A DNA stretch of 64,000 bases from Diplonema papillatum (taxonomy: Eukaryota > Euglenozoa > Diplonemea > Diplonemida > Diplonemidae). A model generated the notes under the pieces. That model saw only the letters and a program-made list of their open reading frames with translations. It had not been told where the DNA came from and ran no database searches. Location of the stretch: assembly GCA_030068145.1 (NCBI GenBank), contig JAPJBO010000097.1, forward strand, positions 337,665 to 401,664, written 5' to 3'. Position 1 is the stretch's first letter; every line of letters begins with the position of its first letter. Positions 1 to 64,000 of the stretch are shown here, piece by piece. The translations under genes were made by a program, and so were the position numbers.

Positions 1-757
1 TGAGTTCGTGCACCCGGTTGAAAGGAGTGTCACACTCGGAGTCCACGTTCACTTACGTGGGAGTTGTAGAGTACGGGAGGAACCGGAAATCTCCGGAAAA
101 GATGGTACCCGCATTCCAGCTCGTCTCGGGAAAGGTCAGTCGACGACCGTATGCAGGTGGGTGGAGGCCCTGGGACTGCGAAGGCGTGACCACCCCATAA
201 GGAGGACTCTCTATCTTGCGTTATCTCTCTGTCCCAGTCGCCATAACAACCTTATCCTCGCCCAAGCATCATCCTGCAATCCTGCTTTCAGGATGGCCAT
301 CGTGCCTCTCATTTTGGTTATCAACCTTACTCCTCGCTCGAATTGCCGTCTTCGACCTTCACTGCCCCTGGTCCTGGTGCTGGTGGTTAGGGTTAGCATG
401 CAAAGGGCCTGTGGCGATAATCTGCATCTGCTCTCTTTCGTGACTACCTCTTCGTGCCACCTCTCTTCGCCACTGGTACTTTATCTTGCACCTCTGCCCG
501 CCGCGGAGTGCACATCTCTGTCTTCGATGATGGCGAATCCTTACGCCGCAAAGGAAATACCCCGAAAACTCCCCGAAATTCCCGATATTTTCGTCTGGAC
601 GAGGTGGATACAGGCAAAAGAAAGACATGTCAACTACACGCAAATGGGATTCCAAATCCAGACTTGTGTTAAATACAAATTCTCCAGAATAAAATACAAT
701 AAAATACAATAAAATACAACCAATAAAATACAAGTGTGTTTTATTGTTGCCATCCTT
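1..757 (+). repeat. Possible retroposon 3' end with AATAAAATAC-type tail
   Basis: Several overlapping open frames occur here but none shows a recognisable domain. The stretch ends in a short A-rich tandem array (about 676-735) of a 10-base unit reading roughly AAAATACAAT, repeated about five times. Simple A-rich tails of this kind are typical of non-LTR retroposon 3' ends, so 1-735 may be the tail of an element beginning outside the window. No coding claim is made. Confidence 0.3.
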
Positions 758-1543
758 GGTTGTCCCACTTTTTTGGGTCACCAATACTCACTTGATTTTT
801 TCTTTGAACCAACCTCACCCTGAAGGCTGTGTTACTGGGGGGGGTCGAATACAGGAGGTACCTTGAATACAAGAGGTACCTTGGATAGAAGAGGCATTTT
901 GGAAATCTGGAAAAAGGTTGGTTTTTTTTCTTGAGATGAGCTCCGATGAAGAGAACCGTGAAAATTAGACCCGGGGACCAAAGATTATGTGCATGGTTCG
1001 TGGATCTTTACCAGATGCGAAGCACCGGGCGTGGGACCCACAGGTTTTCAATGGAAAGGACGGGAATCGACCCACTGGTTGGTGACATTTCTCTGCTGGC
1101 CCATGTAGCAGACCTTTTTCGGCGAAATTGTGCTCGCGTTCAGCTCCGATGAAGAGAACCGTGAAAAATAGACCGGGGACCACTAATTACGTGCGTCTCC
1201 AAGAAGACGGGGGATTCCCGCGGGGTCCGGGTTTGCGGTCCGGGTTTGCGGTACTTTTTTCTATTTCTTTAGCGTTTATTGTGTGGTTTAGAGGTTCGGT
1301 GTTTTAGGGTCTCCGGTTGACCATTGAGGCTGTGAGGCGGGTGGTATGAACTTTTTCGGTAAAATTGCAGGATCGGCACGCCGAATACAAGAGGTACCTC
1401 TTGTATTCGACCCCCCCCCCCCCCAGTAAGTTCTCTATTCGACTTTTCGTGGTGCATCAACTCCCTCAGTGACACTGTGATTGTCCCACTTTTTTGGATC
1501 ACTCTACAACACAGTATTGGTGACCCAAAAAGGTGGGACAACC
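758..1543. mobile_element. MITE-like element with 31-bp inverted ends
   Basis: The left end (758-788, starting GGTTGTCCCACTT) is the inverse complement of 1513-1543 with few mismatches. The interior holds two direct copies of a segment starting GCTCCGATGAAGAGAACCGTG (about 940-975 and 1141-1178) and a C-run near 1410. No transposase is present, so a non-autonomous DNA element is the simplest reading. Part of the terminal sequence is also repeated near 1481. Confidence 0.45.
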
Positions 1544-1626
1544 CTCAAACGTCAGTATTGGTGATCGAGAAAAGTGGGACAACCCTCAAACGTCAGTATT
1601 GGTGATCCAATAACTAGGGACAACCC
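1513..1626 (+). repeat. 41-bp tandem repeat, about three copies
   Basis: The unit starts AGTATTGGTGA and contains GTGGGACAACC; copies begin near 1513, 1554 and 1595. It amplifies the right inverted end of the preceding MITE-like element. Each copy differs by a few bases, the third most. Confidence 0.6.
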
Positions 1627-1671
1627 GCGACCAAGTGCAGAAACTGGTGGAGGTCGTCAGGTAAAAAAAAT

Positions 1672-1742
1672 GTTTCAGGCAGGGTTTGAACCTGGGCGCT
1701 CAGGACAAAAGTCCGTCGCACTGTCAATTGAGCTACAGTTTG
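1672..1742 (-). tRNA. tRNA-like sequence (Lys-type, degenerate)
   Basis: On the minus strand an A box (TAGCTCAATTGACAGTGC) is followed by a GGACTTTTG anticodon-arm region and a B box (GGTTCAAACC), then a run of eight T. Overall it resembles a tRNA-Lys(TTT), but the anticodon loop is one base short and the acceptor arms do not pair. It is therefore a pseudogene or SINE head rather than a functional tRNA. Confidence 0.4.
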
Positions 1743-1751
1743 ATGCTGTGG

Positions 1752-1783
1752 CCGGTTATCGGTTATCGGTTATCGGTACGGTG
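1752..1783 (-). promoter_or_regulatory. CCGATAA repeat upstream of the tRNA-like sequence
   Basis: Three tandem copies of CCGATAA(C) lie just 5' of the Lys-like tRNA-like sequence. The same motif precedes another tRNA-like sequence at 13770-13796 and its copy at 26806-26832. The shared placement suggests a conserved 5' part of one Pol III repeat family or an upstream element; function is inferred only. Confidence 0.35.
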
Positions 1784-1829
1784 GATACCTGCCTCGGGTT
1801 AGTTCTTGAGAACAGGTGAGGTGGTTCCT

Positions 1830-2442
1830 TGTGCCTCCCCGTCGCCATCCTTGGCGCGTTGTTTGTTTTCGTGTTCGGTTTCGTTCTTTGTTTTTACAGT
1901 CTCACATTGTGGCGGGGGGGTTCAGTGAGCTTTTTACTTTGCCCGCCCTCCCCTACTCCCGGAACTGAACAGAGGGGAAATGGAAATAAGAGGTGGAGAA
2001 AAGAGAGATCCGGGGTGGTCTGCGCGGTGCTGTTTCGCGGCGGCAGTCCGATGCGGGCTGTTCCTGGGTGTCGGTGGGCGTTAGCGTCTTAGTTCGCCGT
2101 CCCGACGCCGGCTCCAGGAGATTGTCTTGTTGGTTGCTAGTGCACTTGTACGTTGTTTCATGCAGTTTTCTATCTGCATCCCGGTGACCGCTCGTAAGCT
2201 TGCTTCACCCTTACTTTGACCTTTCCTATGGTCAGGTGTGCATGCTGTCGGTGCACCGTGCATTCCTCCGACTCGGTCTGAGGGTTGTTGTTGCCAGGCT
2301 TGGCGCCTGTGCGTTTGTCTGCGTTCGGTCTCTTCTTTTTTTTCCCTCCCGTTCTTTTCATTCATAGGCATTGGCCGGTTAGCGGTCTAAGCTGCTGCTG
2401 CTGTTGCTGCTTGCGTCTGAGCGTCGATGTGGCGAGTCTTCG
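1830..2442 (-). other. Probable 3' untranslated region of retroelement A
   Basis: Downstream of the stop of the element's second ORF there is no further recognisable coding sequence. The stretch is C/T-rich on the plus strand. The 3' terminus of the element cannot be placed from one copy. Confidence 0.3.
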
Positions 2443-5400
2443 TCAAGCCCAGTCGTTCGAGCTTGTTGCGCTGCTTGTTGCGTCGAGGTCCAGCGCGTCG
2501 GCAAAGTTGGGCCCTCCTGCCTGCGGCGTTTCGTGCAAGGCGGGGGTTTGGGGGTCGGGCGGGTCCTCCAGTATCTGGTACCTCGCCACGAGCCCAGCGT
2601 CCTGCAGGTAGGCGAGTGCTGCCTCCGGGTGCTCGAAAAGCAGGGGCCAGAGCATCTTGTGCCTCGAACCTGGCGCCGGTAGCTCCCTCGGGACCTTCGG
2701 GTCGGCTTCGAACACCTGCCTCCACATCGGCGCCCTCATGGCGTACCCGACTTTGCACTCGAGGAACAGGTGCGTGATCGGGCAGACGGGCGTCGCGTCG
2801 CAAAGCTCGCACGGACGGACTCTCTGCCTTTCTTCGGCTGCGAGGTCTTCCCAGTCTTTGCGGTACCGGTTGTGGAGGAGCTCGTGGTGCCCTGTCCTCA
2901 GCTGGCGGATTTCTCGCTCCGCACGCCTCGTGAGGTGCGCTGTTTTGGGCACCTTGCGTCCTCGAACGAGTTGCGCATACGGTAGCGGTCCGCCGGGACG
3001 GTACGGGGATGCCTTCATCGCTGACGCATGCACGCTTTCCCAGGTGTGCTCGCGGTAGCGCGCCCTTGCCGTTGCAACCGTCATTGGCGGTTGTTTTTCC
3101 ACATGCGCTGTGGAGATACCGCCTTTCGCCAGTGCGTCCGCTTCATCGTTACCCGCCAGGGCACAGTGTCCGAAGACAAACTGCAGGATCGGCGTGTGCC
3201 CCTTCGCCACGAGCTTTTCGAGCAGCTGCCAGATTTCGATGTTGGCTGGCTCTTTTTGCTTGTGTGGGCCTCGCCTTAGCTCGGTCAGCAGTGAGCTGGA
3301 GTCCGTCAGGAACCAGGTGTTAGCCTGCGTGCTCTTAGTCCTATGAAACGCCTTCGCTTCTACTTGTTTCAGCGCTGCCCGCAGTGCTACCTGTTCCGCT
3401 CGATAGCTCGTGGCCCACTTCCCGGCCTGCCGGCTTGACCGTGTCCTGAGCAGCGTCTGGTCCCTCCAGTTACCGCCGCGTCGCGTGTCGTAGATCACGA
3501 AGCCTGCCCCGCCCCATCTCGTCACTTCGTCGAGCGGGGTCGTCGTCCCGTGCAGCAGTTCTTGCTGGGCCTGTCTCGTCTTGAGTGCGGCCACGGAACC
3601 GTCCGTCCAGACTACCAGTTTCGGCTCAGGCAGCCCGTCCAGGACTTGCTCTACCGTCCTCCTGTTCTTGTCTGCGTTCTTCGACTTCTTGCGCGGCAGG
3701 GACGGGTTGATGTGAAGCAGTGGTGGTGGCACCCACGGTAGGAAGGGGTTGGGCTTGTGGCGTTCTCGTCGAGGGTCCGTCGTCCGCGCTTCGGTTTTGA
3801 GGTGGAGGTATGACTGTGGGAGGGCGTCCTTGGTATGCCTTGTTTTGATGACGTCGTCCCACATGTTTTTCGTCTCCATCTTCTCGCCGAGGGCACCCGT
3901 TCGGACGTCTGCCATCGACTCAATCGGCAGCATTCGTGCCTCCATGAGCACAGCGGATGTCAGCGTCGTCTTTTTGCACCCAGTGACCGCAACTAGCGCC
4001 GTGCGGTGTAGGCGCTCGAGCCGGTCCTTCTCTTCTTGGGCTATGTACGGACCATAGATGGCGATGCCGTACATGAGAACCGGCCAGGCGTACGCCATGT
4101 AAAGCGCCCGGAGGACTTCGGTCTTGTGTCCCCACTTCATCCCCGATACGAGCTTCACTAGGTTCACTCTCTTCCCGGCGCTCTGCAGGATGCGGTCGAC
4201 GTGGGCTTTGAAGGTTAGCCTGTCGTCGATCGTGAGTCCGAGGAGGGTGACTTGCTCCTTCCATTGGAGGTCAGTCACTACCGTGAACGCGATTTCCGTC
4301 GCTTCGGTCGAAGCTACCAACTCCAGTATTTCTCTCCTCTGCTTTCGAGTGGTCAGCTCAAGTCCGCACACCAGTATGATTCTTTTCCGGTGGTGCGGGC
4401 TACCCGGGTCCACGTATCGGAATGTGTCGCCGAAATCCTTCACTTTCGTCCTGAATTCTGCCGTCGGAACCGTGATCTCCAGGCGGGTTGTCGTGAAAGT
4501 GACTAGCGGGGGAGCGAGTTTCCGGCGCATGTGCACGAGCCCTTTTTCGACTTCTCGGAACAAAACCGCTTCCGTCTTGCCATGGGCCAGGTCCATCTTG
4601 GCTTCGGTGGCCCACGTCACGATGTTGTCAACGACTTCCTGGGCTGTCTTTCTCAGTTCTGTCAGTGTTTTGGCACTGACGACGACGCCCACGTCGTCGG
4701 CGAAAAGGGACGGGGTCACTGTAGACAGTCTCGCAGGTGCGGCGGTTGCTGACATCGAGGAAAGCTTCTCCGCTAAGTCGTCTATGTACAGCAGGAACAA
4801 GATTGGTCCAAGAACTGTACCCTGTGGGACACCGCTCGCCAGTGTCACTTTTTCTCCGTAGGATCCACCTATTCGAAACTTCGCCACTCTGTCCCGCAGG
4901 AAGGCCTCGACCCAGTTCACGAGTTTCGCCGGTATCCCGCGGTCCCTCATTACCTTAATAAGGCGGTCGTGGTCCACCGTGTCGAACGCTTTCGCCAGGT
5001 CGAAGACAAGGAGGCAGGTGTATCGCTTCTCCCGCAGGCTTCGGTCGATCGTTGTGACGGCTGTGAACAGCTGTTCTTCCGTTCCCCTTCCCTGCCGAAA
5101 CCCTCCTTGGCATGCTGTGAACGGACGGATCTTCGGGAAGTTGTCGCTCTCGACGATGTGGTCAAGCCTTTCCCTAATCACCGTTTCCATGATCTTCGCA
5201 GCTATGCACGTCAGGGAGATCGGGCGGTAGCCAGATGCTTCAGCGCGGTCCTTCCCCGGTTTCGGGATGGGGATAGCATGAGCTTCTTTCCAGAGCTCAG
5301 GGATCGATGCTTTGTCCCAGGACGCATTGGTCACCTTGCACAGGGCTTCGAGGGCAGGCTTCCCCATCGCCTTGAATACTTGGGGGCAGAACCCTTGCGG

Positions 5401-6825
5401 ATCGGTCGACGTTGTCACCTTCAGCTTCTCAACCGCTCTTTCTACTTCTTCCAGGGTGATGGGCCCTTCTACCCCGGTGTTCATTGCCTGCTGGCTGTCT
5501 TCGCGGGGCGCCTCGTTCCGTACGCCCGTGGCTTCCGGGCCTTCTGCTTCGCCGCCTCCGTTCGTGTCACGGGTTCCCTGCCCGGCCATACCCTCCTTTT
5601 TCCGGCATATGCTTGCGTAGTGTTGCGCCAGGTGCGTGGCCTTCTCGACTGGGTCCGTTAAAACGCGCCCCCCTGAACGGAGGGGGGGCAGGGCGTGTTT
5701 CTGCTTTTTCCCGTCAATTTCCCGGACGGTCCGGAACAAGAGCCCAAGGTCTGTCCCGCGGTTCACCTTGTCAACGATGCCGCCCCAGTACTCCGTCTTC
5801 GCTTTGAGGGCTGCCTCTGTGAATCGCTCTTTGGCCTCTTTGTACAGAACGCGAGAGCTGTCCGACTTTTCGCGCTGTAGTGTTTTGAACGCTGCGTCTT
5901 TGATGCGGGACAGCGGTGTCAGCGATTTGTTCCACCAAGGCCTCGGGGGCCGTTTCCCGGATGACTTGGGAATGTGCTCTTTTATTGCGTCACGGATGTG
6001 GCCGGTTAGTGTGTCCGCCAGAGCTTGCGGGTCGGTTGTTGCGTTCTCTGCCGTTGCTGAACAAGCGCAGTCGAGATGTTCCGCGAATTTCTTCCATTTC
6101 GCGCGTCCCCATGCGGTGCCGGTGAGGGGCTTCTCTTTTTGGTGCTTGTAACCACGGGGTATTTCGAACAGGATTGTCCTGTGGTCCGAGCCCCAGGATT
6201 CGGCCGTCCTCCAGTTGGTGATGGAATGCGGGAGACCCGTCGCGATTGTGACGTCAGGGGACGTGTTGGACTCGTCTCGTGTTGGTGTTGAGGGGTCGTT
6301 CCACACTGTTGCAGGTGTTGGGTTGTCGGTGAGCCACTTGAACAGTTTCCTGCCGGCGGGGTTCGAGTTTCCGCTCGGACACCATGTCGGGTGGCGCGTG
6401 TTCGGATCACCGCACACGATGACGTCTTCTTCTATGACGAACGGGTCCAGGTTGATGTTACCGCCGTCTTCGGGCGGCCGGTACACGTTGTAGATCCGCA
6501 CGCTTTGGAGACCGATGCGGTCGATCTCGACTCCTAGGCACTCCATCAGCAAATCGTCGCCGAAGTCCAGTGCGGGTAGCTGTCGGCTAACAAACGAGCT
6601 TCGGACTAGGATAACCAGCCCCCCGCCTCCCTTGTTCCTGGGTCTGTCTCGGCGGTAGCTAACGTAGCCAGCAACTGTCGGTGTGGGCTTGTCGCTAGTC
6701 AGCCAAGTCTCCTGCAAGAGTACGACGTCTGGTCCGTGCAGTTCGATGCCGCGCGTCACGTCCTCCAGCGACATGGGCCCCTGTTTGCCCCACCACGATT
6801 GGATGTTGGCTGACACGATCATCAT
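2443..6825 (-). CDS. LINE ORF2: APE endonuclease, reverse transcriptase, RNase H, CCHC
   Basis: This 1460-residue protein would carry out target-primed reverse transcription. Residues 1-225 form an APE-type endonuclease with VVLLQETW (34-41), CGDPNTRHPTW (138-148) and SDH (213-215). The RT spans about 510-760: LVFDLAKAFD (motif A), SGVPQGTVLGP (motif B) and LFADD with the catalytic aspartates at 710-711. RNase H (1068-1236) shows WTDGS, YRAE, TDSSS and GNDEAD, so all four acidic positions are present. A CCHC knuckle starting CELCDATPVC lies at 1339-1356. It starts at an ATG 31 bases after the upstream ORF's stop. The frame is unbroken, so this copy may be young. The clade (I/Tad-like) is inferred from domain order. 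Confidence 0.9.
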   Translation of the reverse strand: MMIVSANIQSWWGKQGPMSLEDVTRGIELHGPDVVLLQETWLTSDKPTPTVAGYVSYRRDRPRNKGGGGLVILVRSSFVSRQLPALDFGDDLLMECLGVEIDRIGLQSVRIYNVYRPPEDGGNINLDPFVIEEDVIVCGDPNTRHPTWCPSGNSNPAGRKLFKWLTDNPTPATVWNDPSTPTRDESNTSPDVTIATGLPHSITNWRTAESWGSDHRTILFEIPRGYKHQKEKPLTGTAWGRAKWKKFAEHLDCACSATAENATTDPQALADTLTGHIRDAIKEHIPKSSGKRPPRPWWNKSLTPLSRIKDAAFKTLQREKSDSSRVLYKEAKERFTEAALKAKTEYWGGIVDKVNRGTDLGLLFRTVREIDGKKQKHALPPLRSGGRVLTDPVEKATHLAQHYASICRKKEGMAGQGTRDTNGGGEAEGPEATGVRNEAPREDSQQAMNTGVEGPITLEEVERAVEKLKVTTSTDPQGFCPQVFKAMGKPALEALCKVTNASWDKASIPELWKEAHAIPIPKPGKDRAEASGYRPISLTCIAAKIMETVIRERLDHIVESDNFPKIRPFTACQGGFRQGRGTEEQLFTAVTTIDRSLREKRYTCLLVFDLAKAFDTVDHDRLIKVMRDRGIPAKLVNWVEAFLRDRVAKFRIGGSYGEKVTLASGVPQGTVLGPILFLLYIDDLAEKLSSMSATAAPARLSTVTPSLFADDVGVVVSAKTLTELRKTAQEVVDNIVTWATEAKMDLAHGKTEAVLFREVEKGLVHMRRKLAPPLVTFTTTRLEITVPTAEFRTKVKDFGDTFRYVDPGSPHHRKRIILVCGLELTTRKQRREILELVASTEATEIAFTVVTDLQWKEQVTLLGLTIDDRLTFKAHVDRILQSAGKRVNLVKLVSGMKWGHKTEVLRALYMAYAWPVLMYGIAIYGPYIAQEEKDRLERLHRTALVAVTGCKKTTLTSAVLMEARMLPIESMADVRTGALGEKMETKNMWDDVIKTRHTKDALPQSYLHLKTEARTTDPRRERHKPNPFLPWVPPPLLHINPSLPRKKSKNADKNRRTVEQVLDGLPEPKLVVWTDGSVAALKTRQAQQELLHGTTTPLDEVTRWGGAGFVIYDTRRGGNWRDQTLLRTRSSRQAGKWATSYRAEQVALRAALKQVEAKAFHRTKSTQANTWFLTDSSSLLTELRRGPHKQKEPANIEIWQLLEKLVAKGHTPILQFVFGHCALAGNDEADALAKGGISTAHVEKQPPMTVATARARYREHTWESVHASAMKASPYRPGGPLPYAQLVRGRKVPKTAHLTRRAEREIRQLRTGHHELLHNRYRKDWEDLAAEERQRVRPCELCDATPVCPITHLFLECKVGYAMRAPMWRQVFEADPKVPRELPAPGSRHKMLWPLLFEHPEAALAYLQDAGLVARYQILEDPPDPQTPALHETPQAGGPNFADALDLDATSSATSSNDWA

Positions 6826-6856
6826 CCAGGCGTCGTGGGCAGGCCGTGTTTTGGGT

Positions 6857-9142
6857 TCATTGGGGCTGCGACGCCCCTGGCCCGTCAGGGCGTCGCATCG
6901 GGGAGTTTCGGCTGCTGCCCGGTTGTCTCCCTTCTCCTTGCAGGTTGTTGTCCGTGTTGTGCCTCGGGCGTTGGCCTGCGCTGCTCGCGCGCGGGTGTGG
7001 CGACGCGGCTCGTCGGCTTGCCGGAGTCAACGTGCTGTACGGTTCGTATGGTGCGGGCGTCGGTACGCTGGTGGCGCGGGCCGTCTCTTCGAGGATCGAC
7101 GTTTCCTCCTCCGTTGAAGAGCAGCTAGGGACCGGTGTTCCTGCCGCTCGGTCGTTGTCCCTTTCCTGTCCCGCTCTGGGTGCTCGCGGGTCTGGGGAGT
7201 TGCATCGACGCGCAAGCGTTGGCGATCCTGTTCGGACCGTTGTGCAGGGCTGGTACTTCGGCTTCAGTGGGGCGGTGGTCGAGTCGGCCCGATTCACTGT
7301 GGGGAGAGACGCTGTCCCGCGACTCGGGCTATCCCGTTCTCTTCTGTCAGCGTTCGTCTCGCGATCTTGTGCGCTGCCCTTCCGGTCTTTCGCGTCAGGC
7401 TCCGGTGCGGTTGCCCTCGTCGGCGACGGTCTGTAACCACGCGGATGGCTTGTCAGCGGTGTTTCTTCGGTCTGAGGAGGGTGGCTTGGTTGTTGGGTCT
7501 GATTGGCTGCCATCCTTTCGCGCTCCAGCAGCTGCCTGCCAAAGAACCCGAACCCCGCTAGCCGTGGGTCATCGTTTGCCGCCTCCCGCGGGTCTTGTCG
7601 CAGGGTCGGAATCGGCGTAGGGTCTCGGGGCCGGTTCGGGTGTGAAGCTGCTTTCGGCTTGGCTGTTGCCACCGTGGCTGCTGCTGGCGCTGGTGGTTCG
7701 CTGTCGGCCAGGGTCTGCTTCTCACGACACGGGCTGTCCCGTTCCCTTCCCGTCAATTCGCTCACGTTCGCCTGTTCGCAGCGCTCACTTCTAACGTCCC
7801 TGCGTTCGCTGGCTTCGATCGTCCTCCGGGTCGTTGACGTACTTCTCCTATCCTTGGTGTCGTGCGTCGTTGAGTCTGGTTGCGAGGTCTGCTGGGGTCG
7901 GTTGGCCATCGGCGTGCTCGGTTTGTGCGCAATCGGTAGGTCGGGGGTTGGTGGTTGGTGCCGTACTGGTACTGCAGTCGGCCCTCTGCCCGCCATGGTT
8001 GCCTGAGCTTCCCCTACCTTCGTTGTTAGCATCTGCATGTGCTCCCACATGTGGCTCAGCTGCCCGGAGATCGTCTGCAGCGGGCCTTGGACTAGCTGCA
8101 TCATCGTCTCGGACACGCGCGTGTCTACTGCGCTTTCGACGAGGGCCGCGATCTGAGGTGCATTGAGTGTGGGTGTAGGCGCAGGTTGGCCGAGGGGACG
8201 CCTTCTCTCCATCTCTGCTACGCGTTCCTGGACTATGTCACCCACGAACTTCTGGAACGCGGCTGCGTCTTGCGCCGGGGGCTGGTTAGTGCTCCGCATG
8301 GCAGGCTCGGGGGCCTTTGTTGTGGTTGCCTCGCTCACGAGGTTGCGAACGAGTGTCTTCAATTCTCGCTCGTCCAGGTCAGCGACCATCCTGGGGGGAT
8401 CAACGGGCGGTGAAGAAGACGGGGTTGAGGACGTGGTTCGAGCCGGTGGCAGCGATCCGTCGGGCCGTGCGTACTGCATCGCAGGTTTCCTCAGCTCGAC
8501 CGCGCTTCCGCCAGCGAGGGGAGTTCCATCCGGACCTTCGTCGTTTCCGTCTTCGTCTTCATCCATACGGTTCAGACTGTCTCCGGCAAGTTCCCAGATG
8601 GCGGGGGCACCTTTGCCGTAGCGTTCTACGAAAACGCTGAAGCGGACAGGTTCCGTCGATCCTTTGGCCAGCGGGTCTCGTCGCGTCAGGTCGCGCCCCG
8701 TTTCCTCCCTGAACGTGCTCGATAGGCGCATGCCAGCGACGTGGCGAGATGGTTGTATTGGGCATCGGTGGACCCTCCTGATCGCTATGCGAAGGCCGTT
8801 GAGCAGGTCGCACTGGTAGGTCCCGGGGTGAGTTTCGGACTTGACAGCCCACTCCGTATGTCGGCCAGCTTTCGACAACTTGAAAAGCGGGGTGGTGTCC
8901 CAGCCAAGGCGCATCAGGTTCCGCTGGAGCGTCCCTGCGTTAGTGCCGCAGGGGATTCCCGCGACGGCGAAGTACGCAATTTCTGCGGGGAGTTCTGGTA
9001 GGAGTTCGCGGGCTTCCGCGTACGAGGATGCCTTTACTCGAACGCCCAGTTCCCCCCTGCAATATGCCAGACCCAGCTGTAGGTGTCCGATCTTACCGGC
9101 CACGCTGTGAGCATCCCCTTCGCTTGCACCGTCCGGGAGCAT
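6857..9142 (-). CDS. LINE ORF1b, nucleic-acid-binding-type ORF1 protein
   Basis: This 761-residue ORF is Pro/Thr/Arg/Ser-rich over most of its length. Residues about 50-135 form a compact segment containing FAVAGIPCGTNAGTLQRNL and a GWD motif. That pattern resembles the GFHPRTTAAQAETFLRNAGW region of ORF1 in retroelement B, so the two LINEs probably share an RNA-binding ORF1 fold. An acidic EDEDGNDEG stretch lies near 195-205. It is in the same reading frame as ORF1a upstream. Protein-like sequence in another frame bridges the gap, so the two may once have been one ORF. The terminal half looks disordered. No catalytic motif is visible. Confidence 0.6.
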   Translation of the reverse strand: MLPDGASEGDAHSVAGKIGHLQLGLAYCRGELGVRVKASSYAEARELLPELPAEIAYFAVAGIPCGTNAGTLQRNLMRLGWDTTPLFKLSKAGRHTEWAVKSETHPGTYQCDLLNGLRIAIRRVHRCPIQPSRHVAGMRLSSTFREETGRDLTRRDPLAKGSTEPVRFSVFVERYGKGAPAIWELAGDSLNRMDEDEDGNDEGPDGTPLAGGSAVELRKPAMQYARPDGSLPPARTTSSTPSSSPPVDPPRMVADLDERELKTLVRNLVSEATTTKAPEPAMRSTNQPPAQDAAAFQKFVGDIVQERVAEMERRRPLGQPAPTPTLNAPQIAALVESAVDTRVSETMMQLVQGPLQTISGQLSHMWEHMQMLTTKVGEAQATMAGRGPTAVPVRHQPPTPDLPIAHKPSTPMANRPQQTSQPDSTTHDTKDRRSTSTTRRTIEASERRDVRSERCEQANVSELTGRERDSPCREKQTLADSEPPAPAAATVATAKPKAASHPNRPRDPTPIPTLRQDPREAANDDPRLAGFGFFGRQLLERERMAANQTQQPSHPPQTEETPLTSHPRGYRPSPTRATAPEPDAKDRKGSAQDRETNADRRERDSPSRGTASLPTVNRADSTTAPLKPKYQPCTTVRTGSPTLARRCNSPDPRAPRAGQERDNDRAAGTPVPSCSSTEEETSILEETARATSVPTPAPYEPYSTLTPASRRAASPHPRASSAGQRPRHNTDNNLQGEGRQPGSSRNSPMRRPDGPGASQPQ

Positions 9143-9312
9143 TAGGACCCTCCTCTGGCTGGTTCAACGGCTCGAAATACGTGCCAGCACGTCCGCTTGC
9201 GCGTAGGACGTCGGTCTCGTTCGCCGCACTGGTGGTGAACAGGATCTCAAGGGTTTGGCGGATCTCACCCCTTAGAAATTCCTGTTTCGCCGACGCGAGG
9301 AGTTGATGGTGC
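9143..9312 (-). pseudogene. Frameshifted bridge between ORF1a and ORF1b
   Basis: Between the ORF1a stop and the ORF1b start, another frame encodes FLRGEIRQTLEILFTTSAAN and onward to YFEPLNQPEEG, which looks like genuine coding sequence. ORF1a and ORF1b are in register with each other. A pair of compensating frameshifts (near 9310 and 9150) would therefore join them into one roughly 1460-codon ORF1. Programmed frameshifting is possible but no slippery site was recognised. Confidence 0.4.
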
Positions 9313-11230
9313 CGCGGCCGAGGGCGCTGTGCAGGTAGAACTGCGCCCATTGGTAATGGGAGCTGTGTGCCTCCTCCCAGGACGCTTGGGCGTAGGAGCC
9401 TTCGTACAGGTGGAGGGGGAAGACAGCTTTGAAACGCGTCTCGGGGGCCTCCCAGTGGCGGTAGAGGTCGGCTCTGTCGCTCACATCGGAGTCAACCCCG
9501 TCATCCCATACCAAACCCCCGCGCTTTCCGTTGCCCTTGTTCGTCTTGCCTCCTTTTTCCCCCTTGTGGCCCTTGGCGTCCCCTTTTCCATTGCCGCGGC
9601 CCTCGGTGTTCCCTGGGGATGCGCGTGTTTCGCTGCTGGAGGACACGGCGCCTTTGCTCCCCTTGAACCCTTGGTACGTGCCGCGACCGCCGCCCCCGAG
9701 CATCCTGACCATAACCGTCAGAGTGTCGTCTCGGTCGACCCCGTTCCCAGCGAAGGAATCAGACAGGTTGATTGGCCTGTTTTCCAGCGCCACCCAACAC
9801 ACCGCGGGGTCGAACCACACCATCTTGCCGAAAAAATCTTCAACAATCTCGTCGCTGCAGACGGTGTGGTGCCCGTGCTTCCCTGTCGGGTCGCGAACCC
9901 AAAACGACAGTGCTGGGGCTCGTGGCGTTGTCGTTGGTTGTGCCGCTAGCGTGGTCGGTGATTCGTCCGGGACGACGGTCGCGAGTTGTGTCGTCGGTGC
10001 TGTTGGCGGGCCCGTCGCATCGGCGCGTAGGCAGTTCTCCAGAGAGAGATACGGAGTTTCGATGGCGCGGGTGGCTGGGGCGCAGTGGGCGGTCGCTAGT
10101 GCGAACCGGAGGAGCTCGTATGCTTGCCTTGCATGTTCTTCGGACCGATCGTTCGCTTCCTGTTGCGCCCGCCGATGGGCGAGGATGCCGTCGTATACCC
10201 GTTGCAACCGGCGTTGTTTGCGGGTGAGCGAGCGGAGGATGTTGCGGGGTGGCAGTAGAATGGATGTGGGCGTGGGGTGGCGAGGTAGGCTCCGTGGGCG
10301 ACGGGGGGTAGTACTGTGCGTGGCTGCGGAGGTGGCAGCGGTCGGTCCGATGGGGGGCACCCAGTGCCAGTCCGAGTGTCGGGGCGTATCACGCCGAGAA
10401 TCGTCTGCTCCGACGGTTATGGGGACGTTCGAGGGCGGTTCGGCGAAAAAGGCAGTCGAGCGGGGGTGCAACAACGGTGTACACAGCGAATGTAGCGAGT
10501 GCCTCTGGTAGACGGCCAGCGAGGGAGATGCAGATGCGGCAGCTTTCTTCGCTTCGGGCGGCGCACGGACCGGCGGGTTATGGTGCACCAAGGCGTGGCG
10601 CATGGGCTCTCGGTCCGGGAGCGTGCTCTCGTCGGTCCTGCCATCCCCCGGGGCTGCGGCGTGCGGCGTGTTCGCGGCCGAGACATTGCGCGAGCCAGTG
10701 TCGTCGAGGCCAAAGGCGACCGTCGTCGTCAGCAGCATCGTTGTATCGGGCCTTCCCATGGTCTGCACTGCGAACTGCTGAGTGTTGTTGTCCCACGGCC
10801 GGCGGGTAAGCAGCTTCGGTCCGGCCAGCGCCGTCGCAACGAGCTTCACGGTCGCGCGGTGCGCATCGACGTCACCTTTCGGCAGCATGTCCCAGGCTGC
10901 GAGCTCAGGGAAATTCGTGTCGGGAATTTCATCTGGATCAGTGGCACAATCGAGGGCTACCTGGATGGAGCGCTCTTCGAACTCCGGGATGAACGCAAGG
11001 CCGATGCAAAGGTAAGCCAGCATCATCGGGGCGGACCCTCTGGTGATGAGCTGTACCGCGATTCGTAGAGTGTTGATGTCCCACGGTCGGCGGGTAAGCT
11101 TCTGGCGGTGGGCCGGCGAGGAATATGCGGCGTCTGCCTTCGCTTCAGGCGGTGCACGGACAGGGCACAGGTTCACCAAACGTTGCAGTCGACTTGTTTT
11201 CGCCACCTTCCCTCCCAACCAAACTCCCAT
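9272..11230 (-). CDS. LINE ORF1a with ubiquitin-like domain ending in Gly-Gly
   Basis: Counting from the ATG at 11230, the protein is 652 residues; the frame is open 15 codons further up but without an ATG. Residues about 441-515 align over almost the full length of ubiquitin: LSFWVRDPTGK matches its first strand and turn, SDEIVEDFFGKM its helix, and DDTLTVMVRMLGG its C-terminal strand and Gly-Gly. A basic, Gly/Lys-rich segment follows. N-terminal internal repeats are visible: KLTRRPWD occurs twice (about 44 and 140) and PVRAPPEAK twice (about 23 and 220). The C-terminus reads into a stop at 9272, while protein-like sequence continues in another frame. The ubiquitin-like call rests on motif-by-motif comparison made by eye. 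Confidence 0.65.
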   Translation of the reverse strand: MGVWLGGKVAKTSRLQRLVNLCPVRAPPEAKADAAYSSPAHRQKLTRRPWDINTLRIAVQLITRGSAPMMLAYLCIGLAFIPEFEERSIQVALDCATDPDEIPDTNFPELAAWDMLPKGDVDAHRATVKLVATALAGPKLLTRRPWDNNTQQFAVQTMGRPDTTMLLTTTVAFGLDDTGSRNVSAANTPHAAAPGDGRTDESTLPDREPMRHALVHHNPPVRAPPEAKKAAASASPSLAVYQRHSLHSLCTPLLHPRSTAFFAEPPSNVPITVGADDSRRDTPRHSDWHWVPPIGPTAATSAATHSTTPRRPRSLPRHPTPTSILLPPRNILRSLTRKQRRLQRVYDGILAHRRAQQEANDRSEEHARQAYELLRFALATAHCAPATRAIETPYLSLENCLRADATGPPTAPTTQLATVVPDESPTTLAAQPTTTPRAPALSFWVRDPTGKHGHHTVCSDEIVEDFFGKMVWFDPAVCWVALENRPINLSDSFAGNGVDRDDTLTVMVRMLGGGGRGTYQGFKGSKGAVSSSSETRASPGNTEGRGNGKGDAKGHKGEKGGKTNKGNGKRGGLVWDDGVDSDVSDRADLYRHWEAPETRFKAVFPLHLYEGSYAQASWEEAHSSHYQWAQFYLHSALGRGTINSSRRRNRNF

Positions 11231-11594
11231 ACCAATAAAGTAAAGGCCGGGAAATTTTCGCTCAATTCCGTCCAACCAGGATTTCGACTATGGGGAAGGG
11301 GACCCACCTTTTCATTCTCCGAAGTCGGTGGGCAGGTGGCCCGCTCAGGAAAAAATCTGTGCTCCCTAAAGCAATCAGATCAAAAACGCATGCGGCTGGG
11401 TATGTTCTGCGACGTGTGCCACCTTGGAGGGCGAGTCTAGGGCGAGTGAGGCGAGTCAAAGGGTGAGTTGGACGAGCCTGGGCGTCAAAAGGGGGCTCGA
11501 GGGCCTCAGGGCAGTCTGGGGCAGGTCGCGACTCGCCCGCCACCTAGACCGTTTTCCGGTGTCTCCCAATACCATCAAGTGAACGAGGATCATA

Positions 11595-12655
11595 AAAAAG
11601 TACGTGCGCTCGGCTAAGGCCGGCGCGTGGCGAGACTGGAGGCAGCAGTTAAAGTTCGGGGAACAGCAAAGTTCGGGCGAAGCTAAGTTCGGGCAATGCT
11701 AAGTTCTGGTGAAGCAAAGTTCGGGTGAAGCTAAGTTCGGGCGAAACAAAGTTCGGGCGAAGCAAAGTTCGGGCGAAGCTAAGTTCGGGTGAGCAAAGTT
11801 CTGGTGAAGCAAAGTTCGGGCGAAGGTGAAGCTAAGTTTGGGCGAAACAAAGTCCGGGCGAAGCTAAGTTCTGGGTGAAGCAAAGTTCGGACGTTCTGGT
11901 GAAGCTAAGATCGGGCGAAACAAAGTTCGGCGAAGCTAAGTTCGGATGAAGCAAAGTTCGGGCGAAGCTAAGTTCTGGTGAAGCAAAGTTCGGGCGAAGC
12001 TAAGTTCGGGTGAATCAAAGTTCTGGTGAAGCTAAGTTCGGGCGAAACAAAGTTCGGGCGAAACAAAGTTCGGGCGAAGCAAAGTTCTGGTGAAGCAAAG
12101 TTCGGGCGAAACAAAGTTCTGGGGGAAGCAAAGTTCGGGCGAAGCAAAGTTCGGGCGAAGCTAAGTTCTGGTGAAGCAAAGTTCGGGCGAAGCAAAGTTC
12201 GGGTCAAGCTAAGTTCGGGCGAAACAAAGTCCGGGCGAAGCTAAGTTCTGGGGGAAGCAAAGTTCGGGTGAAGCAAAGTTCTGGTGAAGCTAAGATCGGG
12301 CGAAACAAAGTTCGGGCGAAGCTAAGTTCGGGTGAAGCTAAGTTCGGGTGAAGCAAAGTTCTGGTGAAGCAAAGTTCGGGCGAAGCAAAGTTCGGGTCAA
12401 GCTAAGTTCGGGCGAAACAAAGTCCGGGCGAAGCTAAGTTCTGGGGGAAGCAAAGTTCGGATGAAGCAAAGTTCTGGTGAAGCTAAGATCGGGCGAAACA
12501 AAGTTCGGGCGAAGCTAAGTTCGGGTGAAGCTAAGTTCGGGTGAAGCAATGTTCTGGTGAAGCAAAGCTCGGGCGAAGCAAAGTTCGGGCGAAGTTCGGG
12601 TGAAGCAAAGTTCTGGTGAACATTGCATGTTCATAGGACCTCCAGTCTCGAACAA
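11595..12655. mobile_element. Minisatellite-bearing repeat element, copy 1
   Basis: The element starts with GTACGTGCGCTCGGCTAAGG and GGCGCGTG, carries a long minisatellite, and ends with ACATTGCATGTTCATAGGAC followed by CTCCAGTC. The same head occurs near 21471 and 63504, and the same tail near 22155. That defines a dispersed repeat family with variable array length. No ORF with recognisable content is present. Confidence 0.55.
11652..12618 (+). repeat. 17-bp minisatellite, about 55 imperfect copies
   Basis: The basic unit reads AAGTTCGGGCGAAGCTA, with frequent variants TTCTGGTGAAG and GCGAAACA. About 970 bases are covered. Short arrays of the same unit occur at 21525-21735 and 63555-63775. 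Open frames across it are by-products of the repeat. Confidence 0.85.
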
Positions 12656-13215
12656 CAATGGAACTCGTGTGCTGCCAATTCAAGGTGATGACCGCGGACA
12701 ACACCACCACCCTCGCCTTCAGTGAGTCCGTCGCCAGAGTTACCTCTTCGGCGTCGTCCAAGGCTGGCCTTGCAGCCGTAGCGGAAGATCTCTCTCCCAG
12801 AAACAAAAGAAGGTGGGCGAAGGTAGAAGCCCAAGCGGCGAAGACAAGCGGAGGGTGTAGCTTTCATGAATGTAGGAATACACGAATTCTGCACCATGTT
12901 TCCATGTCACGTGCAGGTCATGCGCCCACTGCTACCCCCTGTCTATTCGTGTTCCCATCTGGGTCTCACGCTTCGCTTTCATGCTCCCCATCCCGCACGT
13001 GACAGCTAGTGCAGCCCACAATTGGGTATCCAGGTACCGCGAGGGCGTATTCGGCAACAAATGGGTGAAATCTTTTCGGCGACCCCAGGACGTGAAATTT
13101 GCAAGTACAAAAGTGCCAAAAAATTCTGCCTCCCCCAAGGTTCATACCAGGCAGTTACTGTCAAAAACAGAGGTTCAAACGCACAACTTTTTGGGCGCGA
13201 ATAATTAGCTATTTA
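12656..13215. other. Unassigned spacer
   Basis: A 114-codon plus-strand frame starting at 12658 shows no recognisable domain. Nothing else in this stretch can be supported. Confidence 0.3.
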
Positions 13216-13769
13216 TTACTAGAATTAAAAAGGCCATTACTTCCCGCGAAATCATTTTTTTCTCGAGACTCGCCCGAGGGCGTCAGGGTCAAGGTGTAAC
13301 CGGCAAAAGCAACTGTCTGAGTGCAGATAATGTGACCGGTGCAGCAAATGGTTGTGTTGCACAGGGTGCTGCCGGCACAGCTACTGTCTGAGTTGCAGCC
13401 CCTCCCCTCCCCTTGCTCAGCCAAGTTTGCTCATACAAAGTTTCACCAAAAAATAAAAACACCTTCCCAAACATTCTGCGTGAATGCTGAGCTCAGTCAC
13501 GCCTACTTCACAAGATATGATTCCGAGACACCCAGCTGAGCGATTAACGTTAACCCGCGACGGATGAAAGTGGAAACATCCATTTCTACAGAGTGACCCG
13601 GCGATAGCCCTCTAACAAAACCCGCATGAAGTGAAAGAAGCTTACTCTCGAAACACACCACAGGAATAAACAGGCGGCACAAGGAACCCCTGTACGTAGG
13701 AGGAGCAGAGTACGTTCCGACGTATGAAAACGAGAAAAAAAAACGCATGTTCTCAGAACTCGAGACAGG

Positions 13770-13796
13770 ACCGTACCGATAACCGATAACCGCATT
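13770..13796 (+). promoter_or_regulatory. CCGATAA repeat upstream of the His-type tRNA-like sequence
   Basis: ACCGTACCGATAACCGATAA lies shortly 5' of the tRNA-like sequence at 13803. The same string, inverted, stands in front of the Lys-type tRNA-like sequence at 1672-1742. The regulatory role is inferred from position only. Confidence 0.35.
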
Positions 13797-13802
13797 TTTG
13801 TT

Positions 13803-13875
13803 TCGCCCGTGGTCTAACGTGCATTACACCCACTTGTGGTTCTGGGGGTACTTGGTTCGAATCCTCCAAGGAGTG
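13803..13875 (+). tRNA. tRNA-like sequence (His GTG-type, degenerate)
   Basis: A box TGGTCTAACG and a perfect B box GGTTCGAATCC are spaced as in an intronless tRNA. Numbering from T8 places GTG at 34-36 after T33, which is a His anticodon. A seven-T run follows at 13875. The D, anticodon and acceptor stems pair poorly, so this is more likely a tRNA-derived repeat than a working gene. Confidence 0.4.
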
Positions 13876-13957
13876 TTTTTTTCGGAACGGGTGACCCTGC
13901 GGCGCATGCCGCGTCGCGACTCCTCGACACAAAGATTCCTCGGAGATAAAAGCATAC

Positions 13958-14056
13958 CAAGGCTCGCTTTGTCATGCCGGGCACCATTTCTGATCAGTTG
14001 ATCTACAATGTTTAAGTGACCGTTGATGACCGCAAAAATCAGAGGTGTGTCTTCAT
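13958..14056 (-). CDS. Ankyrin-repeat exon e (one repeat)
   Basis: This 99-base exon encodes one 33-residue ankyrin repeat containing DEDTPLIFAVINGHLNIVDQ. It is bounded by an acceptor ending CACACAG and a donor GTATGC, and both junctions are phase 1, so it can be spliced in or out without changing frame. It is the most 3' of five such exons recognised on this strand (23598 down to 13958). A near-identical copy lies at 26994-27092. Function as a protein-interaction repeat is known for the family; the partner is unknown. No start or terminal exon of the gene was found. Confidence 0.65.
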
Positions 14057-14590
14057 CTGTGTGTCATTGGGTAAATCCTAAGCGTGCAAAGCGAGCGCAA
14101 AGTGTGGGATTTGTGAGGCACGCGTCTTTTCAATCATGAAATGACTCGCGCAGTTGGGCCCCTGCCTACGTCTGATCCAGGGCAAACTTGGTGAAGAAAA
14201 GCAGGGACACGGGTGCCAATATTGAAAAACGGCAAAAGTCCATTTCACCAATACAGGTCGTTGTCCATGAGTTATCCTCTGACAACAGTTTGAGCATCTT
14301 ATCCGGTGAATCCGGTGAGAGTACTCGGGTAAGCAAACTGTCTTGCCCTTCTCACGAAAAAGGTCATCCATCGAGTTCGTGATGCGGTTGCAACTAGAAC
14401 AAGGGACTCTGCAAATACTTAGTCAGGCCGACTCCAGGGCTCTGTGCAGTCTTTTTTCGTGTTTCTGGTGATAATCGCGCAGTCGTGCGGCGGCGTTCTT
14501 TATTATTATGCTTGGCTTGAGCAACTCCTCCGTTTTGTTCCTCAGCGGCGCCGCTGGAAGAAGTTCAAGACTCCAGTCCCGAAAGACTTG

Positions 14591-14820
14591 GTACCTACCC
14601 CCCCTACCCCCCGTGTTAGTGTCGCCTCCGTATAGCCCTGTCAGTGTCGCCTTTTGCCTGAAAAGGCGAGGCGACACTAACACGGGAAGACGGTTCTCAA
14701 TAGGGTTCCTTTATTTGCATGAAAGAATGTCTCATCCTCACCAACGGCTTCCCGTGTTAGTGTCGCCTTTTAGGAAAAGGTGCCTTTAGGTAGGCGACAC
14801 TAACACGGGGGGGTAGGTAC
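14591..14820. mobile_element. Nested inverted-repeat (MITE-like) element
   Basis: The ends are inverted copies of GTACCTACCCCCCC. Inside, the 17-mer CCCGTGTTAGTGTCGCC occurs four times, alternately direct and inverted, making two hairpins. Duplicated with block A at 27627-27856. Confidence 0.65.
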
Positions 14821-15529
14821 TGGATTTTCCTGTGTCCTTGTACAGAACAAACCACGAGACATACTATTTGGTAGGACATCGTGGCCTCCCGCCAAGTTTC
14901 TCTTGAGAGTCATGCGTGACGCATGTATTTGTGGAGGCTACTCTGGCGAGGTGCGCTCGAGGCGATGCGTTCCCCGCTGGTCCGCTTGCTGATGGTGCGT
15001 TTGTCTTGTCGCGCGTGTGCGGCTAATAAGTTGTAGGAGGAGTGGCACAACTCCTTTGTCCCGGGGCCGTTGACGGGTAACCACTGCGGAAGCTAGGCGC
15101 GTGGGACGGCGATGCGCGTTGTGTAGAGATTCTCGGCGTTTGCTTCGATGGGTTCGTAACGATGCGATGCGACGAGCTGCCGAAGAGGCCGGTGTTGTCG
15201 CTTCCCTTCGGTTTCGCAAGGTGGGGTGGGTGTGGCCGAGGGGGGTAGAAGAAATGGATACGAAAGGGTGGACTGAGTAAACGAAATATGAGGGAGGGGT
15301 GGGACGAGCGGGAAGGCAGAAAGTATGCTTTCTTCCGCCACAGGCAGGGCGACACGGCTCCGGAATTATGTCGAGAGAAGGTACCAAGAAGAGAGAAGGG
15401 GGTGCTGAGAAGGGCGCTCTCCGGGTGCGTAACCAAGTGAGGCTGTGTCACGCGAAATCTGACGAAAACGGGAGAATGGGAAAGTGCGAGCAATGGGAAG
15501 TGGGAATGAGCGCACACAACAGCCTAGTT

Positions 15530-16370
15530 AGGGACCATTTCTCCGCGGAGTATCCCCGTGGTGGACCGTGATTCACTGTGATAAACAGCGGCAGGCACTT
15601 CGATGCAGTTTCAAGAGATAGGGACGGTCCGGCTCAGACTAAGACGGCTTACATACCAGTATTCACTACACATCGATTTTGTTGCGATATCTCAACCGGG
15701 TCCGTTCCGTCGCAGGTCATGGGCATGGGTAAGGAGGAGAGACAGAGCAATAGACCGTTGGTGCGGCAAAGCATTCGTTCGGATTATTATTAGTCTGCAG
15801 CACAGCATGAAATGTAAAACCATTGGAACAAAAGGAGAAACGATCACCCTCTACGATGCTCAGGAAGGTGTTCCTAAGCGTGAAAGAATGAGAAAGCAGG
15901 CCTGTCGCTAAGCGGTTCCTGGTGATGTATGCACAACACGGCTACAACACGAAGATACATACAGACCTGCTAAGGTGCGCACTCAGCCATGTGGTGAGAA
16001 TAGCCACAGGACACTGTAGGTCAATGTTGTTAACTATTCTGACCACGTTGTGGGAAGGATTGTGGGTGCACAGTACTGATGAGAAAGGTGTGTCTGATAT
16101 TGGCCCTCTTTTTTCCGTGAGTCGACAAACCCCAGAAAACACCCCCCTGAACATTTTGGGTGCTGCACGTGAATAAAAACGCGGATGCTTTCGGATGTGC
16201 TTTCTGCATCAGCCAACATCCATAATAAATACCCTCTCCCCTAGGGATTGAATAACCGAAACGGCGAGGGAAAAAATAAGGGAAGAGAGGGTGAATGTCA
16301 GGGAGCAGAGAAACTAAGAGCCGAGAAAGATGGGGAGAGAAGAGCATATTGACATGGATACGTGCTCGCA
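15530..16370. other. Unassigned part of block B
   Basis: Short frames on both strands show no recognisable domain. A possible 5' splice site (GTATGT on the minus strand near 15644) follows a 25-codon open stretch, but that stretch is not ankyrin-like, so no exon is called. Confidence 0.3.
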
Positions 16371-16374
16371 CGGG

Positions 16375-16560
16375 TCTCGGGCTCTAAGCCACGGACCCGG
16401 AAGGCGGATCATCAGCGCGGAACCAGAAGAATTTGGACCCAATAATTGGGACCCAAGAACCCAAGAACTTGGAGTGCCTGCAGACAAGACAACGGCGAAT
16501 CTCGTCCGTCAGCCACTGTTCGTAGCCCGTCATCACCACCCAGGGCCCGTCGTGTCACCA
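16375..16560. repeat. R-family repeat, diverged copy 3' of the Met/Asn-repeat gene
   Basis: It shares CTAAGCCACGG, ATCATCAGCGCGGAACC and GTTCGTAGC-CGTCA with the better-preserved R copies at 23755 and 48262. With the copy at 18356-18490 it flanks the Met/Asn-repeat gene in direct orientation. Confidence 0.5.
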
Positions 16561-16640
16561 TCTTCTAACAAGCTGAAAATGGCGTTGAGATTGGAGTTGC
16601 CTTTTGACTCGTGGTGGTCGTCTACTTTGCCGGCATAACG

Positions 16641-18284
16641 TTATTGTTGGCCAGGTTGGTCGGCAGCTTTGCTACGGGTCTTCCGTGAGGAGTGAGCGCT
16701 CTTGCGAGAGTTGCGATGCTCACTCGAGTCGCTCGACTCAGACGAGTCGCTACTGCTGCTTTCCGAGCGTCTGTGCTTCTTCTTTCTCGACGACTTTGCT
16801 ACCGACTCCCTTTTCATCGTCGTCTTCACTAATTCAAAAGCCAGTTTCATCATGGCAACTTGGTCCGCGACACTTTGCTGGCCCGTGGCCATCGGGTACC
16901 CACCTTGGAAATTCGCCATGTTTGGCAGATTCGACATATTTTGCAAATTCGCCATGTTCTGCATGTGCGGCATATTCGACATGTTCTGCATATTCGACAT
17001 GCTCTGCATATTCATACTCGACATGTTCGGCATATTTGCCATGTGCGGCATATTTGCCATGTTCGGCATGAGCGGCATATTCGGCATACTCGGCATACTC
17101 GACATGTTCGGGAGCATTACGGATGGCATGCTTCCGTACACGGGTGGGCTGTGTCCATACATGTTGCCAGTCATTGTCTGCATCGGCATGCCGCTCATGC
17201 CAGGGAGCCCCGACGGCATTTGCACGTGTGCCGGGTCCACACCTGGGTGACGCATCATACCCGGCGGTTGGTACGCAGAAGCCGGTCTGGCAGGGTTGAA
17301 GTCGGCGGCGGGTTTGTCTGATTTTATTGTCTGGTCGAGGAAGGCAGCCCCGGTACGGAAGTCGACCGCGGGGTCCTTGGGGGCGAGGCGGCTGGAGGGG
17401 GTGATGTACGGGTGACCGACGATGCGCCCCGTGGCGGGCGTCTCGGCGCCCGCATTCGCGAACGAGGTCTGGCTGCAAAACGCCGAGTTTGGAAGCGAGA
17501 GGTTGATGGGCTGCTGGCACCTCGGCGCCCGTTCGCCGCGAGGCCGCATGCCGACGCCCACACACTCCGCCGATTCCGAAGACGCCACGCTTTCTTCGAC
17601 GCTTGATGGGTAGGGGAGTGCCTCGGCGCCCGGTTTAGAGTTCTTGCTGAACAGATACGGCTTTTCGGACGGCTGGATCGAGTGCAGAAACGCCGGGGTT
17701 GCACCTTCGTAGGGTATCCACCGATACGCGTCCAGAAGCGGCAGCGCAACACACGTTTGGACCTGCTCCGCCGAGTCAAGCTCTACGAAGACGGTTGGAA
17801 TCTTGCTCGTCGAGCGGTCGTCCACCTCGCATTTGCACTGCGAGAAATCCAAGTTCCTTTTGCCCGCTTCGGCGATGAAAATGCTGCGGATTTCCTGCAG
17901 CTGCCTGCCGTCGATGCGCGGGTTCTCGCTCGTCACGCTCAGGCACATGATTTGGATCATCAGAACCTTGCTCTTGCTGCGCTTCGACACCTTCTTCGGG
18001 TCGACCTTCCACCGAAGCTCGTGTTTGGTGCATTCCGGGAGCCATTTGCGGACGTTCCCGATGTACGCGCTGCAAACTCTCACGATCACATTGCCTTGCG
18101 ACTCGCCGCCAAGATGCCGTTCGACGAACAGGGCATGCAACTCTTGGAGTTGTGCAACTATCCACTTGGTCGTGCGGCTGTGCGGCATGTTCGTGACTTT
18201 AAGGGCCAGGTTCGCGTCGTCCCTGCTGCAGGTCTCAGCGTGCGGCGTGGCGTCGTGCGGAGGGCGCCAAACGGGCTGCGACAT
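16641..18284 (-). CDS. Met/Asn-repeat protein with RS-like tail, truncated copy
   Basis: This 547-residue protein is of unknown function. Residues 1-215 look globular, with alternating hydrophobic segments such as TKWIVAQLQELHALFVERHL and several Cys. Residues about 370-465 are a low-complexity region of NMxxM units (MPNMSSM, MQNMSNM, MPHMQNM). The C-terminus is basic then Ser-rich (RKKKHRRSESSSSDSSESSD), reminiscent of RS domains of RNA-associated proteins. The near-identical copy at 58475-60337 reads 36 residues further because a CAA there is a TAA here, so this copy carries a premature stop. It sits between two R-family repeats and within the intron between ankyrin exons d and e. The ATG at 18284 is the first in frame. 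It may be a gene of a mobile unit; that is inference. Confidence 0.7.
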   Translation of the reverse strand: MSQPVWRPPHDATPHAETCSRDDANLALKVTNMPHSRTTKWIVAQLQELHALFVERHLGGESQGNVIVRVCSAYIGNVRKWLPECTKHELRWKVDPKKVSKRSKSKVLMIQIMCLSVTSENPRIDGRQLQEIRSIFIAEAGKRNLDFSQCKCEVDDRSTSKIPTVFVELDSAEQVQTCVALPLLDAYRWIPYEGATPAFLHSIQPSEKPYLFSKNSKPGAEALPYPSSVEESVASSESAECVGVGMRPRGERAPRCQQPINLSLPNSAFCSQTSFANAGAETPATGRIVGHPYITPSSRLAPKDPAVDFRTGAAFLDQTIKSDKPAADFNPARPASAYQPPGMMRHPGVDPAHVQMPSGLPGMSGMPMQTMTGNMYGHSPPVYGSMPSVMLPNMSSMPSMPNMPLMPNMANMPHMANMPNMSSMNMQSMSNMQNMSNMPHMQNMANLQNMSNLPNMANFQGGYPMATGQQSVADQVAMMKLAFELVKTTMKRESVAKSSRKKKHRRSESSSSDSSESSDSSEHRNSRKSAHSSRKTRSKAADQPGQQ

Positions 18285-18355
18285 GCTGCCAGTAAGCCCG
18301 GTGGATTGCGACGAAGCTGCGAAAGTGACATTTCTCGAGTGCAGCGGGGGAAGAA

Positions 18356-18490
18356 CGGGCTTGGAATGGCTATGTGCTCAACACCGCACTGGTCCCGTCT
18401 GCGCCGTGTTTCGGTCCTTTAAGCCACGGCGGACCATCATCAGCGCGGAACCTGAGTGCCAGCAGACAGGACAGCGGTGTGAGTCTCGTT
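18356..18490. repeat. R-family repeat 5' of the Met/Asn-repeat gene
   Basis: It matches the R consensus (GTGCTCAACACCGCACTGG, TTTCGGTCCTTTAAGCCACG, ATCATCAGCGCGGAACCTGAG). It ends 71 bases upstream of the start codon, so it may contain that gene's promoter. Copy 2 is at 60409-60543. Confidence 0.6.
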
Positions 18491-18607
18491 GGAGTGGGGC
18501 GTTTTGGAAGCTCGAAATCACCCATCAGCCTGTCTTGCTTCGATGCAGTCCTGCCATGTACAATCGGCACGTTTCTTACTTCTCATTGCTCGCAGAGGAA
18601 AGCATAC

Positions 18608-18727
18608 CAGAGTTCTCTTCAGTCTCTTGCTGAACCCTTGCAGTCTCTTGCTCAACCTGGAGCAATCTTTTCACTACATCTCCCGAAGGAAACTTTGCTT
18701 TCGCGAGTTGCAAAGCCGAATAACGAC
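18608..18727 (-). CDS. Ankyrin-repeat exon d
   Basis: This 120-base phase-1 symmetric exon encodes 40 residues beginning GRYSALQLAKAKFPSGDVVK, an ankyrin repeat with an extended Gln/Glu-rich end (RVQQETEENS) that could form a helix. The acceptor ends CACCACAG and the donor is GTATGCTTTCC. The following intron reaches exon e and contains the Met/Asn-repeat gene on the same strand. Copy 2 is at 60661-60780, with one residue change. Confidence 0.6.
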
Positions 18728-18839
18728 CTGTGGTGGCATTGGTGGAGGCAATCACTAAATGCGAGTCCCACGACACGAGCACAAGTGTGTCATTGCCATT
18801 GGGTGAAACGCTTGCCTAGAATCATGAAATCGAGAAAGT

Positions 18840-20450
18840 AGTTTAATTTTCCAGTGTGCCACGAGTGGCCGTCACGTGACTTTTCCGTACGCGAGTTACG
18901 CACGAACGCAAGGAGGGTAGGGTCGACGGGGGTGGGTAGTATGCCAAAAGCAAAAAAGGATGTGCGAAGGATAGAGGCCACCGAAGCTGTCGCTGATGCC
19001 ATGAAGCCCGCTACGCATGCCAAGTACCAACAAAGGTACGAAGGCAGTCAAATGTTTCCTTCGGGGCCCCACAAATGCAAACTCAGGACATGAAGGTTCA
19101 TTTGCCTGCTAGCGATGCGGATTCCGAGGCCCCGGGCTCTGACTCCGACTAAGTTCGCTGCTCTCTGAGCACATATCACACCTTGCTTCGCTTCGTTGCC
19201 ACGCCCATCATTTTCAATGCCTGCCCTACTGGCACACATTTTCGTTATTTGCTTTCGATCCGTCTATGTCTACTTTACAACCTGCTTTCACCCTTGCTTT
19301 CTCCCTTGTTTGCATGGAAATCACAAATGGCTACTGTGCGAGAAAAGTAGCTACTGTGCGAGAAAAGTAGGGTTCTGAGCGAGAAAAGTAGGCTACTGTG
19401 CGAGAAAAGTAGCCCTCCAGTGCGCAACGAGCGTGCGGAAAAGTCGCGTGGCAGGTGGAAAAGTCCTTTACTGCCTGTCACCTGACTTTTCTGCATCCTT
19501 GAGAGCTACTTTTCTTACACGCATAACTACTTTTCTTGCACGCATAGCAGTTTTGGTTTCCAGGTGCATTTGTGGGCAATACAGGTGCATTCGTGGGCAA
19601 TCCGGTGTCTTCGTGGGCAATTCAGGTGCATTCCTGTGGAAGTCACAGTGCCAAAGAACAGCAAGGGACAAGGTTGACGCGCATGATCTGACAGCGAACG
19701 GAAGAATGATTCGAATGGCAGGACCAGCTCATTCGTTGCAGGATGCGGAGCAGGAGTCGGAGACCGCCAGTGCCATGGAAACTTGGGAAGCTGACGTGCA
19801 GCGTACATTGTGTGAGCCGACTGTGCTGTTGTACACGACCCCCGTAGCTGGTGTGTGGTACGCCATCTTCTTGGCCTTCGGCGTCCCCACACCCTGTGCG
19901 TAGCTCTCTCGGACGCAGAAAAGTCAGGTGATGCGGCAGTAAAGTAAAGCAATCTTCTTACCTCGAGACGTCGGTTTTCCAGCTTGCCACTCGAGCCCTG
20001 CGGGCTCGAGTGGCAATCTGGAAAACCCGAGTGCAAGAAAACAACGTTCTCGAGGTAAGAAGATAGCTTAACTGCCAGGGGCAACTTACTTTTCTGCACC
20101 ACGAGTGAGCTACACGGCCAGCCACAGCCCGCCAACGCTGTGTCGACAACATCGTAGTAGGTGCAGGTTTGACTCCTAGCTTTTGCAAATCTGCTTGCCA
20201 GGTTGATGTACAGATATGCTTTCCAATTTCAAGTAGCAACCTCGTGGACTTGGCCTGTTTTCTCTTCCGATTGTCAAACTTATCACTCATTCTTCGCATT
20301 TGGTCCATGTTTGCGGGCCCGGCAGGTCTGCAGGCGGGGAGCATGGTGTGGCAAAAAATGCTCTCGTTGAGGTAGATTCTTCGCGGATTGCCCGCTTTTT
20401 CCCCCTTAAGATGTCAGTATGACAGGCTATTTACCACTGGAAACCAGTTT
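18840..20450. repeat. Region rich in AAAAGTAG motifs
   Basis: TACTGTGCGAGAAAAGTAG and variants occur four times in direct orientation at 19330-19412. The inverse form (CTACTTTTCTTACACGCATA) occurs twice at 19506-19548. A plus-strand 79-codon frame at 18854 contains a basic stretch MPKAKKDVRRIEATEAV but cannot be assigned. Conserved unchanged in copy 2. Confidence 0.45.
19952..20064. repeat. Foldback (perfect-ended hairpin element)
   Basis: The outer arms ATCTTCTTACCTCGAG and CTCGAGGTAAGAAGAT are exact inverse complements. The inner arms GGTTTTCCAG and TTGCCACTCGAGCC are mirrored on the other side of a five-base centre. Duplicated at about 62006-62118 in copy 2. Confidence 0.7.
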
Positions 20451-20452
20451 TG

Positions 20453-20545
20453 CTTGGAGTGTAAGAAAAGTAGCTTGGAGTGTAAGAAAAGTAGCTTGGA
20501 GTGTAAGAAAAGTAAGCTTGGAGTGTAGAAAAGTTCACGGTGATG
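20453..20545 (+). repeat. 21-bp tandem repeat
   Basis: The unit CTTGGAGTGTAAGAAAAGTAG is present three times plus a shortened fourth. Copy 2 has one unit fewer (about 62507-62575). It is related in sequence to the AAAAGTAG motifs about 1 kb away. Confidence 0.7.
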
Positions 20546-20667
20546 CAGAAAAGTAAATTGCCCGGCAGTAAATAGCTACTCCTGAGATGAGTCGCTGGCA
20601 CACACAGCTTCGTCCGTGTTGTCTCTTCGACATTTATTTACCCTTTTCTTATCAAAGTAAAGTATAC

Positions 20668-20769
20668 CTTGGTACCATGGTTCGTCAAGCTTGGCACCGG
20701 CTCGAATCATCATCTCCGCAAGTTCCGGGTTGCACCATGTAATCGCGCCGGTGAGTGGCGTGTTACCAT
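20668..20769 (-). CDS. Ankyrin-repeat exon c
   Basis: This 102-base phase-1 symmetric exon encodes a 34-residue ankyrin repeat with DGNTPLTGAITWCNPELAEM followed by MIRAGAKLD, matching the TPL and (I/V)xxLLxxGAxxx positions of the consensus. The acceptor ends GACGCAG and the donor is GTATACTTT. It lies between exons b (23.1 kb) and d (18.6 kb). Copy 2 at 62701-62802 is identical as far as read. Confidence 0.65.
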
Positions 20770-21470
20770 CTGCGTCGTTAAAAATACGGGTTTTGACGAC
20801 GCAAACGCAATTGTGCATTCGGTAGAAATTGATGTTGGAACACGCAAGACCTCCTTCCGAATGCTACAACATCGCAAGCGCTATGGGAGAGGGGTGATCC
20901 CGTGCACATCACAGGACCGACAAGCGTGTCTCCCCAAAATCCCAAACCCTCTGACCTGTTTTTTTTCCTCTGGCGCTGGACAGCCCAATTGTTTCGCTTC
21001 GTGTGCTTTCTCTGAAAATGTTAAAACATGCGAAAAATACTCGAGGGGCTGCCTTATGCTTACTTCGAAGGAGGCTAGAGGGGGAAACAATACAACTACA
21101 AAGTGGTCCCTTTTAGAGTTATAGTCCGCTTCAGAATCCGGGATTATAGAGTCTCCGGGTGACCTTCGTCGAATGGCTTATATTTTAAAGCTAATACGTT
21201 CTGGGTGGGTTTGGGGGGGCATTGCATGGCTTCTTTCGTGTACACTTTACTTGCTTGCTTTGGCAAGTCAGGTTCGAAACAATTTGTGAACGACATTTTT
21301 TTGTTGAACGCTTAAACCCAGATGTACCTGTGTTTTGTGTGGGCTACAGCATATTTGCCTCCTTTGATGTTGGAATATTGTTGCGATGGTGGGGAGATTT
21401 GATCTTTCGCAACTGGCAGCCTTCTCAAGTATTTCCTACAATAGCAGGTGCTTTTACGGTGCGTACACAA

Positions 21471-22190
21471 GTACGTGCGCTCGGCTAAGGCCGGCGCGTG
21501 CCGAGACTGGAGGCAACAGTTAAAGTTCGGGGAACAGTAAAGTTCGGGCGAAGCTAAGTTCGGGCAATGCTAAGTTCTGGTGAAGCTTCGAGTGATGCTA
21601 AGTTCTGGTGAAGCTCAGTTCGGACGACGCTAAGTTCGGGCGAAGCTAAGTTCTGGTGCTAAGCGCTGGTACTAAAACAAAAGTTCGGGCACGAAGCGAA
21701 GTTCGGCCAGGGTGGTAAAGTTTGGGTGAAGCTAAGGTCGGTGTTCGTACCCGGGGGGTGTGAGGTCGGTGTTCGTACCCGGGGGGTCCGAGGGGTGCCC
21801 CCCCCCCGCCGCCCCCCTGGGCAGCCTTTTCCCGCCCGCCTCCCGCCCGCCGGCCCCGGGAGGGGGCCGGCGGGGTGACCCGGATACCGCGAGATACTGA
21901 GAAACTCCGCAAAAAACGCAAATTTCGGGCACATTACACCCCAAAACGCAACAAACCTCGAAAACAATCTCCGACCGGAAAAGCGTCATGGGCGGGGTCC
22001 GAACCCGGGCCGACCGGCCTGAAGGCCGAAGCCAGCTCACTCTGCCACCCCTATGCTTTTGGGCAGGGGGGGAAAAAGTTAGCTCCGCACTAGTATCTAG
22101 TGCGAAAACAATACACTTTTTCACTGGAGAAAAGCCGGGTTGGCTCGAATGGCTATTCACATTGCATGTTCATAGGACCTCCAGTCTTGA
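21471..22190. mobile_element. Minisatellite-bearing repeat element, copy 2 (shared with block B)
   Basis: It has the same head (GTACGTGCGCTCGGCTAAGG) and tail (CATTGCATGTTCATAGGACC) as the copy at 11595-12655, but a short, degenerate 17-bp array. The interior is interrupted by a G/C-rich segment with two GGTCGGTGTTCGTACCC units and by a tRNA-like SINE on the minus strand. Confidence 0.5.
21983..22054 (-). tRNA. tRNA-like sequence (SINE head)
   Basis: The minus strand has an A box TGGCAGAGTGAGCTGG and a B box GGTTCGGACCC. The anticodon arm pairs only with an eight-base loop, so no reliable anticodon can be given. Downstream sequence (TTTTCGAGGTTT and TTTTGCGG motifs) resembles the body next to the tRNA-like heads at 41.4-41.8 kb, supporting a SINE. 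Confidence 0.4.
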
Positions 22191-23118
22191 ATGTAAAAGC
22201 CGCAGTTCACTAGCCTACGCCACCACAAACCGTGGTGCAAAAAAAGACACCGCAAGCACAAGATGTCGACGAATCGTTAACCAGCCACGATGCCCTGTGC
22301 ATTCAGAGTACCTTAACTGCGGAGGACAACAAGCAGTCCACCTTCTTTTTTTTCTGTATTGACAAAGGTACCAGGGAAAGCCTGCTACACGGGAGCCAAG
22401 CTTCACGTTCGGCGGTACTGCAGAGCCACGGGCCTACGGGTCAAGTGGCTACCGATTTCCCAAACTAAAGCATCAAGGCTTGGCGCACCTTGGGGCTTGG
22501 CGCTCGCGCTGAACACAAGCTCGTCGAGACGGTCAGCCGCAGGGCAGAGCGGACGGGGTTGTGACACTGTGCTGCCTCCGACTCAAGCTTTGCAAGCTGT
22601 GGTTGAGCGTCACGTTCCTGGACCAGGAGCGGCCTTTTTCTTCTTTCTCTTCTCTTCTGTATTGACACCAAATGGCCTTTTTTACCCGTCCCGCTACTTT
22701 TTACCTACCCTGTACCCCCCTACTGTTACCCCTCCCGTAAAAGAACAAAGTAGAAAGCTACAGGTTTGACACATAGACCGATACGGACTACACGGCAACC
22801 CCTGCGCAACGTGTAGGACGTGGGGGGCCCAGGACCACTTGCACAACGCACCTGGTGTCGGTAACATACGCTAAAAACGAAGTTACACGGATGCGCAACC
22901 GCATGTGACAGTAAACAGCAAAGTAAAAGCGACACAAAGTACGTAAAGGAATGAAAACACACTGCCCAGACCCTGCTCTAACAGCACAAAAGGAAAACCC
23001 CCCCACCCCGCCTCACAAGTCAAACGGAGACTTCAAAAAACCGACCACTTACTACAAGAAACAGTCTAATAAGCCACCAAGAGTATTGAAGTATGGCTAA
23101 AGAAAAAGTAAACCATAC
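22191..23118. other. Unassigned region with a dispersed repeat
   Basis: About 100 bases near 22775-22870 (containing AGACCGATACGG and CACGTGTAGGACGTGGGGGG-like sequence) match, inverted, the segment near 42345-42430. No coding sequence is supported. Confidence 0.35.
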
Positions 23119-23220
23119 TGACAGCCACGGGACTAACTTGAATCTTATCGGCTTTCAGCAGTTCCCGTACAACTTCCACGTGATTGTTCCAGCAAGCGTG
23201 GGCGATAGCCGATTGACAGG
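23119..23220 (-). CDS. Ankyrin-repeat exon b
   Basis: This 102-base phase-1 symmetric exon encodes a 34-residue repeat with CQSAIAHACWNNHVEVVREL then LKADKIQVSP, a divergent ankyrin repeat (GHxEVV position kept as NHVEVV). The acceptor ends ACACAG and the donor is GTATGGTTT. It is separated from exon a by a 279-base intron, the shortest seen here. It lies outside the part of the duplication visible in this window. Confidence 0.6.
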
Positions 23221-23499
23221 CTGTGTCGTTTAGTCAATCATTAAGGACGGATGGGGGAAGGGTTGGTTTGGGTAAAGGGGGGCTCCATGGCAAACCTCAG
23301 GTATCCGTTGAGAGCTCGGAGCAGGATATCTGCCCGATGAAGGACGCATTTCAAAGATTTGCGCCAGATCTTTCCGCATGAAGCAAACGGCGACCACTTT
23401 CGACCAATCTTTGGCCTCTCACCCGCGAACTCGACACCTGCGAGCTTTCTTGAATTAACTACCACTGCAGTGATGTTGTCCTCGCAGAGAGAAGCATAC

Positions 23500-23598
23500 C
23501 GTGGTTCTTTGCATTAATGTCAGCACCGGCGTCGATCAATCTCTTCACAATTTTCGAGCTGCCCATCATACTCGCAAGAGCGAGGGGCTGGTCACCCT
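23500..23598 (-). CDS. Ankyrin-repeat exon a
   Basis: This 99-base phase-1 symmetric exon encodes a 33-residue ankyrin repeat containing EGDQPLALASMMGSSKIVKR and LIDAGADINAKNH, the closest to consensus of the five. The acceptor ends CACCACAG and the donor is GTATGCTTC. The first 20 bases of its intron are nearly the same as in the introns after exons d and e. It is the most 5' exon recognised; the gene's start was not found upstream. Confidence 0.7.
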
Positions 23599-23751
23599 CT
23601 GTGGTGTTGGGTCAAACACTAAAATGCGGGCCGTGAAAGACAAAGCATGGAATAACAAGGGATCGATCATCTCGACTCTTTTTGGCCGTCTCTTGCTGGG
23701 GGGGGAAATCTTAGTTTAATGTTTAGGCAGGACACTGCCTCTCTTACTGGG

Positions 23752-24400
23752 GGGGATTGCAAGAACGTGCTTGGAATGGGTATGTGCTCAACACCGCACT
23801 GGTCCCGTCTGCGCCGTGTTTCGGTCCTTTAAGCCACGAACACATAAGGCGGACCATCATCAGCGCGGAACCTGAGTGTCTGTAGACAGGACTGCGGTGT
23901 GAGTCTGGTTTGTCAGGCGGCTGTTCGTAGCTCGTCACAGCCAGGACCACCCGTGCTACTAGAGCTCAGGCGAATCCGTCACGGGGAGAAGGCCCCTACA
24001 ACCGTGTCTGAGCAATCAGCTAAAAAACTTAGGGCACTCGCCCTGATTGTGACTGCGACTCGCCAGGCAGCACTGACTTGTCTTCTTTTTACGGTGGCAA
24101 TCTGCGAAGTAAACTCCGCAGAGCACAGTGGACATGGGGTTGCCGTGTGCAGCACCAATGGTTGAAGTACCAAAAGGAAAAGAGTGCGAGGAAGTAATCC
24201 TGCGTGCTGAGGGCAGCAAGTCGCGTTACGCGAAGTACTCTACTGGAAGGGGGGAGTGCAAGAACGTGCTTGGAATGGGTATGTGCTCAACACCGCACCC
24301 GTCTGCGCCGTGTTTCGGTCCTTCAAGCCACGGACACACAAGGCGGACCATCATCAGCGCGGAACCTGAGTGTCTGCAGACAGGACTGCTGTGAGAGAAA
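23752..24400. repeat. R-middle-R repeat unit
   Basis: Two direct copies of the about 150-base R sequence (23755-23907 and 24257-24395) flank a unique middle of about 345 bases, a period near 503 bases. The same arrangement recurs at 48255-48915. It resembles a miniature terminal-repeat element or 1.3 copies of a satellite. No coding function is supported. Confidence 0.55.
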
Positions 24401-24840
24401 CTTTTTTCGACAAAAATGAAACTGAGTTAATCCGGCAGCATGCACCCATGCATGGGGGCCTTGGAGGGTCCTCTGGGGACAGGAACGTCATTTTCCGGCC
24501 TAGTTTTCGACTGAGGAGGCAAAAAAGATGTGTGAAACCCAATTTTCATGGTTTTGGACTTCGCCACTTACTAAATAGCGGCTCGTCTCAGATAGCACCT
24601 TGTTCCTGCAGTTCTGCGCTTGTTCCTGCGCTTCTGACCACGGTTCAGTGCTCCTGAACGCCGCTCCTGACCGCGGTTCTGCACTCCTGACCACGTTCCT
24701 GCCCACCTGGCCATGCTCCTTGGTTTCTGAATCTATCAGGAGTGACTGGGTGTGTGAGTGCTGGGCACTCGTGTTTGCACAGTGTCTGAGGGATCACTTG
24801 ATTGCGTCGTGAGTGGCGGCGTTGGGCAGCTCGATGGGCT
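24401..24840. other. Unassigned spacer with short GTTCCTG/CTCCTGAC repeats
   Basis: From about 24600 to 24725 the plus strand is built of short imperfect repeats of GTTCCTG and CTCCTGACC. No gene is recognised. Confidence 0.3.
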
Positions 24841-25951
24841 CAGTTTCCGAGCTAGCGGACGATAGCGGACGCAGTTTCCGAGCTAGCGGACGATAGCGGA
24901 CGCAGTTCCCGAGCTAGCGGACGATAGCGGACGCAGTTTCCGAGCTAGCGGACGATAGCGGACGCACTTCCCGAGCTAGCGGACGATAGCGGACGCAGTT
25001 TCCGAGCTAGCGGACGATAGCGGACGCAGTTCCCGAGCTAGCGGACGATAGCGGACGCATTTCCCGAGCTAGCGGACGAACGGGAACTGCGTCCGCTATC
25101 GTCTGCTAGCTCGGAAACTGCGTCCGCTATCGTCCGCTAGCTCGGGAACTGCGTCCGCTATCGTCCGCTAGCTCGGAAACTGCGTCCGCTATCGTCCGCT
25201 AGCTCGGAAACTGCGTCCGCTATCGTCCGCTAGCTCGGAAACTGCGTCCGCTATCGTCCGCTAGCTCGGGAACTGCGTCCGCTATCGTCCGCTAGCTCGG
25301 AAACTGCGTCCGCTATCGTCCGCTAGCTCGGAAACTGCGTCCGCTATCGTCCGCTAGCTCGGGAACTGCGTCCGCTATCGTCCGCTAGCTCGGAAACTGC
25401 GTCCGCTATCGTCCGCTAGCTCGGAAACTGCGTCCGCTATCGTCCGCTAGCTCGGAAACTGCGTCCGCTATCGTCCGCTAGCTCGGGAACTGCGTCCGCT
25501 ATCGTCCGCTAGCTCGGAAACTGCGTCCGCTATCGTCCGCTAGCTCGGAAACTGCGTCCGCTATCGTCCGCTAGCTCGGGAACTGCGTCCGCTATCGTCC
25601 GCTAGCTCGGGAACTGCGTCCGCTATCGTCCGCTAGCTCGGGAACTGCGTCCGCTATCGTCCGCTAGCTCGGAAACTGCGTCCGCTATCGTCCGCTAGCT
25701 CGGAAACTGCGTCCGCTATCGTCCGCTAGCTCGGAAACTGCGTCCGCTATCGTCCGCTAGCTCGGAAACTGCGTCCGCTATCGTCCGCTAGCTCGGGAAC
25801 TGCGTCCGCTATCGTCCGCTAGCTCGGAAACTGCGTCCGCTATCGTCCGCTAGCTCGGAAACTGCGTCCGCTATCGTCCGCTAGCTCGGAAACTGCGTCC
25901 GCTATCGTCCGCTAGCTCGGGAAATGCGTCCGCTATCGTCCGCTAGCTCGG
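24841..25951. repeat. 31-bp satellite arranged as a giant inverted repeat
   Basis: The unit CAGTTTCCGAGCTAGCGGAC plus 11 bases (GATAGCGGACG) is repeated about 7.7 times in one orientation (24841-25079), then about 28 times in the opposite orientation (25081-25951). Units alternate between TTTCC and TTCCC variants. The first array can base-pair fully with part of the second. There are no unique spacers, so it is not a CRISPR array. Confidence 0.95.
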
Positions 25952-25953
25952 AA

Positions 25954-25980
25954 CTTGCACCAAGATTCTCTTGGTGCAAG
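25954..25980. repeat. Perfect 12-bp hairpin at the satellite edge
   Basis: CTTGCACCAAGA, three bases, then TCTTGGTGCAAG, immediately after the 31-bp array. Confidence 0.7.
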
Positions 25981-26252
25981 TTTTCCGAAAATCTCTGAGT
26001 CGGTTTCCCAGGGGATTTGCCTGGAAAACAGAATTGTGGACTCAGGAATTCTTTGGGAAATGGATATGTACAAATTGCAAAAATATCGAGGATTAGGAAG
26101 TTTTTGGCGAGTCATCAGGAGCCGGTATCGACGATGGTGCAGCTGTAATCCAGCGTATAGAGACGTTTTTCGGGCCTGGGGTGGGTAGGTCCCTCCCCCC
26201 CCCCCCCATTTTCGTGGGAAAAAAGTCCGCTATAGTAAAAATCCTCTCCCCC
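25981..26252. other. Unassigned spacer
   Basis: Contains a C-run near 26199-26210. No gene is recognised. Confidence 0.3.
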
Positions 26253-26838
26253 TTACTAGAATTAAAAAGGCCATTTCTTCCCGCGAAATCATTTTTTTCT
26301 CGAGACTCGCCCGAGGGCGTCAGGGTCAAGGTGTAACCGGCAAAGCAACTGTCTGAGTGCAGATAATGTGACCGGTGCAGCAAATGGTTGTGTTGCACAG
26401 GGTGCTGCCGGCACAGCTACTGTCTGAGTTGCAGCCCCTCCCCTCCCCTTGCTCAGCCAAGTTTGCTCATACAAAGTTTCACCAAAAAATAAAAACACCT
26501 TCCCAAACATTCTGCGTGAATGCTGAGCTCAGTCACGCCTACTTCACAAGATATGATTCCGAGACACCCAGCTGAGCGATTAACGTTAACCCGCGACGGA
26601 TGAAAGTGGAAACATCCATTTCTACAGAGTGACCCGGCGATAGCCCTCTAACAAAACCCGCATGAAGTGAAAGAAGCTTACTCTCGAAACACACCACAGG
26701 AATAAACAGGCGGCACAAGGAACCCCTGTACGTAGGAGGAGCAGAGTACGTTCCGACGTATGAAAACGAGAAAAAAAAACGCATGTTCTCAGAACTCGAG
26801 ACAGGACCGTACCGATAACCGATAACCGCATTTTTGTT

Positions 26839-26911
26839 TCGCCCGTGGTCTAACGTGCATTACACCCACTTGTGGTTCTGGGGGTACTTGGTTCGAATCC
26901 TCCAAGGAGTG
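26839..26911 (+). tRNA. tRNA-like sequence (His GTG-type), block A copy 2
   Basis: Same as 13803-13875, with the same CCGATAA repeats upstream and T-run downstream. Confidence 0.4.
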
Positions 26912-26993
26912 TTTTTTTCGGAACGGGTGACCCTGCGGCGCATGCCGCGTCGCGACTCCTCGACACAAAGATTCCTCGGAGATAAAAGCATAC

Positions 26994-27092
26994 TAAGGCT
27001 CGCTTTGTCATGCCGGGCACCATTTCTGATCAGTTGATCTACAATGTTTAAGTGACCGTTGATGACCGCAAAAATGAGAGGTGTGTCTTCAT
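26994..27092 (-). CDS. Ankyrin-repeat exon e, copy 2
   Basis: Copy of 13958-14056 with the same encoded repeat. The last exon base before the GTATGC donor is A here instead of G, which weakens the splice-site match. The exon is now separated from its upstream partner exon d' (60661-60780) by more than 33 kb because of the 28.9-kb interval. Confidence 0.6.
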
Positions 27093-27626
27093 CTGTGTGT
27101 CATTGGGTAAATCCTAAGCGTGCAAAGCGAGCGCAAAGTGTGGGATTTGTGAGGCACGCGTCTTTTCAATCATGAAATGACTCGCGCAGTTGGGCCCCTG
27201 CCTACGTCTGATCCAGGGCAAACTTGGTGAAGAAAAGCAGGGACACGGGTGCCAATATTGAAAAACGGCAAAAGTCCATTTCACCAATACAGGTCGTTGT
27301 CCATGAGTTATCCTCTGACAACAGTTTGAGCATCTTATCCGGTGAATCCGGTGAGAGTACTCGGGTAAGCAAACTGTCTTGCCCTTCTCACGAAAAAGGT
27401 CATCCATCGAGTTCGTGATGCGGTTGCAACTAGAACAAGGGACTCTGCAAATACTTAGTCAGGCCGACTCCAGGGCTCTGTGCAGTCTTTTTTCGTGTTT
27501 CTGGTGATAATCGCGCAGTCGTGCGGCGGCGTTCTTTATTATTATGCTTGGCTTGAGCAACTCCTCCGTTTTGTTCCTCAGCGGCGCCGCTGGAAGAAGT
27601 TCAAGACTCCAGTCCCGAAAGACTTG

Positions 27627-27856
27627 GTACCTACCCCCCCTACCCCCCGTGTTAGTGTCGCCTCCGTATAGCCCTGTCAGTGTCGCCTTTTGCCTGAAAA
27701 GGCGAGGCGACACTAACACGGGAAGACGGTTCTCAATAGGGTTCCTTTATTTGCATGAAAGAATGTCTCATCCTCACCAACGGCTTCCCGTGTTAGTGTC
27801 GCCTTTTAGGAAAAGGTGCCTTTAGGTAGGCGACACTAACACGGGGGGGTAGGTAC
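27627..27856. mobile_element. Nested inverted-repeat element, block A copy 2
   Basis: Same structure as 14591-14820. Confidence 0.65.
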
Positions 27857-28687
27857 TGGATTTTCCTGTGTCCTTGTACAGAACAAACCACGAGACATAC
27901 TATTTGGTAGGACATCGTGGCCTCCCGCCAAGTTTCTCTTGAGAGTCATGCGTGACGCATGTATTTGTGGAGGCTACTCTGGCGAGGTGCGCTCGAGGCG
28001 ATGCGTTCCCCGCTGGTCCGCTTGCTGATGGTGCGTTTGTCTTGTCGCGCGTGTGCGGCTAATAAGTTGTAGGAGGAGTGGCACAACTCCTTTGTCCCGG
28101 GGCCGTTGACGGGTAACCACTGCGGAAGCTAGGCGCGTGGGACGGCGATGCGCGTTGTGTAGAGATTCTCGGCGTTTGCTTCGATGGGTTCTTAACGATG
28201 CGATGCGACGAGCTGCCGAAGAGGCCGGTGTTGTCGCTTCCCTTCGGTTTCGCAAGGTGGGGTGGGTGTGGCCGAGGGGGGTAGAAGAAATGGATACGAA
28301 AGGGTGGACTGAGTAAACGAAATATGAGGGAGGGGTGGGACGAGCGGGAAGGCAGAAAGTATGCTTTCTTCCGCCACAGGCAGGGCGACACGGCTCCGGA
28401 ATTATGTCGAGAGAAGGTACCAAGAAGAGAGAAGGGGGTGCTGAGAAGGGCGCTCTCCGGGAGAGATCGTTATTGTTTAGGCAGGGACACTGCTCATGGG
28501 GGGAGGAGGGTGAGGCCACCGAGCAACCCTGACACTTCTTCGGTAGAGTTTTCGAAGAGGCAGAGTTGGGGAGGGGGATCTCCTGGGTGCAGTTAGAGCA
28601 TCTGGATAGGTGGGGGCGCGTGTGTGTGTGTGGAATTCATGTATGGGTAACCCCTGTTGCGGAGTATGGCCCAGGCCTTTGGCTTCC

Positions 28688-29323
28688 TCACGTCACAGCT
28701 GACGCTCCTTCTTGCTGCTCGTGATGACCACGCGCTGTCCGGAACTGTAGCTTTGTTTGACAATGGCTACCCGCTTCGTGTCCCGTGTGCTGCTGGCTGC
28801 AACATGTATCCGGGGGGAGGCGCCTTCTTGTGCACACGGAGCAGCGAGCCGCGTCGTGTTTGGAACACTTCGCTATCATATTTGATGTTCGCTTCACTGT
28901 TGGCCGTGCGCCAGCCGTTTTCTGCCCCCTTCCCCTCCACTCTGCTGCCTCCTTCCAGGCCGCCTCGTAGTATCTCTCCGGCTGTACGCATCCCGCCCAC
29001 TGCTCATGCGCCTTAACAAACGGGTTCGAGGCTGTGGCGTTCGAGTCGGGGCTCCGTTGGCTCATCGCCCGCAACACCACTTCCGTTCGCGGGGCGAGCT
29101 CGGCTCGGCACGTGATGCCCTGCATGACCCCTCCGCCCAGTGCTGTGACGCTAGTGACATTTGCGACGCGCCCGTGATGCCATTTCACGCCACAAATCCG
29201 CGCTACTGCACTGGTGACTTCTCGGAGGGATTGGCTCTTTGCCAGAGCGCTGAGTTTATACTCCTCATATTGCGCCCTTACCGTCTGCTCTTGTACGCCC
29301 ATCTCTGCCTGGACCATGTCCAT
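28688..29323 (-). pseudogene. Out-of-frame C-terminus of retroelement B ORF2 with Cys/His module
   Basis: Reading upstream of the ATG at 29323 in this frame gives HVPRKRNVDADALSNAAMD, the classic last motif of RNase H (AD-A-L--AAMD). This 211-codon frame is therefore the displaced tail of the upstream polyprotein, not an independent gene. Near residue 145 it has CSKHDAARCSVC followed nine residues later by CCSQQHTGH, a putative zinc-binding module also found three times at 56.1-56.4 kb. The shift implies the copy is inactive for RNase H. Confidence 0.6.
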
Positions 29324-29334
29324 TGCCGCGTTGC

Positions 29335-32300
29335 TTAACGCGTCGGCGTCGACATTCCTTTTCCTCGGTACGTGCTCCGATTACAATTTTTGAGTCGCCC
29401 CTGACTTTTGCCGGCCGGCCCTTCCACATCCTGCGGCTGCTCCCTGAGTAATCGTAGTCCAGCAATTAGGCCGTTGTATTCGGCCACATTGTTGGTGGTA
29501 CGTCCCAAGGGGATGACGGCCTCCGCTACCTTCACACCATCTCGATACACGACGGCTCCGGCTCCCGCTACCGCCAACGCGGTTCCGTTCTGCCTCGAGC
29601 CGCCGTCGAAGTATACCCACAGGCCTGCGGAAGCTTCATGCTGGGGAGGGAGAACAGCCCGGGCAGCGGTTGTTTTGCTGGTTGTGGTTTTTGGAGGTTG
29701 AATGCGTCGGCTTTGTACATCGGGCAGACGAACACCTGTTGTGAGTTCAAAATCGACGGCTAATTCCATGAACGTCACGGTGTGCTCTGACCCGATGTGC
29801 GCCCACTGCAGCCTACTCATCCACCAGTGCACGGCCTTCCACAATTCTTCGCCGTGCTTCCACTGCTTCCCAACCATTTTTGCGTCAATTGCTGGGATGC
29901 TGACTCTCCTCGGTTTCGACGTCTTCCATCCCCATGGGTACAAGGACAGGCGATGATGGCGTGATGTCTCTTGCTCTCTGTCATCCCTTATCTGCCTTTC
30001 GCGCAACACTGCCAGGAAGAATCGCTGCAGTTTACCTACGAACAGACAAGCTTGTTGATAGTCCAGCGGTACTGGCTGCTGTGCCGGATCTGTGCCGTGT
30101 TTGTACAGAGGCGCAACACCGCACAGGCTCAGACAGTTTGGCCATGCTGTCCGATTGACGCTATCCATACTGTGCTCTTTCCGGATATCCTTCCAAGCTT
30201 CGCACTCCCACCACAAATGCATAACCGTCTCTCTCTCTTCCTTGTTACAGTATGGACATGACCCAGTACGCCCCGTCCGACCTGTCGTTGCTACTGCCCC
30301 TGCGATTATTGACCGCAAGATGCCCCGCTGGTACCCTGTGAGGTTGTTGTCCGGTTCTTCCAGGAGATGGCGAGTGACGCTTCCATCCACCCCGTGTGCA
30401 CATCCCCTCAGATCTTCTCTTCGGATACACATCTTTGCCATCTGCTGGCGTCGCAATGCCTGGCGCAGGTCATGCAACATTATCTCCGTCTGCTTTTCCG
30501 TCGCTTCGCTTACTCGGTAAGCGACCTGCTGCCCGATCTCGTTTGTGTACCCGATTGTCGACGAACTCGTCCACAACCAGTCGGCTTGCTCCAGGGCGCC
30601 CTGCATTAGACCGTGCGGAGACCCAGCTGGCAAGGACTCTCTTTGCACCCAGGCCGTCTCTGCCAGCGTCCTGACCCACCGCCACTTCTGCATCTGCCTG
30701 ACCCAGGCTTTGACTCGCAGGTAAGCCGGCGCTGTGCTGGGATCCACCCGATGCCCGTGGTGTAGCACTTGCATCACTATCTCAACTGCCCGTCGGCTTG
30801 GCCCGGTCCACAGCGCCGTCATGATTGACTGGCGCAATGTGTTGGACGTTCGGTTGCTTAACGGCATGACTGACACCCCATAGAACGTCTTCGCGCACGC
30901 CGTCATCGATGTCAGCTCCTCTCGCGCCGAAGCAGGCACTGGGATCCTTTTTACTCGTTGCAGGTTCAGGATCGCCCCTTCCCTGCGCTTCTGAATCCTG
31001 CTCGACAGCTGGCGCCCGGGTCCTAACGCGTGCAACATCACTCCAAGACAATCAAAACTGTCGGTCCGTTCATAAAACCGTGGAGGGTTGTGGGGTATGA
31101 AAGCATCTGCGCCCTCCTGCCAAGTCATGATCTCGACTGCCGGCTGGCTCCGCGTCGTTCCAAACGAGTGCGACTTTACGAGACAAATCCATAAGCCTGT
31201 CAGTGCCGCAAAAACTACAGTTTTGTTCGCGATGGTCTGCAACTGGCTCGCTTCTCCGGCTGTGGCCGTGATATCGTCTACGTACGACCGAGGACGGCCT
31301 TCCTGGCTCACGTGCCTCATCCACACGCTTATCAGCAGTCCGATTAGAACCACGCTGATTGCACATCCCTGCATTATGCCGTTTGTGGGTATGAAACCCA
31401 CCCCGACCGTCCCATTCACTTTGAAGTGGCGCTTCATGTGTCGGTAGGCGGCCTTCAACGCCCGAAGTACCTTTCGGTTGAATCCTAACTTTTTCGCCAG
31501 TCTCAACGTTATGTTAATAGGGACGGAGTCGAAGCATTTTTTGAAATCGAATGCTATCCCATGTAGAGGGTTCCCGGTGAGCTGGGCCTCCTCGATCTCG
31601 GCGGCCAGGTGCCAGAACAAGTCCTCAGTACTGTGTCCAGGTCGGCATCCATGGAGCCCCTCTGGCGCCAGCTCGTCCATCCAGCGTTGCGCCTCCTTGG
31701 CTCTGATTGCTGCCCATATCCTGTACAAGACCGGTGTCACCGAAATCGGTCGCTGGGATAGTGGGTCCCCAGTGCTTTTAGGTTTGGGGATTAACGACAC
31801 GAGGGCGTGCATCAGCTCCTCCGGCCATTCGCCCTCCTCCTCCACTCTGTTGAGCACCTGCGCAAAACCCTCTAGTATTGGGTCCGGCAGTTGTTGTAAC
31901 TCGTGGATTCTCCACCCGTGCATTCCAGCCGATGCCGACTTCTTCATCTTCGCCAGTACCGCCCTCATGTCACCTGCGGTAATCGGGGCGCACTCCATCA
32001 CAGCCCTTTCCGGGAGGATCGGATCGTACATTCGTAAAAATCGGTCCCAACACGGCTCCTCTTGCGTTGCGTACCGGTGGAAAATACCCCCCCAAGCCTC
32101 CTCGCTCCGCAGGATCTCGTCTATTTCCGTCGCGTTCGCCGTCAGGGATTTGTCGTCCCGCCGCATGAAGGTCAGCGGCGACGAATACCTGTCCGCGATG
32201 TAGTCAAAGACCAGGCCCTTTCCATGCGCCCAAGCTTCCTGCATTTTGTGGGCCCACTGCGCCTTTCTGTGCCGTCTAATAGCGGCGAATGCAGCTTTCT

Positions 32301-34209
32301 GGGACCCCTCCAAGTACGACAAGGCACTCTGGAGCGCCTGCAACTCGGCTAGATCATCCGACATAACGATGTCGACAACTGCTGCCGGGATGTGGCCCTT
32401 CTTGACTCTCCTTCGTGCGGCTTCTCTCGCCCTCTCCTCCTGTCTTGTTAGGGGATACGGCACTTCTGCACTTAAACGCTCTTGTCCCGCTTGTACCAGC
32501 ATCCGCAGATGCCCCAACAGCTCGTCCCGTGCTCGCGTTTGCCTGGTGGACGCGCCCCTCGTTGACATGTGTTGATATCTAGTCGTCAACCGCGAGTAGC
32601 TGCCAACTTCGTCTCCGCGTCCCGTGTATGATTTAGTTGGGAAAGCTAACCCGTCTCTGTGCACCATCATGAGGTATTCCTCTGCTTGCTGCGACAGCTG
32701 TCTTAAGCTTGCCCCTCCTCTACGGGCCTCTCGCGCATCCGTGGCGAATTTTTCCAACTCGCTCTTCTTCTCCAAGCTGAGCTTGGGGCATTCCCGGGGG
32801 AACGCGGCCGGGAGGATAGCGCGCTTGTGGCGCTCTCGGAACGCTTGCTGTCGCAGTGTCACATACATCGGTGCATGTGTGTAGAACTGGCTGTCTTCTT
32901 TTGCTACCGTGAAAACTTTGCAAATGGCTGGTGCCGCACAGACGTTCGCGAGGCACAGATCAATTCTACTACCGCGCGTCGCGTTCGGCGCCCAGCAAGT
33001 GCACGGCGGTTCTTCACCTCGGCCTACCGCATAAGCGGCTGCCGCATCTGCCCATCTCCCAGATCGACACGCCGCGGCTAGTACGGGACTTGTCTCTGTG
33101 TTGCAGTTATAGTCACCAATTACCAGCGTTGGTACTTGTCCGAGCCCCGCCGCTATGCCCAGCACCTCTGATAGCAGCACCTCTCTTTCCCGTTGCACCT
33201 GCATACTACTTCCGCTTTGCCCGTACAGTGAAAACACATGCAAGGCCGTCTTTCCGTCACGCAGGGCTATGGCTACATGTACGAGACGGGTTGAATCAAC
33301 CACCGATTGTTCCACCGGCGGTATGCGCTGTGCTACAAGGTGTGGTCTGGTCATAACTGCCACCCCACCGGGCTTCCTCTGCATTCTCCCGTCTTTTCCT
33401 TCCACCATCGCCACGTCTTCACCCCAGTGCACATTCCATCCATACGCCATGAGGAGTGAGCTCATGTACGCCTTCTCTACCTTCGTCACGCGTGTCTCCT
33501 GCAGTACGACGACATCGGCTTCTAGTAGCGCCACCACCAGCAACTTTTCAGTGTCCAAAGACGTGACGTTGATGGTGACTACTACAACTTCGTCGTTTTG
33601 TTGGTGTGGTATCCCACTTGTTCTGCCAGGCAGTCCCGTAGAAACTCTGTCCGCTTGCGCGGGCTTTCTGTGCACTGTCCGTTGTTGCGGCCGGGGTCGC
33701 ACCTGTTCGCGCCTGCTTTCTTGGGCTCCGCGAGGCATCGGCGCTCTTTCAATCCGTCGTGCCGCCTCTTGACGGATGCATAGTTCCGCGATTGGCACCG
33801 AATCCTGTGTCGCCTCCTCTAGTTTCCGCATGGATGCCAGCGGGAGCAGCAGACTGTCGTAGTGCTGTGGCAAGTACGTTACAACGACCGTTCTGTCCGC
33901 TCCTTCGCTGCTGTATCGTCGTACGACGTCGCGCCGGCTCGCGTTCAGAATCCATATGTTGGCTTTTAACACCTCTGCTGCCGCGCACAGCGTCACCTCA
34001 TCTCCGTATGTCCCGTGTCGCCTCATTCTCGCCAGGTACGTTCCCAGCTCCTCGCCGGCCATGGCGTCCCAGTATCGAGAGGTGCTTGCCTCTATGCTCG
34101 CTACCACCCTATCTCTCAGGGTTGCCGCGTCAATTCCTCCGAACCCTGTCGCTATAGCCGAAAACTGGCAGTTACCATCGCCTGGCACCTGCACTAGTCT
34201 CCCGCACAT
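29335..34209 (-). CDS. LINE ORF2 with N-terminal OTU protease, APE, RT, CCHC and truncated RNase H
   Basis: This 1624-residue ORF begins with an OTU-type cysteine protease (1-125): PGDGNCQFSA puts Cys14 in the DGNC nucleophile box and LPQHYDSL puts His116 in the catalytic His box. An APE endonuclease follows (205-450: VVVLQETR, IGDYNCNTE, SRIDLCLAN, YTHAP in place of the usual SDH). The RT (about 800-1010) has GIAFDFKKCFDSV, NGIMQGCAIS and YVDDI. A CCHC starting CPYCNKEERETV is at 1318-1336. RNase H begins at 1531 with VYFDGGS and AEYNGL, then the frame is lost: GDSKIVI is in a second frame and the final ADALSNAAMD in a third, with about 50 residues missing between. The OTU domain starts at the ORF's first ATG, 103 bases after ORF1. 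Confidence 0.85.
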   Translation of the reverse strand: MCGRLVQVPGDGNCQFSAIATGFGGIDAATLRDRVVASIEASTSRYWDAMAGEELGTYLARMRRHGTYGDEVTLCAAAEVLKANIWILNASRRDVVRRYSSEGADRTVVVTYLPQHYDSLLLPLASMRKLEEATQDSVPIAELCIRQEAARRIERAPMPRGAQESRREQVRPRPQQRTVHRKPAQADRVSTGLPGRTSGIPHQQNDEVVVVTINVTSLDTEKLLVVALLEADVVVLQETRVTKVEKAYMSSLLMAYGWNVHWGEDVAMVEGKDGRMQRKPGGVAVMTRPHLVAQRIPPVEQSVVDSTRLVHVAIALRDGKTALHVFSLYGQSGSSMQVQREREVLLSEVLGIAAGLGQVPTLVIGDYNCNTETSPVLAAACRSGRWADAAAAYAVGRGEEPPCTCWAPNATRGSRIDLCLANVCAAPAICKVFTVAKEDSQFYTHAPMYVTLRQQAFRERHKRAILPAAFPRECPKLSLEKKSELEKFATDAREARRGGASLRQLSQQAEEYLMMVHRDGLAFPTKSYTGRGDEVGSYSRLTTRYQHMSTRGASTRQTRARDELLGHLRMLVQAGQERLSAEVPYPLTRQEERAREAARRRVKKGHIPAAVVDIVMSDDLAELQALQSALSYLEGSQKAAFAAIRRHRKAQWAHKMQEAWAHGKGLVFDYIADRYSSPLTFMRRDDKSLTANATEIDEILRSEEAWGGIFHRYATQEEPCWDRFLRMYDPILPERAVMECAPITAGDMRAVLAKMKKSASAGMHGWRIHELQQLPDPILEGFAQVLNRVEEEGEWPEELMHALVSLIPKPKSTGDPLSQRPISVTPVLYRIWAAIRAKEAQRWMDELAPEGLHGCRPGHSTEDLFWHLAAEIEEAQLTGNPLHGIAFDFKKCFDSVPINITLRLAKKLGFNRKVLRALKAAYRHMKRHFKVNGTVGVGFIPTNGIMQGCAISVVLIGLLISVWMRHVSQEGRPRSYVDDITATAGEASQLQTIANKTVVFAALTGLWICLVKSHSFGTTRSQPAVEIMTWQEGADAFIPHNPPRFYERTDSFDCLGVMLHALGPGRQLSSRIQKRREGAILNLQRVKRIPVPASAREELTSMTACAKTFYGVSVMPLSNRTSNTLRQSIMTALWTGPSRRAVEIVMQVLHHGHRVDPSTAPAYLRVKAWVRQMQKWRWVRTLAETAWVQRESLPAGSPHGLMQGALEQADWLWTSSSTIGYTNEIGQQVAYRVSEATEKQTEIMLHDLRQALRRQQMAKMCIRREDLRGCAHGVDGSVTRHLLEEPDNNLTGYQRGILRSIIAGAVATTGRTGRTGSCPYCNKEERETVMHLWWECEAWKDIRKEHSMDSVNRTAWPNCLSLCGVAPLYKHGTDPAQQPVPLDYQQACLFVGKLQRFFLAVLRERQIRDDREQETSRHHRLSLYPWGWKTSKPRRVSIPAIDAKMVGKQWKHGEELWKAVHWWMSRLQWAHIGSEHTVTFMELAVDFELTTGVRLPDVQSRRIQPPKTTTSKTTAARAVLPPQHEASAGLWVYFDGGSRQNGTALAVAGAGAVVYRDGVKVAEAVIPLGRTTNNVAEYNGLIAGLRLLREQPQDVEGPAGKSQGRLKNCNRSTYRGKGMSTPTR

Positions 34210-34311
34210 ACTGCGCGTGGTCTGCTCAATCCACCGGAAATTCTGGGTAAAATCCCTCGCTTCTTCCTCCTCTCTTCCCCCTCCGACCAGGTTTGCTGCC
34301 CCGGATGGCAG

Positions 34312-36375
34312 TCACTTATTACGAGGTTTCATGTAATCCGTGATCTTAGTTGCCCCGGCCTGCCTCTTGCTCTGCTGCGTAGATTCTCGTGATTTCGACA
34401 GGGACTGGGTGGTACCCCTTCTCCGTTTGCCGGCGAATGATGCCGTTGGTGCACACGGCGGCGACGCTGACCGGCTCTCGCTCGTCCCGGGTCTGGCGTT
34501 CTCTACCTGTTCCCTCAAGCTTTGTAACAGGGTGGTGAGTTCTTCCACCTTCCTCGCTAGCCTCGTGTTCTCTGCCTGCAGTTCTTCTACCACCCTCTGC
34601 GATTTCCTGCTCTCTTCCAACTCTTTCTCCCGCTCGACGAGTCTTGCAGTCAGGCGGTTATTGTCCCCGCGCAGTTCTTCCACCACCCTCTGCGATTTCC
34701 TGCTCTCTTCCAATTCCTTCTCCCGCTCGGCGAGTCTTGCAGTCAGGCAGCTTTTGTCCCCGCGCAGTTCTTCCACCACCCTCTGCGATTCCCTGCCCTC
34801 TTCCAACTTCTTCTCCCGCTCGACGAGTCTTGCAGTCAGGCGGTCGTTGTCCCCGCGGAGCCGCTGACACTCTGTTCCGACCCCCTCTTCTCGCGCCTGC
34901 GGGTTGACGGCTGGCGGTTTGCCCTGCTTGCCTTTTTTGTTTCCTTTCGAACCTTTGACGGCGTCAGCGTACGAGCGCGCCTTCGCCTGGTCGCCGGGGT
35001 CGTCGACCTTGACTCCCATGTCATTGTCCCCCCCGGCGGTTGCGGCTCCTTGTGTTGTCAAAACAGGGTCAGCCCCTTCGGTACCGGCCTCCTTCCACAG
35101 CTTCCCTCCGTGCTTTGGTCCGTAGCACCGTACAAACTCCGGCCTGGTGTACGTGTGCTGCTCCCTTTCTGTTCCGCGCTCGCTCGGGTCTTTTCTTCTC
35201 ACCTGCGGCGCTGCTTGTACCCACCGCTGCTCCGTCTCTCCCACGTGTCTTGCCATCGAGACCAGGACCTGCGTGCCTGTTCCCTCTATCTCGAAGACCC
35301 ACGCGGGCGGCTCGCCCCCTCTGACTACCGCCAATACCTTACCGCGCTTCGGGAGAGTTCTAATGGCTGTGACATCAGCCCATCCCGCATTCCGCAGAAA
35401 TGTCTCCGCTTGCGCCGCCGTTGTGCGTGGATGGAATCCGTTCACATCCCACACTCTGCCCCTCAGCACGGGGCCAGCTCTTTCGCCGACTTCTCGCCTC
35501 ACCTTTTCTTCGCCGGCGGCTTCAACCCGCAGTCCAAGTCCGCGTCGGTTCGCGCACACTCGGATCACGTCTCCCGGCGCCAGTTGCATCGCCTCTTCGA
35601 GGGGTGTCCCCGGCTTCAACCAGATGACGGGACCGCGGTCTGCCTTCCGCGCGACAAACACCCCCAGCTTCCCAGAGGCGGCCTCGAGTGCACTCACTGC
35701 TCCTTCCGGTGCCCTCACCAGCGCACCGAAGTACCGCCGCTCGTCTTCCGGTTTCCCGCACGTCTCTTCCCCGGTGATGACCAGGTCGACTGCCACCCCC
35801 GCGTCGCTTGCGTACTTCCGTATGTACGCCTTCAGATTTCCGGCAGCCGCCTGCCACTGTTCCGCCGTTGTGTATCGCCGGGGGATGCGAACCGAGAGCT
35901 TCGTCTTGTCATCAGCGTCTCGGCCGGATACGGCGGCTGGCATGTCGGCTGGCATGGCGGCTGTGCGCTTCACCAGCGTGGTGTTGACCAAGTCATCACC
36001 CAGTTGGATGATTGTGGCCTTCACTGCCTCCGTCCTCCCTCCTCTGGTGGTCACGACCGTGGTGACGTGCCCCTTTTTCCCGCCAATGGTTTCTTGCGCA
36101 ATGTCGACGACTACCGCCTTTGCGCCTGTCCATTCCTCGCTCGCTGCGATGACGCGTTCGGCTTCCTCGAGACTGGCCAGCGCCACGCCGTCCGCCGTCG
36201 CAAGCGACCCCACGTCGACCACGGGAACACTCCAGTCGCCGCCACGGAGGTGCGGTTGCGGCCTTCTCTTCTGCTTCGCTGGCACCCAAGGTACCTCGTC
36301 TCCGGTCTGCGTTTGCCGCGCTGCTTCCTTTTGGCAGTCGCGTTGCCCAGGGCCACCACATGGAGGTGCAGACAT
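34312..36375 (-). CDS. LINE ORF1 with triplicated coiled coil
   Basis: This 687-residue protein is the presumed RNA-binding partner of ORF2. A central segment (about 310-370) with VWDVNGFHPRTTAAQAETFL and NAGWADVTAI resembles the conserved part of ORF1b in retroelement A. The coiled coil (about 510-645) contains three consecutive units of about 32 residues, each built on LRGDNxRLTARLxEREKxLE and SQRVVEE. The C-terminus is basic and ends in KITDYMKPRNK. The ATG at 36375 is clear. Trimerisation is typical of LINE ORF1 coiled coils but is inferred here. Confidence 0.75.
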   Translation of the reverse strand: MSAPPCGGPGQRDCQKEAARQTQTGDEVPWVPAKQKRRPQPHLRGGDWSVPVVDVGSLATADGVALASLEEAERVIAASEEWTGAKAVVVDIAQETIGGKKGHVTTVVTTRGGRTEAVKATIIQLGDDLVNTTLVKRTAAMPADMPAAVSGRDADDKTKLSVRIPRRYTTAEQWQAAAGNLKAYIRKYASDAGVAVDLVITGEETCGKPEDERRYFGALVRAPEGAVSALEAASGKLGVFVARKADRGPVIWLKPGTPLEEAMQLAPGDVIRVCANRRGLGLRVEAAGEEKVRREVGERAGPVLRGRVWDVNGFHPRTTAAQAETFLRNAGWADVTAIRTLPKRGKVLAVVRGGEPPAWVFEIEGTGTQVLVSMARHVGETEQRWVQAAPQVRRKDPSERGTEREQHTYTRPEFVRCYGPKHGGKLWKEAGTEGADPVLTTQGAATAGGDNDMGVKVDDPGDQAKARSYADAVKGSKGNKKGKQGKPPAVNPQAREEGVGTECQRLRGDNDRLTARLVEREKKLEEGRESQRVVEELRGDKSCLTARLAEREKELEESRKSQRVVEELRGDNNRLTARLVEREKELEESRKSQRVVEELQAENTRLARKVEELTTLLQSLREQVENARPGTSESRSASPPCAPTASFAGKRRRGTTQSLSKSRESTQQSKRQAGATKITDYMKPRNK

Positions 36376-36412
36376 TTGATATTATTTAATGTTTTTGATA
36401 TTCTCTTCCAGC

Positions 36413-36441
36413 CCCTGTGTGTGTGTGTGTGTGTGTGTGTG
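36413..36441 (+). repeat. (GT)n microsatellite
   Basis: About 14 GT units in the leader of retroelement B. Confidence 0.9.
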
Positions 36442-37076
36442 AGTGTTTTCTTTTTTTGTGGGGCAGAGTGGGAGGGTGCGAGCTGGGAGAGAAAAGAGAC
36501 GAAGGCAATTCCTTGCTTTTTTTTTGTGTTTCCGACGATCCCGAATGGACGTACAGATTGGTGTCTTTCGACCTTTTGTATGCTTGTGAATTTTGAGAAA
36601 CTACTCCGGTGGGGATGGAGGGGAAGAAATGGCGAGAAACGGCGAAGCAAGACGAAGCGAATGGAAGAGTGTGGAGTTTCACACTTTTGCTCAGAAAAAG
36701 GAACTCTCCTCTCTTGTTGGGGAAAATAGGTTAAGAAAGAGAACCCCCGGGGAAGGACGGGGGTTTAACGTTTTTTGCTTTCTGACGCTGTGGGGTGTTT
36801 AAGTTCGTGGCTTTGCAGCGGATAGTAACATCGGAAGAGACGGAGCGCGAGGGAGGAGGCGTCGTTGTCCTCTCAGAGCAGAGTCGTGCACAGGTACGTC
36901 CTGGTACCAGAAATAGAGTTGCACGGCAAAAGACGCTCTGGTCTTGCGTTTGGCCCAGGAGGTTACGAATATCTCTGCCTGTGTGCGTCTTATGCCGGAC
37001 AGGCTTGGCATCCAATTTTTGGACTGAGTCGTGGGCAACAGTGCAACTCTGAAAGGCAAATACCGTAAACGGAAAT
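36442..37076. other. Unassigned leader/spacer
   Basis: Probably includes the 5' untranslated part of retroelement B up to about 36790. Nothing else is recognised. Confidence 0.3.
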
Positions 37077-37758
37077 AAGTTGGACCGGACAAAATGGTCC
37101 AACTCACCTATTTTGGCCTCTGGTGGTCCAACTTTTGTCCGGCCAACTTTTTTCGGGGGGTTCTGTGTACTTGGTGCAATTTTGCTGCTGGCCAGCACTC
37201 GCTCCACTCCGTAATCGCGCATGGGTCCGCCGCCAGGAGTTCCCGAACACTGCGCGGCGCTGCGTAACCCGCTGAGTTCCCTCCAGCAACTCCAGCCATT
37301 GGTCGCTGTGGCCCTGTGGTGGAATCACAAGATCTTCCTTGCGTGGAAGGATGTTTGATCGCGACCGGTTGCGTTGGATCAGTGCCGAGGGTGGACCAAG
37401 ATGCGTCCACCGTCTGTCCCATTGCTTTGGTAGAGTGCAAACGCAAAATGCAGAGTGCAAACGAGGTGGCTCGAGGTTGGCTGACAGTGAAGGAAACAGT
37501 ATGAGCCGCCGATAAACGACGATCTTGGTACGCTCAAGAAGAAACCCAACGCATCTCTCGCGCCTGACTACCCATTTGTCAAGGGACATTTTTTTTACCT
37601 CATGCCCATCGACCCAACCCCGCCTAAGTATGACGTGCCTGGGCGGAAATATGTTGGACCGGAAAAAATGGTCCAATTGTTTTGGTCGTCCGCGGTCCAA
37701 CTTTTGTCCGGTCCAACATATTTTCGGTCCAACATATTTCCGGTCCAGCTTTCTTCTG
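37077..37758. mobile_element. Non-autonomous element with GGTCCAAC/GTTGGACC inverted ends
   Basis: The left side (37077-37153) and right side (37648-37758) both contain GTTGGACCGGACAAAA-type sequence and its inverse, mirrored around about 500 bases of unrelated interior. The right side has extra copies (GGTCCAACATAT three times). No transposase is visible. The interior has a minus-strand 112-codon frame with no assignable domain. Confidence 0.5.
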
Positions 37759-39137
37759 CTCATGGTATGGAAGATCCACGGGGGGTTTCGAGGACTGGAG
37801 GATTCTTGTCACACGAGGGTGGTAGGGGAAGTCGTTTGGGCTGTTGCCGTGAGATTAGTACTTCTTGGGGTTTGGCGGTTGCTTGGTCGGGTCGGGGTGT
37901 TGGGAACGAACGCGGTGCGCCTACTGCTTCATTTTATTGTCGTTGATTCTTGGGGTGTTGCTGCCGCTGCCGTGCTTGCGTTCTCACCTTCTTCCTATGC
38001 TTGTAGGGCCCATGTTGCCCATTCAGCGCACTTGTCTCCCGGGCAGCTGGCACGCGTAGAGCCACACTCCGGAATACCGCGTGGTTCCCTCCGCATAGGC
38101 GTCCAGGGCCTGCATTCGGGTGGGTGCCCGAACACCGGCCTTTGGTCCGCTTCCGGCTGAAACCATCTAATGTGCGCTGTGTCGCCCGCTGTCAGAATGT
38201 GTTGAGAGGTGGCCTTTTCGTTGCACCCTCCTAAACCACATATCTCCGTTGTGCCGTTTTGTAGAATCGATTGCCTCACTAGCGCACTGCTCCGCTGGAC
38301 CTCCGGAGTTGGTGCAGCGTCTTGCCGTTGATGCTGCTCTGTGGCGCGTTTAGTCGCTCTCGGAGTCTGCGGTTCCTCTGATGCTCGAGGGTCCCCCGTG
38401 CAAACCTGCCGATCTCTTCCATCTGCACTAGGCCGGCGGCATCTTGGGCGCATACATATTGGAGGCCTGCATCATGGTAGACCGATCCACATCAAAGACG
38501 CGTCGTCCGTTCAGCACTCTTCCTGCTGCCTCGTTTTTCATGTTTACGAAATCTCACAAATTTCTGACTATTATGGTCGAGCCCGAGTGTTACATTGATG
38601 GGCTGTGTGGAACTCCTTACTGCGGCAACAACAATGTCAAGAACCGTGCTTGGGCAAAGAAGCGTGTCGGGAAGTGGCAGGCATGCTCGGACCGACTGGA
38701 AGTATTCGCAACAGTCAGGTGGCCGCTTCTGCCCAGGGTTCCCCGCTCCCCGCTCACGTCGCCATTGTAGAGTGTGTTTCACTGTTGTGAATTTGGCACG
38801 ACACCGCTCAAAGTGCGTCTCTCTTGCCTCCGTTTCTTCTCATTTTGTAGACGCTTTTCCTCGGCAGCTGTCAACTAGCTCAACAAAAGTCTCAGGGTAA
38901 AGGGGCTGGACAGTGCGTACAGTTCCAGTTGGGTGCGCGCTGCTCCTCTCATCCTTTTTCAACGGCGCGGCTGTATATCAGGGGAGATGATTCCCATCAA
39001 GGCTCCCAACAACCCTGCCCAACTCAGTCCGAGGGTAGTGCACATCGACCAAACCTCCCCAGTTTTCGATCTCGCAATTTTTCACGCAAAACCCCCTAAA
39101 CATCACTGTTTTGGACTGAAAAACACGTGCATTCACT
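37759..39137. other. Unassigned region, possible LINE relic
   Basis: Minus-strand frames at 38453-37995 and 38782-38492 are Cys-containing and Arg-rich but match no motif securely. They might be decayed retroelement sequence. No feature is claimed. Confidence 0.25.
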
Positions 39138-39292
39138 TGTAATTTTTACTAGTGCGCTAGTAAAATTTACAATGCACTAGTAAAATTTACTAGTGCACTT
39201 GTAAATTTCACTTGTAAAAGTGTAAATTTTACTAGTAAAATTTTTTACTAGTAAATTTACTAGTGAAAGGGTCATTTTACAAGTTTACTACT
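39138..39292. repeat. AT-rich palindromic repeats (ACTAGTAAAATTT)
   Basis: Multiple overlapping palindromes built from ACTAGTAAA and TTTACTAGT, some with CACTTGTAAA variants. Confidence 0.65.
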
Positions 39293-41299
39293 GCACCGTG
39301 CTCAAACCCCCAACCCCCCCCTTCTCTCCCAGTTTTTTCCTTTCTTCCTCCCTTAATCCGTGCCTCGTAACACACAGCCGCCGAGCAACACGAAACCACC
39401 CAGAAGAAAAGCCAGGCACCGGGATCTTCCTGACGAGCACGCAACCCGGTGAACATAATCAAGAGTCGAAGATTAGCGTCGAAACTTCCTGGCTTTTCAC
39501 GCCGTAGCAGAACGACCACACCCCACCCAATCCCAAACACCCCTAAACGCGTTAGGGGACTCCACAAGGTTTCACAACGGAACGACACATCACCCGAAAC
39601 GATGGCACCCTCTCACTTTTCTCAACCCCCCCCCACCCTACCCAAGCCTCTACGGTCAACCGGAGACTTTAAAATACCATAACGCTGGAAAAAGTTCTTG
39701 AAACCCTGACCGGCTGATAATCAGCCGGCTGATTTTTGGAAGGTCTGCCGATCAGACGGTTTTTGCGACAACATCTTGACAACTTACCCGAGTTGTGCGT
39801 CAAGCTGATCCCGCTCCATGGGCGGCAGTCCAAAGCTTACACTGTTGAAAATCGGCTGATTTTGTGCGAGTCTGCTGTAAAAAAAGCTTGAAATTTAATC
39901 AGCCAGCAAGCCGGCTGATCGCGCGCACACAGAAACTACCAGTAAAACGGACCACCGCAAAATTCTTGCCTCTCCCTCCATCCCTCAAAACCAGCACCAA
40001 GAACAACGCCCCCCTTCTCTTCATCCCGAACAAAAGGAGTCATGCACTCCCTTCTTTTCCTCCCTTTTCCCCAATTCTCTTCTTTAGCAGGGTCCCTCAG
40101 CAGGATTACTTTCTCGCACTCTTTTCCTTTTGGTAGGTTCAACCACGCATGTCCTCTGTTGATCTGCGAAGTTTCATTCGCAGAAGAGAAGACACGTCGG
40201 CGCGGTCTAGCGAGTAGCATGCGTTTTTGAACTGATTGCATAGACATGGTTGTAGGACCTTCTTCCTGTGACGGAATTGCTTGTGCTCTAGCAGCACGGG
40301 TAGTAGAAGGTAGGCAATTGGCGCAAGTTGAGAGAGCCTAGCCCGATTGGAAGAGCTTGCTGTTGGCACGCTCGAGAGTCCGCATTACCTTCAGCCGTGC
40401 AGTCTAAGTCGATATTTTGTTCCGACGTCGCGATGTTGCCGCGAGGAGGGGCCATGACATCAACTGCATGAAGAAGAAGCTGCTGCAGCTCGAATTGAAG
40501 CCACACTAATCACGAGCTAGGCTGTGTTGTCCGCTCACCTGCGCATCAAGCAGGATCCACGGAAGTGAAAGCCCCGCAACCCACAAAACCCTCGGAAAGC
40601 CAGCAATTCCGACTGAGCCACCTCGAGGCCGAAAAAAAAGAGAAACTTTACCGGTTGATGAACACGCGTATTTTGGCGGGGTTTCGTGTCGGCTGTAAAC
40701 TGAGTTATGCACAAATGGCCACAACATCGTCCCACACAGGTACCAGCATTGGGGCAGCAGGCCGGTCATGATTGCACTCCGCTGATCCTGCAGTTCCTCG
40801 TACAAGCGAGTCTTGTAACACAACTAAGATTTTCTCCCCGGAGAGACCCATGTGGAGACTGCAAGAGGTGCAGTTGGAAGCTTTGAAACAGCTAGTCAGG
40901 GCAAGACTGTCGAGCTTTAGACTGCACAGCCCCGCTGGCCGCGCGAACGCTCCCGCCGCGGCGGGCTTGCCGTCGCCGGCCCCGGAGGCCAGGTATAAAT
41001 ACCCCCCGGCGAGCGCGGCCGCGAGCGCGCCGGCGGCGAGGCCGGCGGGGCCCGGGTCTCCCCGCGCGGCGGACCAGCCGCCGCAGGCGGCCAGGCCCAC
41101 GGCCCCGCAACCGGCGGCAGGTGCCCAGTTGTTTCGAGATTTTGAGGACACGTTTGAATCCGTTGAGGACAGGGCTTTCCGAATATTTGGTCGGATAAAA
41201 TTTTTGACCGACCGACCCCCCCCCCCGGAAATGGAGGTCGGCACCCGAAAAAATGGGGTCCTGGAGATCGGTTTTTGTTCTCTCTGCATCCAGGAGGGG
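39293..41299. other. Unassigned region with repeat remnants
   Basis: 39622-39672 matches 22995-23040 (C-run followed by ACGG-CAACCGGAGACTT). 40095-40230 is a diverged, inverted match to the middle of the R-family unit (CACTCTTTTCCTTTTGG and nearby). 40930-41110 is very G/C-rich. No gene is supported. Confidence 0.35.
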
Positions 41300-41517
41300 G
41301 TCAGATTTTGATCGCTGGGCTAGCTGGCAGCTTGCCCATAATCGCGCATCCCAGAACTACTCGAAAACCAAAAGATTTCCCAAAAAGACCTCGAAAATAA
41401 TTTCCAGACGGCTGCTTTTCACACCGAAAAATCGCAAAAAAAAAAATCGGACCGGGGGAATCGAACCACGGCCTACAGGGGCCCAGGAGGGTGCGGTAAC
41501 CGTTAGGCTATGTTGCC
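41300..41517 (-). mobile_element. SINE-like element with tRNA-like head
   Basis: The minus-strand head (about 41446-41517) has an A box TAGCCTAACGGTTA, a B box GGTTCGATTCC and then an A/T-run. The body towards 41300 contains GGCTGCTTTTCA and GCCCATAATCGC on the plus strand, both recurring in the element at 41722-42000. Anticodon pairing is poor, so the head is probably not a functional tRNA. Confidence 0.45.
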
Positions 41518-41721
41518 AAACCTCGGGCCAAAATTCGCTTTTAGCGCCTGCTCAGTTGGAATTCTTATCGGAAAGTGCGAGATCGTCATTTACTCGTTTC
41601 CAGTGTCCCAGGACGGTATTTCTGCTCTCTCAGAGCTTATTTCGCCCGGTTTGCGAAGAACTCAAAATGAGTCCAAAAATTCTCACTCGGTAGTAAACAA
41701 AAAAAAATTCCGCTGTTTTTT

Positions 41722-42000
41722 TAGCCCATGGTCCAGAGGTTACCACACCCACACAGGGGTTTGAGGGTCGGTGGTTCGATTCCCGCCGGAAATCGTTTTT
41801 TTGGGTTTTTGAAACAACCCCAAAACCGACCTTTTGTCCATCTGCACGCCAGATTTTGGTCGCCACGCGAGCTGATTGCTTGTCCATAATCGCCAGGGAT
41901 AGCTCTTTCCATCCCAAAAAAAAATTCCCAAAAATTCCAAAATTTTGACCCAAAACGGGCTGCTTTTCAGACGGAAAATCTGTGACACTTTTTCGTGGAA
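41722..42000 (+). mobile_element. SINE-like element with tRNA-like head, opposite orientation
   Basis: The head (41722-41795) has an A box TGGTCCAGAGGTTA and a B box GGTTCGATTCCC with standard spacing, ending in a run of T. The body contains GTCCATAATCGCC and GGCTGCTTTTCAGACGG, like the element at 41300-41517. The two heads face each other about 200 bases apart. Confidence 0.45.
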
Positions 42001-42007
42001 TGGGTGA

Positions 42008-42105
42008 TATAACAAGTGATCACTTGTTATATAACAAGTGGCCCTTGTTGTACATTTTCACTTGTTAGGTCACTTGTTATATAACAAGTGATTGTGCATG
42101 ACAAG
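42008..42105. repeat. CACTTGTTATATAACAAGTG palindromes
   Basis: The exact 20-base palindrome occurs twice and shorter forms overlap, so the region can form several alternative hairpins. The style resembles the ACTAGT palindromes at 39.1-39.3 kb. Confidence 0.7.
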
Positions 42106-42785
42106 TGCGTCGTGTACGGACGGAGGGGGGGGGGGGGGTCGTTGTTGTTGGTGATGGTTTTGTGGGATGAAGTAGGGGAAAGAAAATTTCTTTTTGCGGT
42201 GGTCTCCGCTGGCCTGGTAGTCCGTGCTACCTCCTTTCTTTTACACTCGTTCTCTTCTCTACTCACTACTGTACGTACTCTTTCGCTCTTTTTCTCTCTT
42301 TGGCTAGCCAAAACAAAAGACTTCTGCGACCGACACCACGAACACATTCGCAATGAATGTGGCCCTGGGCCCCCCACGTGCATACATGTTGAGCAGGGGT
42401 TGCCATGTAGCCCGTATCGGTCTAAGTCAACACTGTTACTTTCATGGGATGTTCACCGGGGAAGGGTCCGACCTAACCGTTAGTCAACAGCAACGTCGAA
42501 AAGGGGGAGGGGGAAAGAAGATAGAAAATCGGTGGGGTTGACAAGCTCGTAAGTGGTTGTTTGTAGATCAGTACAACCTTAAACTACGCCTAGCACACGG
42601 CCAGGCGGTCTTTAACGAACCTCCAGTACATTAAACGCAAGTCGGCAGGTCGTCATCAGACGCGGCACGAAAAGCAAACGTCGCCGACGCAGCACTTCAG
42701 CAATGCGTCCTCTTATTTACAGTGGGCACCGTACCTGAACTCAGCCCCGCTAGGCCGAGATTCCGGCTGTTCCGCAGGGCATACA
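42106..42785. other. Spacer and 3' flank of the USP-RT gene
   Basis: Contains a G-run near 42125-42139 and, at 42345-42430, an inverted match to 22775-22870. No gene is recognised. Confidence 0.3.
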
Positions 42786-45700
42786 TCACTCCCCGAAGTT
42801 GACGTACGTGCAGAGACGTTCGTGCACATGCAGGCCTCTGAGGCCCCGGAACAATCGACCGTCCTTGGTGCGGTCGGTGAAGCAGCGCTTGCAGCGCAGT
42901 TCCGGGGGGTCCTTGGGCTGTTCAGGTGGCTGGTCGTGTGCTGCCAAAGCGGCGTCGGAGGGCATGGGTTGGCAAGATTCCAGATTCGCGTCGGTACAGG
43001 GCGGACTAGAAGGTATCAGCGGGACCTGCGGTGGGACTGTTGTTGCCATCATAGTAGGTGATGGCAAGCGTTCGACCACCTCGTGGGACGCATTGGGGAT
43101 TCGTACGTATGCGGCGAGGTATATGTCAGTCCAAGGAACGTTGTCGACGTGCAAGACTCGTTCGTCATCGAAAAGCGTCCATTGCATCCCTTGCAAGACG
43201 TATGTGACAAAATGGCCGCTTGTCGTATTTTGTCCCGTGTGTACAACCACCGCGGAAAGGCGTAGTGTGCCGTCCGGCAGTCGCAGGAGGAGCGGTAGGG
43301 AAGCGTCATTCCGTAGTCTCGCACCATCGCTTGCGTAAATGCCGAACTGCAACAGCAGGCACTCGGACGCCACATGCACGTTCATGGTCTCCACAACGGA
43401 TCCAGCAGCTCCGCAGTCACACCTCCTCTCCGGATTCATAATTCCACGAACACAGAATGCGTCCTCCACCGGCCTTCCACGAGGGACTTGAAGACACCGT
43501 ACCAGTTGATGACGGGTGGATGTGGCGCCACAGGCGATACATCGTGTTGTTGTCGTCATCGTGTTTTCCAGGCACGTCTGGAAAAGCCGCCAATCCGGAC
43601 AAGCCTCCGTCGTCTCGTCCGGCCCTAGGGAGCTGTCTGTCCTATCCAGAATTGCAACCAAAGCCTCGTGCGCGTCGTGCTGTCGCGCATCGCAGAACAT
43701 TGGGAGCATGGCGAGGATTGTTTCAGCCCCTATCCTTCGGCTGTCTTGGCTGAGCTGGCTCCTCCCCGAGCGCGAGCTTACCAGTAGGACGAAGTACGTC
43801 AAGAACTCCTTCAGGAACCCCCGGAAATTCAGAGGATTCTGCGCAAGACTGTAATACATGTTCTCGATCGGTTCCACACGCAACAAGAGCTGCAGTACCG
43901 CATTGAGAAAACAAGTATTCCCAAGGTTCGGGAGGCCGGCAGGTTCAAACGGTGACGGGTCGAACATGCGGGAGGGCCGTTGGATACAAATGACAGCTTG
44001 GCGGCCGACAGCGGGTGATGATTCCAGCATGTCAGGCACTGCATGGGACACGTCGCAGCGCCGTTTCGGTCCAGGCTGAGCAGCCTCATCGTCTCTGCGC
44101 TTGCGCTTTCCTTTAGTCGTCCCATCCTGGGGCACAAGATCACGACGCTGCTTCGGAGCCGCAGTGGAAGGCCGATCGGGCGTATCTCGTTCCGTTCGTG
44201 TGCCAGGTCGAGGACGGTCCCTGTATCTCACGAAGGCCTTCTCAGCGAGCAGCCTCTCGACCGCTTGGTCGATGGACTCCAAGTCGGGCATCTGCAGAAT
44301 GCGTTCCACTTCATGTACGAGCCACACGAAGTGCGCACGGATCTTCTCGCAGTGATCACCGAACTTCGCTTCTGGGTACGTGTCTAGTAACCATTTACGA
44401 AACCCACTTTTTAAGACACTCTTGCGGTACCCCCGTCTCATGAGCTTCAGCACCGTGTTGTTCATCTCGGTCTTAAAGTCATGGAGGTTGTTCGCAATCC
44501 TGCCGTTACGCACAAGCGCTCCGATGAGGATACTCGACCCAAAGTTCGATGGAGCCGTGGAGAGCACGGATGTGTACGCCAAGGGCTGGTATCGGTATGC
44601 CTTCGCTTTGTCGAGGACTGACAGGCGCATGTATCTCCTCCCGGACATCTCGGAGACTTCATGTCGAATCCGAATACCAAGGAAAGTGGCGTCCCCAACC
44701 TTGGCGTTTGTCTGTTTGTACCTCATGTTGTACACAGATTCCGGTGGGGGTTTTGTGCCGAAACACAACAGATCGTCAATGAAGCGGCGTGTCAGGCTAA
44801 GCAATGCCGCACGTTGCGTGTCCCCGTCTTCCAAGAGTCGCATCATGTATTTTCGCTCTTTCGCATAGCAAAAGAGGTTGGCGATGTCCGGGGAAGCGTT
44901 CGCACCCATTGGGATGCCTAGCGTCTGCCTCATGAGAACCCTATTGACCAGAACATAGGTATTCACCAGGCAGAAAGACAAGAGGGTCTTGAGCTCCTGC
45001 GCCGAATACGCTGCTTCATGTGACCGTACCTCCGTGTTTACCTTAAAGGCGAAACAGCGCTTCTTACGAGTCGGCCCGTGTTGGCTCTTCGGACGTACTA
45101 ATACGAGTCTTCCCGCGTCCACGTTCAAACGTGCAGCCTCCGCCGCGAAGGCCTCATTAATCGTGTCCGCAACCGCATTAAGAAGCTCCTCAAGCTCCAG
45201 CTGGTCATACATCGTTGTAAAGTCAAATGTACCAGCGTCCAGCTGCGCGAGTTCGTCCGCGTGTGTCTTCAGGAAGAAGGCCGTGTCGTCGCTCGACTCC
45301 GTGATCCAGAAGTACCGGTACCCAGTCGCGTTGAACCGAATGTCGTCTTCCCGCCGGAGGATGCTCATGATCGCCTTCAGCAAGCCGGTCAGGTCCAGTT
45401 GCGCGTCCGTCGTAGACGAGAACGTGGTCTTAGGGCGGGCGTCCCGTCCAGCATCGGCCGCCTCGGAGTCGGAGTCGACACAGTTCTTCCGCGAAACCCC
45501 AGCGATGTACCGCATGGACGTCACTTCCTTGTGCAGCTTCAGGGTGCCATATGGTTGACACCGCAGCGCAGGGGATCCCGCCCACTGCTGCTCCAACAGC
45601 TGACCATGCGGGGTCGGGCATAAGGAGTCCGGCAAGGGCGGGCAGGGCAATGGACTACCAGAAGGGTAGAGCAGGTTAGGTGATTCTTCCGACTGTCGGT

Positions 45701-47159
45701 TCACCACAACACCGGCAGAATTTGGGGGCGTAGACGAGCCGCGTAGCTGATCTTGAGCAGGAAGTATCATGGAGGGTGACGGCGCACGGACAGTCACGCT
45801 GTGGGCAATCTGGGGGACCCGGACAAAGGCCGCGAGGTAAACATTGTCCCAAGGAATGTCCTCGACGAGGCTGACCCGTAGATCGTCGAAGAGGATCCAA
45901 CCTGAGTCTTGCGCAACGTACGTGACGAAGTGCCCACTAGCCGTACTCTCCCCCAAGTGCACCACGACTGCAGCGAGGCGCAGTAGGTGGCCCGGTAGCT
46001 CTAAGAGGAGAGGTAACCCAACGTCATTCCGGCGTCTAGCGCCATTTCTCGTGTAGATGCCAAATTGCATCAGTACACAATCAGCCGTTAGCCGGAGGTT
46101 CGTATCCTCTGCCACAGTCCCTACAGCTTCGCAGTCGCACCCTCTCTTCGGATTTACAAACCCGCGTACGCAGAGAGAATCTTCCAGCCTTTTTCCGCAG
46201 GGGATCTGCAGACATTGTACCGCCTGAGGGCTGGAACTAGTTCGTCCACATGCCTCACATCGTGTCGTGTTGGTCCAACGGTTCTCCACGCATGCTAAGA
46301 AGAGCTGGTAGCCCGGGCAGGGGGCCTCGGTTTCGTCCGGTCCCAGCGTCGTCTCAGTCGCGTTCAGGATCGCTACCAATGCTTCGTGTGCATCGTGCTG
46401 CAGCGCATCGCAGAAGTTTGGGAACATGTTTAAGACGGCCTGCACACCCATTCTTCGACAGTCCTGGCTGCGCTGGTCCCCGCTGTCGCGCGAGCTTGCT
46501 AATACGGCAAAGTAAGCCAGGAAGTCCCGGAGGAACCCACAGCAGTTGAGGCGGTCCTGAGCAAGGCTCCAGTACATCTCCCTGATCGGTTCAACCCGTA
46601 TGAGGAGTTGCAGCACAGCACCAAGGAAGCACGTATTCCCCAGATTTGGGAGGCCGGCAGGACCAAACAGTGCCGGATCATGCTTCACGAAAGGCGGACT
46701 TGCACAGATGACCGATTGGCAGCGTGTGGATGTCGGGGGAACTGCATGAGCTGGTTTACAGGGGGGGGGGGGGGGGGGGTTAATTTTGGGAAAAGTACTT
46801 TTTCGGGAACTTCGGGCCGCAGTCAAAAATGGGTCGCAAATGGAGAGAATGGGGGCCAAGGGGTGCATTTTAATGATTTTCGCGGCCGATCTTCCAAATG
46901 CGCACCTCAGAATTGAACGCGTACACATGCAGAGTGACACCGGAGACACACGGTCACAGGAGACACCTGGTCGGAAAAAACCAGCACAATATATCCGAAC
47001 AACACCTAGAATTGTTGTCCAAAAATAAAGAAAATGCTGTCCACGCTTCCTGTTGGGGAAACCACTACCACAGTGGAGCAAAATCTCCAACGAGAAGACA
47101 CGCAAGGAGAAGCCGGATATCGTCAGCTCGTACAACACGTACATGGGCGGCGTCGACAT
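42786..47159 (-). CDS. USP-RT-USP protein: reverse transcriptase flanked by two ubiquitin-specific proteases
   Basis: Numbered over the 1457-codon frame. USP1 (about 160-455) has LPNLGNTCFL with Cys177, QHDAHEAL, two Cys pairs in the finger (CEAC 301-304, CDC 341-343) and SGHFVTYV with His410. USP2 (about 1070-1360) repeats all of these (Cys1093, HDAHEALVAIL, CIAC, SGHFVTYV with His1316) and is clearly a duplicate of USP1. Between them an RT (about 590-960) shows TFDFTTMYDQL (motif A), QTLGIPMGANASPDIANLF (motif B) and RRFIDDLL (motif C), the pattern of Penelope-like RTs. No endonuclease motif was seen. The C-terminus has CKRC...HVHERLC, a possible zinc finger. Residues 1 to about 130 run through a poly-G tract and antisense to a piggyBac relic, so the true start is probably downstream (for example ATG at 46868) or the element is 5'-truncated. 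Confidence 0.8.
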   Translation of the reverse strand: MSTPPMYVLYELTISGFSLRVFSLEILLHCGSGFPNRKRGQHFLYFWTTILGVVRIYCAGFFRPGVSCDRVSPVSLCMCTRSILRCAFGRSAAKIIKMHPLAPILSICDPFLTAARSSRKSTFPKINPPPPPPCKPAHAVPPTSTRCQSVICASPPFVKHDPALFGPAGLPNLGNTCFLGAVLQLLIRVEPIREMYWSLAQDRLNCCGFLRDFLAYFAVLASSRDSGDQRSQDCRRMGVQAVLNMFPNFCDALQHDAHEALVAILNATETTLGPDETEAPCPGYQLFLACVENRWTNTTRCEACGRTSSSPQAVQCLQIPCGKRLEDSLCVRGFVNPKRGCDCEAVGTVAEDTNLRLTADCVLMQFGIYTRNGARRRNDVGLPLLLELPGHLLRLAAVVVHLGESTASGHFVTYVAQDSGWILFDDLRVSLVEDIPWDNVYLAAFVRVPQIAHSVTVRAPSPSMILPAQDQLRGSSTPPNSAGVVVNRQSEESPNLLYPSGSPLPCPPLPDSLCPTPHGQLLEQQWAGSPALRCQPYGTLKLHKEVTSMRYIAGVSRKNCVDSDSEAADAGRDARPKTTFSSTTDAQLDLTGLLKAIMSILRREDDIRFNATGYRYFWITESSDDTAFFLKTHADELAQLDAGTFDFTTMYDQLELEELLNAVADTINEAFAAEAARLNVDAGRLVLVRPKSQHGPTRKKRCFAFKVNTEVRSHEAAYSAQELKTLLSFCLVNTYVLVNRVLMRQTLGIPMGANASPDIANLFCYAKERKYMMRLLEDGDTQRAALLSLTRRFIDDLLCFGTKPPPESVYNMRYKQTNAKVGDATFLGIRIRHEVSEMSGRRYMRLSVLDKAKAYRYQPLAYTSVLSTAPSNFGSSILIGALVRNGRIANNLHDFKTEMNNTVLKLMRRGYRKSVLKSGFRKWLLDTYPEAKFGDHCEKIRAHFVWLVHEVERILQMPDLESIDQAVERLLAEKAFVRYRDRPRPGTRTERDTPDRPSTAAPKQRRDLVPQDGTTKGKRKRRDDEAAQPGPKRRCDVSHAVPDMLESSPAVGRQAVICIQRPSRMFDPSPFEPAGLPNLGNTCFLNAVLQLLLRVEPIENMYYSLAQNPLNFRGFLKEFLTYFVLLVSSRSGRSQLSQDSRRIGAETILAMLPMFCDARQHDAHEALVAILDRTDSSLGPDETTEACPDWRLFQTCLENTMTTTTRCIACGATSTRHQLVRCLQVPRGRPVEDAFCVRGIMNPERRCDCGAAGSVVETMNVHVASECLLLQFGIYASDGARLRNDASLPLLLRLPDGTLRLSAVVVHTGQNTTSGHFVTYVLQGMQWTLFDDERVLHVDNVPWTDIYLAAYVRIPNASHEVVERLPSPTMMATTVPPQVPLIPSSPPCTDANLESCQPMPSDAALAAHDQPPEQPKDPPELRCKRCFTDRTKDGRLFRGLRGLHVHERLCTYVNFGE
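46761..46780 (+). repeat. G homopolymer at the 5' edge of the USP-RT gene
   Basis: About 20 consecutive G, read as a polyproline stretch in the minus-strand frame. It likely marks the boundary between the USP-RT element and the piggyBac relic, and is prone to sequencing-length error. Confidence 0.6.
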
Positions 47160-47768
47160 GGGCGATCAGCTCATGGCGAGTTGCGGGCGACTCATGAAGG
47201 GCCGGCGTTGGTACCTCAATTTTTTTCCTACGTAGTCGAGGTCTCCACTGCGAATGCCTACATCGTGTGGAAAATGCTGAGGACTGACAAGAAAGGAAGA
47301 ACACCTTCACTTCCCGATTTCAAGCGCAAGCTGGTGATGGAGCTCCTTTCCGCCGAAAAGGACTGCCCAACAGGGTGCTCTACAGAGACGGGAACCCCTT
47401 CCAACAAAACGATGCCGCCACCCTCACCTTCGCCCCAATTTGCTCGCAAGACAGAAAAGCAGAAGCACGGCGTTAAGCACAGGTTGAACGGGCTATTTCA
47501 CAACCTCGTCAAGCTGGATCAGCAGCGACAGTGCATATGCCGCGTGCAGCGCAAAGGTGCTCTTTACAAATGCGAGCAGTGCGATGTCCCTCTTTGCCCT
47601 GTGGAGTGTTTCGGAAGGTACCACACCATGGCGCAACATCTCTTCGATGACCCAACCATGCAAGGCACCGTTGACCGTTTGAAGGACCCCAACGGCCGGC
47701 ACTTCAAGAGAGGGAGGGATCTTACACTGTCGGCTGGCCACAGAATCAGCAACGTTGCAAAGAAGTAG
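47034..47768 (+). pseudogene. piggyBac transposase C-terminal relic, frameshifted
   Basis: One frame encodes RKEKPDIVSSYNTYMGGVDM and GDQL, the diagnostic YNxYMGGVDxxDQ motif around the last catalytic region of piggyBac (DDE) transposases. It shifts near 47225 into another frame with NAYIVWKML and, 75 residues later, a Cys-rich C-terminal domain (CRVQRKGALYKCEQCDVPLC and GRYH) that binds DNA ends in this family. A first shift near 47085 is also likely. The N-terminal catalytic half is absent. The minus-strand USP-RT frame overlaps its 5' part. Confidence 0.75.
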
Positions 47769-48222
47769 TGGAATCAGAGACCCTTTCTCCTCGTCGCTGC
47801 ACCAAATCAAATGATCATCTCTTCACACGCCCGTTTTTCCCTGTCCGCCTTCGAGCACTCACCCCCCGTCTTTTGCTACTGTCCCATACTGGCTGGGTCC
47901 CGGTTTCGCGGTGGCATCTGTTCGTCACACGGGCAACAGTTTTGTCAGATGAAGGGCGCATTTGAAAGATCTGTGAAATATCTTTCCAAAGAAGCAAACA
48001 CCGGCCACTTTAGTTGGATATGCACTGGCTGGGTGTGGCTTGGGTCCCTGGCACGTGCCAGAGCTTTGGGTTCTGTAATGAGCACAGGCAAGAACTCGAA
48101 AAACACCAATTTCTGGCCAGGCCCCAAGTTTTGCAGTGGCATCTGCTTGGCAGCTTGGGCAGCAGTTTTGTCCGATGAAGGGTGATTTTGAACATATATA
48201 TATATATGAGACGATGCCATAA

Positions 48223-48253
<31 letters not shown>

Positions 48254-48254
48254 G
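47769..48254. repeat. Imperfect tandem repeat and G-run
   Basis: Two copies of a segment ending CAGTTTTGTC-GATGAAGG (about 47905-47955 and 48125-48183) are about 225 bases apart. 47940-48030 also resembles 23330-23415 (GATGAAGG-CGCATTT). A (TA)n tract is at 48193-48207 and a G-run of about 28 at 48222-48250. Confidence 0.5.
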
Positions 48255-48915
48255 GGGTTTGCAAGAACGTGCTTGGAATGGGTATGTGCTCAACACCGCA
48301 CTGGTCCCGTCTGCGCCGTGTTTCGGTCCTTTAAGCCACGGACACATAAGGCGGACCATCATCAGCGTGGAACCTGAGTGTCTGCAGACAGGACTGCGGT
48401 GTGAGTCTGGTTTGTCAGGCGGCTGTTCGTAGCTCGTCACAGCCAGGACCACCCGTGCTACTAGAGCACAGGCGAATCCGTCACGGGGAGAAGGCCCCTA
48501 CAACCGTGTCTGAGCAATCAGTTAAAAAACTCAGGGCACTCGCCCTGATTGTGACTGCGACTCGCTAGGCAGCACTGACTTGTCTTCTTTTTACGGTGGC
48601 AATCTGCGAAGTAAACTCCGCAGAGCACAGTGGACATGGGGTTGCCGTGTGCAGCACCAATGGTTGAAGTACCAAAAGGAAAAGAGTGCGAGGAAGTAAT
48701 CCTGCGTGCTGAGGGCAGCAAGTCGCGTTACGCGAAGTACCCTACTGGAATGGGGGGATTGCAAGAACGTGCTTGGAATGGGTATGTGCTCAACACCGCA
48801 CTGGTCCCGTCTGCGCCGTGTTTCGGTCCTTTAAGCCACGGACACATAAGGCGGACCATCATCAGCGTGGAACCTGAGTGTCTGCAGACAGGACTGCGGT
48901 GTGAGTCTGGTTTGA
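48255..48915. repeat. R-middle-R repeat unit, second locus
   Basis: R copies at 48262-48413 and 48768-48913 flank a middle of about 345 bases nearly identical to that at 23908-24250. The period is about 508 bases. A small TATATATGAGACGATGCCAT plus G-run module is repeated on both sides (48195-48250, 48915-48955, 48970-49000). Confidence 0.6.
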
Positions 48916-49018
48916 ACATATATATATGAGACGATGCCATAAGGGGGGGGGGTTTGCAAGAACGTGCATGGACGATGCCATAAGGGGGGGGGGGGGGGGG
49001 CAGATGTTTTCTGGCATA

Positions 49019-49185
49019 CACGGTGAACTCCAGCCTCTGAGCTGGAGTGGATCGGGAGGTCCTAGGAGAGGGTGTGGTCACACCCGCAAAGGGCATGTGA
49101 CACCCGCAAAGCGGGTGTGGAAACAGGGGATTTCGGTGGAAATACCTTGGTTCTCATCGGTATTCTGGACCGGCCTTGTTTCTTT
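49019..49185. repeat. Left terminal inverted repeat of the CMC transposon
   Basis: Matches the inverse of 53045-53228, from CACGGTGAACTCC through GGTTCTCATCGGTATTCTGGAC. The subterminal GGGTGTGG-CAC-CCCGCAAAGG repeats are fewer here than on the right. Confidence 0.8.
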
Positions 49186-49622
49186 TGGAATGCAACATGT
49201 TCCTTTTGAACCTCAACCCCCTCTGGATTATGTTTGTTGATTGAATTACCTCAGAATACGACTCCCAGTGCCCTTCTCTCATGGGGTTGGGCCAGTTTCG
49301 CTTGTTACTGGGGCCATGGTTTTGTATTGGGGTTTTTTGCTGTGTCTACCTTTTCTTGATTGTTAGACTCTATGTAGTGCAACAGCAGTGAATCGGAACT
49401 TGACAGATCGTGGGGTTCCACCGTTATCCACCGTTGTGTGGACCCCCAAACTGCAGACTGTAGGGGATTTCTTGTGGCGGCGGTCTGGATTTTGCGTCAG
49501 CAGGTGGACAACAACAAGGAGAAAAAGAACTCGAGAACAACCGGCGATAAAACAAACATAGCATAACTTTGTGGGAACTTACAAAGGAAGGAAGGACAGA
49601 TCAAGTCTTCGATCAGAGCAAG
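49186..49622. other. Transposon 3' non-coding region
   Basis: Lies between the left inverted repeat and the stop of the transposase-like gene. No gene is recognised. Confidence 0.4.
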
Positions 49623-51347
49623 TTATGTCATGTGCTGGCGGATGTGCCGTGTCCACGCACCCTTTGATCCAAGCTTTCTCCAGCACAGCTTGCATCGAAG
49701 AGGCTCATCGAAGAGAGCAGGATGCTTTTTTTGGACATGCTGACTCATTCCAGCTGCCTTTACTTTTACACGACATGCAGGGCATTCAGCCATGCAGTGG
49801 CATTGAATGCGGTCGCGATGTGCTGCGTCGATATGGGCAGCCATCGAGGATTCCACAGCTTTTTTGCCACAAAAGTCGCACGGCAAATATGTTTCCGTTT
49901 CTTCTTCCTCTTCCTCTTCCTCTTCGTCTTCTTCTTCGTCTTCTTCGTCGTCTGCTTTCTCCTCACACTCCTCTGCTGCATCGCTATCACCCGCTTCCTC
50001 CAATTCCTTCTGAGCTCTCTGCACGAGGTTCTTGGTGAGGTTCTTGTCTGGCACAAACAGCGGCAGTTGTGGGGGGGCTGTCGGCGCCTCGCAGTTGCAC
50101 ACACGAATCGTTCCAGTTCCACCCGCAAACCGGAACGCCGTATAGGGCCCCCCACGAAAGACGAAGTTGGTTTTCATTGCGGCAAGCTGCTCACAAAGAA
50201 CGATAAGGGCTAGATTGCTACGCGCATTGCGGTGCAGGCAATCGCAAATCAAAACTGTTTGTTTTCCGCGAAAGCCTGTCTGGGACAGATCCGCAACCTT
50301 CCACGGAAGTCGGCGGGCTCTCCGTTTTTCCTCCGCGCATGCCAGATCTACCTCGCAGGTTTTTGGGCTGCTGATCATGGGCACGTCAGCTTTCCGCTCT
50401 CCGTTTTCTGCCTCCTCAGCTTCATCCGAACACTGCAATGGAAGGGCATCCATGCGATCCCACCAATGGCTGAGGCTGTGGCAATACGCATTCGTTGTTG
50501 AGCCCTTTCGCACGCTTTCCATGAGGTGGAGGAAGATGTGCGCAGATAAACGGGCACGCAAAAAGGGGATGCGGGCGGCAGTTTCTTTTTGACCCCAGTA
50601 ACGCCAGGGTACGTCCGAATACCGGAATTCGGCAAGGTCGCTTAGGCTGATGAATAGCCAGCGAAATGTTGGTGATAGCTCTCGTTGCGCCATCATGGAG
50701 ACTACCTTCCTCACGTGCGCTCCGGTAGCATTCTGGCTGACATCGATGTTCAAAGTGCTGCACAGGTCTCGAAGTGCCGACGTACTCTCAGCATCCAGCT
50801 CCTTGAACAACGCCAACCCCATACCCTTTATGTCGTGCAGGGCTGGAGAAACGTAGTGTGCTGATGGTGCCACTGCGCTCAGCAGCGATGTGTAGCCAGC
50901 TGCAGCCATTTGGGCAAGGCTGAGGTGAGGAAAGCGATGTATGTACATGCTCCATTCGCTTGTTGGAACGGTGCATACTGCGCAGCGGTGGCCTCTTCCA
51001 CCACACCCGTCAAGCCTCTGCCATCGGTCAAAGTGATCTCCGGTGATCTTTTCGATCCGAACCCGAGTCACACCGTGGCCGCGAACGATCTTTGCATTGT
51101 GAAGGCGCAAAATTGCATGGTTGAGAAACCGGTTCTCGAAATGCTTAAATTGCGCTTTCTTCCGGTCGACGACAGTTACGGACGGGACAAAACCGCCGGT
51201 TTCTGGGTATACCAGGGACATCGACAGACGTGTGCGCGCGTTGCGCGATCTCAGCGAGTTTCTTGCTGTGTACCCGTCGGTATACAGTACGCCAACAAGC
51301 GGTACGGAAGACAATCTTGCGGATTCACGCCACCCCTCCTCTTCCAA
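49623..51347 (-). CDS. CMC/Tnp2-like transposase with three C2H2 zinc fingers, probably 5'-frameshifted
   Basis: The N-terminal two thirds show the layout of CACTA transposases: a first Asp in VLYTDGYTARNS, a second in ITGDHFDRWQRLDGCGGRGH followed by a CAVC pair, and ALHDIKGMGLALFKEL in the position of the family's MHIEKN motif. An acidic linker (EEDEEEDEEEEEEEEE, about 485-500) leads to three C2H2 fingers: CDFCGKK...HIDAAH, CPACRVK...HVQKKH, CKLCWRK...HIRQH. The listed first codon is TTG; the frame stays open to about 51437 without ATG. A likely original start is ATG 51556, whose frame ends at 51386 after running alongside, so a frameshift or intron near 51430 is implied. Family assignment is by motif layout and by the flanking inverted repeats. 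Confidence 0.6.
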   Translation of the reverse strand: MEEEGWRESARLSSVPLVGVLYTDGYTARNSLRSRNARTRLSMSLVYPETGGFVPSVTVVDRKKAQFKHFENRFLNHAILRLHNAKIVRGHGVTRVRIEKITGDHFDRWQRLDGCGGRGHRCAVCTVPTSEWSMYIHRFPHLSLAQMAAAGYTSLLSAVAPSAHYVSPALHDIKGMGLALFKELDAESTSALRDLCSTLNIDVSQNATGAHVRKVVSMMAQRELSPTFRWLFISLSDLAEFRYSDVPWRYWGQKETAARIPFLRARLSAHIFLHLMESVRKGSTTNAYCHSLSHWWDRMDALPLQCSDEAEEAENGERKADVPMISSPKTCEVDLACAEEKRRARRLPWKVADLSQTGFRGKQTVLICDCLHRNARSNLALIVLCEQLAAMKTNFVFRGGPYTAFRFAGGTGTIRVCNCEAPTAPPQLPLFVPDKNLTKNLVQRAQKELEEAGDSDAAEECEEKADDEEDEEEDEEEEEEEEETETYLPCDFCGKKAVESSMAAHIDAAHRDRIQCHCMAECPACRVKVKAAGMSQHVQKKHPALFDEPLRCKLCWRKLGSKGAWTRHIRQHMT

Positions 51348-51385
51348 GACCTTGAACGCACCTGCTAAGCCCCGTTGCAGTCTCT

Positions 51386-51556
51386 CCTTTACTCGAGAGC
51401 GCTGCAGCGCTTCACGGACACCCCGATACTCATGCTAGTACGCCGCTTGTGCGACTTATTGACAAGGTCTAGCTTTCTCTGGGAGGTCCGTGTTGCATAA
51501 CGCTCTTCGATGAGAGTTTTGCCCACTTCTAACACAGCAGCGTTTGCGGATTGCAT
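51386..51556 (-). pseudogene. Probable displaced N-terminus of the transposase
   Basis: A 56-codon frame from ATG 51556 (MQSANAAVLEVGKTLIEERY then basic) overlaps, in another frame, the open upstream extension of the transposase (EYRGVREALQRSRVKERLQR). A single-base shift near 51430 would join them. Confidence 0.4.
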
Positions 51557-51978
51557 GGTTTAATTATTTGTCTTCCTGTGATGAATGAGTCCTTCGATAT
51601 CGTCTCCGGGCCCCTTATCCACGGACATGGTGTGACCAGATGAATATTGCGGAAGCACTTGATCAGCGCCAGACTAAAAGGAAGCTCGCAGCAGAAAACG
51701 GAAAAATAGAGGCCAGAGTGATGCTGCCGCCGTTATCTGCGGACCTCCACGGACATGATGACCTGATCAGCGCGGCAGTGAAGGGAAGCTCGCAGAAGAA
51801 AACAGAAAAAGAAAGGTCAAAGTGATGCTGCCGCCCGTGCGGGAACACCGCCGCAGGAGGCCCTCACGAGCGGAAGTTTACGGGTGACTGGTACGATGAG
51901 GCGGTGGGACGCAGAACTGGCGAACAGAAGAGTTCTCAATACGAACTGCGGCCTGGAGGATGCTGAGGACACAGGACC

Positions 51979-52959
51979 CTACATGTCCTCAATGTCCTCT
52001 TCAATCAGCAGTGCCTGCTGTTCTTCCTCCTGGGGATCATTGTCGCCCGTCAGACCCAGCCCCATGATCTGGCGGTACTGCTCGTCCAGGTCCACGGCCG
52101 CCACTCCCTCGCCAGCAAGTGCTGCACCCTGCGCAATGGGGACCTTCACTTGCCACAAGCCAAGGTGGAGCTGTCTGCAGAGCACTGGCTTCTGGTCGTC
52201 AGCGGGCTCGTCGAGGACGTAGGTGGTTGGGTACAGACCCGATGGCACACTGCTGCCCGCGGGGACAACACGTACGCACTCGAGAGTGACTGTTGTGCCC
52301 ACCACCTTGTAATTAACCTGTGTAAACAGGCCTTCGACGAGGGTCACATGGAACCCTTGCTCTTTTGCACCCGGCGTCGTAATTGGGAAGGCGATGCGTA
52401 TGGGCTTCGACGGCTCGTCCGCATCCGTGTTCTGGGCCTGCGTAATGGACGACAGAACGGCCAGGAGATCCGCTCCGCGGAACGTGGGCTTAGTGGCTTG
52501 AACCACTTTGTTGTACAGCGCGTGCTTAGCATGTGTCTGCTGTCTCCACGCCGTGATCGGCTTGCTTCTGAGCGTGACACCAACAACCTTCACATCTTGG
52601 ACGTTGCGCACTTTGCTTTCAATGCGGTATTGATCCGGAAGGGTTCTCGCCTTCGTCATTGCTGTAACCTCCCCCGCTGTGAATTTCGGCGGCTTTATGA
52701 AGTCGGTGATGACCTGCATCAACAACGGCGACTTTTTGTGGAGTCTTACTCCTGTCACCTCGGAAACGAGCTGACGCAGGCTGCTCAACCTTATCGCTGC
52801 TCCGACCTTCTTTACGAGGTATGCCTCAATAAAGTTGGAGACAACGTCGGAGGTCGCCGTGTTGTTGGCTTCGCAGTCGCTGCCATTGTCGCTGCCCTCG
52901 ATCGTGCGCCTCCGCTTGTTGTCTTCAGGTGTTCGTGGCATACTTGAGGACAGTGGCAT
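51979..52959 (-). CDS. Second protein of the CMC transposon, function unknown
   Basis: This 326-residue protein has a basic N-terminus (MPRTPEDNKRRRTIEG). A helical segment at 38-85 (SNFIEAYLVKKVGAAIRLSS and on) could be a DNA-binding or oligomerisation domain. The middle is predominantly beta-like and the acidic C-terminus ends EEDIEDM. No known motif was recognised. It is transcribed in the same direction as the transposase, about 420 bases upstream of ATG 51556. CACTA elements often encode a second, TNPA-type protein that binds subterminal repeats, so this is a candidate for that role by position only. Confidence 0.55.
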   Translation of the reverse strand: MPLSSSMPRTPEDNKRRRTIEGSDNGSDCEANNTATSDVVSNFIEAYLVKKVGAAIRLSSLRQLVSEVTGVRLHKKSPLLMQVITDFIKPPKFTAGEVTAMTKARTLPDQYRIESKVRNVQDVKVVGVTLRSKPITAWRQQTHAKHALYNKVVQATKPTFRGADLLAVLSSITQAQNTDADEPSKPIRIAFPITTPGAKEQGFHVTLVEGLFTQVNYKVVGTTVTLECVRVVPAGSSVPSGLYPTTYVLDEPADDQKPVLCRQLHLGLWQVKVPIAQGAALAGEGVAAVDLDEQYRQIMGLGLTGDNDPQEEEQQALLIEEDIEDM

Positions 52960-53044
52960 CGTTGTGTTTAAGAGTGTGTGAGTCGCTGGATGATGTTTTC
53001 TTGAGGTATCAACGAACAGGTATCTGAGAAATTGGGGGAAAAGG

Positions 53045-53228
53045 CAAAGTCAGTCCAGAATACTGATGAGAACACAGGTATTTACACACGAAAATCCAAC
53101 TTTCACACCCGCTTTTTGGGTGTGGCACATGCCCTTTGCGGGTGTGGCACATGCCCTTTGCGGGTGTGGCACATGCCCTTTTCGGACCTCCCGATTTAAC
53201 TCCATCTCAGAGGCTGGAGTTCACCGTG
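53045..53228. repeat. Right terminal inverted repeat of the CMC transposon
   Basis: Inverse match of 49019-49185. It includes three tandem 27-base subterminal units (GGTGTGGCACATGCCCTTTG plus CGG..., about 53119-53187). Such arrays are the usual binding sites for the accessory protein in CACTA elements. Confidence 0.8.
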
Positions 53229-53230
53229 TA

Positions 53231-55642
53231 GTAAGATACTGGGCAAGTGGGGTATAGGACCTACACCCCCCCCCCCAAAACTATGTTTGCGAGCCGATTT
53301 TGAGCTCGTATGCTCTCGGCGAGCCCTTTTTTGAGCACAAAACGCTGTTTTTCTTGATTTTGAGGCCCCAGGTAGGGTAGAACAGATAGTACCGGTTCGG
53401 AAGGAGCCCTGTCCGCACTCCATCCGCGCGCAGAACTTTTATTTGATGGCTGGTTAGAACCAACTGAGAGCCGATCCTCCCCCTTCCGGAGAAGGTCGGC
53501 CTCTGTCTCGTCCGTGACACCCTGTGTCGCTTGACACAATGACTTTGACGCAGCAACCACCCTCCAAAGGAACTGATGTTGTCGAAACATCGGTTGAAGA
53601 ATCCGCGAGGCAAGACGTGTATACGAAGTACGATAGGTCATTGGGCACCATGAAGAGACGCTTCAAAGCGACGAGGAGCTGACCCGATCGGGTTTGTTGT
53701 ATCTCTGTGTACAGAGACTGAGAAGGCCCGAATCTGGCGTGAGTGTCCGGTTCATGTCCTGAAATGTTCAAGTTTCTATCAGGACTAGTACCCTCACACC
53801 GAAGTGATCATGAGTTGCCTTAACGAAACGAACCTTGTAGAGCTGAACTCAGGCTGATAGGTGGGCCTTCTACAACGTTAGCTCCGGTCAGCAAGTAAAC
53901 GTATTCGACCCCTGGCACAGAAGGCACGCGGGAAACTGCGTCGCGCACTCAGACAGAATTGACAGCATGTACTTGGAACCCTTTCTCACGGTCAGCAATC
54001 TGGACAACCATTACGCTGGACGAATATCAGGAATCGAATATCTTCGGGCTGTTTCAAAACTCTTCTCAAAAATACAGGGTCAAAAGGGCCTTCCCCCCAA
54101 AAAAATAAGACTCCAGATACGCAAACTCTTTCGAACGCTGCACACGGGTATCCTTCAAGTGACCTCTAACTATCTGTTGCATACGCGTATCCGGATCTGA
54201 AAGCCGAAGACTTTGTAACACTTTACCGCGACCGAAGTCGCGAACCGGGTTCAGCTTGCACTGCAAAAGCAGCATAATTGTGTCTTGCGCACGAGCACGG
54301 AAATCCGCCACCCACCATTCGGTTAGATATTGCAAGAACACAATTGCGAAGCTTACTACAAACGGATAGTGTTACAAAGGCGAACGAATCATGCGAGAAC
54401 CTATGGAGGGGCCCCTCGACAGCTTTCAGAACACGGCATAGTAAGTCAAGAGACGGATAAGCGTGCGCACATTCTACTCCCGTTTGATCTGCATTTTCCA
54501 CCTTTCCCCCTTTCTTTGATCTGGGTGTATTTGCGGGACTACTGCAAACGTATCGAATGAAAGCTAGAAAGTACAAACTAAGACCAGTTCCAGTTTGCTC
54601 TGGGGGCAGGTTTGCTGTCACCTGGGGGTTTTCTAAAGCCAGGTACCCCGGCTTAAGTTCGGCTGCATCAGTGTTGGCTTTCGACATACGTCTGTGTGGA
54701 TTCGGTGGACCGCCCAAGACTGTCCAAAAACTCGACCAAATTTTGACCCAAATTTTGAACTGGACCAAAATTCTGACAAAAATTTGACCAAATTCGAATT
54801 TCTTTCGAATTTTTTCGATTTTTTTTTTGGGCTATTGCAGTTAATACACTGCCAAATTCTCAATTCGACTTAATGCACTGCCCAAAAAAAAAAATTAGAC
54901 TTAAATGCCAAAAAATTTGGGCTGGTGTGGTGACTTAATACACCAGCCCAAATTTTTTGGCATTTAGCTGGAAAAACATTTCCCCCCCACTTTTTCCATC
55001 CAAACAGAACTAATCGAAATCAGGGCCCGAAATCCGTGTTCGTGCGAACTGACTGCGGCTGGTGGGTGTCAGATTGTGCGGGCAGAAAATCTCAGATTGT
55101 GCAGGCGACTGCACTACCTGAGATTTCCAAACTCGAAACTCAAATTTCTAGTGTTTTGGGGTCTCCGGTTGACCATTGCTGAGGCTGGGAGGCAGGTGCT
55201 TAAGGGCAAAATTCCAGATTGGGCAGACCAAAAATCTCCCAGTTTTCGAGGAAACCGCACAATCTGAGATTTGCACTGGGATTTTTGGATGACTGCACAG
55301 CCTGAGACGGAAAAGTTGGCGTTGGTGATCGCAGCTTCGGAGCTTAAAATTGTATCAATAATCAAGAGAGATCACTTTCAGGTTGTTCACAGTGGATATC
55401 AGTGTTTGGGATCCAGTGTCTTCAAATTTCGCAGCACTCAAGTTTTGTCTGCTCAAAAGTGTGGGGCCCAAAATCGAAAATGTTCGAATATTGTTCAAAT
55501 ATTGCAGCACACTCAGAGATTTCGTGTGCACAGGAGCACTGGATTGTGTGTGGGGTACCATTTCCAGAGTATTTGTGTTTGGCTGCCTGCCTGTCTCAAC
55601 GGTCAATCTGAGATTTTCGGGTGTGCAAGCTGGCTGTCGGAC
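53231..55642. other. Unassigned region
   Basis: No gene is recognised. 55154-55196 shares GGTCTCCGGTTGACCATTG with 1308-1345. From 55070 to 55620 a CAGATTGTGC/GAGATTT motif recurs loosely. A plus-strand frame is open from 55271 but becomes protein-like only from 55643. Confidence 0.35.
54903..54967. repeat. 26-bp perfect hairpin
   Basis: Arms AAATGCCAAAAAATTTGGGC-TGGTGT and their inverse, separated by about 11 bases. Confidence 0.75.
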
Positions 55643-56503
55643 ATGCAATGGACCGAGAACGGGCAGGCGTCAATGCTGGAGCTTGCGATCGACTTTGAAC
55701 TCTTCTCGGGCCTCAGCATGCCGCTGCACGGGAATGCGCCGAAGGGGGTGAGAGAACGGGGAAACGTCCTGCGCTGCATGATGAGCGCGTTGGACAAGCT
55801 GGCGGCACAGCAAGGGCTGGGAAGCTGCATGAGAGGAGAGAGGGTGTGCCCGACGACGTCGCTGTCGTTCATGGGCATCACGGGGATATCGGGTATACGG
55901 CCCAGGCCACGCTTTCGCGAGGCACACACGGGGACGATACTTGAGGAACAAGTGAAAGGAAGCGATGTAGGGACGCAGTGCCCGACGTACCCTGACTGGA
56001 CGATCGGGAGAGCGGCGAGGTGGGCCCTGCCTGCCCCACCACAACTGCACCCAGACCCCGTGCATATGCCGGGTGTCGGTATAGAGAAGGCACTCGTCAC
56101 GTGCGCGACCCATCACAAAGGGAAGTGTGAGGCGTGCAGAGCACTCGTCCGAAGGGACGTTCCCACGGTAGAGATGTGCTGCCGGCACCATCACCACGCG
56201 AACGATGGGCAGCCGATCGCGGTGTGCACAGAGCACAGCACGACGAAGTGCGGCGAGTGCAAGACGGCGGCGGCGTGTTGCCGCAGCGGGCATCATGCCT
56301 GCCGCACGCATGGCAGAGGAACCTGCCAAGAGTGCAAAAGGCTCCCTACGCTGACGCAGAGGCGACCGGCGGCATGTTGCAGCCGCGGCCACCACCAGTC
56401 CAACAAGCCGAACGTCCAGTCAACCCCCGGACGCAACAAGAAGAAGAGGCCCTCCTCACCCACCCAGGTGGGTGTACAGCGGGAGACGCCATTAGGAAAG
56501 CGA

Positions 56504-56536
<33 letters not shown>

Positions 56537-56941
56537 CGAGCGCCGCTCGCGGCAACGAAAAAGGAGACGGCGGCAACCGGACGGGCGACCAAGAGGCCGC
56601 CACCAACGCCAGGAACCAGCGAACGACCAGCGCTGAAGAAGAGGGTGCTTGGCACCCCGAAGGAAGGCCCGATCGCCGGCCGCAAGCGGAAGAAGACGAA
56701 GGCGACCACCCCCGACTCAGGGGTGCATCGAAGGAAGAAGAAGGTTCCGAGGGCAAGCAGCTCTCAGAAACGACCGGGGACCACGGGCACGCCAATGCCC
56801 TCGAAAGTGAAAAACGGGCACACGTGCCCGCCCTCGTACTCGCCGACTCAGTCTCTGGAATCGCAAGAAAGCCAAACCCCGCTAGCTCCACAAATGCTCG
56901 ACCTTGACGACGCGATGGCAGGTGACGACGTCATCCGATGA
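55643..56941 (+). CDS. LINE C-terminal relic with three Cys/His modules
   Basis: From ATG 55643 the protein starts MQWTENGQASMLELAIDFEL, paralleling residues just before RNase H in retroelement B (MELAVDFELTTGVRLP). It is therefore the 3' part of a related but distinct LINE lacking upstream RT. Three modules follow: CATHHKGKCEAC...CCRHHHH, CTEHSTTKCGEC...CCRSGHH and CRTHGRGTCQEC...CCSRGHH, i.e. CxxHx4CxxC-x(5-13)-CCx(2-3)HH. The tail is Lys/Arg/Pro-rich with an ARAARAARAA repeat and an acidic end. The frame is uninterrupted for about 430 codons. It could be a captured gene fragment instead of a dead 5'-truncated LINE. Confidence 0.6.
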
Positions 56942-57367
56942 CCTGACTTTCAAGGCAGTGCATGTTAATCCGTGTGGTTCATGTACTTAAAAGAACTCAA
57001 TGCTTAACAGTGCTCACGTGGGCGGTGTCTTCGGACAGCACCTCGTGATGTTCGCATCACAAAACAAAGAAGACAGTGAAATGGTCGTTACTTGGTCGGG
57101 TTTCGCTCGCGACCGTTTCCTGAACAATCCTTCACTAAATCCGCGGTTAAATAACCTGGCCTCAGTGGTGCAAGCACCACGTGCTCTTCAAACCCAAGAA
57201 ACATTTTCTCCCAGAGTCGCGAATTGTCGCAGGCCTGTCTCTGATTCGATAACTCGGACAAAATCATCACTCGTCTGGTTGTGTCCGACGCTCTCGTGCC
57301 GCTCTGTCTGACTGCCGCGCACTGTATGTTTGGAGCTAAGGCGAAACGAGGAAGCTACTGACCCTGT
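56942..57367. other. Right edge of the 28.9-kb interval
   Basis: No gene is recognised. The last bases before block B resumes are GAAGCTACTGACCCTGT. No inverted match to the left edge (AGAGATCGTTATTG) and no flanking duplication is evident. Confidence 0.35.
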
Positions 57368-58316
57368 TGCGTAACCAAGTGAGGCTGTGTCACGCGAAAT
57401 CTGACGAAAACGGGAGAATGGGAAAGTGCGAGCAATGGGAAGTGGGAATGAGCGCACACAACAGCCTAGTTAGGGACCATTTCTCCGGGGAGTATCCCCG
57501 TGGTGGACCGTGATTCACTGTGATAAACAGCGGCAGGCACTTCGATGCAGTTTCAAGAGATAGGGACGGTCCGGCTCAGACTAAGACGGCTTACATACCA
57601 GTATTCACTACAGATCGATTTTGTTGCGATATCTCAACCGGGTCCGTTCCGTCGCAGGTCATGGGCATGGGTACGGAGGAGAGACAGAGCAATAGACCGT
57701 TGGTGCGGCAAAGCATTCGTTCGGATTATTATTAGTCTGCAGCACAGCCTGAAATGTAAAACCATTGGAACAAAAGGAGAAACGATCACCCTCTACGATG
57801 CTCAGGAAGGTGTTCCTAAGCGTGAAAGAATGAGAAAGCAGGCCTGTCGCTAAGCGGTTCCTGGTGATGTATGCACAACACGGCTACAACACGAAGATAC
57901 ATACAGCCCTGCTTAGGTGCGCACTCAGCCATGTGGTGAGAATAGCCACAGGACACTGTAGGTCAATGTTGTTAACTATTCTGACCACATTGTGGGAAGA
58001 ATTGTGGGTGCACAGTACTGATGAGAAAGGTGTGTCTGATATTGGCCCTCTTTTTTCCGTGAGTCGACAAACCCCAGAAAACACCCCCCTGAACATTTTG
58101 GGTGCTGCACGTGAATAAAAACGCGGATGCTTTCGGATGTGCTTTCTGCATCAGCCAACATCCATAATAAATACCCTCTCCCCTAGGGATTGAATAACCG
58201 AAACGGCGAGGGAAAAAATAAGGGAAGAGAGGGTGAATGTCAGGGAGCAGGGAAACTAAGAGCCGAGAAAGGTGGGGAGAGAAGAGCAATTTGACATGGA
58301 TACGTGCTCGCACGGG

Positions 58317-58502
58317 TCTCGGGCTTTAAGCCACGGACGCGGAAGGCGGATCATCAGCGCGGAACCAGAAGAATTTGGACCCAATAATTGGGACCCAAGA
58401 ACCCAAGAATTTGGAGTGCCTGCAGACAAGACAACGGCGAATCTCGTCCGTCAGCCACTGTTCGTAGCCCGTCATCACCACCCAGGGCCCGTCGTGTCAC
58501 CA
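58317..58502. repeat. R-family repeat, diverged (block B copy 2)
   Basis: Counterpart of 16375-16560. In this copy the Met/Asn-repeat gene's coding sequence reaches into it. Confidence 0.5.
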
Positions 58503-60337
58503 TCTTCTAACAAGCTGAAAATGGCGTTGAGATTGGAGTTGCCTTTTGACTCGTGGTGGTCGTCTACTTTGCCGGCATAACGTTGTTGTTGACCAGGTTG
58601 GTCGACAGCTTTGCTACGGGTTTTCCGTGAGGAGTGAGCGCTCTTGCGAGAGTTGCGATGCTCACTCGAGTCGCTCGACTCAGACGAGTCGCTACTGCTG
58701 CTTTCCGAGCGTCTGTGCTTCTTCTTTCTCGACGACTTTGCTACCGACTCCCTTTTCAACATCGTCTTCGCTAATTCAAAAGCCAGTTTCATCATGGCAA
58801 CTTGGTCCGCGACACTTTGCTGGCCCGTGGCCATCGGGTACCCACCTTGGAAATTCGCCATGTTTGGCAGATTCGACATATTTTGCAAATTCGCCATGTT
58901 CTGCATGTGCGGCATATTCGACATGTTCTGCATATTCGACATGTTCTGCATATTCGACATATTTTGCAAATTCGCCATGTTCTGCATGTGCGGCATATTC
59001 GACATGTTCTGCATATTCGACATATTCTGCATATTCGACATGCTCTGCATATTCGACATGCTCTGCATACTCGACATGTTCGGCATATTTGCCATGTGCG
59101 GCATATTTGCCATGTTCGGCATGAGCGGCATATTCGGCATACTCGGCATACTCGACATGTTCGGGAGCATTACGGATGGCATGCTTCCGTACACGGGTGG
59201 GCTGTGTCCATACATGTTGCCAGTCATTGTCTGCATCGGCATGCCGCTCATGCCAGGGAGCCCCGACGGCATTTGCACGTGTGCCGGGTCCACACCTGGG
59301 TGACGCATCATACCCGGCGGTTGGTACGCAGAAGCCGGTCTGGCAGGGTTGAAGTCGGCGGCGGGTTTGTCTGATTTTATTGTCTGGTCGAGGAAGGCAG
59401 CCCCGGTACGGAAGTCGACCGCGGGGTCCTTGGGGGCGAGGCGGCTGGAGGGGGTGATGTACGGGTGACCGACGATGCGCCCCGTGGCGGGCGTCTCGGC
59501 GCCCGCATTCGCGAACGAGGTCTGGCTGCAAAACGCCGAGTTTGGAAGCGAGAGGTTGATGGGCTGCTGGCACCTCGGCGCCCGTTCGCCGCGAGGCCGC
59601 ATGCCGACGCCCACACACTCCGCCGATTCCGAAGACGCCACGCTTTCTTCGACGCTTGATGGGTAGGGGAGTGCCTCGGCGCCCGGTTTAGAGTTCTTGC
59701 TGAACAGATACGGCTTTTCGGACGGCTGGATCGAGTGCAGAAACGCCGGGGTTGCACCTTCGTAGGGTATCCACCGATACGCGTCCAGAAGCGGCAGCGC
59801 AACACACGTTTGGACCTGCTCCGCCGAGTCAAGCTCTACGAAGACGGTTGGAATCTTGCTCGTCGAGCGGTCGTCCACCTCGCATTTGCACTGCGAGAAA
59901 TCCAAGTTCCTTTTGCCCGCTTCGGCGATGAAAATGCTGCGGATTTCCTGCAGCTGCCTGCCGTCGATGCGCGGGTTCTCGCTCGTCACGCTCAGGCACA
60001 TGATTTGGATCATCAGAACCTTGCTCTTGCTGCGCTTCGACACCTTCTTCGGGTCGACCTTCCACCGAAGCTCGTGTTTGGTGCATTCCGGGAGCCATTT
60101 GCGGACGTTCCCGATGTACGCGCTGCAAACTCTCACGATCACATTGCCTTGCGACTCGCCGCCAAGATGCCGTTCGACGAACAGGGCATGCAACTCTTGG
60201 AGTTGTGCAACTATCCACTTGGTCGTGCGGCTGTGCGGCATGTTCGTGACTTTAAGGGCCAGGTTCGCGTCGTCCCTGCTGCAGGTCTCAGCGTGCGGCG
60301 TGGCGTCGTGCGGAGGGCGCCAAACGGGCTGCGACAT
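58475..60337 (-). CDS. Met/Asn-repeat protein with RS-like tail, full-length copy
   Basis: This 620-residue protein is identical in layout to 16641-18284, with two differences. It has 37 more residues in the NMxxM repeat (an additional block of MSNMQNMSNMPHMQNMANLQ type), and it reads through the position where the other copy stops, adding 36 residues ending EDGDTTGPGW. This is likely the ancestral length. The N-terminal about 215 residues look globular and conserved; the tail is basic/Ser-rich. Methionine-rich repeats can drive condensation or weak self-association, but nothing here proves function. The gene overlaps an R-family repeat at its 3' end and has another 72 bases upstream of its start. 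Confidence 0.7.
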   Translation of the reverse strand: MSQPVWRPPHDATPHAETCSRDDANLALKVTNMPHSRTTKWIVAQLQELHALFVERHLGGESQGNVIVRVCSAYIGNVRKWLPECTKHELRWKVDPKKVSKRSKSKVLMIQIMCLSVTSENPRIDGRQLQEIRSIFIAEAGKRNLDFSQCKCEVDDRSTSKIPTVFVELDSAEQVQTCVALPLLDAYRWIPYEGATPAFLHSIQPSEKPYLFSKNSKPGAEALPYPSSVEESVASSESAECVGVGMRPRGERAPRCQQPINLSLPNSAFCSQTSFANAGAETPATGRIVGHPYITPSSRLAPKDPAVDFRTGAAFLDQTIKSDKPAADFNPARPASAYQPPGMMRHPGVDPAHVQMPSGLPGMSGMPMQTMTGNMYGHSPPVYGSMPSVMLPNMSSMPSMPNMPLMPNMANMPHMANMPNMSSMQSMSNMQSMSNMQNMSNMQNMSNMPHMQNMANLQNMSNMQNMSNMQNMSNMPHMQNMANLQNMSNLPNMANFQGGYPMATGQQSVADQVAMMKLAFELAKTMLKRESVAKSSRKKKHRRSESSSSDSSESSDSSEHRNSRKSAHSSRKTRSKAVDQPGQQQRYAGKVDDHHESKGNSNLNAIFSLLEDGDTTGPGW

Positions 60338-60408
60338 GCTGCCAGTAAGCCCGGTGGATTGCGACGAAGCTGCGAAAGTTACATTTCTCGAGTGCAGCGG
60401 GGGAAGAA

Positions 60409-60543
60409 CGGGCTTGGAATGGCTATGTGCTCAACACCGCACTGGTCCCGTCTGCGCCGTGTTTCGGTCCTTTAAGCCACGGCGGACCATCATCAGCGCG
60501 GAACCTGAGTGCCAGCAGACAGGACAGCGGTGTGAGTCTCGTT
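60409..60543. repeat. R-family repeat 5' of the full-length Met/Asn-repeat gene
   Basis: Counterpart of 18356-18490. Confidence 0.6.
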
Positions 60544-60660
60544 GGAGTGGGGCGTTTTGGAAGCTCGAAATCACCCATCAGCCTGTCTTGCTTCGATGCA
60601 GTCCTGCCATGTACAATCGGCACGTTTCTTACTTCTCATTGCTCGCAGAGGAAAGCATAC

Positions 60661-60780
60661 CAGAGTTCTCTTCAGTCTCTTGCTGAACCCGGACAGTCTC
60701 TTGCTCAACCTGGAGCAATCTTTTCACTACATCTCCCGAAGGAAACTTTGCTTTCGCGAGTTGCAAAGCCGAATAACGAC
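60661..60780 (-). CDS. Ankyrin-repeat exon d, copy 2
   Basis: Counterpart of 18608-18727, with the same splice borders (CACCACAG acceptor, GTATGCTTTCC donor) and phase. ETARV in copy 1 is ETVRV here. Confidence 0.6.
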
Positions 60781-62005
60781 CTGTGGTGGCATTGGTGGAG
60801 GCAATCACTAAATTGCGAGTCCCACGACACGAGCACAAGTGTGTCATTGCCATTGGGTGAAACGCTTGCCTAGAATCATGAAATCGAGAAAGTAGTTTAA
60901 TTTTCCAGTGTGCCACGAGTGGCCGTCACGTGACTTTTCCGTACGCGAGTTACGCACGAACGCAAGGAGGGTAGGGTCGACGGGGGTGGGTAGTATGCCA
61001 AAAGCAAAAAAGGATGTGCGAAGGATAGAGGCCACCGAAGCTGTCGCTGATGCCATGAAGCCCGCTACGCATGCCAAGTACCAACAAAGGTACGAAGGCA
61101 GTCAAATGTTTCCTTCGGGGCCCCACAAATGCAAACTCAGGACATGAAGGTTCATTTGCCTGCTAGCGATGCGGATTCCGAGGCCCCGGGCTCTGACTCC
61201 GACTAAGTTCGCTGCTCTCTGAGCACATATCACACCTTGCTTCGCTTCGTTGCCACGCCCATCATTTTCAATGCCTGCCCTACTGGCACACATTTTCGTT
61301 ATTTGCTTTCGATCCGTCTATGTCTACTTTACAACCTGCTTTCACCCTTGCTTTCTCCCTTGTTTGCATGGAAATCACAAATGGCTACTGTGCGAGAAAA
61401 GTAGCTACTGTGCGAGAAAAGTAGGGTTCTGAGCGAGAAAAGTAGGCTACTGTGCGAGAAAAGTAGCCCTCCAGTGCGCAACGAGCGTGCGGAAAAGTCG
61501 CGTGGCAGGTGGAAAAGTCCTTTACTGCCTGTCACCTGACTTTTCTGCATCCTTGAGAGCTACTTTTCTTACACGCATAACTACTTTTCTTGCACGCATA
61601 GCAGTTTTGGTTTCCAGGTGCATTTGTGGGCAATACAGGTGCATTCGTGGGCAATCCGGTGTCTTCGTGGGCAATTCAGGTGCATTCCTGTGGAAGTCAC
61701 AGTGCCAAAGAACAGCAAGGGACAAGGTTGACGCGCATGATCTGACAGCGAACGGAAGAATGATTCGAATGGCAGGACCAGCTCATTCGTTGCAGGATGC
61801 GGAGCAGGAGTCGGAGACCGCCAGTGCCATGGAAACTTGGGAAGCTGACGTGCAGCGTACATTGTGTGAGCCGACTGTGCTGTTGTACACGACCCCCGTA
61901 GCTGGTGTGTGGTACGCCATCTTCTTGGCCTTCGGCGTCCCCACACCCTGTGCGTAGCTCTCTCGGACGCAGAAAAGTCAGGTGATGCGGCAGTAAAGTA
62001 AAGCA

Positions 62006-62118
62006 ATCTTCTTACCTCGAGACGTCGGTTTTCCAGCTTGCCACTCGAGCCCTGCGGGCTCGAGTGGCAATCTGGAAAACCCGAGTGCAAGAAAACAACG
62101 TTCTCGAGGTAAGAAGAT
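62006..62118. repeat. Foldback element, copy 2
   Basis: Counterpart of 19952-20064. Confidence 0.7.
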
Positions 62119-62506
62119 AGCTTAACTGCCAGGGGCAACTTACTTTTCTGCACCACGAGTGAGCTACACGGCCAGCCACAGCCCGCCAACGCTGTGTCGA
62201 CAACATCGTAGTAGGTGCAGGTTTGACTCCTAGCTTTTGCAAATCTGCTTGCCAGGTTGATGTACAGATATGCTTTCCAATTTCAAGTAGCAACCTCGTG
62301 GACTTGGCCTGTTTTCTCTTCCGATTGTCAAACTTATCACTCATTCTTCGCATTTGGTCCATGTTTGCGGGCCCGGCAGGTCTGCAGGCGGGGAGCATGG
62401 TGTGGCAAAAAATGCTCTCGTTGAGGTAGATTCTTCGCGGATTGCCCACTTTTTCCCCCTTAAGATGTCAGTATGACAGGCTATTTACCACTGGAAACCA
62501 GTTTTG

Positions 62507-62575
62507 CTTGGAGTGTAAGAAAAGTAGCTTGGAGTGTAAGAAAAGTAAGCTTGGAGTGTAGAAAAGTTCACGGTG
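62507..62575 (+). repeat. 21-bp tandem repeat, one unit shorter than copy 1
   Basis: CTTGGAGTGTAAGAAAAGTAG units; see 20453-20545. Confidence 0.65.
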
Positions 62576-62700
62576 ATGCAGAAAAGTAAATTGCCCGGCA
62601 GTAAATAGCTACTCCTGAGATGAGTCGCTGGCACACACAGCTTCGTCCGTGTTGTCTCTTCGACATTTATTTACCCTTTTCTTATCAAAGTAAAGTATAC

Positions 62701-62802
62701 CTTGGTACCATGGTTCGTCAAGCTTGGCACCGGCTCGAATCATCATCTCCGCAAGTTCCGGGTTGCACCATGTAATCGCGCCGGTGAGTGGCGTGTTACC
62801 AT
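62701..62802 (-). CDS. Ankyrin-repeat exon c, copy 2
   Basis: Counterpart of 20668-20769, with the same 34-residue repeat (DGNTPLTGAITWCNPELAEM...), phase-1 borders and GTATAC donor. Confidence 0.65.
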
Positions 62803-63503
62803 CTGCGTCGTTAAAAATACGGGTTTTGACGACGCAAACGCAATTGTGCATTCGGTAGAAATTGATGTTGGAACACGCAAGACCTCCTTCCGAATGCTAC
62901 AACATCGCAAGCGCTATGGGAGAGGGGTGATCCCGTGCACATCACAGGACCGACAAGCGTGTCTCCCCAAAATCCCAAACCCTCTGACCTGTTTTTTTTC
63001 CTCTGGCGCTGGACAGCCCAATTGTTTCGCTTCGTGTGCTTTCTCTGAAAATGTTAAAACATGCGAAAAATACTCGAGGGGCTGCCTTATGCTTACTTCG
63101 AAGGAGGCTAGAGGGGGAAACAATACAACTACAAAGTGGTCCCTTTTAGAGTTATAGTCCGCTTCAGAATCCGGGATTATAGAGTCTCCGGGTGACCTTC
63201 GTCGAATGGCTTATATTTTAAAGCTAATACGTTCTGGGTGGGTTTGGGGGGGCATTGCATGGCTTCTTTCGTGTACACTTTACTTGCTTGCTTTGGCAAG
63301 TCAGGTTCGAAACAATTTGTGAACGACATTTTTTTGTTGAACGCTTAAACCCAGATGTACCTGTGTTTTGTGTGGGCTACAGCATATTTGCCTCCTTTGA
63401 TGTTGGAATATTGTTGCGATGGTGGGGAGATTTGATCTTTCGCAACTGGCAGCCTTCTCAAGTATTTCCTACAATAGCAGGTGCTTTTACGGTGCGTACA
63501 CAA

Positions 63504-64000
63504 GTACGTGCGCTCGGCTAAGGCCGGCGCGTGCCGAGACTGGAGGCAGCAGTTAAAGTTCGGGGAACAGTAAAGTTCGGGCGAAGCTAACTTCGGGCAA
63601 TGCTAAGTTCTGGTGAAGCTTCGAGTGATGCTAAGTTCTGGTGAAGCTCAGTTCGGACGACGCTAAGTTCGGGCGAAGCTAAGTTCTGGTGCTAAGCGCT
63701 GGTACTAAAACAAAAGTTCGGGCACGAAGCGAAGTTCGGCCAGGGTGGTAAAGTCCGGGTGAAGCTAAGGTCGGTGTTCGTACCCGGGGGGTGTGAGGTC
63801 GGTGTTCGTACCCGGGGGGTCCGAGGGGTGCCCCCCCCCCGCCGCCCCCCTGGGCAGCCTTTTCCCGCCCGCCTCCCGCCCGCCGGCCCCGGGAGGGGGC
63901 CGGCGGGGTGACCCGGATACCGCGAGATACTGAGAAACTCCGCAAAAAACGCAAATTTCGGGCACATTACACCCCAAAACGCAAAAAACCTCGAAAACAA
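63504..64000. mobile_element. Minisatellite-bearing repeat element, copy 3 (incomplete)
   Basis: Counterpart of 21471-21967, cut by the window end. It carries the short 17-bp array and the two GGTCGGTGTTCGTACCC units. Confidence 0.5.

Follow-up and report, generated by a model that had tools for sequence, protein, structure and literature searches.

A chimeric open frame from two related retroelement families of Diplonema papillatum, and the complete, putatively Penelope-like elements with a ubiquitin-specific protease from which it derives

The locus analyzed here lies in a 64-kb stretch of DNA (the window) that forms the final part of a 401,664-base contig in the 271-Mb assembly of Diplonema papillatum, a diplonemid of the Euglenozoa. 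A first-pass annotation had described a single uninterrupted frame in which a reverse transcriptase (RT) is flanked by two ubiquitin-specific proteases (USPs), and such a frame is indeed present (Table 1); the span originally given, 42786-46690, covers the domain-bearing part, and the whole frame reaches 47159. A search of the entire 1457-aa protein with the Pfam UCH profile detects two stretches (E 2.4e-45, 155.6 bits), in agreement with a protease domain on either side of the RT. Both USPs contain the Cys box, QHDAHEAL, CxxC, CxC, SGH[FY]VTYV and FDD motifs and thus look catalytic, as had been proposed; the UCH fold signature (peptidase C19), with Cys, His and Asp boxes and the finger cysteines, is present, and the closest solved relatives by sequence, in which the three boxes align, are USP36, USP12 and USP46. 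The RT profile gives a mixed result: the RVT_1 match is sub-threshold (13.3 bits versus a cut-off of 29.6), whereas the RT motifs are located where they had been reported. Given the UCH score, the shared catalytic pattern, the RT motifs in place and the 61% identity between the two USPs (over a 279-codon core), the USP and RT domains of the frame are, as judged from sequence, not chance matches. Two structure predictions (mean pLDDT 30.5 and 35.8) were too poor for use. The initial ~127 residues of the frame represent unrelated DNA, and part of this stretch runs antisense to a piggyBac-like remnant that is visible by eye at 47010-47765 (plus strand; zf-Tnp_2 17.9 bits, under the cut-off of 24). 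Elsewhere, the window contains a long direct repeat (15426-21967 and 57368-64000, 97-99% identical) and a tandem array at 24841-25955 with a period near 31 bp, as estimated from self-match offsets.

Table 1. Features of the fused locus (window coordinates; a dot marks features without strand)
Feature	Position	Strand	Basis or remark
Open frame, 1457 aa (USP1-RT-USP2), chimera	42786..47159	-	
Chance 5' extension of the frame	46780..47159	-	Unrelated DNA, without match to element proteins
Oligo-C (minus strand), outer 5' edge of inserted unit	46761..46779	.	
Family-3 piece: linker, USP1, linker	45554..46762	-	1,209 nt identical to L048
USP1 domain (approximate)	45816..46655	-	UCH profile, motif pattern
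Junction base matching neither source	45553..45553	-	Pieces fused in frame
Family-1 piece: RT, linker, USP2, zinc-finger-like end, 3' untranslated part	42139..45552	-	
RT, from first conserved RT motif	44280..45551	-	564 preceding P0001 residues missing
USP2 domain	43140..43937	-	Pfam UCH, residues 1075-1340
C-terminal Cys/His-rich end	42810..42899	-	Zinc-finger-like by eye
Oligo-C (minus strand), 3' edge of element	42125..42138	.	

Comparison of the frame with related Diplonema sequences shows that, at the sequence level, two related retroelement families each contributed a piece to the USP-RT-USP locus, which is a chimera. Residues 537-1457 are identical to residues 565-1485 of the protein P0001 at 919 of 921 positions, and this family-1 piece is a 5'-truncated element copy. 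Residues 134-535 come from the interior of an element of a second family (family 3); residues 134-201 match residues 1063-1130 of the family-3 protein P0003 at 67 of 68 positions, and the locus L048 is a complete, intact copy of that family. The proposal that one USP arose by internal duplication accordingly failed, since source copies of USP1 and USP2 were found in two separate families. Given that both pieces are near-identical to intact source copies, the open state of the fused frame carries little weight.

The complete elements have one common layout. P0001 (1,485 aa), P0002 (1,499 aa) and the product of L048 (1,497 aa) each consist of a GIY-YIG domain, a middle region, RT, a linker, one USP, a second linker and a zinc-finger-like end, so that each has a single USP, C-terminal to the RT, and no element of the kind first envisaged, with the RT between duplicated USPs, was found. 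The scores of the GIY-YIG profile (Pfam PF01541, cut-off 22.6) are 23.0 for P0001, 22.6 for P0002 and 20.9 for P0003, that is, two of the three reach the cut-off. P0003 is an annotated model without most of the USP, which was probably removed as a predicted intron. A search of the genome with P0001 gave 1,258 candidates, 31 of which were scored: 14 cover residues 1-1485 with no stop, another 13 begin between residues 14 and 415 (one of these contains a stop) and four are family-3 copies at 68%. Most of the 13 later-starting family-1 copies are truncated at the DNA level, with graded 5' starts; element DNA extends further 5' in L042, and the 5' flanks of L035 and L038 are rearranged and hold other element parts. 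In the window itself, tblastn with ten relative proteins (E 1e-5) detected no further element piece. Upstream of a family-1 coding frame, L061 (1-572) contains a tandem array of 2.6 copies of a 222-bp unit. In several gene models (P0004, P0006, P0007, P0008 and P0010), element pieces are combined with other proteins, among them a magnesium/proton exchanger and RRP12; these models probably result from annotation through the element.

The search for further genomic copies, suggested at the outset as a means to define the element ends, yielded complete single-USP copies with 3' ends at C tracts. Among the 27 family-1 loci, 26 3' ends were recovered (the exception is L043), and all 26 lie beside a tract of at least 4 C, sometimes interrupted early, although not all of these ends are independent because L019/L044 and L031/L032 have common 3' flanks; in family 3, the 3' end is at a C tract in three of three loci. 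Edge repeats could be assessed at 17 loci, the 5' edge of nine others being outside the stretch examined. Such repeats, at least 9 nt long, starting in or at the C tract and ending no more than 11 nt from the 5' edge, are present in 14 of the 17 copies; most are weak because they consist mainly of C, those of L024 and L040 are 38 and 37 nt of ordinary sequence, and L035, L038 and L041 have none. Neighbouring partial copies adjoin across C tracts at L019, L021, L041 and L048, a pattern that independent adjacent insertions would produce as well. Thus, the complete elements are shown to be recent, multi-copy and bounded by oligo-C tracts. The oligo-C ends, the edge repeats and the graded 5' truncation fit target-primed reverse transcription at oligo-C, and it is very probable that the complete elements move in this manner, in which case the GIY-YIG domain would be the probable nickase of the oligo-C target. 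Just past the 3' edge of the element in the window, at 42019-42092, lies an inverted repeat of 25 nt, near-perfect and with palindromic arms, that may be a small DNA transposon; the same segment gives weak matches to microRNA precursors, under the cut-off.

How the two pieces came together can be addressed by examining the join. A 241-nt junction query had 278 candidate matches in the genome, and among the 40 that were scored, 35 cover only the family-3 side, three cover only the family-1 side and two span the join. One of these two is the window locus; the other is a segmental duplicate of it at a distance of 62 kb in the same contig, 99.8% identical over 9 kb and then continuing with gaps. 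Residues 134-1457 are identical in both, and we read the two loci as one event, the only one among the scored matches to keep the USP-RT-USP order. The duplication (window 41554-64000 versus C97:317102-334290) is located at the contig end and could be real or an assembly duplicate. The most likely origin, in our assessment, is a single insertion with a template jump: reverse transcription would have begun at an oligo-C target with family-1 RNA as the template; near the first RT motif it would have switched to family-3 RNA, entering within the linker between the USP and the finger, before it stopped. The C tracts at both outer edges, and the absence of one at the inner join, favour this scenario over two insertions. 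The fused protein is probably a dead RT, as it lacks the endonuclease along with the first 564 residues.

Two successive insertions, with a family-1 copy entering or abutting a family-3 fragment and the flanking sequence lost later, would be in keeping with the element copies that adjoin one another across C tracts, but such a history appears rather unlikely given that the inner join has neither a C tract nor an edge repeat and only a single extra base, and that the rest of family 3 does not follow in the window. The remainder expected after a family-1 insertion into a resident family-3 copy was sought downstream in the window and was not found. The original interpretation, namely that USP-RT-USP is a true element architecture produced by internal duplication, could draw on the open frame and on the catalytic boxes kept in both USPs, but it is refuted among the copies searched: USP1 shares 1,209 identical nt with the other family, and the two of 40 scored junction matches that span the join belong to the same event; we assign it practically no credence. 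An assembly artefact, with a join absent from the organism, has in its favour the position of the window at a contig end, the repeat-rich assembly, the presence of the locus in two places and the warning about artificially duplicated repeats in the Diplonema genome paper itself (PMC10161547); nevertheless, it is very improbable considering that the join is base-exact, that the copies around it are otherwise unbroken and that C tracts flank it as they do other insertions. We hold with considerable confidence the overall explanation that combines a chimera formed by template jump, complete elements inserting at oligo-C and, as its most tentative part, a role for the USP.

The RT motifs, which we take to be of the Penelope-like type, are borne out at the positions first reported, and so is the layout: in the complete copies, a GIY-YIG domain precedes the RT, and by layout and motifs the element is a putative Penelope-like element (PLE) of the N-terminal GIY-YIG type. 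Many PLEs contain a hammerhead ribozyme, which is not obligatory; Rfam matching detected no hammerhead in the locus, the window, L061, L062, L048 or L022, and a look for the pattern gave none either. Elements of this type, Chlamys and Naiad, are reportedly described by Craig et al. in 2021, and Chlamys has an N-terminal GIY-YIG (PMC12477816). Like them, the Diplonema element has a GIY-YIG domain at the N-terminus, RT motifs of PLE character and a single frame, with truncation at the 5' end and possibly head-to-tail neighbouring copies, but it differs in the USP between the RT and the C-terminal finger, in the oligo-C ends and in that no hammerhead was found. In the open-licence literature that was searched, we found no report of a USP-bearing PLE.

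Among the matches listed in a first protein search, all 10 are from Diplonema papillatum, and those listed in a second comprise eight Diplonema proteins and two fish proteins with UCH domains; a third added a metagenomic relative, P0013. These searches rely on shared exact words, the first two scoring a limited number of candidates, and so may miss distant PLEs. P0013 is a single 521-aa protein on a metagenome contig of 2,518 bases; its RT is 51% identical over 387 residues and matches a group II RT model with E 5.9e-6, far under the cut-off of that model. There is no UCH match in P0013, and its Cys/His-rich end resembles, by eye, that of the elements. Given that P0013 combines an RT with a similar end and seems to have no USP, this one protein suggests that the USP was inserted between the RT and the end of an ancestral element. 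Four scans of viral contigs detected no relative, a PDB sequence search with the RT alone gave nothing relevant, and the NCBIfam, PHROGs and PADLOC profiles gave weak matches only.

In a search of the genome with the UCH profile, 149 of 935 candidates were scored, among which 54 at 85.3-85.9 bits and 41 at 76.5 bits were counted by eye; by the coordinates compared, the group of 54 holds family-1 copies and the group of 41 holds copies 73% identical to USP1. The USP1 query produced 103 scored matches out of 668 candidates, none with an internal stop, and USP1, USP2, P0001 and P0002 all fit one catalytic pattern (4/4, USP2 and P0001 being nearly the same sequence). Between families 1 and 3, compared by the NG86 method with synonymous sites near saturation, amino acid identity and dN/dS are 79% and 0.10 for GIY-YIG, 79% and 0.068 for the RT, and 61% and 0.155 (dN 0.29) for the USP; linker 1 is 34% identical (dN 0.83, dS not estimable) and linker 2 is 36% identical (dN 0.68, dN/dS 0.184), a ratio that, with such saturation, is no different from that of the USP. 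Three comparisons of family 3 with other, truncated copies, in which saturation is lower, give dN/dS of 0.181, 0.198 and 0.224 for the USP (224, 203 and 137 codons), 0.375 for linker 1 (92 codons), 0.471 for linker 2 (40 codons only) and 0.155 for the RT end (45 codons). With values about 0.2 in these comparisons versus 0.375 and 0.471 in the linkers, the USP is, by these estimates, under purifying selection that is weaker than that on the RT and stronger than that on the linkers.

A deubiquitinase-type protease is also found in another class of retroelements of the same genome. The window contains a LINE (29341-34311, minus strand) with an N-terminal OTU domain (35.1 bits, cut-off 23.3), an APE endonuclease and an RT; the OTU-LINE region spans 29341-36381 (minus strand), with further copies at L063, L064 and L065. 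A genome search with the OTU domain gave 656 candidates; the 150 that were scored lie, as judged by eye, mostly in long open frames whose lengths recur, and three of three frames sampled from the 150 (picked by frame length) are OTU-APE-RT LINEs. A second LINE frame in the window (2449-7026, minus strand) contains APE, RT and RNase H, with no protease matched. Thus, two unrelated retroelement classes of this genome carry predicted deubiquitinase-type proteases, USP and OTU. The OTU LINEs share with the USP elements the host, the presence of such a protease in a retroelement protein and the repeated copies, but differ in the OTU fold, the APE endonuclease, the RVT_1-type RT and the N-terminal location of the protease. 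In other organisms, Ginger1 DNA transposons encode OTU or Ulp1 (PMC2836005), so that a mobile-element protein likewise has a ubiquitin-type cysteine protease as its C-terminal part, but the folds are different and the element is a DNA transposon; in Trichomonas vaginalis, the same peptidase family, C19, is fused to an IS5-like transposase (PMC2836005), that is, to a DNA transposase and not a retroelement; and the NeSL and Utopia-1_TSP LINEs (PMC4640811) join a ubiquitin-like protease domain to an RT protein, differing in the Ulp1 fold, its N-terminal location, the restriction-like endonuclease and the LINE RT. The Diplonema genome paper lists LINE, SLACS, R2 and jockey-like proteins, and its main text has no occurrence of 'Penelope' or 'ubiquitin' (PMC10161547).

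Since unrelated retroelements have captured two different deubiquitinase folds, it is plausible, as far as sequence can tell, that these enzymes have a role in retrotransposition. We tentatively propose, as a possibility somewhat short of even, that an ancestor with an RT and a finger only acquired the single USP now present in the complete elements, and that this USP is an active deubiquitinase that would act on the protein of the element itself or on host factors, thereby protecting retrotransposition. In mouse, polyubiquitylation and degradation of L1-ORF1p restrict L1 (PMC5570191). Alternatively, the substrates of the USP might be factors of chromatin or DNA repair at the site of insertion, and not the element protein. 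The closest solved relatives of the USP, namely USP36, USP12 and USP46, could be taken in this sense, as could a proposed action in repair of the ubiquitin and SUMO proteases that transposons carry (PMC2836005); the nearest solved relative does not reveal the substrate, and we regard this alternative as unlikely. Still less likely is a passenger or structural binding module without catalysis in the element life cycle: P0013 seems to manage without a USP, but the catalytic boxes are kept in all four copies tested and dN/dS is about 0.2. Returning to an active deubiquitinase, the independent captures of a USP by a Penelope-like element and of an OTU by a LINE could, as a similarly tentative possibility, reflect a host that restrains retrotransposition by ubiquitination, which the captured enzymes would reverse.

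The case described here illustrates how an insertion accident can give rise to a striking fused frame in a repeat-rich genome. Ubiquitin and SUMO proteases are recurrent in mobile elements. If the proposed capture in response to host ubiquitination is true, a ubiquitin arms race would be played out inside an RT polyprotein; and the occurrence, in one host, of young, open, near-identical copies of USP retroelements beside OTU LINE families makes the question of why mobile elements carry such proteases testable.
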